A stretch of 38,939 bases of DNA from Elusimicrobiota bacterium (lineage in GTDB: Bacteria; Elusimicrobiota; Elusimicrobia; Elusimicrobiales; UBA9959), in contig JAHJSU010000297.1 in assembly GCA_018829985.1 (NCBI GenBank), positions 1-38,939 on the forward strand. The letters run 5' to 3'. Shown piece by piece: positions 1-38,939 of this stretch (position 1 is its first letter; each line of letters begins with the position of its first letter). The notes under the pieces were generated by a model. The model was not told where the DNA came from, made no database searches, and saw only the letters and a program-made list of their open reading frames with translations. The translations under genes were made by a program, and so were the position numbers.

Positions 1-145
1 AGCCTGCGAAAAACAGTAAGCCATCCGCCTAAGGCGGACGCAGGCTGCCCGCCAAACAACCGGCGGGTCCGCCGAAGTTGTGTGGCGGAAAGCCTGCGGC
101 TACAAAGGCGATTTTTGAGCAAAATCGACTTTTTACGGGAGAATC
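1..145. repeat. Right part of a MITE-like dispersed palindromic element (family A), left end outside window, with nested palindromes
   Basis: Shares 'cgaaaaacagtaagc' and 'cggctacaaaggcgatttttgagcaaaatcgactttttacggGagaatc' with copies at 18914-19058 and 25877-26019. Confidence 0.75.
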
Positions 146-222
146 AAGCTTAGGGGGGATGCCCGCTGAAATAGCGGACGAATTTTTTGGAGGCTGCCAG
201 GCAACCCGGCTATTAGGCTCTT

Positions 223-270
223 AGGCCGTCCAATGGGCATTGCCCTTGTTACGGCACAGGCATAGGCTGG
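223..270. repeat. Dispersed ~48-bp repeat, copy 1 (ggccgt..gggcat..cccttg.tacggcacaggcataggct)
   Basis: Similar to 6472-6519 and 8141-8188 by eye. Confidence 0.65.
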
Positions 271-284
271 TTTTTCCTAATTGC

Positions 285-1349
285 CTATCTTTCTATTTTA
301 ACCAGGATGGGCTGGTAGATCGACGGGTCAATGTAGATCAGGTGGAAATAGTTCCTGTCCGAGAAGATCTCTTTGGCCGAGTAATACAATGTGTCCTTTT
401 TAGCGGGCGGCTTGTAGAGCGGCGCCGCTTCCGGCGCTTTCGCGAATGCCTTGAAATCCCTGAATTCAGCGGTCTTGATCTCCTGTGAATCGAAACTCAT
501 ATATATTATCCTGAAAACCTTTTTGAAGGCGTCATAGACAAGGGACGCCTCCCCGCTGACATCCTCGAAAAAAGCCCCTCGTTCCTTTCCGCTCCACTCC
601 CCGGCCTGCGTAAGGTATTCATAGCGGGACAGGCTTTCTATATCCGCCGGCTTTACGCGCAGCAGCGTAAGCGAGGTCAGTCTGCCGTCGTTCATCTTTG
701 ACGCCCGGCCCAGGAGGTAAAGATATTCGCCCACGGCTATCACGCTGTCGCCTATGACCACGCCTTCGGCCTTAAAGGCGTTTATCCGTTTAAACGCCAG
801 CATTCCCGGTTCTGCTTTAAGCGGCAGCGCGGACCTTGCCAGGCCCATGCCTTTGAACGAGAAGCCGCCCGGGACGTTCTTGTCCAGTTCCACGTCCATG
901 TAATAGACGTATATAAGATCGTCCAGCTGTATGCCGTCGTCCGCCCACATTCTTTTTACCAGCGGGTTTTCGCCTTCCCTGTAGCCGATGAATTCCCGTA
1001 TCTTCCCGTCCGGCGCGTAAAAGGTGAAATCAAGATTTCTGTAATTGGCGGAAGACGGGGCCGGCGTGAGCGCCAGCGTGTTGGAAGGCATGGCGTTCAT
1101 ATCCGCCGCGGCGTTGAAATCAACGGTCGCGGTGGTGACCACGGAGCCTTTCCAGCCGCCCAGGATGGTGTCGCCGAAGGTCCAGAGACAGGCCTGGGTC
1201 CCGTCCCGCAGCTTTATCGGTATAGGCGTCACGCCGTCCTGTCCAAGCACATGGTTAAGCCGGTCCGGCCCGAAGATCCCTTCGTTCACGGGCCCGGCCC
1301 AGGCGCGGACCGAAAAAATCGATAAAAATAAAACAAAAAACATTTTCAT
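285..1349 (-). CDS. Secreted DUF4185-like (beta-propeller type) protein
   Basis: ORF with signal peptide MKMFFVLFLSIFSVRAWA; motif style 'ACLWTFGDTILG' resembles DUF4185. Confidence 0.6.
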   Translation of the reverse strand: MKMFFVLFLSIFSVRAWAGPVNEGIFGPDRLNHVLGQDGVTPIPIKLRDGTQACLWTFGDTILGGWKGSVVTTATVDFNAAADMNAMPSNTLALTPAPSSANYRNLDFTFYAPDGKIREFIGYREGENPLVKRMWADDGIQLDDLIYVYYMDVELDKNVPGGFSFKGMGLARSALPLKAEPGMLAFKRINAFKAEGVVIGDSVIAVGEYLYLLGRASKMNDGRLTSLTLLRVKPADIESLSRYEYLTQAGEWSGKERGAFFEDVSGEASLVYDAFKKVFRIIYMSFDSQEIKTAEFRDFKAFAKAPEAAPLYKPPAKKDTLYYSAKEIFSDRNYFHLIYIDPSIYQPILVKIER

Positions 1350-1620
1350 GGCTTTTACTTGGAATTGTATTATAGCCTTTGGGCCGCGGATTTAGCAACG
1401 ATACCCAAAAGTGCCCGGCGCATCTTCTTCTGGAAAAGCTCACCGGAAAAACTTATAAGATATTCCCCGCCCCCAGGATCGAAGCGCGCTTGTTAAAATT
1501 TGCGGCACGGCCCCGATTCGGCGGATGATATCCGGACGGGTTGGGCGTGTCAGTCCATAAAATGTCAAGATTCCAGATTAGAAGACAATCTTCAATCTTT
1601 AATTTTTAATCTTCAATCGT

Positions 1621-1738
1621 TACTACTCAGCCACAAAGTCACAAAGACACGAAAGAAATCAGACAACAAACCGTTTGATCCATAAACTTTCTTTGTGCCT
1701 TGGTGTCTTAGTGGCTGAGTAATTACTAAAAATCAGCG
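1621..1738. repeat. Imperfect inverted repeat built from CACAAAG-type words
   Basis: ttactactcagccacaaagtcacaaagacacgaaagaaa ... tttctttgtgccttggtgtcttagtggctgagtaattact. Confidence 0.7.
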
Positions 1739-2043
1739 CTATCAGCGTTCTATATTCTATTCCGCCATCTCATAGCGACCTGAGTAGTTACCTTCAATCA
1801 CTTAACTCTTGATACGGCGCCTGCGCAGGTATTGCAAATTCTTTTACGTTCGGAAGCCCTATGTCGGACAGGCTCCTAGTATTGTATTATATCCTTTAGT
1901 ACGCGAATCCGGCAAAAGTAGGAAGGTGGTTTAAAGGTTTAACTTACGCTAATCTCCTATGTTTCCTGCAAATAAGCATTACGGGACAATATTGACAGAC
2001 TTCTTTCATAAAACCGGGAAATAAAAAAGAGGAGGGAGAATAT

Positions 2044-2709
2044 ATGAAAATAGGAATAGTACTATCCGGTTGCGGAGTGAAAGACGGCTCTGAAATTCAC
2101 GAATCCGTGCTGACACTGCTTGCTGTGAGAAAAAACTCAGCAGACCCGGTGTTTATGGCGCCCGATGTGAATCAGCTGGATGTCATCAATCATCCGACAG
2201 ATGAAACTTCCCCGGAAAAAAGAAATGTATTAGCGGAATCTGCGCGCATATCCAGGGGGAATATAAATGACATAAAAGAAGCCAGAGAAAAGGACTTGGA
2301 CGCTCTTATATTTCCCGGGGGATACGGGGCCGCCAAAAATCTCTGCGATTTTGCAGTCAATGGTGAAAATTGCACGGTCAATCCTGACGTTTCAAGACTG
2401 ATTTACGACATGCACAAAGCAGGCAAACCTGTTGGATTTATTTGCATTGCGCCTGTCATCTGCGCCGCGGTTTTCAGAGGCGACCCGGGCGTAAAACCCA
2501 AACTTACCATCGGCACGGATTCTAATACGGCCGCCAAACTTGAAAAAATGGGAGCCAAACACGTTTCCTGTCAGGTTACAGATATCTGCGTGGATGAAAA
2601 AAATCTTTTCGTGTCCACTCCGGCATATATGCTGGCACAGTGCATCACCGAACTGGAAAAGGGAATCTCAAATCTTGTGGCCACAGTGGTCAAAATTGCT
2701 TCAAAGTAA
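2044..2709 (+). CDS. elbB: ElbB-like DJ-1/PfpI superfamily glyoxalase
   Basis: MKIGIVLSGCGVKDGSEIHESVLTLLAVRK...PGGYGAAKNL...GKPVGFICIAPV; strong similarity to E. coli ElbB; RBS gaggagggag. Confidence 0.92.
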   Translation: MKIGIVLSGCGVKDGSEIHESVLTLLAVRKNSADPVFMAPDVNQLDVINHPTDETSPEKRNVLAESARISRGNINDIKEAREKDLDALIFPGGYGAAKNLCDFAVNGENCTVNPDVSRLIYDMHKAGKPVGFICIAPVICAAVFRGDPGVKPKLTIGTDSNTAAKLEKMGAKHVSCQVTDICVDEKNLFVSTPAYMLAQCITELEKGISNLVATVVKIASK

Positions 2710-2941
2710 AAGGTAAAAGGGGGAGCTCCTCCTTTATTTCAGGGGAAGGGGCGTCCATATGCTAAAACAGGCCGCCGCGCGGAAGTTTACCGGAAATCAG
2801 GCCGGGGTTAAACCTTTTTATCCGCATAATTGCGCCGCCGGTACCGACGGCTGTTTTATTTGCCGAACCGGCGTGTTAAAGGCTGTAATCAAAAAAGCAG
2901 TCGGCTCAATAAATTCATGCAGAAACACGGGGGGTATACGT

Positions 2942-4045
2942 ATGGAGGTCGGTGATAGCAGACGTCCGCTTCTATTCCTGGCCGCGTTTTTAGCTTCTTT
3001 ATCGGCTTCACACGCCGCCGTGACCGCCGAAAGCCCGCCTTTTATTCCGCAAACCCGTGCGGATATGCCTGCGTCCAGGGAAACGGGGATTCAGGCCTAT
3101 AATTTCGATTTTGATGACAATATTTTTTCAACAGGAGCCCGAATCTATCTAACGAACACCAAAACGGGGCACAAGAAGGGTGTCTCAACGGCTTATTGGG
3201 CGGTTGTGCGTCAAAAACTCGGAAAAGAAGACGAGTGGAAAGATTATGTTTTGGATACTAAGACCGGTTTGGCCGAATTTGATGATTCGGGACCTGCCGG
3301 CGCCGGCCTTTTTAAGACCCAAATCGAGAACGCATTAAAAGATCGCACAGAGAAATGGAAAGCTCCCGGCTGGAACGCGTTTTGTGCGGCCATGCGGGAT
3401 CCGGAGAAACGCAGACATACGACTATTATCACCGCCCGCTCTCATTCTCCGGAGGCTATTCTGAAAGGCCTTCAGGTACTCAAAGAAAAAGGCCTCATTG
3501 GAGAGGTTCCCAAAAAAGAAAATATCTATACCGTGAGTTGGCCGGGGCTCCCCCGGCAATTTAAGGGTGCGGATACCGCGGAGAGCAAGGCCAAAGTCAT
3601 GGCGTATCTTTTAAATGAGCTCGATAAGATGCCGGTGCCCGAAAAGTCCCCATTGGCAGCCAACCGGGAGGGAGACGGCCTTGAAAGAATGCATCTCTGG
3701 GATTTTTCGGATGATGATTTCGGCGATTATATGACGGCGTTCTGCGCTCTTTCCAGCGAGGTGGCCGACGGCCGCTGGCCTCATATAAAAATCATGATTT
3801 TCCACACGGGAAAATATCCGGCGGTGAATATTCCCCGTTCCGCGGAATGTGCGAAGCTTTATGGGCCGATTACAGATAAAAGCGCCAATTTTAATCTGGT
3901 CATTACTCCAAAGGGAAAACCGCGCGCTTTGAATAAGAGCGAGGGCGTATTTTTTAAACGGAAGACGGGTGGAGGCGCAGCTAAGGCGGGGACGAGGCCT
4001 TCCCGCATCAAAACTAAAGAATTTAAACGCGCACTTAACAAATAA
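2942..4045 (+). CDS. Exported HAD-like hypothetical protein (ORF opens at 2759; signal peptide suggests start at 2942)
   Basis: MEVGDSRRPLLFLAAFLASLSASHA signal peptide; FDFDDNIF, TTIITARS, ESKAKV, DFSDDDFGD resemble HAD motifs I-IV. Confidence 0.5.
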   Translation: MEVGDSRRPLLFLAAFLASLSASHAAVTAESPPFIPQTRADMPASRETGIQAYNFDFDDNIFSTGARIYLTNTKTGHKKGVSTAYWAVVRQKLGKEDEWKDYVLDTKTGLAEFDDSGPAGAGLFKTQIENALKDRTEKWKAPGWNAFCAAMRDPEKRRHTTIITARSHSPEAILKGLQVLKEKGLIGEVPKKENIYTVSWPGLPRQFKGADTAESKAKVMAYLLNELDKMPVPEKSPLAANREGDGLERMHLWDFSDDDFGDYMTAFCALSSEVADGRWPHIKIMIFHTGKYPAVNIPRSAECAKLYGPITDKSANFNLVITPKGKPRALNKSEGVFFKRKTGGGAAKAGTRPSRIKTKEFKRALNK

Positions 4046-4227
4046 ATCGGTAGTGTCCCATAATCGTACACGCACAGTCATACCACAGAAACATTTAGTC
4101 GGTCTGGCCGCAAAAAGGCGCAAAACGCGCAAGATTGGGAGCGAAAAAGAAAAAAGCTGTCATCCCCGTCCGCCTTAGGCGGATAAGCGGGGATCCATTT
4201 AAAAAACAGTGATTCGTGAATTTATGG

Positions 4228-4252
4228 ATTCCCGCCAACGGTACGCGGGAAT
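4228..4252. repeat. Hairpin attcccgccaacggtacgcgggaat
   Basis: ATTCCCGC...GCGGGAAT stem; similar hairpin at 8191-8215. Confidence 0.6.
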
Positions 4253-4298
4253 GGGAAGCTTAGTTGTCAGGCGAAGGCGCGTCAATAGTTAACTAACT

Positions 4299-4457
4299 GA
4301 TTCCGCTGAAAAACCCCCTCCGGCTAAAAATCAACTTTGAAAATGACCATCAAAACACTTTACCCACTGAATAAAAATCGTTTGTACGCGATCCTGGAGA
4401 GAAATATTTTGAGCGATTTTTCACTATTTTTAAAACAGGGGGTTTTTCAGCGGAATC
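4299..4457. mobile_element. MITE-like element (family B), 159 bp
   Basis: Perfect 20-bp terminal inverted repeats gattccgctgaaaaaccccc; flanked by 7-bp direct repeat actaact (4292-4298 and 4458-4464); no ORF. Confidence 0.8.
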
Positions 4458-4675
4458 ACTAACTACGCTACGTCCCCGTGTTACCCGTGTTATATGCGGA
4501 TAGGCTCCGGTTCCCCGGAGTAACCCGCGTTATTATAACTTACTGGGTCGCTGGCTCGTTCATTTTATCTTTTACCAAAATCCCCCCACCACCGCCACGG
4601 CCTTCGGCGCTATGAAAGCCTTATGTCGGACAGTATCACGGGATAAAAGTGTGGCCTTTGTCCTATGGATTAATT

Positions 4676-5053
4676 TTAGGCGTTTTTGGTCGTCTTCCGT
4701 TTTTCCCCAACCACCTGAAAATCACACAGCTCGCAAGTAAGCATCTGGCCGTCTTTAGTCCATGCCTTGACCACGGCTTGGTATCGCCCTCCCTTATAGC
4801 CTGACCAGTCATACCACCAGTAGCCTACCGAATGCCGGCAGGCTTGCCAGGGCCCTTTATTAATCGAGATTTCCACCCGCTTAATATCTCCGAATGTCCC
4901 TACACGGAATGTGTAGTGCGGCGCGGTAATCTTCTCACCCTGTTGCGGGTGATCTAATATGACGCAAACCTCGCCGGTCTTTACCGCGTCCACGCTCCCC
5001 TGTGTCACGGTCTTCTTTTTTCTTCCCAGCCCTATCATCTCATTTATTCCCAT
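4676..5053 (-). CDS. Small Ig-like domain hypothetical protein
   Basis: 125 aa ORF; HPQQGEKITAPHYTFRVGTFGDIKRVEISINKGPWQACRHSVGYWWYDWSGY. Confidence 0.6.
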   Translation of the reverse strand: MGINEMIGLGRKKKTVTQGSVDAVKTGEVCVILDHPQQGEKITAPHYTFRVGTFGDIKRVEISINKGPWQACRHSVGYWWYDWSGYKGGRYQAVVKAWTKDGQMLTCELCDFQVVGEKRKTTKNA

Positions 5054-5109
5054 GTTCTTGTGCCCTCCTTGTAATCATTACAGCATAGTAAATTGTCGCC
5101 GCCCTTTTT

Positions 5110-5556
5110 CTATTTTCCCCTGTTTTCCTCCTTAACGGGCGGGCGCGTTCTAAGGAGATCGTGCAGGAGCGCGGCAAGGACCTCGGGCCTTACCAGCTTG
5201 TCCACAAAATTTTCCACGTTCGGCTCCCGCTTCAGCGTTTCTAAAGTGTCGCGGTCCAGGCGGCGATCGCTTACTATCACTATGGGGATACCGGCGGTAT
5301 CGTCTTCCTGGAGTTTGCGTAAAATTTCAATGCCGCCGAATTTCGGCAGCATCAGGTCAAGAAGTATCAGCCCGGGACGCAGGAGCCTGGCTTTATCAAG
5401 GGCCTCTTCCCCGTCGTCCGCCTGTTCAATTTTAAAACCCTCCTTGCTCACTATATAATAAAGCCAGTCCGATATTGATTCATCATTACCAACAATGAGT
5501 ATCAGTTTATCCCTGGGATTTCCGCAGTCGGGGCGGTCTTTTCCGTTATTTTCCAT
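5110..5556 (-). CDS. Response regulator receiver protein with degenerate acidic pocket
   Basis: LILIVGNDESISDWL...GLILLDLMLPKFGGIEIL; paralogue of 7091-7528. Confidence 0.85.
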   Translation of the reverse strand: MENNGKDRPDCGNPRDKLILIVGNDESISDWLYYIVSKEGFKIEQADDGEEALDKARLLRPGLILLDLMLPKFGGIEILRKLQEDDTAGIPIVIVSDRRLDRDTLETLKREPNVENFVDKLVRPEVLAALLHDLLRTRPPVKEENRGK

Positions 5557-6421
5557 CGGTGATTGTCGCCCTGGTAACTTTTATATCTATCTCTCTTGAA
5601 TCGGTTTCGTCCTTAGATTGGGCCTTTATCGGCAATTCCATGCCGCCGTCGGGCAGCGCGAAACGCATGGAGAAAGTGCCGTCGGGGTTTAAATTGATTT
5701 TACGGTTTAAAACGGTTACGCGGGCGTCCGGTTCGGTGGCTCCGTAAAGTATTAGTTCGCAGTCGGCAACCAGCCAGAACTTCTTTTCGGCCGGCTTTTG
5801 CTGCTGCCGGGCCTGCGAGGACATGGAACTAACGCCCCAGGAGGAGGCGCGGGAGAACACCGTGCGCAGCATCTCCCAGCGTTGCGCCAGCGACTTGGCC
5901 ACTTCGCCGGAGCCTTTGCCTATGTATTCCACGCCGGAAAGCTGAAGGAGTTTATCAAAATCGCCGGAAACGGATAGCCACTTTTCATCCGTGATCTCAG
6001 AAACCCCGCCGGTCGGAAGGGTTACCACGTTGGTCCGGACTATCGCCGCGAAGCGGCCGTCCGGAAGGATTAAACCTATCTCACAACAGTGGCTTCCGCC
6101 CGGCTCCTGGACGTTGATGTACCAGTTCCTTGCGTCCAGCGTTATCGGTACGTCGAAATAATGCGGCGACTGCTTGGGGTCGGTTACGCCGGCCATATCG
6201 TAGACTCTTATGACCGGCTTGCTCTTTTCAAAAACATCCTGTCCATGTTCTTTGCGAAGCCGGGCTCTGGAATTGTCTGTTATTTCCCAGTAGGTAAACA
6301 TCCAGTTAGGATCGCGCGGAAGCAGCGCGGCTTCCGTTTCGCCGTAATTCTCTGGCAGGGATTGCCCGTGCCCTGAAACAGGCTGCTCTTTTTCCTTGTT
6401 TATATGGCTTGAGGACGTCAT
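5546..6421 (-). CDS. DUF4912 domain protein
   Basis: LLPRDPNWMFTYWEITDNSRARLRKEHG typical of DUF4912. Confidence 0.8.
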   Translation of the reverse strand: MTSSSHINKEKEQPVSGHGQSLPENYGETEAALLPRDPNWMFTYWEITDNSRARLRKEHGQDVFEKSKPVIRVYDMAGVTDPKQSPHYFDVPITLDARNWYINVQEPGGSHCCEIGLILPDGRFAAIVRTNVVTLPTGGVSEITDEKWLSVSGDFDKLLQLSGVEYIGKGSGEVAKSLAQRWEMLRTVFSRASSWGVSSMSSQARQQQKPAEKKFWLVADCELILYGATEPDARVTVLNRKINLNPDGTFSMRFALPDGGMELPIKAQSKDETDSREIDIKVTRATITDGK

Positions 6422-6471
6422 ATGATATCTTATCCCTTAAATGCTTATGGCATAAAGCCTATGGCCGTTTT

Positions 6472-6519
6472 AGGCCGTTTGATGGCCATAGGCCTTGATA
6501 CGGCACAGCCATAGGCTAG
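6472..6519. repeat. Dispersed ~48-bp repeat, copy 2, overlapping the stop codon of the 6516-6932 gene
   Basis: aggccgtttgatggccataggccttgatacggcacagccataggctag. Confidence 0.65.
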
Positions 6520-6932
6520 TATTTCCATAAGGATTTTTGTATGTGTCTCCCGCGGCGAAGCTTTTTGGTCCTTCTAAACAATGCCTCCACCCTGGCTTTC
6601 AGTTCGTCCAGCTCGTAAGGTTTTGTCAGGTAATCGTCGGCGCCCAGTTTAAGCCCCAGCACTTTATCTCCGGTCTCGGCTTTGCAGGTCAGTATAAGCA
6701 CGGGCAGGGATCGGCGTTTCGGGTCATTCCGGATATCTTCGCACAGCCATATGCCGTCGCCGTCGGGGAGCATCCGGTCCAGTATCACGAGGTCAGGCCT
6801 GCTTTTTTTCAGCTTTTCCCGGGCCTCTTTTATGGAACCGGCGGCGGATAGTTCGCAGTTAAAACAGGTTTCCAGGAATTCCAGCACGCATGGGTCATCT
6901 TCTATAAGCAATATTTTATAAAGTCTGTCCAT
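6516..6932 (-). CDS. Response regulator, receiver domain only
   Basis: ILLIEDDPCVLEFL...DLVILDRMLPDGDGI...GADDYLTKPYELDELKARVEALFRR. Confidence 0.88.
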   Translation of the reverse strand: MDRLYKILLIEDDPCVLEFLETCFNCELSAAGSIKEAREKLKKSRPDLVILDRMLPDGDGIWLCEDIRNDPKRRSLPVLILTCKAETGDKVLGLKLGADDYLTKPYELDELKARVEALFRRTKKLRRGRHIQKSLWKY

Positions 6933-7090
6933 GTTATTTTCCGAAACAAAGTTTCCGCCCGCCGGCAGGCCATGTACCAGAGCACAACACCGTAGACCAT
7001 AGGTACGACAGTATACTCTGAACTTATGCGATCACCCGCAGACAAAAACCGTTATGGCGGGACTTAATATGCGTTTTAAAAACACCGCCA

Positions 7091-7528
7091 TCACCCTTCT
7101 TTTGATTCGGGTGTGTTCCAACGCGGCGGGCAGGTTTTCAAAGTCTTGTGAAGCAAAGCTGCCAACACCGCAGGATTTACAGGCTTTTCCAGAAAATCCA
7201 CAACATTGGACTCCTGCCTTATCATCTCGGAAGTGGAACGATCCATGTAACGGCCGGAAACAACAATTATAGGAATACCGGAGATTCCCTCTGCCTGTAG
7301 CTGGCGCAATATCTCGAAACCGCCGTAGTGCGGAAGCATGAGGTCCAGCAGTATAAGGTCCGGCATCAGTTCCTGCGCCTTTTTCAGCGCCTGCCCGCCG
7401 TCCGAAACTTTTTCAACCCTGAAGCCTTCCTTTATCACCATGAATTCCAACAAATCCCTGACGGCATCGTCGTCATCCACTATGAGAATGAGTTTATTCC
7501 CGGGGGACAGATTTCCGTTCTCCGCCAT
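7091..7528 (-). CDS. Response regulator, receiver domain
   Basis: LILIVDDDDAVRDLLEFMV...DLILLDLMLPHYGG...FLEKPVNP. Confidence 0.9.
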   Translation of the reverse strand: MAENGNLSPGNKLILIVDDDDAVRDLLEFMVIKEGFRVEKVSDGGQALKKAQELMPDLILLDLMLPHYGGFEILRQLQAEGISGIPIIVVSGRYMDRSTSEMIRQESNVVDFLEKPVNPAVLAALLHKTLKTCPPRWNTPESKEG

Positions 7529-7539
7529 TTTGTATCAGG

Positions 7540-7836
7540 TCAAACCCGCACCTCTTCTATTGTGTAATCAAACAGTCTGTCCGGACCTGCAAGTTCTTTC
7601 AATCGCTTTTCCATTTTGCCCTTTGCAAATTCAGATTTAAAATCAAGAATATAAACATGTTTTTTTTGATCTTGAACTCTGAAAGTTCCCAGCTTTTTGA
7701 GGGCGTCAAAAATATCCAACTGTGTGATTACGCTGGCCTTATCAATAAACTTGATGGATATTATGCAATGAGACAGTCCCAATCCGGCATTAAAATCCGG
7801 ACTCACCGACAAGTTGCGGTTAACTATATTTTTCAT
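7540..7836 (-). CDS. Small hypothetical protein
   Basis: 98 aa ORF immediately upstream of the receiver gene on the same strand. Confidence 0.45.
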   Translation of the reverse strand: MKNIVNRNLSVSPDFNAGLGLSHCIISIKFIDKASVITQLDIFDALKKLGTFRVQDQKKHVYILDFKSEFAKGKMEKRLKELAGPDRLFDYTIEEVRV

Positions 7837-7894
7837 CCCTCGTGTGTTTTTTTGTCACCCCTCCCCAAAAAAAGGGGCGACAACCCAGCCCTAT

Positions 7895-7960
7895 ACGTTC
7901 GAGCGAATAGGGACTAAGCTGCCGCCCGCAATGACGGCAGCCTTATTCCTACTCGAACGT
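7895..7960. repeat. Imperfect hairpin
   Basis: acgttcgagcgaatagggactaagctgccg...cggcagccttattcctactcgaacgt. Confidence 0.65.
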
Positions 7961-8082
7961 GTGAGGAGCCTTTGGCTCCTTAGATAAGGCTATCCAAAAT
8001 ACTTTTGGCTCAAACAGCGAGCCTTTTAACTATGATATAAGTATAACAAAAAACACAACATCTGGCATACTTTCAGAATTGT

Positions 8083-8377
8083 GGCTCTTCCGGGTTTTCC
8101 GTGGGTCCGCACTACAGATTAACCACAAAGGACACAAAGTTGGCCGTCTGATAGGCATAGCCCTTGATACGGCACTGGCATAGCCTTGTCATTCCCGCAG
8201 GCTGTTGGCGGGAATCCAGTAAATTCTTCTTCTCTAATGGTTCCCCGCCTATCCGCCTAAGGCGGACGGGGAAGACGGAAAGCTTTATCTTTGTGCGCTT
8301 AGTGGTTTATTCAGCATTAATCCGCACTATCCAGCCATGAGCTCACAGTTGTCACCCATGCTAAACCCGGAAGAGCC
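8083..8377. mobile_element. MITE-like composite element with ISL3-like terminal inverted repeats
   Basis: ggctcttccgggttt (8083-8097) and its exact reverse complement (8363-8377), with further TGGGT match inside; contains nested repeats. Confidence 0.55.
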
Positions 8378-8453
8378 CCAAATTGTCTTAAAAACCCTTG
8401 GAACGCGCGAAAAATTTGCCGGCTCCTCTTAGATAAGCGTCGGTAGTTCCGAT

Positions 8454-9656
8454 TTATCGGTTAAGGACGCGTTTGAATTCTTTGGTCAGGGCGGGGACGA
8501 CCTGGAAGAGGTCGCCTATTATGCCGTAGGTGGCTATTTTAAAAATGGGCGCGTCCGGGTCCTTGTTTATCGCCACGATGACCTTGGAGGACTGCATCCC
8601 TATCAGATGCTGGATCTGCCCCGAAATGCCGCAGGCGATATAGAGCTTCGGACAAACCGTCTTTCCGGTCTGTCCCACCTGGTGCGAATACGGTATCCAG
8701 TCCGCGTCAACGGCCGCCCTTGACGCCCCGACCGCCGCGTTAAGCGTCTTGGCCAGCTCCCGTATCATCGCGAAATTTTCCGGCCCACCCAATCCCCGGC
8801 CGCCGGACACGACGATGTCGGCCTCCGCCAGGTTCACCGTCTCTTCTATTTCCGCCACGATGCCCGCCAGCCGGGTGCGCGACTTCATCACTTCTTCCGG
8901 GTAGCTTTTCCTTATAACTTCGGCTGTGCGGGATTTGTCTGTGGCGGCCTCTTTCATGACCTTGTGCCGGACCGTGGCCATCTGCGGCCTGTGGTTCGGC
9001 GTTATGATGGTGGCCATGATGTTGCCGCCGAACGCCGGGCGCGTCTGCAGCAGGAGCCGTTCCTTTTCGTCTATGTCCAAACCGGTGCAGTCGGCGGTGA
9101 GCCCGGCGTTTATCCTGACCGCGACGCGCGACACCAGGCTTCTGCCGATGGTGGTAGCGCCGCAAAGGATTATCTCCGGCGCGTATTCCTGGGCGAGTTT
9201 CACAAGGACTTCCGTGTACGGGTCGTCCTGGAAAGCGGCCAGCGCGGGATGGTCCACGAAATAGATCTTCTCCGCTCCGCGCTCCGAGAGCTCCGCTATC
9301 CTGGACTCTACGGCGCTTCCCAGCAGGACCGCGCAGAGCTTGACGCCCAGCTTGTCGGCGAGCTTTCTCCCCTCGCCGAGAAGCTCAAAGGAGATGGATT
9401 GTATGACGCCCTTTTTCTGCTCGCAGAAAACCCAGACGTCCTTGTAGCGGGAAAGGTCTTGTTTTACACACGCGTCTTCCTTCAGCTCTATGGCGTTGAA
9501 CTCGCAGCTCTCCACGCACGCGCCGCAGAAAGTGCACTTGGCCATGTCTATTACGGCCTTTTTGTTGGCTATGTGTATGGCGTCAAACGGGCACGCCTCC
9601 ACGCAGAGCGTGCAGCCGTTGCACTTGTCAAGGAAGATGGTTATTGAGCCGGCCAT
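8454..9656 (-). CDS. etfA: Electron transfer flavoprotein alpha subunit with N-terminal 2[4Fe-4S] ferredoxin domain
   Basis: CNGCTLCVEACPFDAIH...CTFCGACVESCEFNAIEL then EtfA core; C-term SSKVIVAINKDPDAPIFKIATYGIIGDLFQVVPAL. Confidence 0.95.
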   Translation of the reverse strand: MAGSITIFLDKCNGCTLCVEACPFDAIHIANKKAVIDMAKCTFCGACVESCEFNAIELKEDACVKQDLSRYKDVWVFCEQKKGVIQSISFELLGEGRKLADKLGVKLCAVLLGSAVESRIAELSERGAEKIYFVDHPALAAFQDDPYTEVLVKLAQEYAPEIILCGATTIGRSLVSRVAVRINAGLTADCTGLDIDEKERLLLQTRPAFGGNIMATIITPNHRPQMATVRHKVMKEAATDKSRTAEVIRKSYPEEVMKSRTRLAGIVAEIEETVNLAEADIVVSGGRGLGGPENFAMIRELAKTLNAAVGASRAAVDADWIPYSHQVGQTGKTVCPKLYIACGISGQIQHLIGMQSSKVIVAINKDPDAPIFKIATYGIIGDLFQVVPALTKEFKRVLNR

Positions 9657-9724
9657 AAGATAAGAAGGGTAGAGGGGATAGGGTAGAGGGTAGAATCAGA
9701 AGCCTATACCCTATACCCTTTCTT

Positions 9725-10507
9725 TTACGCCGCTATGTCCTTCAATAATTCAACCAGCTCCGCGGCAACGTCCGCCGTGTCGCCTTTGAGCAGTTCGCCG
9801 CCTTTTCTCGGCTCGGGCGTAAAGATCTTGATCACCCGCGTGGGGGAGCCGTCCAGCCCCAATGACTCCGGCTCCGCCCCAATGTCATCCGCTGTCCATT
9901 TTGTTATTTTCACGGACTTTGCCCTCATCATGCCCTTTAATGACGGCAGGCGCGGCGTATTTATCTCTTTGACCACTGTGAGCAGGCATGGGAGCGGGGT
10001 TTCCACCGTGTCGTAGCCCTCTTCGGTCATGCGCTCCACCAAGGCCTTGTCAGCGGATATCTCCGCTATCTTTTTTACATAGGTAACCTGCGGAATGTCG
10101 AGGTGGGTGGAGATCCCGGGGCCGACCTGCGCGGTATCTCCGTCGGAGGCCTGTTTACCGCATAGGATCACGTCAAAAGCGCCGATCTTCCGTATCGCGG
10201 CCGCGAGCGTGTAGCTGGTGGCCCAGGTATCTGAGCCGGCAAATTTCCTGTCGCTCAGCAGGACGGCCTCGTCGCAGCCCAGCGAAACCGCCTCCCTCAG
10301 CGCGCTCTCGGCCTGCGGAGGGCCCATCGTGAGGACCGTGACCTTTCCGCCGAGACGCTCCTTCAGGCGGACGGCTTCCTCTATCGCGTAAGCGTCGAAC
10401 GGGTTTATGACGCTTTCCACCCCTTCCCGGATAAGCGTGTTCGTCAGCGGATCTATCCTGACGTCCGTGGTGTTCGGCACCTGTTTTATGCAGACGATTA
10501 TGTGCAT
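9725..10507 (-). CDS. etfB: Electron transfer flavoprotein beta subunit
   Basis: MHIIVCIKQVPNTTDVRIDP..., start at MHIIV more plausible than the upstream 10534 start. Confidence 0.95.
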   Translation of the reverse strand: MHIIVCIKQVPNTTDVRIDPLTNTLIREGVESVINPFDAYAIEEAVRLKERLGGKVTVLTMGPPQAESALREAVSLGCDEAVLLSDRKFAGSDTWATSYTLAAAIRKIGAFDVILCGKQASDGDTAQVGPGISTHLDIPQVTYVKKIAEISADKALVERMTEEGYDTVETPLPCLLTVVKEINTPRLPSLKGMMRAKSVKITKWTADDIGAEPESLGLDGSPTRVIKIFTPEPRKGGELLKGDTADVAAELVELLKDIAA

Positions 10508-10530
10508 GTTATTTATGTGGCCGCCCAGGT

Positions 10531-10668
10531 TCACTGTTCAAAGGTTCAGCGGTTCAACGGTTAAACTCCCAGATGTCTATGGATAACCCAGGCGCATTCG
10601 CGCTGCCGTTCTCGGATTCATAATCTGCAAAAGATAACCTTGAACCGTGAACCCTGAACCTGTCAACC
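10531..10668. repeat. Inverted pair of GGTTCA(A/G) short-word arrays
   Basis: ggttcactgttcaaaggttcagcggttcaacggtt ... aaccttgaaccgtgaaccctgaacctg. Confidence 0.7.
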
Positions 10669-10677
10669 CGCGCAGTT

Positions 10678-11832
10678 CTATTTCTTCAGGCTCTCTTTTA
10701 TCATATTGGCCGCTATGATGTTGCGCTGGATCTGGTTCGTGCCCTCGTAAATCTGCGTGATCTTGGCGTCGCGCAGATATTTTTCCACCGGATATTCCCT
10801 CATGTAGCCGTAGCCGCCGAAGATCTGGACCGCGTCGGTGGCGACCTTCATCGCGGCGTCGCTGGCGAAAAGCTTCGACATCGCGGACTCCTTCGCCACG
10901 GACTTGGCGCCCGAGTCTATCATGCGGGCCGTCGCGTAGACCAGCGCGCGCGCCGCCTCCACCTGCGTGCCCATATCGGCCAGCATGTGCTGGATGCCCT
11001 GAAAATTAGAAATGGGCTGGTCGAACTGGACGCGCGTCCTGGCGTATTCGACGGCGTAATCCAGCGCGCCCTGCGCGATGCCGACCGCCTGCGCGCCCAC
11101 CCCGGGCCTGGCGCTGTCCAGCGTTTTCATGGCTATGATGAATCCCATGCCCTCTTTGGAGATCAGGTTTCCGGCGGGGACTTCGCAGTCGGTGAAGATG
11201 ACCTCCCGCGTGGCCGAGGCGCGTATTCCCAGCTTCTTCTCCTTCTTGCCGAAGTCCATGCCTTTTGCGCCCTTTTCGACGATGAAAGCGCTGGCGCCTC
11301 TGGCGCCCCTGGCTTTGTCGGTGAGCGCTATGACCGTGTATACTTCGGCCTCTCCCGCGTTCGTTATCCACTGCTTGGTCCCGTTCAATATGTAGCGGTC
11401 GCCCTCTTTCCTGGCGGTTGTCTTTATCGAGCCGGCGTCGGAGCCGGCTCCGGCTTCGGTTATGCAGAACGCGGCGAGCCGTTTCCCTTGGGCGATGTCG
11501 GGCAGGAATTTCTTCTTCTGCTCGTCCGAGCCGTACAGCAGTATCGGGAACGTCCCCAGGCCCGTTCCCCCGTATCCGAGCGCTATGCCCGCGCAGGCCC
11601 GGGACAGTTCCTCGGTTACGAGGCACATATCCATAACGCCGCCGCCCAGGCCGCCGTATTGTTCCGGTATATATATCCCGAAAAGATCGCTGTCGGCCAG
11701 GATTTTCATTATCGGCCAGGCGAACTCCTCGGTCTCGTCGTAATGAGCCGCGACCGGCTTTATCTTCTCGTCGGCTATCTTTTTGGCGAGATCGCGTATC
11801 ATCACCTGCTGTTCGGTCAGTAAATAATCCAT
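10678..11832 (-). CDS. Acyl-CoA dehydrogenase
   Basis: CITEAGAGSDAGSIKTTA, QIYEGTNQIQRNIIA; RBS aaggagg. Confidence 0.96.
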   Translation of the reverse strand: MDYLLTEQQVMIRDLAKKIADEKIKPVAAHYDETEEFAWPIMKILADSDLFGIYIPEQYGGLGGGVMDMCLVTEELSRACAGIALGYGGTGLGTFPILLYGSDEQKKKFLPDIAQGKRLAAFCITEAGAGSDAGSIKTTARKEGDRYILNGTKQWITNAGEAEVYTVIALTDKARGARGASAFIVEKGAKGMDFGKKEKKLGIRASATREVIFTDCEVPAGNLISKEGMGFIIAMKTLDSARPGVGAQAVGIAQGALDYAVEYARTRVQFDQPISNFQGIQHMLADMGTQVEAARALVYATARMIDSGAKSVAKESAMSKLFASDAAMKVATDAVQIFGGYGYMREYPVEKYLRDAKITQIYEGTNQIQRNIIAANMIKESLKK

Positions 11833-11852
11833 GATTGCCTCCTTATTTAACG

Positions 11853-11968
11853 GCTAGACAGCTGGACGGCTGGACGGCTGGGCTGTCTGGCTGCCTAGCT
11901 GCCTAGCTGTCTCGCTGTCCAGCTGATCTGGCTGTCTAGCTGCCCCGCTGTCCAGCCGTCTAGCTGCC
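11853..11968. repeat. Short-word array (gctaga/cagctgg/acggctgg) with inverted copies, filling the purA-acyl-CoA dehydrogenase spacer and overlapping the purA stop
   Basis: cggctagacagctggacggctggacggctgggctgtctggctgcctagctgcctagctgtctcgctgtccagc... Confidence 0.75.
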
Positions 11969-12988
11969 CCGTCTCAGGTCTATCACATCCAGCAGTCCCG
12001 GGCCGTAGGAAATAAGGGCAAGTCTGGGATACGGGTAGATGTCTGAAAGGGCTTTTATTTTTTTAATAAAAGCTTTAGCCTCCGGCGTGAACTGCGCCGG
12101 CGTTCTGGCGGCGGCGTTGCCTTCAAAGGTGTCTATATGGGTTACCGCCAGTTTGGTGGCGGAATTTATGGAGATGGTCCTGAAGGCCGTGCGCTCCTCA
12201 AAGACGCCTATGCGCCTTAAACGCCCGCTCACCGAGCCCACTTCCCGGCCCTTGGTATGATGAACGCTCAGCGCCGCCTCGTCTTTAACCTCGCTCTCAA
12301 GCGGGCCCGGGCCCACCCTGCTCACATAAGGCTTGAAGATGGCGTAAACGTCGCGCACATATTTCGGGCCCAGTCCCGCCTCGGCCAGGAACGTGGAGGC
12401 GGTGGTGTCCCTTGAGGTGACATAAGGGTATTCACCGTGCAGCAGAGAGAGCTTCATGCCCTGGGTGCCCTCCAGAAGTATATCAGCGCCCCTCTGCAGG
12501 GATTTATTAAGAAGGCCGGTCACTTCCCTGATATAGGCTTTGAGCCTGGGTTCGTCCTTCGCGAATCTTATCGGCTTTCTTTCGATGCGCGCCTTTACGG
12601 CTTCGCCAAGGCCCGTGCCCACGCTGCCGATGCTCTTCATCATGCGGACGTCGTCCCGTTCCTTTTCCATCTGCCGCGGAGTGATCACCACGGCGTTCGG
12701 GTCTATGATCAGGCGGCCGCCTGAGCCGGTTTCGGCCATTTCCCTTAAAAGCCAGTCGGTTATTATATAAGTGCCGGCGCCGAGGACCAGTTTGGTCTTT
12801 TTATTTACGAAACCGGCCGGTATCGATTTGAGCGCGTAGATACGGTCCTTGTAAAAAACCGTATGTCCGGCATTGGGGCCGCCCACCTTTATGGCGTACT
12901 GGTAATTGCCTTTGCAGGCCAGGTAGGCGCAGATCTTGCCCTTGCCTTCGTCTCCGGCCTGGCCGCCCACGATTATGTCAACCGGCAT
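11960..12988 (-). CDS. purA: Adenylosuccinate synthetase, short (342 aa) archaeal-length form
   Basis: MPVDIIVGGQAGDEGKGKI...GGPNAGHTV...EGTQGMKLSLLHGEYPYVTSRDTTAS; RBS ggagg. Confidence 0.94.
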   Translation of the reverse strand: MPVDIIVGGQAGDEGKGKICAYLACKGNYQYAIKVGGPNAGHTVFYKDRIYALKSIPAGFVNKKTKLVLGAGTYIITDWLLREMAETGSGGRLIIDPNAVVITPRQMEKERDDVRMMKSIGSVGTGLGEAVKARIERKPIRFAKDEPRLKAYIREVTGLLNKSLQRGADILLEGTQGMKLSLLHGEYPYVTSRDTTASTFLAEAGLGPKYVRDVYAIFKPYVSRVGPGPLESEVKDEAALSVHHTKGREVGSVSGRLRRIGVFEERTAFRTISINSATKLAVTHIDTFEGNAAARTPAQFTPEAKAFIKKIKALSDIYPYPRLALISYGPGLLDVIDLRRGS

Positions 12989-13000
12989 GTGTCCTCCGCA

Positions 13001-13102
13001 AGGGGAAAGGGTTTTAGGTGTTAAGGTCTTTAGGGTTTAAGGGATGGGAAATATTAAGAAATCGTTCCCTTAAACCCTTCGCCCCTAAAACCCTTAACCC
13101 CT
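13001..13102. repeat. Inverted short-word array (aggggt/ttaaggg) between purB and purA, overlapping the purB stop
   Basis: aaggggaaagggttttaggtgttaaggtctttagggtttaaggg ... cccttaaacccttcgcccctaaaacccttaacccc. Confidence 0.75.
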
Positions 13103-14473
13103 TCCTATTTTCCGGGCTATTTTTGCCGCGAGGCCGGTATAGGGTTTGGCGATAAGCGCCAAAAGCTCCTTTTTAACTTTTTCCTTTACCGTCAGCCGGC
13201 CTATAAAATTTTCAAGGTCCGCGCGCGTGATCTTGCGGCCGCGCGTAAATTTTTTGAGGGCTTCATACGGGTTTTTAAAATCTTCGCGCCTCAGAACCGT
13301 CTGCAAAGCTTCGGCGTAGATTTCCGGGTGGTTTTCAAGCTCTTCGGCGGAGGCGCCGGCGTTTACTTCCGAACGCCGCAAGCCCTCCGCGAGCGAGCGC
13401 CAGGCGATGAAACTGTGCGCGAAGGCCGCCCCGAAATTGCGTTCCACGGTGGAATCGGAGAGGTCGCGCTGAAGCCGCGAGACCGGCAGTTTGGCCGAAA
13501 AGAAAGAAAGCAGGGCGTTCGCAAGGCCGAGGTTGCCCTCCGCGTTCTCGAACTGTATGGGGTTTATTTTCTGCGGCATCGTGGAGGAGCCCGTTTCGCC
13601 CGCCATGTTTTTCTGGATAACCAGGTCCGAGCTGATGTAGCGCCACATGTCCTGCGCAAGGTCCAGCAGCACCGTGTTGGCCCTTCTTAACGCGTCAAAA
13701 AGCTCGGCGTAGGTGTCGTGCGGCTCTATCTGGGTGGCGGCCGGATTTAAGACCAGTTTTATCGCGAGCCCTTTATTGGCAGCGGCGGTCATCTTTGCCG
13801 AAAAAGCCGGCCAGTCTATTGCCGGATAAGCCGCCAGGTGGGCGTTGTAATTGCCCGCTGCGCCCGAAAATTTGACCGAGATCTCCGACCTCTCAAGCGT
13901 TGTTATCTGTTTCTGAAGCCGGGCCGCGAAAACGGCGAATTCCTTGCCGAAAGTGGTGCCGACGGCGGGCTGGCCGTGGGTGCGCGCGAGCAGCGGGACT
14001 TCGCCGTAGAGCTTTGCCCGGAGTTTGAGCTCCGAGAGCAGCTCTTTCAGGGCCGGCAGCATTACGGCGCTTAAGGCGCGCGACAGCATAAGAGCGTAGG
14101 CGAAATTGTTTATATCTTCCGAGGTAAGGGCGAAATGGACGAATTCAGCGAGGTCTTTAAGCGTGGTGCGCGAGAGCCTTTCCTTTATGAAATATTCCGC
14201 CGCTTTCACATCGTGCCTGGTTCGCGCCTCAAGGGCTTTTATCCTTCGCGCCCCGCCGGCGGAAAGGTCTTTAAGAGCGGTGAGAACGGCCAGTTCTTTT
14301 TTTGACAGCCGCCTGATGCCGGTCTTCGGATAGCCGCACAACAGGGAAAAGTAGAGAATTTCCACTTCCAGCCGGTGGCGCTGGAGCGCTCTCTCGCTGA
14401 AATATGCGGCCAGCGGCGCCGAGAGAGAGCTGTATCTGCCGTCCAGGGGACTGATAGCGTTAAGAGTATCCAT
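13094..14473 (-). CDS. purB: Adenylosuccinate lyase (E. coli PurB-like)
   Basis: LNAISPLDGRYSSL...; GSSTMPQKINPIQFENAEGNLGLA signature. Confidence 0.96.
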   Translation of the reverse strand: MDTLNAISPLDGRYSSLSAPLAAYFSERALQRHRLEVEILYFSLLCGYPKTGIRRLSKKELAVLTALKDLSAGGARRIKALEARTRHDVKAAEYFIKERLSRTTLKDLAEFVHFALTSEDINNFAYALMLSRALSAVMLPALKELLSELKLRAKLYGEVPLLARTHGQPAVGTTFGKEFAVFAARLQKQITTLERSEISVKFSGAAGNYNAHLAAYPAIDWPAFSAKMTAAANKGLAIKLVLNPAATQIEPHDTYAELFDALRRANTVLLDLAQDMWRYISSDLVIQKNMAGETGSSTMPQKINPIQFENAEGNLGLANALLSFFSAKLPVSRLQRDLSDSTVERNFGAAFAHSFIAWRSLAEGLRRSEVNAGASAEELENHPEIYAEALQTVLRREDFKNPYEALKKFTRGRKITRADLENFIGRLTVKEKVKKELLALIAKPYTGLAAKIARKIGRG

Positions 14474-14635
14474 AAAATTTTACCCGCTTACCCCGCACTT
14501 TGGCCCGGCTCCCGAAAAAATGCGGAGCTTACATTATATTGTATTATATTATAGTTCCGTAACGATTATGTAACATGCGCCGCATATACTTTATATAAGT
14601 AACAGGAACATTTTTGCGCGAACCGAGGGAAAATC

Positions 14636-15412
14636 ATGGATAGAATGACGGTAATCGGTTTTACGCTGGGCGCCTTTGTCATGATATGGGGTATAGGCAC
14701 CTCAGGCATAGCCGATAAGCTGCTGAACCTGCACGGCATCGTGATCGTGCTGGGCGGGACTATCGCCGCCACGATCGTTAATACCTCATATAAGCGGTTC
14801 CTGACAGGCATCAAAGCCTTTGGCGATATCTTCCTGAAACACTCAATGCCCGGCGTGGAAGAGTGCGTGCGGACCGTGGTCCAGTTAAGCGATACCGCCC
14901 AGAAGCAGGGCGGCATAATGGCGCTTACTAATGTGGACGGCCGTTTTGCCGGCGGTTTCCTTAAAAGAGCCGTAAGCGTCGCCATGGTCAGCGCCCAATC
15001 GCAGGAAACCAGGAGCATACTTGAAGAGGAAATACGGCGCCGGCGGCTGAACATACAGGAAGATTCCAACTTCTACCGCACCATGGGCGTCTTGTCTCCG
15101 ATGTTCGGTCTTATCGGCACGCTTTTCGGCATCATCCAGACTTTAGGCAATATCTCCGACCCGTCGATGATCGGTAAATCCATGGCGACGGCCATCAGTT
15201 CGGCGTTTTTCGGCATCGCCCTTTCAAATCTCGTTTTCGTGCCCGTGGCCAATAAAATACGCCTCAGGGCCATGGACGAGACCCTGGTGCTGCAGCTGCT
15301 GCTTGAAGGCGTTATCGACATCATGTCCGGCAAGACCCCCCATTTGATAGAGATGCATCTGCGCGGCTATCAGCTTGAAGCGGCGGCCAAAGCCCCGGCC
15401 CCGAAAAAATGA
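14636..15412 (+). CDS. motA: MotA/TolQ/ExbB family stator protein, MotA-like
   Basis: MDRMTVIGFTLGAFVMIWGIG...FYRTMGVLSPMFGLIGTLFGIIQTLGN...AISSAFFGIALSNLVFVPVANKIRLR. Confidence 0.9.
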   Translation: MDRMTVIGFTLGAFVMIWGIGTSGIADKLLNLHGIVIVLGGTIAATIVNTSYKRFLTGIKAFGDIFLKHSMPGVEECVRTVVQLSDTAQKQGGIMALTNVDGRFAGGFLKRAVSVAMVSAQSQETRSILEEEIRRRRLNIQEDSNFYRTMGVLSPMFGLIGTLFGIIQTLGNISDPSMIGKSMATAISSAFFGIALSNLVFVPVANKIRLRAMDETLVLQLLLEGVIDIMSGKTPHLIEMHLRGYQLEAAAKAPAPKK

Positions 15413-15415
15413 TAA

Positions 15416-15468
15416 GGGGCTAGGGGCTAGGGGCTAGGGGCTAGGGGCTAGGGGCTAGGGGCTAGGGG
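15416..15468 (+). repeat. Perfect heptad tandem repeat (GGGGCTA)x7 + GGGG, potential G-quadruplex
   Basis: Direct reading: begins 3 nt after the motA stop; eight GGGG runs with CTA loops. Confidence 0.97.
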
Positions 15469-15519
15469 AATACATCCCTAGACGCTCGCCCCTACACGCT
15501 ATACGCTGCTTTTTAACTT

Positions 15520-16149
15520 ATGCGCTTTTACGAAAGAGAAGGCGAACTGGAAGACGAGCTTAACCGCGGCGCTTTGTGGGCTATAACCTACGGCGACCTG
15601 ATGAGCTATCTGATGATCTTCTTTATGATACTGTTCGCTTTTTACAGCACCAAAGATATCACTCCCCAGTTCATGAAGAAAGCCGTCGAGGAGGAGTTCG
15701 GCCTGGACACCAAAATCACCAAGAAGCTTTTTGACCCCAAGGAGGGCATACAGCAGATAGCCCAGGTGGAGATCTCGGCGAATAAGATAACCATAAATTT
15801 CTCGGACCCTATCCTGTTCGAGCCGGGGAGCGACCGTCTTAAGCCTTCGTCTTCTAGGCACCTTAAAATGTTGGTTGAGGTTTTCAACCAGCTGCCCAAT
15901 CCCGTACAGATAGAGGGCCACACCGACAACAGGCCGCTGGGCAAACGCGCCGGGTTCAAGTCCAACTGGGAACTTTCCGCCGCGCGCGCTTTTTCCGTGC
16001 TGAAGTATTTTCTTGAGCAGGGGATAGCCCCTGAAAAACTTTCGGCCGTCGGGTACGGCGAATTCAAGCCTGTAAAATCAAATGAAACGCCGGAGGGCCG
16101 TTCCTCCAACCGGCGCATAGAGGTGAACATCATAAGGCATGAGATATAG
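15520..16149 (+). CDS. motB: MotB-like stator protein with OmpA/MotB peptidoglycan-binding domain
   Basis: WAITYGDLMSYLMIFFMILFAF (Plug/TM with Asp); IEGHTDNRPLGK...SVLKYFLEQG...GYGEFKPV...NRRIEVNI. Confidence 0.9.
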   Translation: MRFYEREGELEDELNRGALWAITYGDLMSYLMIFFMILFAFYSTKDITPQFMKKAVEEEFGLDTKITKKLFDPKEGIQQIAQVEISANKITINFSDPILFEPGSDRLKPSSSRHLKMLVEVFNQLPNPVQIEGHTDNRPLGKRAGFKSNWELSAARAFSVLKYFLEQGIAPEKLSAVGYGEFKPVKSNETPEGRSSNRRIEVNIIRHEI

Positions 16150-16156
16150 TGCGGCA

Positions 16157-16251
16157 AGAAGTCAGAAGACAGAGGTCAAAGGACAGGGGTCAGAGGACAG
16201 AGGTCAGAATTTATAAGGAACTCCACGCAAATCTGACTTCTGACTTCTCAG
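16157..16251. repeat. Inverted short-word array (AGAAGTC/AGAGGTC)
   Basis: gaagtcagaagacagaggtcaaaggacaggggtcagaggacagaggtcaga ... tctgacttctgacttctc. Confidence 0.75.
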
Positions 16252-16267
16252 GCAGTACCGTAAACAC

Positions 16268-18415
16268 ATGAAGCTTACCACCCGTTTTTTTATTATATTG
16301 CTGATGATAGCGGTCATCCCGCTGCTCCTGTCGGTGGCATGGAACATTTACCAGTATAATTCCAGCGTTACCAGCTACTACGACCTTCATAAAGGCATCT
16401 CCAGCCTGACGGCGGCCAATATAGACGAATGGCTGGCCGGCACCAACAGGGACCTCGCTTTCCTCTACGAAGTGGAGCATCCGCTGGCGAAAAAAGTGGA
16501 CGATATAAAGATCATACATCAGGCGACGCGGATAAACTCGGAAATAATGTCGCTGAGCGTGCTGGCGCCGGATAATAAAGAGCTCTACTTTCTGCAGAGC
16601 GAGAAGGTTAAAGCCGACAGGCCCCTGGCCTCTTATCAGGACGCTCTGGTGAAACAGGTGCGCGAGTCCGGGATAATCGCGCCCGGCAAAGTCCTGTGCC
16701 TGAAATCCCGCGCATATTTCCCGCTGGCCTATCCCATGGTGGACGGCCGGGTGGTGGTCTTTCATTTTTCCCTTGACAAGCTTTTTTCCAAGCTCAACTC
16801 GCAGAAGATCGGCAGGACCGGGGAAGTCATCATCACCGACAGTCGCGGACAGCCCCTGCCGTGCCAGCGGGTGGACCGCCAGAAGTTCGACGCCGCGGCT
16901 TTGCGCCTTTTCTTCAGGAACGGCGGCCGCAACGGCACCATCAACGGCTTTATCGTGAATGGGGAATCGTACGCCGGCGCTTATTCAGCGGTGGAAAACA
17001 TTAAATGGGCCGCCCTTTCCATCCAGAGCGAGGACGAGCTTTTCGGCCAGCAGAAAAAATCCATTTATGTTTTCGCCTTATTCGCCGTGGGCACTTTCGC
17101 CACGACCATTGTGGTGGTGATGCTGATCTCAAACCGCATTATCCGGCCGATAAACAATATGGTCAACGGCGTCAAGAAATTCCTTAAAGACAAGCATCTC
17201 GACGAAGTCATCCCGGCGGAAGGCTGGCCGGAAATAAAGAGTCTTGTGGGCATCCTGAACCGGCTTATGCTTGAACTGCAGGCCTACCGCGCTTTCCAGC
17301 TGAACCAGATCGTGGAAGAGAAAAACAAGGCGCAGGCCCTTATAGACACGATAACCGACGGCGTTATACTCGTGGACGACAGGGGCGGGCTCATCTACTC
17401 CAACCAGACCGCGCTGAAGCTTCTGGGCATCGCCAGGATCTCCGCCGACGTCGTGCTGCCGCGTTCCATAAAGAACGAAGCGTTCTTTGCCCAATTCTCC
17501 GGCCTGCTGGCGTCCAAGGAAAAATTCGTAAAGGCCGAAATGGACGCCCCGGTTCCCGGCGCCAGCCCCCCGCTGGTGAACAGTTACCGGATCATCACCA
17601 ACCAGTTCCTGCTGGCCACCCTTAAGCGCCCGGGCCGCGTCATAATAATGCGCGATATAACCAACGAAAAAGAGCTTGAGAAGGCCAAAGAGGACTTTTT
17701 CCACATGATAACCCACGACATGCGGGCGCCGCTGGCGACCATACAGGGTTACGTGGAAATGCTGATGAGAAAAGTACCCGCTTCGCCTAATACCGACAAG
17801 TATTTCAAGAGCATGCTTTATTCCTCCAGAAGACTGCGCGGCATGATAGACGACATCCTTAATACCACCAAGCTTCAGCACGGCACCATGGCGCTGCAGA
17901 TAGACAAGATCTCGGCCAACGACCTTATAACCCGCATCAGGGATAACCATGAGCCGGTGGCCACCCCCAAGAACATAAAGATGGCGACGGCGCCGTCGGC
18001 CGAAAACCTCGAGTTTTACGGGGATGCCGCGCTTCTTGAAAGGATCATAACCAACCTGGTCGGAAATTCTTTGAAGTTCACCCCGAGCGGAGGCAGCATC
18101 ACGCTGGGAACCGCTCAGGACGCGGAGAAAGTGTTTTTCTGGGTCCAAGACACCGGCGTGGGCATTCCGGCCGATAAAAAGGACACGATCTTTGAAAAAT
18201 ATTCCCAGATGGAGGAGCATAAGAGCCAGGGCTTCGGGCTGGGCCTTGCTATGTGCAAGATGACCGTGGAGCTTCACCAGGGCGGGATCTGGGTGGAATC
18301 CGAAGTGGGCAAGGGCAGTAAATTCATATTTACCGTGTCAAAGAAGCTTTCCCCCCCGGATGAGGGCAAGCCCGGAGATGCCGGCGTCAAACGAGCCGGG
18401 GCCGAAAAGGCTTGA
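16268..18415 (+). CDS. Membrane sensor histidine kinase (dCache-like sensor, HAMP, PAS, HisKA, HATPase)
   Basis: two TMs; FFHMITHDMRAPLATIQGYVEML; NLVGNSLKFTP; DTGVGIP; GFGLGLAMCK. Confidence 0.93.
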   Translation: MKLTTRFFIILLMIAVIPLLLSVAWNIYQYNSSVTSYYDLHKGISSLTAANIDEWLAGTNRDLAFLYEVEHPLAKKVDDIKIIHQATRINSEIMSLSVLAPDNKELYFLQSEKVKADRPLASYQDALVKQVRESGIIAPGKVLCLKSRAYFPLAYPMVDGRVVVFHFSLDKLFSKLNSQKIGRTGEVIITDSRGQPLPCQRVDRQKFDAAALRLFFRNGGRNGTINGFIVNGESYAGAYSAVENIKWAALSIQSEDELFGQQKKSIYVFALFAVGTFATTIVVVMLISNRIIRPINNMVNGVKKFLKDKHLDEVIPAEGWPEIKSLVGILNRLMLELQAYRAFQLNQIVEEKNKAQALIDTITDGVILVDDRGGLIYSNQTALKLLGIARISADVVLPRSIKNEAFFAQFSGLLASKEKFVKAEMDAPVPGASPPLVNSYRIITNQFLLATLKRPGRVIIMRDITNEKELEKAKEDFFHMITHDMRAPLATIQGYVEMLMRKVPASPNTDKYFKSMLYSSRRLRGMIDDILNTTKLQHGTMALQIDKISANDLITRIRDNHEPVATPKNIKMATAPSAENLEFYGDAALLERIITNLVGNSLKFTPSGGSITLGTAQDAEKVFFWVQDTGVGIPADKKDTIFEKYSQMEEHKSQGFGLGLAMCKMTVELHQGGIWVESEVGKGSKFIFTVSKKLSPPDEGKPGDAGVKRAGAEKA

Positions 18416-18533
18416 TTTGGAAGCGTTTATTTTTGTTTATTGCTATAATTGTATAATTGAAGCTTCGCGCGAGTAATGGCCGTCTGAGGCACATCCGCCT
18501 AAGGCGGACACCTGCGCAAGTAATGGGAGGGGT

Positions 18534-18908
18534 TTGATGTCTAAGATGCTGATAATAGACGATAATGTTGAGTTTCAGACCATGATATCTTGTTATTTTA
18601 CGGACCTCGGTTACACGGTTGAGCTGGCCAACAACGGCCGGGAAGGCCTGACAAAGGCAAAAACCATAAAACCGGATATAATACTGCTGGACGTAATGAT
18701 GCCCGACACCGGCGGCATAGAGGTCCTGAGGGAACTCCAGACCGACGACGAGACCAGGATAATCCCGGTCATAGTGATCACCGGCACTTATTTTGACGGG
18801 AACATGAAAGAACTTTTCAGGCAGGAATCCAACTGCCGGGAATTTTTAAGCAAAACCGCCGACCTTTCCCTGATACAGGCTAAAGTAGCGCCCCTGCTGA
18901 AGAAGTAA
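18534..18908 (+). CDS. Response regulator receiver protein
   Basis: MLIIDDNVEFQTMI...DIILLDVMMPDTGG. Confidence 0.92.
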   Translation: MMSKMLIIDDNVEFQTMISCYFTDLGYTVELANNGREGLTKAKTIKPDIILLDVMMPDTGGIEVLRELQTDDETRIIPVIVITGTYFDGNMKELFRQESNCREFLSKTADLSLIQAKVAPLLKK

Positions 18909-18913
18909 ATTAT

Positions 18914-19058
18914 GATTCTCTCGTAAAAAGTCCTAAATGGCAGCCGTCCGCCTTAGGCGGACGAAAAACAGTAAGCCGTTCCCCGACGAGAACGTCCGCC
19001 TTAGGCGGACGGCTACAAAGGCGATTTTTGAGCAAAATTGACTTTTTACGGAAGAATC
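18914..19058. mobile_element. MITE-like element family A, 145 bp
   Basis: gattctctcgtaaaaagtc...gactttttacggaagaatc; flanked by aattat on both sides; two internal tccgccttaggcgga palindromes. Confidence 0.75.
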
Positions 19059-19064
19059 AATTAT

Positions 19065-19151
19065 GGAAGTCAGATGTCAGAAATCAGAAGTCAGATTTTT
19101 TCCCTCTTTTTCGCTTTCTGACCTCTGTCTTCTGACCTCTGACCTCTGATT
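19065..19151. repeat. Inverted short-word array (CAGAAGT) with loop ttttttccctctttttcgctt
   Basis: near-identical to 25787-25868. Confidence 0.78.
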
Positions 19152-19152
19152 T

Positions 19153-19521
19153 ATGCCTCATAAAATCCTCGTGGTTGACGACGAATCCGATTACCTTAAT
19201 ATCGCCGCCGCTATTTTAGGGTCCGAGGGCTATTCCGTGCTGAAGGCCGCCACCGGCGCCGAGGGGCTTCGCAAAGCCGTCGCGGATAAACCCGCGCTCA
19301 TAGTCCTGGACATAGGCCTGCCGGATATCAGCGGCCTGGACGTGAACCGCCGGCTTAAAAAAGACCCCTCCACGGCCGGGATACCGGTACTGCTTTTCAC
19401 CGTCAGGTCGGAACTTGACCTTGTGAAAAAAGCGCTCCAGGAGGGCGCGGCGGAATACATAATCAAGCCTTTTGATCCCGACCGGCTTATACAGACGGTC
19501 AAAAAACATCTTAAAAAATAA
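19153..19521 (+). CDS. Response regulator receiver protein
   Basis: ILVVDDESDYLNIAAAIL...LIVLDIGLPDISGLDV...YIIKPFDPDRL. Confidence 0.92.
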   Translation: MPHKILVVDDESDYLNIAAAILGSEGYSVLKAATGAEGLRKAVADKPALIVLDIGLPDISGLDVNRRLKKDPSTAGIPVLLFTVRSELDLVKKALQEGAAEYIIKPFDPDRLIQTVKKHLKK

Positions 19522-19531
19522 GTAACTACCC

Positions 19532-19632
19532 AGGTTCCAGGTTCACAGTTCAGCGGTTCAACGGTTGAAAACCAGGGAACACAAGAATAAAAAAAAATAA
19601 CCCTGAACCCTGAACCCTGAACCTGACAACCT
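19532..19632. repeat. Inverted GGTTCA short-word arrays
   Basis: ggttccaggttcacagttcagcggttcaacggtt ... aaccctgaaccctgaaccctgaacctg. Confidence 0.75.
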
Positions 19633-19654
19633 GAGCTGTTACAAAAATAAATAA

Positions 19655-20353
19655 ATGCCTCCGCGTAAAAAAACACAAGTTGCGGCGCTTTCCCTCCGGC
19701 CTGAGATAGGCCGGCTCATTGCCGCGGCCCTGCCGGACGCGGTCTTATATAAGACCGCGTCAAGTTTTATCGGGGCGGTCCTGCGGCGCGCGCCCGAGCT
19801 GGCGGTTATAGACATGGAGTGCCCTGAGATAAGCGGGGCGGACCTTATACTGGTCTTAAGGCGGAACCCGGGCGCAGCCGCTATGCTGATAGCCGCTGTT
19901 TCCGCCGCTCCAAGGACTTCCCGCGAGATCGCCTCCGGTTTTGAAACCGGCGCCGATGAATATTTTGTCCTGCCCAGGGACGCCGGGCTGATGGGGCCGC
20001 GGCTTCTCAATCTGCTCGCGAACCGCCAGGCGCGCTCCGGCGCCGGGCCGGAAGCCGAGGCGCCGCTTAAAATAGGGGCTTTGGGGATTTCCACCGTTTC
20101 ACGGACGGTCGTGCTGAAAGGGCGCGAGCTGCCTTTAACTTCGCTTGAGTTCGATATGCTGCTTTATTTCGCGGGCAATGCGGGCAGGGTTGTCGGGAGG
20201 GGCACTTTGATCCAGCAGGTCTGGAAGGCGGATCTCGGCGTGAACCTGCGGTCGGTGGACAAACGCATCGAGGTCCTGCGCAAAAAGCTCAAGGGCTCGG
20301 GCGTAACCATCTCCACCGTCTTCGGCATAGGCTACATCTTCAAACCAGAATAG
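19655..20353 (+). CDS. OmpR/PhoB-type winged-helix regulator with degenerate receiver domain
   Basis: C-term LPLTSLEFDMLLYFAGNAGRVVGRGTLIQQVWKADLGVNLRSVDKRIEVLRKKL; N-term receiver-like with LAVIDME but no acidic pair. Confidence 0.85.
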   Translation: MPPRKKTQVAALSLRPEIGRLIAAALPDAVLYKTASSFIGAVLRRAPELAVIDMECPEISGADLILVLRRNPGAAAMLIAAVSAAPRTSREIASGFETGADEYFVLPRDAGLMGPRLLNLLANRQARSGAGPEAEAPLKIGALGISTVSRTVVLKGRELPLTSLEFDMLLYFAGNAGRVVGRGTLIQQVWKADLGVNLRSVDKRIEVLRKKLKGSGVTISTVFGIGYIFKPE

Positions 20354-20355
20354 GG

Positions 20356-20490
20356 GTAACAGTTTAGTCAGACATCTTGTCCCCCCCGATATTTGTCGTC
20401 GGGGGTCCAAAACAATGGGTCCCCGATTACGGATTTCGGGGACGACAACACTATCCGCTGCCCTCTGCAAACACAAGGCTAAACTGTTAC
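20356..20490. mobile_element. MITE-like palindromic element, ~135 bp
   Basis: Perfect 12-bp terminal inverted repeat gtaacagtttag / ctaaactgttac enclosing two GC hairpins (cccccga..tcggggg; gtccccga..tcggggac). Confidence 0.5.
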
Positions 20491-20506
20491 TTATAGATAA
20501 CCAGTT

Positions 20507-20573
20507 AGTCCTGAAAAAACTAAGGACTAACTATAAATTAGTTGCGACTTTTTCAGGAGCAACTAACTAATTT
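20507..20573. repeat. Adjacent hairpins with a competing longer pairing
   Basis: agttagtcct...aggactaact; attagttgc...gcaactaactaat; tcctgaaaaa vs tttttcagga. Confidence 0.5.
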
Positions 20574-20666
20574 TGCCAGGCATTTTCCCGCCTGACAGCG
20601 GAAGCATTGCCGAAAAATTCCCGGACAGGCTCCGGCAAATCATTAATGAGCGGGCGCAGATCGGGT

Positions 20667-22694
20667 TTATTTCAGCGGGGGTTCGCCGTGTTCGTCGGAC
20701 AGGGGGAGCCTTAATTCGGCGAGCAGGCCCCGGTCTTTTTTATTGGCTGCCGCGAACTCGCCGCCGTGCAGGCGCGCTATGCGGTTCACCAGGGCCAGTC
20801 CCAGGCCGACCCGGTCTTTTTTAGAGGTGTTAAAGGGCGCAAAAAGCCGCTCCAGCACGCTTTGGGGCAGGCCGGGGCCGGTGTCGTCAAATTTTATGGA
20901 CGCGTATTTCCCGTCCCCGCTCAACCCAAAAACTACCTTCAGCGAGGAACCCGGGGGCAGGTTTTCATACGCGTTTTTGATCAGCTGGTATAAGGCCATT
21001 TTGATCTTTTCCGGGCTTATATTTGAGCGCGCCCGGGTCGCGCCGATGTAGGCGGCGAACCCCAGCTTCTTGCCGTTGAAAGCTTTTTCCCACGGGACAA
21101 GGGTGTCGCTGACGAGCTGTTTAAGATCGGCGTCCTCCTTCTCGAATTCCCCCTCCTCCATATAGGTCTGCCAGGCTTTCAGCAGGTTCACCTCGCCGTA
21201 CAGGTTTTTAAGGGTCGGGGACAGATGCTTCGCCTGGACGGCTGAAAGACGGACGTTGAAAAGTTTGAGATCGCCGGCTATTTTAGAAAAGCTTCTCACT
21301 ATTTTTCCGGTGAACTCGGCCTGCTCGGTCCGTATGAAGCCGGAGAGCGTGAGATTGTGTTTTTTCAGCTTGTCCGCTTCAACTTCAAGGGCGGGTATCT
21401 TGGCCAGCTCTTTTTTCAGGGTGTCCACGTATTTTTCGCGCTCTTCAAGTTTTTTCAGGATGGAGCCCGCGTACTCTTCGGCCCCGGCGATCCTGGCTTT
21501 CAGGGTCTGGGCCTCGTTCTCAAGGGCCTTTATTTTAACGAGCGAGCGCTTGTTTATTTCGCGCTCCTGCCTTACGTCCGCACTGCCTTCGCGGATAAGG
21601 GCATTCAGCTTTTCCGTTTCGGCCTTTTTGGTTTCAAGCGCTCCGGTCAGCTCATCGTTGTCCAGGCGGCTTTGTTTCAGGGTTCCTCTCAGATTCGCCA
21701 GGTTCGACTGCAGGTCAAAGACGGTTCTCACCGCGCCCGTAAAATTCTGTTTCTGTTCCCCGGTCTTTAAAGCGGCGTTCTGCAAAGACAGCGCAAGGTC
21801 GGCGATCCTGGCGTCTTTGCCGCTCATTTCTTTTTGGAGCTTTTCGCGCTCAAGCGCCATCGCCGAGAGCTTTTCTTCAAGGTCCGCGCGCGCGGCCGTC
21901 AGGGCGCCCAGGTCCTGTTCAAATTTCCGCTTCTCCCGGGCGGAGATCTCCAGCCTGCCGGCGGATTGGCCAAGCTCGGCGGACAGGGCCTGGACTTTGC
22001 GCTTCTGAAGTTCCAGTTCCGTCTCAAGACCGTCTTTTATTTTTTCCAGGCCGCGGTTTTTTTCGCCGGCGCTTTCGGCTTCGGCCTTTATTTTCGCCAG
22101 TTCGTCCGAGAGCCCGGCGTTTCGCGCGGCTTCGCTTCCAAGCCGGGCCAGCAGGTCTTCAAAGACCGCTGGTTCCCTGCCGGCCGCGGCGCTGTCGCGC
22201 AATAAGGCCGCGCTTATCTCCGGCAGGGCCTTAAGCCCGTTTATCTTGCCGGACAGTTCTCCTATAAGCTTTTCTTTTTCCGCCAGGCGCTCTCCCGCGC
22301 CTCTCAGCCTTTCGCTGAGCGTTTCCAGCCGGCTTTCCTTCAGGGCGTGCAGATTTTCGGTCTCGGCCATCAGGTTCCGGAAACTGTTCACCTCTTCCTG
22401 GAGTCTCCGGGCCTCGCGCGCCGAGGCCAGGGCTTCCTTAAGGGTCGCGGCGTCGCGGTCTAGTTTCCCTTTTAAAGAAGATATTTCCTCTTTTAAGGCC
22501 TGTTCCCTTTTGGCGCCTTCCCGGAGGCCGTTTTCAAGGTGGGCCAGCCTGCTTTTCAGGGCGTCGGCGTCGCGTTTATTTACGGCGTAAGCGTCGGTGA
22601 GCTTGATGGACTCCTCCTGCGCGGCCTTCATGGCCGTCCAGAGATAGTCTATCTCCGCGTAGATTTCCGGCGCTTTGCTATTTTCAACGTCCAT
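20667..22694 (-). CDS. Soluble long coiled-coil protein with C-terminal histidine-kinase-type ATPase domain
   Basis: ~400 aa heptad-rich coiled coil; C-term LIKNAYENLPPGSSLKVVF, FDDTGPGLP, VGLGLALVNRIARLHGG. Confidence 0.88.
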   Translation of the reverse strand: MDVENSKAPEIYAEIDYLWTAMKAAQEESIKLTDAYAVNKRDADALKSRLAHLENGLREGAKREQALKEEISSLKGKLDRDAATLKEALASAREARRLQEEVNSFRNLMAETENLHALKESRLETLSERLRGAGERLAEKEKLIGELSGKINGLKALPEISAALLRDSAAAGREPAVFEDLLARLGSEAARNAGLSDELAKIKAEAESAGEKNRGLEKIKDGLETELELQKRKVQALSAELGQSAGRLEISAREKRKFEQDLGALTAARADLEEKLSAMALEREKLQKEMSGKDARIADLALSLQNAALKTGEQKQNFTGAVRTVFDLQSNLANLRGTLKQSRLDNDELTGALETKKAETEKLNALIREGSADVRQEREINKRSLVKIKALENEAQTLKARIAGAEEYAGSILKKLEEREKYVDTLKKELAKIPALEVEADKLKKHNLTLSGFIRTEQAEFTGKIVRSFSKIAGDLKLFNVRLSAVQAKHLSPTLKNLYGEVNLLKAWQTYMEEGEFEKEDADLKQLVSDTLVPWEKAFNGKKLGFAAYIGATRARSNISPEKIKMALYQLIKNAYENLPPGSSLKVVFGLSGDGKYASIKFDDTGPGLPQSVLERLFAPFNTSKKDRVGLGLALVNRIARLHGGEFAAANKKDRGLLAELRLPLSDEHGEPPLK

Positions 22695-22701
22695 ATATAT
22701 A

Positions 22702-22730
22702 CTTGCGTCTAGCCCCTATTCCCTAGACGC
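22702..22730. repeat. Heptad-type palindrome overlapping the stop of the 22723-24162 gene
   Basis: gcgtctagcccctattccctagacgc (8-bp perfect arms). Confidence 0.65.
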
Positions 22731-24162
22731 TTTCCCTTTTGACTTCTATCTTGCCTTTACCGCTTAAATCAAGGGCGGCCGAGATTACCCTGGCCCGTGA
22801 ATTGATGACGACGTCTTTCTCCTGGACGGTCGTAAGCAGGTCTTTTACGATAAGCTTTATATCGTCGGGGAACAGTTTGAGCACGTTCGTGACGGAGGCT
22901 TCAGGCGCGCCCTGGAGCGCCGCCGCCCAGTCCTTGTAGGGCATGGATATGACGACGGGTCTCAGGTTCTTGTCGTCAAGTCTGCAGATATCGTCGAATG
23001 TAACCAGCGAGTCCCTGAGCTTCCCCGCGCCGGCCGCGTCGACGCGGGCCAGGTTGTCCATGATCTCGGACCGGTCCGCTTCGTCCACCAGGCTAAGGAG
23101 CCGGCCGAGTTTCTCCGCCCCCTTAAGCGATTTCTCAAGTTTTAAGCGCAAATTGTTTTCTATCTCCATGAGTTTTTCCGGTTCCACGGCTTTAAGCGCC
23201 ACCATTTTAGAGGTGACCATCTGCCTCTTTACGGGGTCAAAGGCAAGGAGTATCTTGGACGAAATGTGAGGCTTTTTATCGGCCATGTTGGCGATAACCA
23301 CCGCGGCGTCCTCGTCGGTTTCTTCACCCAGCAGTTCGGCCGTTTCCTTCGGCGGGAGCTTTTCTATAAAATCGAAGGCCGACTGGACCGTCAAAAGCCC
23401 CGCGCCCGCCGCCCCGGCTTCCACGTCTATTATCTCGGGGTATTCACCTTCCGGGCCTTCCCCGCCGGCCCCGGCTCCGCCGCCCATGCCGGGCCCGCCG
23501 GCCAGGGGCTGGCTTGCGAGGGCATTTACGCGCGCGTAATCAAAGAAATCCGACAGGAGTTTCCCTCCCAGAGCGTAGGCTGACAGCAGAACGATCAAAA
23601 TTACGACCGCGGCCAAACCGGCGATAAGGAGAACCCGGCGGCTGTCGGGAGCATCCAAAAGGTTTTTCCACCAGGGAAGCATATCGGCCCTGGCCATGAT
23701 CAGGCTGTCCCCCCTGGCAGCGTTCAGCCGGAGGATATCGGAGACCAGAAGTTTCACGGCGTTGGCCTGGGCGTCGGGCACGCTTCTGTCAAAGATGACG
23801 GATACGCTTATCTTCTTTATCCTGAATTCCGTGGTGTGCTGCGTTTCCGCTTTCTGCTGCTTTATGTATTCCCCGGTCTTTTCAAGGATGGAGACCTGGG
23901 CGTAGCCGGGGAGCGACAGCACGGCTTCCGGCGGGGTGCCGGATTCGGTCCTGCTCTTTAAAACCGATTCCCCCTCCACGTTTACGAATGCCCGGCTTTT
24001 CTCTTTGCCGACCAGCTGGGCAAGAAGGCGGGAAAGGTCTTCCTGCATGCGCGCCGAGATCTCCGCCTCTTCGGCGCCGGGCGCAGGCGGCATCTGCTGG
24101 GCGCGGGGCGCGCCCAGAAAAGCGGCCGTAACGATAAACGCCAATAAGTATCTTTTAACCAT
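22723..24162 (-). CDS. Truncated FliF C-terminal/TM region fused to FliG middle and C-terminal domains
   Basis: Signal peptide; EFRIKKISVSVIFDRS...LRLNAARGDSLIMA (FliF C-term like); TM VLLIAGLAAVVILIVLLSAYALG; then SLVTFDDICRLDDKNLRPVVISMPYKDWAAALQGAPEASVTNVLKLFPDDIKLIVKDLL (FliG_C-like). Confidence 0.8.
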   Translation of the reverse strand: MVKRYLLAFIVTAAFLGAPRAQQMPPAPGAEEAEISARMQEDLSRLLAQLVGKEKSRAFVNVEGESVLKSRTESGTPPEAVLSLPGYAQVSILEKTGEYIKQQKAETQHTTEFRIKKISVSVIFDRSVPDAQANAVKLLVSDILRLNAARGDSLIMARADMLPWWKNLLDAPDSRRVLLIAGLAAVVILIVLLSAYALGGKLLSDFFDYARVNALASQPLAGGPGMGGGAGAGGEGPEGEYPEIIDVEAGAAGAGLLTVQSAFDFIEKLPPKETAELLGEETDEDAAVVIANMADKKPHISSKILLAFDPVKRQMVTSKMVALKAVEPEKLMEIENNLRLKLEKSLKGAEKLGRLLSLVDEADRSEIMDNLARVDAAGAGKLRDSLVTFDDICRLDDKNLRPVVISMPYKDWAAALQGAPEASVTNVLKLFPDDIKLIVKDLLTTVQEKDVVINSRARVISAALDLSGKGKIEVKRESV

Positions 24163-24232
24163 AAATATTGCGGCTGTATATAATTTTAAACCATATAGAT
24201 TACAAAGTTATTACAGGAATGAGAATTATCCG

Positions 24233-24331
24233 GAAAGGCTCAAGGCTAAAGGATAAAGGCTAAAGGACGGAAAAATCTTTTATTTTTCTGTTTCTTTCCC
24301 TCATCCTTAAGCCTTCATCCTTTATCCTTCC
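24233..24331. repeat. Inverted short-word array (AAGGATAAAGGCTAA)
   Basis: aaggctcaaggctaaaggataaaggctaaagga ... tcatccttaagccttcatcctttatcctt; same words at 35848-35948. Confidence 0.75.
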
Positions 24332-25767
24332 CGTCCGCCGTAGGCGGACGGGTTAGCCGGTATCTCAAACCAGAAGTCGGAGCCGGCGCCCGGTTCCGAA
24401 TCAAAGCCGATGCGCCCTTTGTGCATGTCTATGATGCCTTTGGCCAGCGCCAGGCCGAGCCCCGTGCCCCCGGCGGCGTCGACGGATGAGGCCTGGCCGA
24501 AAACAGAAAACAGTTTCCCGCGGTCCTCAGGGGGTATGCCGCGTCCGGAGTCCGTTACGCGGGCCCGGAAGATCTTTCCATCCGGGGAAAAACCCGCGCT
24601 GACCGTTATTCTGCCGCCTGCCGGAGTGAATTTTATGGCGTTCGAGATCAGATTCGTGAATACATGCGCGAGGAGCTCCCTGTCCAGGCTTATGGGGCGG
24701 CCGGGTTCGGCCGCTATATCAAGCGTAAGCCCGTTTTCCGCCGCTTTCGGTTTAAAGAAGGCCGTTACGTCGCGCGCCAGAGCGCAGGGATCCGCCCGGG
24801 TCTTGTGCAGATCCATCTTTCCCCGCTCTATTTTCGCCAGGTCCAGCAGGCTGGTAACGAAATTAGCCAGCCGCCCGGCGTTGGCCTTTATGCGCTCAAG
24901 ACTTTCCTTTTCCGCTTTAGGCCTGCGTGTCCGGAGCAGAAGCGACACGTGGCTTTCTATGGCCCCCAGCGGGGAGCGCAGTTCATGGGTCACGGAAGCG
25001 GTAAAATCTTTTTTTATGGTCTCAAGCTCCAGCAGTTTCTGGGACATGGCGTTGAAATTCGCGGCAAGCTGGGCTATCTCGTCCGAACCTGAAATATCCA
25101 CCTTATGCCCGAAGCGGCCCTCGCCCAGGACTTTTGTCTCGGCGGAGAGGGCTCTGAGCCGTCTGGTAAGGTGAAAGTTCAAGACGAGGGCCAGCAGCGC
25201 GGAAACGCATACCGCGGCGGCGAGCGAGTATAGCAGGCGTCTTAAAAGTTCAGCCAGAAGCCTGGAGCGTTCCTGAAGCAGGTATTTGCGGGAAAGATAA
25301 AGCCTTGCCCCGTAATCTCCGGCCCTGAATTCCTCCGGAGGGCCGTCTTTCGAGGGATGCCCGCCAAACAGTCCGGCGCTGTGCCCGCCGGGTTGTATTG
25401 GCGGGGGTCCGCCGTGCTGTGTGGCGGAAGGGATGAGGGATGAGGGATGAGGGTAACCGGCGCGGGCGGCTTTCGCGGCCCGGGGCCTGACGGGCTGCCA
25501 GGACTTGCCGTTAAAAGTCTCGATCGCGGCGATCTCGGGATGATAAGCGTAAAGATTTGAAAGATAGTCCACCAGCATCAGCGGATCGCGGGCAAGGTTC
25601 GCTTCGGCCAGGATATTTTTCACTCCCTGGGCGGTAAGACTTATTTTCTGGAGTTCATTGGCGATGATGCCGCTGCGCTGGAAGCGGAAAAATATGAAAG
25701 AGAGCAGGCCCGCCGAAAGCAGGGCGGTTATCACCAGCGCCGCGTTCAGTTTATGGTAGAGCTTCAT
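24322..25767 (-). CDS. Membrane sensor histidine kinase (HAMP, HisKA, HATPase) with repeat-encoded insert in the sensor domain
   Basis: TM1, HAMP, SVTHELRSPLGAIESHVSLL, NLISNAIKFTP, DSGRGIPPEDRGKLF, GTGLGLALAKGI. Confidence 0.93.
   Translation of the reverse strand: MKLYHKLNAALVITALLSAGLLSFIFFRFQRSGIIANELQKISLTAQGVKNILAEANLARDPLMLVDYLSNLYAYHPEIAAIETFNGKSWQPVRPRAAKAARAGYPHPSSLIPSATQHGGPPPIQPGGHSAGLFGGHPSKDGPPEEFRAGDYGARLYLSRKYLLQERSRLLAELLRRLLYSLAAAVCVSALLALVLNFHLTRRLRALSAETKVLGEGRFGHKVDISGSDEIAQLAANFNAMSQKLLELETIKKDFTASVTHELRSPLGAIESHVSLLLRTRRPKAEKESLERIKANAGRLANFVTSLLDLAKIERGKMDLHKTRADPCALARDVTAFFKPKAAENGLTLDIAAEPGRPISLDRELLAHVFTNLISNAIKFTPAGGRITVSAGFSPDGKIFRARVTDSGRGIPPEDRGKLFSVFGQASSVDAAGGTGLGLALAKGIIDMHKGRIGFDSEPGAGSDFWFEIPANPSAYGGREG
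25366..25453. repeat. Repeat cassette inside the histidine kinase CDS
   Basis: cccgccaaacagtccggcgctgtgcccgccgggttgtattggcgggggtccgccgtgctgtgtggcgga + ggatgagggatgagggatgaggg; related to 50-92. Confidence 0.7.
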
Positions 25768-25786
25768 GATTTAAGATACATCTTAA

Positions 25787-25868
25787 GAAGTCAGAAGACA
25801 GAAATCAGAAGTCAGATTTTTTCCCTCTTTTTCGCTTTCTGACCTCTGCCTTCTGACCTCTGACGTCT
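25787..25868. repeat. Inverted short-word array (CAGAAGT), interrupted downstream by a family A MITE, continuing at 26024-26064
   Basis: near-identical to 19065-19151. Confidence 0.78.
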
Positions 25869-25876
25869 TATCTCTT

Positions 25877-26019
25877 GATTCTCCCGTAAAAAGCCCTAAA
25901 TGGTAGCCGCAGGCTTTAGCCTGCGAAAAACAGTAAGCTATTCCCCGACGAGAACGCAGGCTGAAGCCTGCGGCTACAAAGGCGATTTTTGAGCAAAATT
26001 GACTTTTTACGGAAGAATC
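25877..26019. mobile_element. MITE-like element family A, 143 bp
   Basis: TIRs gattctcccgtaaaaagcc / gactttttacggaagaatc; 7-bp direct repeat atctctt at 25870-25876 and 26020-26026; internal caggctttagcctg and caggctgaagcctg palindromes. Confidence 0.82.
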
Positions 26020-26066
26020 ATCTCTTGCCTCTGACTTCTTACCTCTGTCCTCTGATTTCTGCTGTT

Positions 26067-28091
26067 CTACCGCGACAGCCTTATGATGCGTTCCAGGGCT
26101 TTTTTTGCCTGTGAGTTTTCCGGGTCCAGTGTCAGTATCTTTCTGAAATTGTCGGCTGCTTTGCCGTAATCTCCCTTGGTGTAGTAATCCGCCCCTGTCC
26201 GGTAAAGCTTCTCTATTTCCCTGGCGTTGCCGGAGCCCGTGGCCGGTTTTTCAGCCGCGGCGGCCGGCGCCGCCAGGGCCTCTCCGCCCCGTAGGTTCCC
26301 GGTTTCCATGCCCTCGGGTTCCCAGGCTCCCTGGCCCGGGGCCTTCTTTCCGGCTTCGCTGACCATTTTTGTCAGTTTTTCCTTTTCCGCCGGGTCGGTT
26401 TCCTTTTTAACGGCGGTTTCCCAGTTCTTGCGGGCCTGGGCGTAGTTGCCCAGCAGATAGTTGCAGGAGCCTGTTTTTTTAAGTACGAGAATATTCCCGG
26501 GATCGAATTCCAAGATCTCCTGCAGCTTGATCAAAGCGTCGTCGTATTTTTTGGCGGCGTAGAGCGCGTCCGATTCCTGGAGTTTATATTCCACATACCC
26601 GCGGTTGAAGCCCGGTGGGACCCTGTCGGCTTTTATACGGGAGGTTTCCTCCACCTTGTCCAGGAAATTGGATAATGCGGTGTCCCGGGGACTTTCCCCC
26701 TGGGAGAAAGCCAGCAGTCTGACGGCTTTGGCGTCGTAGCCCCTTAAAAAGTGCTGTATCCCGGCCGACAGCATTTGCTCCCCCGGGGTGCGTTGCGCCG
26801 CGTCTTTAGGTATTGAGGGATAGAAGGCCGCCACCAGCCCCATGCGTTTCACCAGGTTGATCACGGAGGCGTTGGGCAGCAGGTCGTTCGCCTTGTCCAT
26901 CAGCGTCCTGTTCGCCGCGTAATATTTTTCCTGGTTTACCAGGGCCTTGACGTCCTTAAGGCGCGGGTCGTTCAGGTTCATGGTGTTCCGCAAGCCGGAG
27001 TAGTCCGGGCTTTCTCTCAGTTGTTTATACTCGCCGAGAAGCTGCGCGGCATGCTGCTCGTCGGAGGTAAGCGAACCGAAATGGTAGGCCAGGGCCAGCC
27101 TATGGTTGCCGACGGTGCCGCGGACCGTGCCGAGCGGTATTGAAAATCCGTAATCGAACTGGATTTTGTTTATTTTGTAGGACAGCCCGGCCGTCACCTG
27201 CCTGAAATCCCTGTCCCCGGCGCCAAGGGACGCCCTTATTCCCACATCCCCCCTGTCAAGGCTCGGAAAAACTTTTTCAGCCGCGAAAATAAAATCCTTG
27301 TCCAGCTTGCCGGCCGGGCCTTTTTGCATTCTTGCCTCGGCCGTCATAATCATCCACAGGCTTTTATAGGAGCCCCCCAACCTCATTTTCATGGGGACCG
27401 GGTCCGCGGAAGCAAAACCCACGTCGGCCTGCCTTATGTTCATCACCGCCGCGCCGATGGTGTATCTTTTTGTGAGGTTATACACAAGGCCCGCGTCTAT
27501 ATCAATCGCGGATTTTGAGTTTTTCCCCATAAGCACCGGGTCCCCTTCACCCGTGGCGTAGATCCCGTCCATGGCGTTATAGGATTCGTCCAGCCTTGAA
27601 AAGGAATGGGTCAGATATTTGACGGAGGCGCCGGCCGCGAATTTTTCAAATGGTGTGTTTTTCGGCAATCTGAAACCGTATGAGGCCTGGAGGGCGCTTT
27701 CAGTGTATACGCCGGACAGCGAAAACTGGCTCCACAAAAAGCCCGCCGTGCCCAGGCGGCCGCCCCATATGGGAGCGGCTATAACCAGATTTGTAAGCCC
27801 CAGGTTTGAGCCGTCGTCTAAGCCTGAATAGAGCATGGAATGCGAGGCCATCACTTTCGGCCTTTCCACAAAGGCGAGGCCCGCCGGGTTGTAATAGACC
27901 GAACTGGCATCGTCGGCTATGGCCACAAAGGCGTTGCCCATGCCGGGTACTCGCGCGCCTACGCCCAGATCTTCAAAAGCCGCAAAAACAGGGGCTAGCG
28001 TATAGGGGCTAGGGGATAGGGAAAAAACAGCCAACGCAAACAACAGCGATTTTTTCCGCCGGTACGATTTTAATTTTGCCGAAAATTTCAT
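26067..28091 (-). CDS. PorV/UPF0164-like outer-membrane beta-barrel protein with C-terminal TPR repeats
   Basis: LGVGARVPGMGNAFVAIADDASSVYYNPAGLA; TPR-like C-term YYTKGDYGKAADNFRKILTLDPENSQAKKALE. Confidence 0.85.
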   Translation of the reverse strand: MKFSAKLKSYRRKKSLLFALAVFSLSPSPYTLAPVFAAFEDLGVGARVPGMGNAFVAIADDASSVYYNPAGLAFVERPKVMASHSMLYSGLDDGSNLGLTNLVIAAPIWGGRLGTAGFLWSQFSLSGVYTESALQASYGFRLPKNTPFEKFAAGASVKYLTHSFSRLDESYNAMDGIYATGEGDPVLMGKNSKSAIDIDAGLVYNLTKRYTIGAAVMNIRQADVGFASADPVPMKMRLGGSYKSLWMIMTAEARMQKGPAGKLDKDFIFAAEKVFPSLDRGDVGIRASLGAGDRDFRQVTAGLSYKINKIQFDYGFSIPLGTVRGTVGNHRLALAYHFGSLTSDEQHAAQLLGEYKQLRESPDYSGLRNTMNLNDPRLKDVKALVNQEKYYAANRTLMDKANDLLPNASVINLVKRMGLVAAFYPSIPKDAAQRTPGEQMLSAGIQHFLRGYDAKAVRLLAFSQGESPRDTALSNFLDKVEETSRIKADRVPPGFNRGYVEYKLQESDALYAAKKYDDALIKLQEILEFDPGNILVLKKTGSCNYLLGNYAQARKNWETAVKKETDPAEKEKLTKMVSEAGKKAPGQGAWEPEGMETGNLRGGEALAAPAAAAEKPATGSGNAREIEKLYRTGADYYTKGDYGKAADNFRKILTLDPENSQAKKALERIIRLSR
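27991..28021 (-). repeat. C-rich heptads encoding part of the signal peptide (SPSPYTLAP)
   Basis: ccctatcccctagcccctatacgctagcccc on the coding strand. Confidence 0.85.
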
Positions 28092-28112
28092 AAAGCTCCG
28101 CTATACTCTGCT

Positions 28113-28166
28113 CCCCACCCTAGCCCCTAGCCCCTAGCCCCTAGCCCCTTTCCCCTATACCCTATC
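28113..28166 (-). repeat. (GGGGCTA)n heptads in the 5' leader of the PorV-like gene (transcript sense)
   Basis: coding-strand gatagggtataggggaaaggggctaggggctaggggctaggggctagggtgggg. Confidence 0.9.
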
Positions 28167-28563
28167 TTACAACCACCACCAGGCCTTTATAGGTCTTATC
28201 GTTAACGATCACTTCATATATGTAGATTCCGCCCGGCGCCCTGCCGCCGGAGTTGGGATCCCATTCAAGATAATAGTAAAGACGAGGTGTTTCGAATACG
28301 ATAGCCTTGAGCCGCATGGAAGCTAATCTCTCGCCGCGCAGCCCGTAAATGGACGCTGTTATGTGAAAATCCCTGGGGTTATAACACTTGAAAATAAAAG
28401 TATCGTTTTTCTTGTCGCTGTTGGGAGTCACGGTCCTGTTCAGCGCGGCCGAATTCCCCAGGGTCCCGGCGGCTCCGGCGTTCTTCTCCAACGTCGTAAC
28501 CGACAAAAAAAGCGCCGCAAGCATTGCCGGCGGGATCAAAAAGGGCGTCAGATGTTTTTTCAT
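28162..28563 (-). CDS. Signal peptide plus a single FlgD-Ig/CHU_C-like C-terminal domain
   Basis: TVTPNSDKKNDTFIFKCYNPRDFHITASIYGLRGERLASM...WDPNSGGRAPGGIYIYEVIVNDKTYKGLVVVVR. Confidence 0.75.
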   Translation of the reverse strand: MKKHLTPFLIPPAMLAALFLSVTTLEKNAGAAGTLGNSAALNRTVTPNSDKKNDTFIFKCYNPRDFHITASIYGLRGERLASMRLKAIVFETPRLYYYLEWDPNSGGRAPGGIYIYEVIVNDKTYKGLVVVVR

Positions 28564-28602
28564 ATACTGTTATGCCAGGAGGCTGGCATGCGCAATGCCA
28601 GT

Positions 28603-28722
28603 GTAGTATCCCTAACGCCTCTTTACAATGGCTCCCCGCTTTTGTAGCCGCAACCTTTAGGTTGCGCTGTTTTACGCAGGCTAAAGCCTGCGGCTACCGT
28701 AAGAAACTTATGGGACACTACG
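28603..28722. mobile_element. Small palindromic element with inverted ends and nested palindromes
   Basis: gtagtatccctaa / ttatgggacactac ends; core gtagccgcaacctttaggttgcg...cgcaggctaaagcctgcggctac (28644-28697). Confidence 0.5.
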
Positions 28723-28941
28723 CTAGCTTTCCATCTACTCGCCACAATCTTACCTTTTAATTATGACTATTTTATTACGGAAATATGATTTGTTCCGTCT
28801 CACTTTTATAGCCGATTGTCACGAATCCGCAATAATTCAGTCGCAATTGAGGAGTATAATACAAAGTATATAAGGCAAGGTTTACGGGTCTGAGGGTTTT
28901 AGGGGCTAAGGGTTTAAGGGTGGAAAGGGAAGAACGGATTT

Positions 28942-30597
28942 ATGAATATTCTGAGGCATAGCAAAAAGGCAATAGCGGTTTTGGCGGGTCTGTTCGCCGT
29001 TACCCTGGCCCCTAGCCCCTATACCCTATACCCTGCCTTCGGCGCCAGGGTGGAGAGCGCTCATTTCTCGGACGTGAACGGCGGCTTTTCCTATGGGACG
29101 AAATATAGTTATTCGCCCAGTTTCGAGCATAACGGCAACGTGCAGGAAACGGCCGTTTCAACGGCGCAGGCCGGCGCATTTTCGGGCAGAAGCGGCATAC
29201 TGGCGTTTTACCCCCAGCCCTCCCCCGTAAACGACCTGGCGCTGGTCTCCATTTCAAGCTACAGCCTGCGCATCACCTGGACGGCGCCTGTGGCCAACTG
29301 GTACCGCAATACCGGCGCGATTGAAGGATATCTCCTGCGCTACACCAGCGCCGCGTACATGTTCACGGATGCGGCTTTTGCCTCGGCCCAGGACGTGTCC
29401 CAGAACTGGACTCCGCTGGCCGTCGGCGTCCGGGATACGCGCATCATCGAAGGGTTCAACACCGGCACCACTTATTACTTCGCTATTGAGAGCGTAAACG
29501 ACCAACTCCTGCGTTCCGAGCTGTCCAATATAGCCTGCGTGTTCGCTGTGGTCCCCCTGGTGCCCATGAATTTCAAGGTAACTGCCCACCCGACCTCTGT
29601 TACCCTGTCCTGGATAGCTCCGGTCGGTTTTGCCAACCGGATGCCGTTCAATGACCGCTTCAACCCGGTCTACCCGTATGAGATAAAAGCCTATCAGGTT
29701 TTCCGGGCCACGGCGCCGGCCAACGCGGACTGGTTCCCGCTTGGTCCGGAATTATCGTCCGATACCTTCCACTGGACCGACAACACCGCTGAGGCAGGCC
29801 AGCAGTATTTTTACCATGTAAAGGCCCTTAATCAGGCCGGATTTTCCGCCCCGTCATATACCCAGGGCATTACCGGCGCCTCGCTTTATTTTATAGCGGC
29901 CGACAATACCAGCCTCCTTGAGATCCCCGGCGACGGACTTGGCGATTTTGTCTCCGACAGCGCGAACCCGGACCCGATGAGCATTTATACCGTGGAGATA
30001 ACCTCTCACGCGGAAGACCTGGGCGGCCGGGTGGTAAAATCGGTCGAATTTTCCGCCTACAAGGGCGGGATAGAAAGGGACGAGCAATTCAAACTCTCCA
30101 AACCGGCGATCTTGAAGATATATTACAGCACCGGCGGCGCCGTCGTCCCAGCCGGTTCAAACGCCGCGGCCTTGAGCCTTTATTATTACAACGGCGCCAA
30201 ATGGCTTCAGTTTTACGGCAAGGTGAATGAAACGGATAAAAATGTGGAACTCAAGACCACAATGCTCGGAAAATACCAGCTCCGGTCCGTTGAACGCTCC
30301 GTCTCTTTCTCCGCGGACAGGGCGGGACTTTCCAACAGGCTGATCACTCCCAATAGCGACGGCAAAAATGATAATATGGTATTCGTTTTCGACAGTCCGA
30401 TGGATTCCGGCGTCAAAGGGCGTATCTACGATATGAAAGGGGCTTTGGTCGCGAAGATGACCCCCACCGGACCCGTAAGCAATTCCCTGGTCTGGGACGC
30501 CAAAAGCGGCGGCCAGATTGTGCCCGGCGGAGTCTATATCTACCAGCTGGAGTCCGGGGGCAAGGTGTATAACGGCACGGTCGCGGTGATAAAGTAG
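28942..30597 (+). CDS. Secreted fibronectin-type-III-like protein with FlgD/CHU_C-like C-terminal domain
   Basis: signal peptide; LRITWTAPVANWYRN, VTLSWIAPVGF; C-term LITPNSDGKNDNMVFVFD...GGVYIYQLESGGKVYNGTVAVIK. Confidence 0.85.
   Translation: MNILRHSKKAIAVLAGLFAVTLAPSPYTLYPAFGARVESAHFSDVNGGFSYGTKYSYSPSFEHNGNVQETAVSTAQAGAFSGRSGILAFYPQPSPVNDLALVSISSYSLRITWTAPVANWYRNTGAIEGYLLRYTSAAYMFTDAAFASAQDVSQNWTPLAVGVRDTRIIEGFNTGTTYYFAIESVNDQLLRSELSNIACVFAVVPLVPMNFKVTAHPTSVTLSWIAPVGFANRMPFNDRFNPVYPYEIKAYQVFRATAPANADWFPLGPELSSDTFHWTDNTAEAGQQYFYHVKALNQAGFSAPSYTQGITGASLYFIAADNTSLLEIPGDGLGDFVSDSANPDPMSIYTVEITSHAEDLGGRVVKSVEFSAYKGGIERDEQFKLSKPAILKIYYSTGGAVVPAGSNAAALSLYYYNGAKWLQFYGKVNETDKNVELKTTMLGKYQLRSVERSVSFSADRAGLSNRLITPNSDGKNDNMVFVFDSPMDSGVKGRIYDMKGALVAKMTPTGPVSNSLVWDAKSGGQIVPGGVYIYQLESGGKVYNGTVAVIK
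29003..29035 (+). repeat. C-rich heptads encoding part of the signal peptide (LAPSPYTLYP)
   Basis: ccctggcccctagcccctataccctataccctg. Confidence 0.85.
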
Positions 30598-30634
30598 GGG
30601 CTAGGGGCTAGGGGCTAGGGGCTAGGGGCTAGGG
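30597..30634 (+). repeat. (GGGGCTA)x5 heptads in the 5' leader of the 30664 gene, overlapping the upstream stop
   Basis: gtaggggctaggggctaggggctaggggctaggggctaggg. Confidence 0.93.
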
Positions 30635-30663
30635 TGGGGAGCAGAGCATAGCGGAGGATTTTT

Positions 30664-33600
30664 ATGAAATTTTCAACAGAATTTAAATCATACCGGTGGA
30701 AAAAACCACTGTTGTTTGCGTTGGCTGTTTTTTCCCTATCCCCTAACCCCTATACGCTAACCCCTGCCTCCGCCGCCATAAACCAGAGCATAAACTATCA
30801 GGGTTTCCTGGTCAGCAAAACCACGAATCTGGCCGTGGATTCTCCGCAGGACATGAAGTTCGCGATCTATGACGTTTTAAACGGCGGTTCGGCGTTATTT
30901 ACCGAGAGCCGCTGCAATGTGCCGGTCTCAAGAGGCCGCTATGATGTGGAGATCGGCTCCGCTACCTCCGGCGGCATTCCGGCTGATATCTTCCAAAACC
31001 TGGGCCTCTGGCTTGAAATACAGGTGGATTTTGACGGGGACTGCGCAGGCACTTATGAAGCCATGCTGCCCAGGGTGCGTCTTCAGGCAGCGCCTTTCGC
31101 TTTTAACTCGCTTTACGCTTCCACGGCATCGGCGGGCCCCGCTTTTTCGCCGGGCGGCACCCCCCCTTTCAAGGTGGATATAATAGGGGCGCAGGACGAG
31201 AGCACGAACGGGGCTGTGACCGTTTCCTCCAATCTTTTCGTGCTTGGCGGCATCTCGGTAGGCAGTATCTCCCCCGGAATGCAGTTAAGCGTAAGTGGCG
31301 TGGTGGAAAGCAAAGGGGACTGGCCGGTCTGCGGCTTCGACCCCAATAACTATACCTGCGGATTCAGGTTCCCGGACGGCTCGGTGCAGATCACAGCGTC
31401 GGGCATCACTAAGTGGTACACGGCAGACGGTCCCAAAGACCTCTACAATTACGAGTATGGCAATATCGGCATCTCCACGAACAATCCCCAGGCAAAGCTC
31501 CATATCTCAACCGGGCCCGGCGAAACAGGGGATGTCTTCAGAATAGACGCCGGTTCCACCAAAGTTTTCAATGTGACGGGCCAGGGCAACGTCTACGGCA
31601 ATTATTTCCACGGCAACGGCGCGAATCTCACCTCGGTCAACGATTCAACCAAGGTGAGCAAGCGAGGCGATAACATGACCGGCACGCTTTACATTTCCAG
31701 CCCGCAGTACAGCTCCGTCTCCGGCGCGCGCTTGATCGTGAACGACGCGATCGGCATTGTCGGGAGGCGGCTGGAGTTCACGACCAATGTGGAAATATCC
31801 TCCACCACGTCCTCTTCGACACCCGCCGGCAGGTGGGGCGGCTTATACGTCAGCACCCATGTCTGGTTAGGCGGCGGGAGCAAAATTATCGGCGACGGCT
31901 CCCAACTGACCGGCGTGATCTCCGAGGATAACTCTAAAGTCTTAAAGACCGGCGATACCATGAGCGGACAATTGATAATCTCAGGTTCAAGCGTGACCAT
32001 AATAACCACCAACACCGCCGCCGCCCCCTATTCCCTTGCCGTCACCACCGACGCCGCGATGACGGCCTGGCACCTTTATGTTTCCACGGGCGGCAGCGTA
32101 GGCGTGGGAACAAACAACATGACCCATAAATTGCGGGTGGAAGGCGATATTATGGCGGTTTCAAGCATAACCGCCGAGGGCGGTTTTTATACTCCGGGAC
32201 CGTTAAGCGCGGATTCCATAAACCTGTTTAACAGTATCACCGCTACAACCGCCACTTTTACCGGGGGCTGGGGATTTCCGGGGGACAAGTACAGCATTGA
32301 GACCGCTTCAAGTATACTGGTGCGCACCGGCGGCATCATGGTTTCTGCCGGCGCGGTGACGGCGCCGTATTTTATCGGCAACGGCTCACAGCTCACGAAT
32401 GTACTCGGCACCGATACCGGCAAAGTTTCTAAAACCGGGGATACTATGACCGGGCCGCTTGTCCTCAACGGCGACCTTACCGTAACGGATTCAAGCGTCA
32501 CCGTGATCAATACTTCCCCTTCCGATACCTACGTTTTTATCGCCTCTACGGCCACGGCTCCCGATTCCTACGCTCTTCTCGTGGACAACCAGGGCCGTGT
32601 GGGCGTTCATGTCGCACTTCCGGCTTCCTACCTGGACGTCTATAAGGAGATGCAGATCATAAACCCGGCCGGCTCGGCCAATATCCGCATAAACACATTA
32701 GGGGGGTCCGGCTATATAAGGTGGTCCGACGCTTCTCTTGCTCCCGGCGGCCTCCAGGGCGTGCTCGGTTTTCCGGCCGGCACGAGGGATTTTCTCTATA
32801 GGGCGGCCGCTTCCGATCCCGCCAGCAACGGGGCGGAAGTTTTCCGCATAACATCCGATGATATAGGCAACTGGAAATTCGGGATCGGAATCAGCGCCCC
32901 CGATGAGAGCCTGCATATCAATGCGAATATGCTGGTCGGCCTGAATTTGGCCGCGCCGGCGCTTTATGTCAGCACAACTTCATCGGCGGTCGGCATTTCC
33001 ACCACTAATGTGTCCCATAAACTGGTCGTCGCCGGCGGCATCCTGGCTGTTTCAAGCATCACGGCCGGGGGCGGATTTTACGGGGACGTGTACGGGGACA
33101 TGTACGGGAAACTGTACGGCGGTATCGACATTTCCTCCCTTACCCTGCCCGGCGACAAGGGCATAGGCAGCCACTTCGCCATGCTTAAAGTCGGGGAATG
33201 GACCGACGATGACTATACCGTCGTCATAGGCACCAATAATTCCATTACCGGCAATTATTATGACATGGTGGTGACCCCTGCGGGCAGGGTAGGCATAGGC
33301 GTGAATACCCCGGACACGGATGTCATGCTCCATACGATAAAGGGCATACGGATAGGCCGTAGTGGCGATTACGATGACGGCTATGTAGGCGCGTTTCTGG
33401 ATCTGCAACCGGACTCCGGCGCTACATATATAAAGTGGGATGAGAGGTACGCTTCAACACGCAAAGGCGTTCTAGGATTCATCACCAGCACCTTGCCAGG
33501 CGGCTATGACTTGCAATACAGGACAGGCGCCATCAATATGACGGGCGGCGATGAGGCGCTGCGGATATACCAGGCGGGCGGCGCCGTATTCAGGTCGTCG

Positions 33601-34155
33601 CTTACCATTACGGGCACGCTGAACGTGGCGGGTACCTCCGATATTTTAAACGTGGGCGTTTCCAAGCTGGTCGTTAAGATGGACGGCAAGGTGGGAATCG
33701 GAATTGCCGCTCCTACCGTCACGCTTGACGTAAACGGAGCGCTTACGGTAACGGGCTCAAGCGTTACCGTGATCAATACTTCAAACGCCGATTCCTACGC
33801 GCTTCTCGTCTCCACAATCGCCGATTCCAACTACTACTCGCTGGTCGTTACCACCAATGGCAAGGTGGGGATAGGGACGGCTTCTCCGGCTGAAAGGCTG
33901 GAGGTTAACGGCAAAGTAAAGGCGACCGGTTTCGCGGCCTCGCGGGAGTGGATAAGCAACACCTGCGCGGTGGGTGTCGCCCCGTGCACTGCGAGCTGTA
34001 CGGCCGGGAAGCTGGTTCTGGGCGGCGGGTGCTCCAACACGTTAGGACTTTTCGTGATGGAAACATATCCATCCAGCGATACGGCCTGGATCTGCGACTA
34101 CAACGACACCACCGGCAGCATAACGGCCTACGCAATCTGTTCCACCGTGGAATAA
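30664..34155 (+). CDS. Large secreted surface protein with repeated tail-fibre-like modules
   Basis: signal peptide; repeats GNGSQLTGVISEDNSKVLKTGDTMSGQL, GNGSQLTNVLGTDTGKVSKTGDTMTGPL, GNGANLTSVNDSTKVSKRGDNMTGTL. Confidence 0.85.
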   Translation: MKFSTEFKSYRWKKPLLFALAVFSLSPNPYTLTPASAAINQSINYQGFLVSKTTNLAVDSPQDMKFAIYDVLNGGSALFTESRCNVPVSRGRYDVEIGSATSGGIPADIFQNLGLWLEIQVDFDGDCAGTYEAMLPRVRLQAAPFAFNSLYASTASAGPAFSPGGTPPFKVDIIGAQDESTNGAVTVSSNLFVLGGISVGSISPGMQLSVSGVVESKGDWPVCGFDPNNYTCGFRFPDGSVQITASGITKWYTADGPKDLYNYEYGNIGISTNNPQAKLHISTGPGETGDVFRIDAGSTKVFNVTGQGNVYGNYFHGNGANLTSVNDSTKVSKRGDNMTGTLYISSPQYSSVSGARLIVNDAIGIVGRRLEFTTNVEISSTTSSSTPAGRWGGLYVSTHVWLGGGSKIIGDGSQLTGVISEDNSKVLKTGDTMSGQLIISGSSVTIITTNTAAAPYSLAVTTDAAMTAWHLYVSTGGSVGVGTNNMTHKLRVEGDIMAVSSITAEGGFYTPGPLSADSINLFNSITATTATFTGGWGFPGDKYSIETASSILVRTGGIMVSAGAVTAPYFIGNGSQLTNVLGTDTGKVSKTGDTMTGPLVLNGDLTVTDSSVTVINTSPSDTYVFIASTATAPDSYALLVDNQGRVGVHVALPASYLDVYKEMQIINPAGSANIRINTLGGSGYIRWSDASLAPGGLQGVLGFPAGTRDFLYRAAASDPASNGAEVFRITSDDIGNWKFGIGISAPDESLHINANMLVGLNLAAPALYVSTTSSAVGISTTNVSHKLVVAGGILAVSSITAGGGFYGDVYGDMYGKLYGGIDISSLTLPGDKGIGSHFAMLKVGEWTDDDYTVVIGTNNSITGNYYDMVVTPAGRVGIGVNTPDTDVMLHTIKGIRIGRSGDYDDGYVGAFLDLQPDSGATYIKWDERYASTRKGVLGFITSTLPGGYDLQYRTGAINMTGGDEALRIYQAGGAVFRSSLTITGTLNVAGTSDILNVGVSKLVVKMDGKVGIGIAAPTVTLDVNGALTVTGSSVTVINTSNADSYALLVSTIADSNYYSLVVTTNGKVGIGTASPAERLEVNGKVKATGFAASREWISNTCAVGVAPCTASCTAGKLVLGGGCSNTLGLFVMETYPSSDTAWICDYNDTTGSITAYAICSTVE
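30734..30767 (+). repeat. C-rich heptads encoding part of the signal peptide (LSPNPYTLTP)
   Basis: ccctatcccctaacccctatacgctaacccctg. Confidence 0.85.
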
Positions 34156-34192
34156 TTAAATACTATAGGAATTTCCTTTTTGGGCTGATTTC

Positions 34193-34345
34193 ACCGCAGA
34201 GGCGCAGAGTACGCAGAGAGGAATGAGAATAAAATCACACAAAGACACGAAGGCACGAAGAAATGCCGGAAAATAAATCTTTGTGGCTTTGTGCCTTTGT
34301 GTGAGAAATATTTCTCTGCGACCTCTGCGCCTCTGCGGTGAATAT
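34193..34345. repeat. Nested inverted short-word arrays (CGCAGAG outside, ACAAAG inside)
   Basis: tcaccgcagaggcgcagagtacgcagagag...tcacacaaagacacgaaggcacgaagaaa ... tttgtggctttgtgcctttgtgtga...ctctgcgacctctgcgcctctgcggtga. Confidence 0.8.
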
Positions 34346-34388
34346 CGGAAGGTTCGCCCGAAGGGCGTTAATTAATAACCCAAAATTA

Positions 34389-35819
34389 ATGAAAATCATC
34401 GAATCTGCCGGGTCTGACGAACGCCGGGTCGCGGCGGGGCTGCTGCTTTTCGGGGCCGCCTGGCTGGCGCTCCGGCTTTTGCTTATCCGGGACCGCGTTT
34501 TTGACATGGACGAGCTTGAGCATCTCCACGGCGCCTGGCTGGTCGCCCGCGGCCAGGTCCCTTTCCGGGATTTCTTTGAGCATCACGGCCCGCTTTTCCC
34601 TTTTCTGCTCGCCCCTCTGACGGCGTTAATTCATGATCCTATCCGCGCCGTATGGGCCGCGCGCCTGTTTATGCTCGCGCTGACGGCGGCGACAATGAAG
34701 GTCCTGTGGAACATGACGGCGCCGGGCCGCGGTCTTCTGGCGCGCGCGCTGCCCGTTTTGCTGCTGTGCTCATTCACGACGTTCGCGGACAAATCCCTCG
34801 AAGTCCGGCCCGATGTCCCCGCCATGGCGCTGCTTAGTCTGGCCCTGCTGTGCGCTTCCGGCGGCGCCTCCTCTCTAAAGATGCGGCTGGCGGCGGGGTT
34901 CCTTCTGGGGCTGGCCTTCTTCTTCACGCCGAAAATAGCGTATCCGGCCGCGGGGCTTGTCATCGGCTGGCTCATAAGCGACGTGGCCGGGCAGGGCGCT
35001 GTGCCGGGATCGGCCTGGAAGGACCTTCTGCGGCGGTGGGCCTGCTTTTTTCTTGGGGCGGCCGTTCCCTTCGCCGGGCTGGCGCTTTATTTCCTGGCAA
35101 CAGACGGCGGCCGGGCCTTTTACGAATGCTTCTATGCTTTCAACCGCCGGTTCCGCGCCGGATTCCCTTTTACGGTTTTCTGGCTTCCCTCTTTCAGGGA
35201 AAATGCCGCGGTCTGGTCGTTAGGTCTGTTCGGGGCTTTTATATGCAGAAAGGAAACCGTGAAAGTTTGCGCGCTTGGCGCGGCCGCCGCCGGGGCGGTC
35301 CTCTTGCCCGTTGTTTACGCGCAGTACTACCTGCTGACGGCCCCGCTCCTTTGTTTTTTCGCGGCGGGAGCCCTGGGCCGGCTGTCGGGCGGGATCCGCG
35401 GCCGTGCCGCGCGGGCGGCGCTGGCCCTCGGCCTTTGTATTTCCCTGGTTCCGTCGTTCCGGAACCAGCTCGGTTCGCTGCGGGACACCAACGCAACTCA
35501 GATAGAAGGCATTGCGTGCGTGATGAGCCGGACCGCTCCCCAGGACAGGGTGTTCGACGTATGGACGGGCGAGTCGTTTTACCGTCCCCACGCCTATTAC
35601 TTCTGGTTTCTGCATGACGAAGTGCGCGCCATGCTCGATCCGGGCCGCCTTGAAAAAGAGATCGGGCTGGCGCTGGCGGATCCCCGCTGCAAAGGGCTTG
35701 TCTGGGGCGCCTATTTCAATACTCTCCCGGCCGGCGTGCTGGACCGGGCGCGCCGGAACTACAGTTATGCCGGCTGCGGCCGGCTCTTTCTTAAAAATCC
35801 ACCGCCGGCCAAACCCTAG
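34389..35819 (+). CDS. GT-C/PMT-like membrane glycosyltransferase (ORF opens at GTG 34338 inside the hairpin; ATG 34389 preferred)
   Basis: RDRVFDMDELEHLHGAWLVARGQVPFRDFFEHHGPLFPFLLAPL; multiple TMs. Confidence 0.8.
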   Translation: MKIIESAGSDERRVAAGLLLFGAAWLALRLLLIRDRVFDMDELEHLHGAWLVARGQVPFRDFFEHHGPLFPFLLAPLTALIHDPIRAVWAARLFMLALTAATMKVLWNMTAPGRGLLARALPVLLLCSFTTFADKSLEVRPDVPAMALLSLALLCASGGASSLKMRLAAGFLLGLAFFFTPKIAYPAAGLVIGWLISDVAGQGAVPGSAWKDLLRRWACFFLGAAVPFAGLALYFLATDGGRAFYECFYAFNRRFRAGFPFTVFWLPSFRENAAVWSLGLFGAFICRKETVKVCALGAAAAGAVLLPVVYAQYYLLTAPLLCFFAAGALGRLSGGIRGRAARAALALGLCISLVPSFRNQLGSLRDTNATQIEGIACVMSRTAPQDRVFDVWTGESFYRPHAYYFWFLHDEVRAMLDPGRLEKEIGLALADPRCKGLVWGAYFNTLPAGVLDRARRNYSYAGCGRLFLKNPPPAKP

Positions 35820-35847
35820 CCCGGAAAATTTTGTTAAATTTTCCGGG
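35820..35847 (+). terminator. Perfect hairpin just 3' of the glycosyltransferase stop
   Basis: cccggaaaattt-tgtt-aaattttccggg; no clear U tract, so terminator role uncertain. Confidence 0.5.
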
Positions 35848-35948
35848 AAGGATGAGGGATGAAGGATAAGGGCTTAAGGATAGAAAAATCTTTTTGGAGC
35901 CGCTGTGTCTTTTCCTTCATCCTTCAGCCTTTATCCTTTAGCCTTCCG
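35848..35948. repeat. Inverted short-word array (AAGGATGAGGGATGAAGG)
   Basis: aaggatgagggatgaaggataagggcttaagga ... tccttcatccttcagcctttatcctttagcctt. Confidence 0.75.
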
Positions 35949-36055
35949 AAAATTGCTATGGATATCTGTCTGAGGTAAGCGATTTTAACTGCCTGCCCGC
36001 CAAATTGCTGATAAACTGAAGACATGGAACACTTGGCAGGCGGGCAATTTTCGGG

Positions 36056-37051
36056 TTACTGAGCGGCTCCTTTTTTATCGCCCAGAAGCTCATCCATTAA
36101 TTTTTGCGAGCTCAATGAGATGTTCAGCTCCTTCGTGCTGCCGGCGTGCGGGAGGCTTGAAATATTTATCCGTATTCCGGACTTGGCCGACCACGCGCAA
36201 GTCAAATCCCCCCCGTTCAGGGATTTACAGTCGGAAGGCCAGCCGCAGCTTTCACTGATAAGCAGCCTCAATTGCTCCAGTTCTACCCGCGAAATATTGA
36301 GCGGTTTAAAGGACATGGTAATTGAGATCAGCTTGTCCCGCATGAAGCGGAAACCGATTTTTGCCTGCGCGCCGGATATTTCCCTTGAAAATCCGTAAAG
36401 ATTCGGCTCCATAGCCGCTATATCCGCGTCCAGTTTCTTCACGTCGGCGGCGGACGCCCCCCAGCTGAAATTTTCATAGGACAGGATGACTTTCAGAAGC
36501 GCCCTCAGAGTTGAGAGGCCGGTTGTCAATTTTGCCAGCCGTTGTTTTAACTCCGCTTTTTGCTCCGGAGTGGTCTTCGCGGAGATGTGCTTCGGCGACA
36601 TGAGGGAATCATAGTAAGAATCGATCAGGTTCTTTTGCTGCCCGGTTGAGGAATACACAAAAAGCTCGCTGGCTGCAAGTTCCAGGATATTGAAATTAAC
36701 TTTTTCCGGGTTTATCGCCTCGTTCTCCGCGGGGGAGGCGCTTGTCCGGTCCTTGTACGCTATTATTTTATCCGCTTCCCCCGGCGTTATGCCGGTGCGC
36801 AGCAGAAATTCCCTGGTATATATTTTTTCCGCTTTTTTTTGCCGGAAGAAGTTGTCCATCCGGCTGCTGTTGTAGAACCAGGAGATCCCGTCATTGCCCG
36901 GCAGCGCATAGGGATTATCCGAGCAGTCGGTGTATGTCCGCACGCCCGACAGGGAATTCCGGTTGTATGAAACGCAGTGGAGATTTTCCGCAAAAGCGTT
37001 CGCGGTCAACAGGCACGTGAGCCAGATGATATGTATGAGGGTCGTCGGCAT
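36056..37051 (-). CDS. Secreted hypothetical protein
   Basis: MPTTLIHIIWLTCLLTANAFA signal; RBS aggagggg upstream of ATG at 37051. Confidence 0.65.
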   Translation of the reverse strand: MPTTLIHIIWLTCLLTANAFAENLHCVSYNRNSLSGVRTYTDCSDNPYALPGNDGISWFYNSSRMDNFFRQKKAEKIYTREFLLRTGITPGEADKIIAYKDRTSASPAENEAINPEKVNFNILELAASELFVYSSTGQQKNLIDSYYDSLMSPKHISAKTTPEQKAELKQRLAKLTTGLSTLRALLKVILSYENFSWGASAADVKKLDADIAAMEPNLYGFSREISGAQAKIGFRFMRDKLISITMSFKPLNISRVELEQLRLLISESCGWPSDCKSLNGGDLTCAWSAKSGIRINISSLPHAGSTKELNISLSSQKLMDELLGDKKGAAQ

Positions 37052-37132
37052 TGTATCCCCTCCTGTTTTCCGGTCCGGATTTTTCCGGTAAACGCGCGCG
37101 GGAGCTTCCCCGGCCGGTCTAAAGCACATCGT

Positions 37133-37897
37133 TTATTGGATCACTTCAAGCGCGTTTTTTCTCTGCTCCTGAAACAGCTGTTCGCTTCGTTTCCTTTCCG
37201 CTTCGTTCTTTTGTTCCAGGGCGCGCGCGAAATCGCTTTTGAATTCCTTGAAAATATCCGGGCTCAGGTAGGTGATCTCATAATTGGTTTCCGGCTCCGC
37301 TCCCGGGAACAGCTTTTCGACGCCGAGAATGATCGTGGTTTTCTTTTTATCCCAGAGCTTCATGTTATAGTCGCCTGTTACCGCGTTCTCCGCGGGATCG
37401 GTGTTTTGAAACGCGACGGCGCGCGAATTCCTGCCGTGGTTGGCCGTTATCTTTTGTTCATACTCCGAAACCGGCAGAATTTCATTAAGGCTGCTTGTGT
37501 AAAAGAAAAAACGGTTTTTGTAAAATCCAAGCACCGCGTCCTGATGCTCGCCGTAAAACCATTCCAGCTCATCGCCCAGCAGATCGTCGGGATCGGATTC
37601 GGAAATGCCGGCGAGATGTAAAATTTCCCACGGCAGTTCCGCCAGGTAATTGTTAGGGTCGGTGCGCATGAAACCACTATGCAGGCCGGCCTTGACTTCC
37701 TTTTTTGACATTCCCCAAACGGCCAGTTTATAGCCGTTCAGTTCCGCCGCGCCAAGCGTGGCCGCGCTTTTAACGGGCAGACCGGCATCCTTCGGCGGTT
37801 CGGCCGCGGGGCTTGTTGAAGGCGTTTGGGCGCAGGATACGGCCGGGAAAACACCGATAATTATCGAAATGAGCGCCGGCTTGAATAAATCGGACAT
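37133..37897 (-). CDS. Secreted hypothetical protein
   Basis: MSDLFKPALISIIIGVFPAVSCAQ signal; LAVWGMSKKEVKAGL. Confidence 0.65.
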   Translation of the reverse strand: MSDLFKPALISIIIGVFPAVSCAQTPSTSPAAEPPKDAGLPVKSAATLGAAELNGYKLAVWGMSKKEVKAGLHSGFMRTDPNNYLAELPWEILHLAGISESDPDDLLGDELEWFYGEHQDAVLGFYKNRFFFYTSSLNEILPVSEYEQKITANHGRNSRAVAFQNTDPAENAVTGDYNMKLWDKKKTTIILGVEKLFPGAEPETNYEITYLSPDIFKEFKSDFARALEQKNEAERKRSEQLFQEQRKNALEVIQ

Positions 37898-38090
37898 GTC
37901 GCCTCCGGGTTACCGTTCCTGCGGATTACCGCTAGGGGCAATTCCCTGCTCTACAGATTATATATTAAATTGCTGTACAAGGGCTGAAGTTCAGGGGATT
38001 GCAGCCCTCTTCGACTTCCGGCTCATAATTCCAATACCAGCCTGTGGCCCTCAAACGAGCTGCAACCCGGTTGGTTTATGCGCGGATTTG

Positions 38091-38939
38091 TCAATGAACT
38101 CCACCTTCAGCCGGGTTTTTCGGGGCAAGATGATTTTCCAGTATCCATTCCGCAAACGGGAAGCTTCCGGTAAAAGCCGGACTGACGGCATTCAGGATGT
38201 GCGTGCTGAACTTGTCCCCCTCCACAACAAAATCCTGGACCAATTCAAAAGTTCCGGTATCCAGGAGCTGCGCCCGTATCCCGGGTCTGGTCCACTGGTC
38301 GAAGCCCGCGGTATCGAGCTTCTTCACCAGTTTCAGGCCCAAACCCGTGAAAAAAGGCCTGTAGTATTTTCGGATTTCTTCAAATGCCAGGCTCCGAAAA
38401 CCGAAGGAGTTCCGAAAAAAAAGCGAGCTCTCATACCCGACGATTTCCAGCGCCTCGGCCAGGCTGAAATTGTCAAAGCCGGCATAGTTCTCGCGCCAGA
38501 AAGCGGGGATCGCCGTCGGGCCGAGCTTAACATGCCCGTCGACGGCCACCGTGTAATGGACGCCTAAAAAAGGATTTTTAAGACTGGGGACCGGATACAC
38601 GTTCACCTTCAGCGGCGCGTCCGCGCCGGAATATTTCAGATAGACGCCTTTGAACGGGATTATAACGTACTTCTTTGAGAAACCAAAATCCCCGGCTATC
38701 CTGTCCGCGTAAAGTCCGGCGGAATTGACCAGATGAGCGGCCTCTATAAGGCGGCCTTTGGAGGTTTTAACGGTATTGGCTCCGGCAAGTTCCCTGTAGC
38801 CTTCCGAAAATAATATCCGCACCCCCGAACCTAAAAGCCGGTCTTTAAGGGAGGCGCAGATTTCAACAGGGTCGACAGTCGCGGTCGTCGGAGAATAAAG
38901 CGCTTTTTTAAAGGTCTTCGCGTTAGGTTCTATCTCCGC
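38091..38939 (-). CDS. FAD-dependent oxidoreductase, L-2-hydroxyglutarate oxidase (LhgO)-like, 5' end outside window
   Basis: LVNSAGLYADRIA, PFKGVYLKY, NPFLGVHYTVAVDGHVKLGPTAIPAFWRENY, RPGIRAQLLD, HILNAVSPAFTGSFPFAEWIL; frame stays open to 38939. Confidence 0.88.
   Translation of the reverse strand, partial: AEIEPNAKTFKKALYSPTTATVDPVEICASLKDRLLGSGVRILFSEGYRELAGANTVKTSKGRLIEAAHLVNSAGLYADRIAGDFGFSKKYVIIPFKGVYLKYSGADAPLKVNVYPVPSLKNPFLGVHYTVAVDGHVKLGPTAIPAFWRENYAGFDNFSLAEALEIVGYESSLFFRNSFGFRSLAFEEIRKYYRPFFTGLGLKLVKKLDTAGFDQWTRPGIRAQLLDTGTFELVQDFVVEGDKFSTHILNAVSPAFTGSFPFAEWILENHLAPKNPAEGGVH

Follow-up and report, generated by a model that had tools for sequence, protein, structure and literature searches.

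In the flagellar motor, a textbook machine, the rotor is coupled to an export gate, a rod, and a filament. Artificial FliF-FliG fusions in Salmonella still rotate (PMC4768692). A natural short FliF-FliG fusion has been described in the Chlamydiaceae, which are non-flagellated (Bergeron 2016, PMC4768692); it combines an SctJ-like RBM2 and another RBM-like region with no more of FliG than its middle region, and occurs together with FlhA and an injectisome (PMC4768692). Ion-driven motors also act outside the flagellum. During gliding of Bacteroidota, the ion-driven GldLM motor moves adhesins exported by the type IX system (PMC8986121, PMC9389320), but GldL and GldM show no clear homology to MotAB in sequence and work without a FliG rotor, and the AglRQS motor of Myxococcus, a member of the MotA/TolQ family that drives gliding without a flagellum (PMC9389320), likewise lacks a FliF/FliG rotor. 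For the Elusimicrobia, a published comparison reported no flagellar genes (PMC7031533). We found no report of motility in the uncultured organisms studied here in the literature that we searched, nor, in literature that mostly excluded subscription papers and preprints, any description of FliF-FliG fusions in Elusimicrobiota.

The window that we analyzed (a contig stretch of 38,939 nucleotides from a groundwater-type Elusimicrobiota bacterium) encodes such a fusion on the minus strand at 22723–24162, as an intact ORF of 479 amino acids with an ATG start and with Pfam, NCBIfam, and PDB profile matches. The initial annotation had read this ORF as the C-terminal region of FliF, a transmembrane (TM) segment, and the FliG middle and C-terminal domains in one chain, and profile searches bore this out for both halves. 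A signal peptide (residues 1–22, 24097–24162), whose cleavage was predicted from the sequence, is followed by an RBM3-like periplasmic domain of FliF (residues 30–160, 23683–24075; profile matches to the FliF S-ring and SpoIIIAG in the PDB, a YscJ_FliF_C match, and alignment), a TM helix called by hydropathy (residues 174–200, 23563–23643), a Gly/Pro-rich linker that was evident in the sequence and modeled with low confidence (residues 212–260, 23383–23529), the FliG middle domain (residues 262–347, 23122–23379; Pfam, the FliG M-C structure profile, and alignment), and the FliG C-terminal, torque-bearing domain (residues 370–473, 22744–23055). The last of these was the clearest (Pfam FliG_C, PF01706, residues 370–473, 47.6 bits, E 2e-12, cut-off 23.3), whereas FliG_M (PF14841) fell slightly below its cut-off (residues 272–345, 24.5 bits, cut-off 25) and YscJ_FliF_C rose above its cut-off of 23.8 bits only when the first 215 residues were scanned alone (25.3 bits, as opposed to 22.8 bits at residues 98–155 of the full protein). 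The NCBIfam fliG model TIGR00207 covered residues 257–474, and a profile built from nine orthologues matched solved FliG M-C structures, the best being 1lkv (E 1.6e-18). An MgtE-like domain, which reached only 20 bits, was rejected.

For the FliF half, a profile of the N-terminal parts of 12 fusions matched the FliF RBM3/S-ring structure 9yh6 over nearly the whole domain (E 3.4e-10), as well as full FliF chains and SpoIIIAG (E 2.6e-4), the latter belonging to RBM3 ring proteins that have neither FliG domains nor a stator partner. The domain of the fusion has a beta-collar insert and, in the alignment, an invariant LP(G) motif, and, judged from these structure-profile matches, the retained piece of FliF is RBM3 with its collar insert. 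RBM1 and RBM2 are absent, with only ~150 periplasmic residues and one strong TM segment besides the signal peptide, and Pfam found no FliG N-terminal (FliF-binding) domain, the place of which is occupied by the FliF part and linker. Hence the earlier suggestion that the long ring-building region of FliF is missing proved right with respect to RBM1 and RBM2 but not with respect to RBM3, itself a ring-forming domain. An AlphaFold model computed from nine sequences was good for the FliG part and poor for the RBM3 part (mean pLDDT 57.6), and we used the FliG part alone for structure matching; FliG structures came first in a Foldseek search, and the modeled FliG_C matched 1qc7 and the FliG chain of 8ucs, in which FliG is bound to MotAB, with TM-scores by target of 0.82 and 0.83, respectively.

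A chance ORF was rejected: the fusion is a real gene under purifying selection, because its dN/dS relative to an 89%-identical orthologue was 0.14, as low as that of a housekeeping control, the neighboring adenylosuccinate lyase gene (0.17). Orthologues, which have variable N termini, were found in 27 genomes (the source genome included) at identities of 51% or more, and the named relatives were all Elusimicrobia in a homologue search that used the single window protein as query and reached close relatives only. Homologues with the same architecture proved to be widespread. The source genome, 96% complete, contains four FliG_C genes, all within FliF-FliG fusions, and in the phylum as a whole FliG_C was found in 121 of 296 genomes, at 1–8 copies each. 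Among the 79 distinct FliG ORFs that we read from fetched loci, 75 had a FliF part, and the other four comprised two flagellar FliGs, an ORF located at the end of a contig, and a FliG-TPR ORF. This last ORF (L121:9335–10375, contig C15 of genome G037) encodes 346 amino acids of FliG M-C plus TPR, in a genome without FlhA. In a FliG tree, in which some long branches were unsure, the fusions formed groups that each spanned several families and were broadly taxonomic within themselves, and by this sequence comparison they fall into old paralogue clades that span the phylum. Directly 3′ of a 527-amino-acid fusion elsewhere in the source genome (contig C323) lies an ORF, cut by the contig end, that encodes a long coiled coil with an internal repeat (L013 2746–3936).

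The initial annotation had also raised the prospect that a complete, separate FliF and FliG and a full flagellar operon might lie elsewhere in the genome. None was found: our searches of the source genome detected no FlhA and no FliM/N, and thus no recognizable flagellum. Across the phylum, FlhA occurred in only three of the 296 genomes, and FliM/N exceeded the cut-off in the same three (G217, G032, and G247; loci L122–L125 and L047). Only two of these three were among the 121 carriers of FliG_C, leaving 119 carriers without export gate or C-ring partners. Because FlhA or FliM/N was so rare, the FliF-FliG fusion is almost always flagellum-free. G217 served as an internal control, in that it encodes separate flagellar FliF and FliG alongside one FliF-FliG fusion, which indicates that the two systems are distinct.

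These distributions bear on two explanations in which the fusion would not form part of a motor of its own. The first is that it is a decaying or domesticated remnant of a lost flagellum, devoid of motor function, as might be suggested by its flagellar homology and by the three related genomes that retain flagellar genes. A remnant would have to be reconciled with purifying selection, repeated duplication, persistence throughout the phylum without FlhA, a new, conserved linkage to outer-membrane genes (described below), and the presence of both systems in G217, and we consider it very improbable. The second is that the fusion belongs to an injectisome. The FHIPEP-family export gate is common to flagella and injectisomes, and no member of this family was found in the source genome or in 293 of the 296 genomes, which makes an injectisome part the least probable of all the readings considered here, notwithstanding that this role has been proposed for the Chlamydia protein, a fused FliF-FliG in a non-flagellated bacterium (PMC4768692). 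The fusion of the window also differs from the Chlamydia fusion in having RBM3, both the M and C domains of FliG, and MotAB, and in having no export gate. On this evidence both explanations were rejected.

We then considered the genes around the fusion, which in the window form a cluster of 20 kb extending from a MotA gene (starting at 14636) to a gene for a large repeat protein (ending at 34155). The plus strand encodes a MotA-like stator subunit (14636–15412; MotA_ExbB, 75 bits, and a full-length match to NCBIfam MotA/PomA) and a MotB-like stator subunit (15520–16149) with a TM aspartate in the motif YGDLM and an OmpA peptidoglycan-binding domain. MotA keeps its two TM prolines, and because these are kept together with the proton-carrying aspartate and wall-binding OmpA domain of MotB, the stators look capable of ion conduction and wall anchoring. 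The two genes lie ~6.6–7.3 kb from the fusion, on the opposite strand and in a different operon. Beyond the cluster, at 36056–37897, two adjoining minus-strand ORFs (357 and 254 amino acids) had no Pfam match.

The gene order of the window recurred in relatives with 51–60% identity and, in part, in another family of the class with ~30% identity. We counted neighbors in 40 fusion loci that had at least 5 kb on each side and had been chosen by their FliG hits rather than by their neighbors; because many of the type A loci among them are from close relatives, these loci are not fully independent. MotA was within 10 kb of the fusion in 31 of the 40 and MotB in 32, compared with a chance expectation of ~3% for a gene of the MotA/ExbB family (6 copies in 3.5 Mb). 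The linkage to MotAB recurred across all groups of fusions. In the source genome, two of the six MotA/ExbB ORFs were TolQ/ExbB-like, and three of the four MotA-like genes were at fusion loci. The nine loci without MotA within 10 kb possibly rely on a MotA encoded elsewhere. Fusions of other types had layouts of their own: in four loci (L015, L105, L106, and L126) the layout was a single operon, FliFG-MotA-MotB(-MotB′), and in three others (L108, L116, and L117) a giant protein, a PorV-like barrel, FliFG, a coiled protein, MotA, and MotB were encoded in succession.

Some of the fusion operons contained tandem MotB-like pairs (L015 15018–16327, L106 7382–8805, and L119 14051–15422), in each of which one member had C, N, or G in place of the TM aspartate; it is possible that these proteins form heterodimeric stators. 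A shortened MotA-like protein of 192 amino acids, without most of the cytoplasmic domain, is encoded on contig C275 of the source genome (L012 1252–1830) and was closest to the MotA of TPR-type fusion loci.

On the rotor side, the conservation of the torque residues was partial. FliG_C has five conserved charged residues for torque (E. coli numbering), and in the alignment the window protein keeps only the equivalent of D288. Most other fusions kept two or three of the five, namely K/R264 and one or both of the acidic residues at 288 and 289, and had lost R281 and R297. The EHPQ motif of the FliG middle domain, through which FliM is bound, is ETDE in the window protein and was changed in every fusion that we aligned, the nearest form being EEPQ in L111.

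Between the stator genes and the fusion, the plus strand encodes a sensor histidine kinase with dCache, PAS, HisKA, and HATPase domains (16268–18415), the place of which is conserved, followed by two CheY-like single-domain response regulators (18534–18908 and 19153–19521) and an OmpR-type response regulator (19655–20353), all identified by domain matches. Directly downstream of the fusion on the minus strand is a gene for a long-coil histidine kinase-like ATPase (20667–22694), which in the relative at L080 overlaps the fusion by 4 bp, and upstream of the fusion, also on the minus strand and also in a conserved place, is a gene for a membrane histidine kinase of HAMP-HisKA-HATPase type (24322–25767). 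The FliFG ring might instead be a non-rotating scaffold that senses load or the state of the envelope and feeds the kinases, MotAB then serving as channel or sensor; kinases on both flanks, CheY-like regulators in the cluster, and the partial loss of torque residues in fusions of the window type speak for this. We think this improbable, since fusions of other paralogue types (for example L105, L106, and L015) have MotAB yet no adjacent kinases, and since MotB has kept its proton-carrying aspartate.

On the other side of the fusion are genes for outer-membrane and surface proteins. The minus strand encodes an outer-membrane barrel resembling PorP/SprF and PorV, with C-terminal TPRs (26067–28091; PF11751, 42 bits, and PorV_fam, 63 bits), and a small secreted CHU_C-like protein (28162–28563) with a weak match, the relative of which in L081 was above the cut-off. 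The plus strand encodes a secreted fn3 protein with a C-terminal CHU_C type IX sorting domain (28942–30597) and a large repeat protein, probably a surface protein, with weak profile matches and a conserved place in the cassette (30664–34155). CHU_C exceeded the cut-off in the fn3 protein of the window and also in both of the L081 counterparts. A barrel with TPRs, matching the PorP/SprF and PorV/PorQ families, was within 3 kb of the fusion in 36 of the 40 loci, and in one type of fusion it passed the PorV-family cut-off, with 108 bits. In TPR-type loci, genes for giant proteins of 2,000–2,400 amino acids with a C-terminal FlgD_ig-like domain (L108:8–7231 and L116:30–6206) lie ahead of those for the PorV-like barrel and the fusion.

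The source genome also contains an SprA-like translocon gene (contig C144, 546–5678; L139). PF14349 (SprA) had missed this gene, which was recovered using a relative's protein as query; it is 57% identical to a protein of genome G124 that itself scored 113.5 bits with TIGR04189, below the strict cut-off of 200. Divergent SprA-like translocons of ~1,700–1,850 amino acids were found with Pfam in 36 of 200 sampled genomes of the phylum, including genomes without FliG_C (such as G014 and G029), and a search for GldM that had no working positive control returned zero matches in the 296 genomes. These results raise the possibility that FliFG-MotAB powers type IX secretion, replacing GldLM/PorLM as the energizer of an SprA-type translocon. 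The SprA-like gene in the source genome and in about one-fifth of the sampled genomes, the PorV-family barrel adjoining the fusion, and the zero matches to GldM in that same uncontrolled search are all compatible with such a role. We nonetheless consider it unlikely, although the strongest of the alternatives, because several paralogues per genome with different cargo genes better fit dedicated surface machines and because SprA-like genes are also found where FliG_C is missing.

The explanation that we favor, and think moderately probable, is that the fusion is the rotor of an ion-driven, MotAB-powered motor without a flagellum, whose torque is transmitted to a surface complex of outer-membrane and type IX components. 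We infer that the protein forms a ring in which each chain crosses the membrane by its one TM helix, placing RBM3 on the periplasmic side and FliG M-C on the cytoplasmic side, and that wall-anchored MotA5MotB2 stators from the same cluster contact FliG and turn this ring. In a motor that has neither rod nor filament, the periplasmic ring would have to serve as the exit for torque, which could then pass to the PorP/SprF-PorV-like barrel with its TPRs, the most constant of the outer-membrane neighbors. Surface proteins that carry CHU_C and are exported through the SprA-like translocon of the type IX system would then be moved, or else helped in their secretion and positioning. Gliding or adhesin movement would be the likely output, under the control of the kinases on either side of the fusion and of the CheY-like regulators. 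In favor of such a motor we counted the homology to RBM3 and FliG, the fold match of the modeled FliG_C, the linkage to MotAB and the barrel, the stator residues, CHU_C and SprA, the dN/dS value, and the paralogues; counted against it were the partly kept torque residues, the separate operon of MotAB in the window, the nine loci without MotA, the low confidence of the RBM3 model, and the literature search that turned up no motility report for these organisms. The initial annotation had imagined a minimal rotor retaining only the membrane anchor and the torque-receiving surface. The MotA and MotB genes in the window and their linkage to fusions throughout the phylum strongly support the idea of a rotor, but it would be less minimal than imagined, with RBM3 kept besides the anchor and torque surface.

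Compared with flagellar FliF/FliG and MotAB, the proposed motor has homologous RBM3, FliG M-C, MotA, and MotB and the same expected membrane topology. Its rotor differs in being one chain without RBM1/RBM2 or FliG_N, in lacking FliM/N and FlhA, in its altered EHPQ motif, and in its linkage to outer-membrane/type IX genes. Its likeness to GldLM is one of working rather than descent, each being (for our motor, as proposed) an ion-driven inner-membrane motor linked with the type IX secretion system and with adhesins at the cell surface (PMC8986121, PMC9389320), and by this analogy we propose a gliding-like output from an engine different from GldLM. The fusion family is unexpected and conserved, and it stands outside the flagellum. 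Its component homologies are to known kinds and place it as a variant of the flagellar rotor and stator, and there is a fair chance that the machine as a whole represents a new class.

A broader reading, to which we give somewhat less than even odds, is that the phylum has evolved an entire class of rotary engines that work without a flagellum. In these, MotAB-turned FliF-FliG rotors, several per cell and some accompanied by a second MotB that lacks the proton-carrying residue, would drive different surface proteins exported by the type IX system, so that parts of the flagellar motor would make up a new machine for gliding or surface transport. If so, a rotor–stator pair that persists and diversifies without gate, rod, or filament would show what the smallest working motor needs. 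It would also have implications for the evolutionary assembly of the flagellum, would add a type of engine to those known for gliding or type IX secretion, and would provide a testable molecular function for many proteins in a phylum that is almost uncultured.
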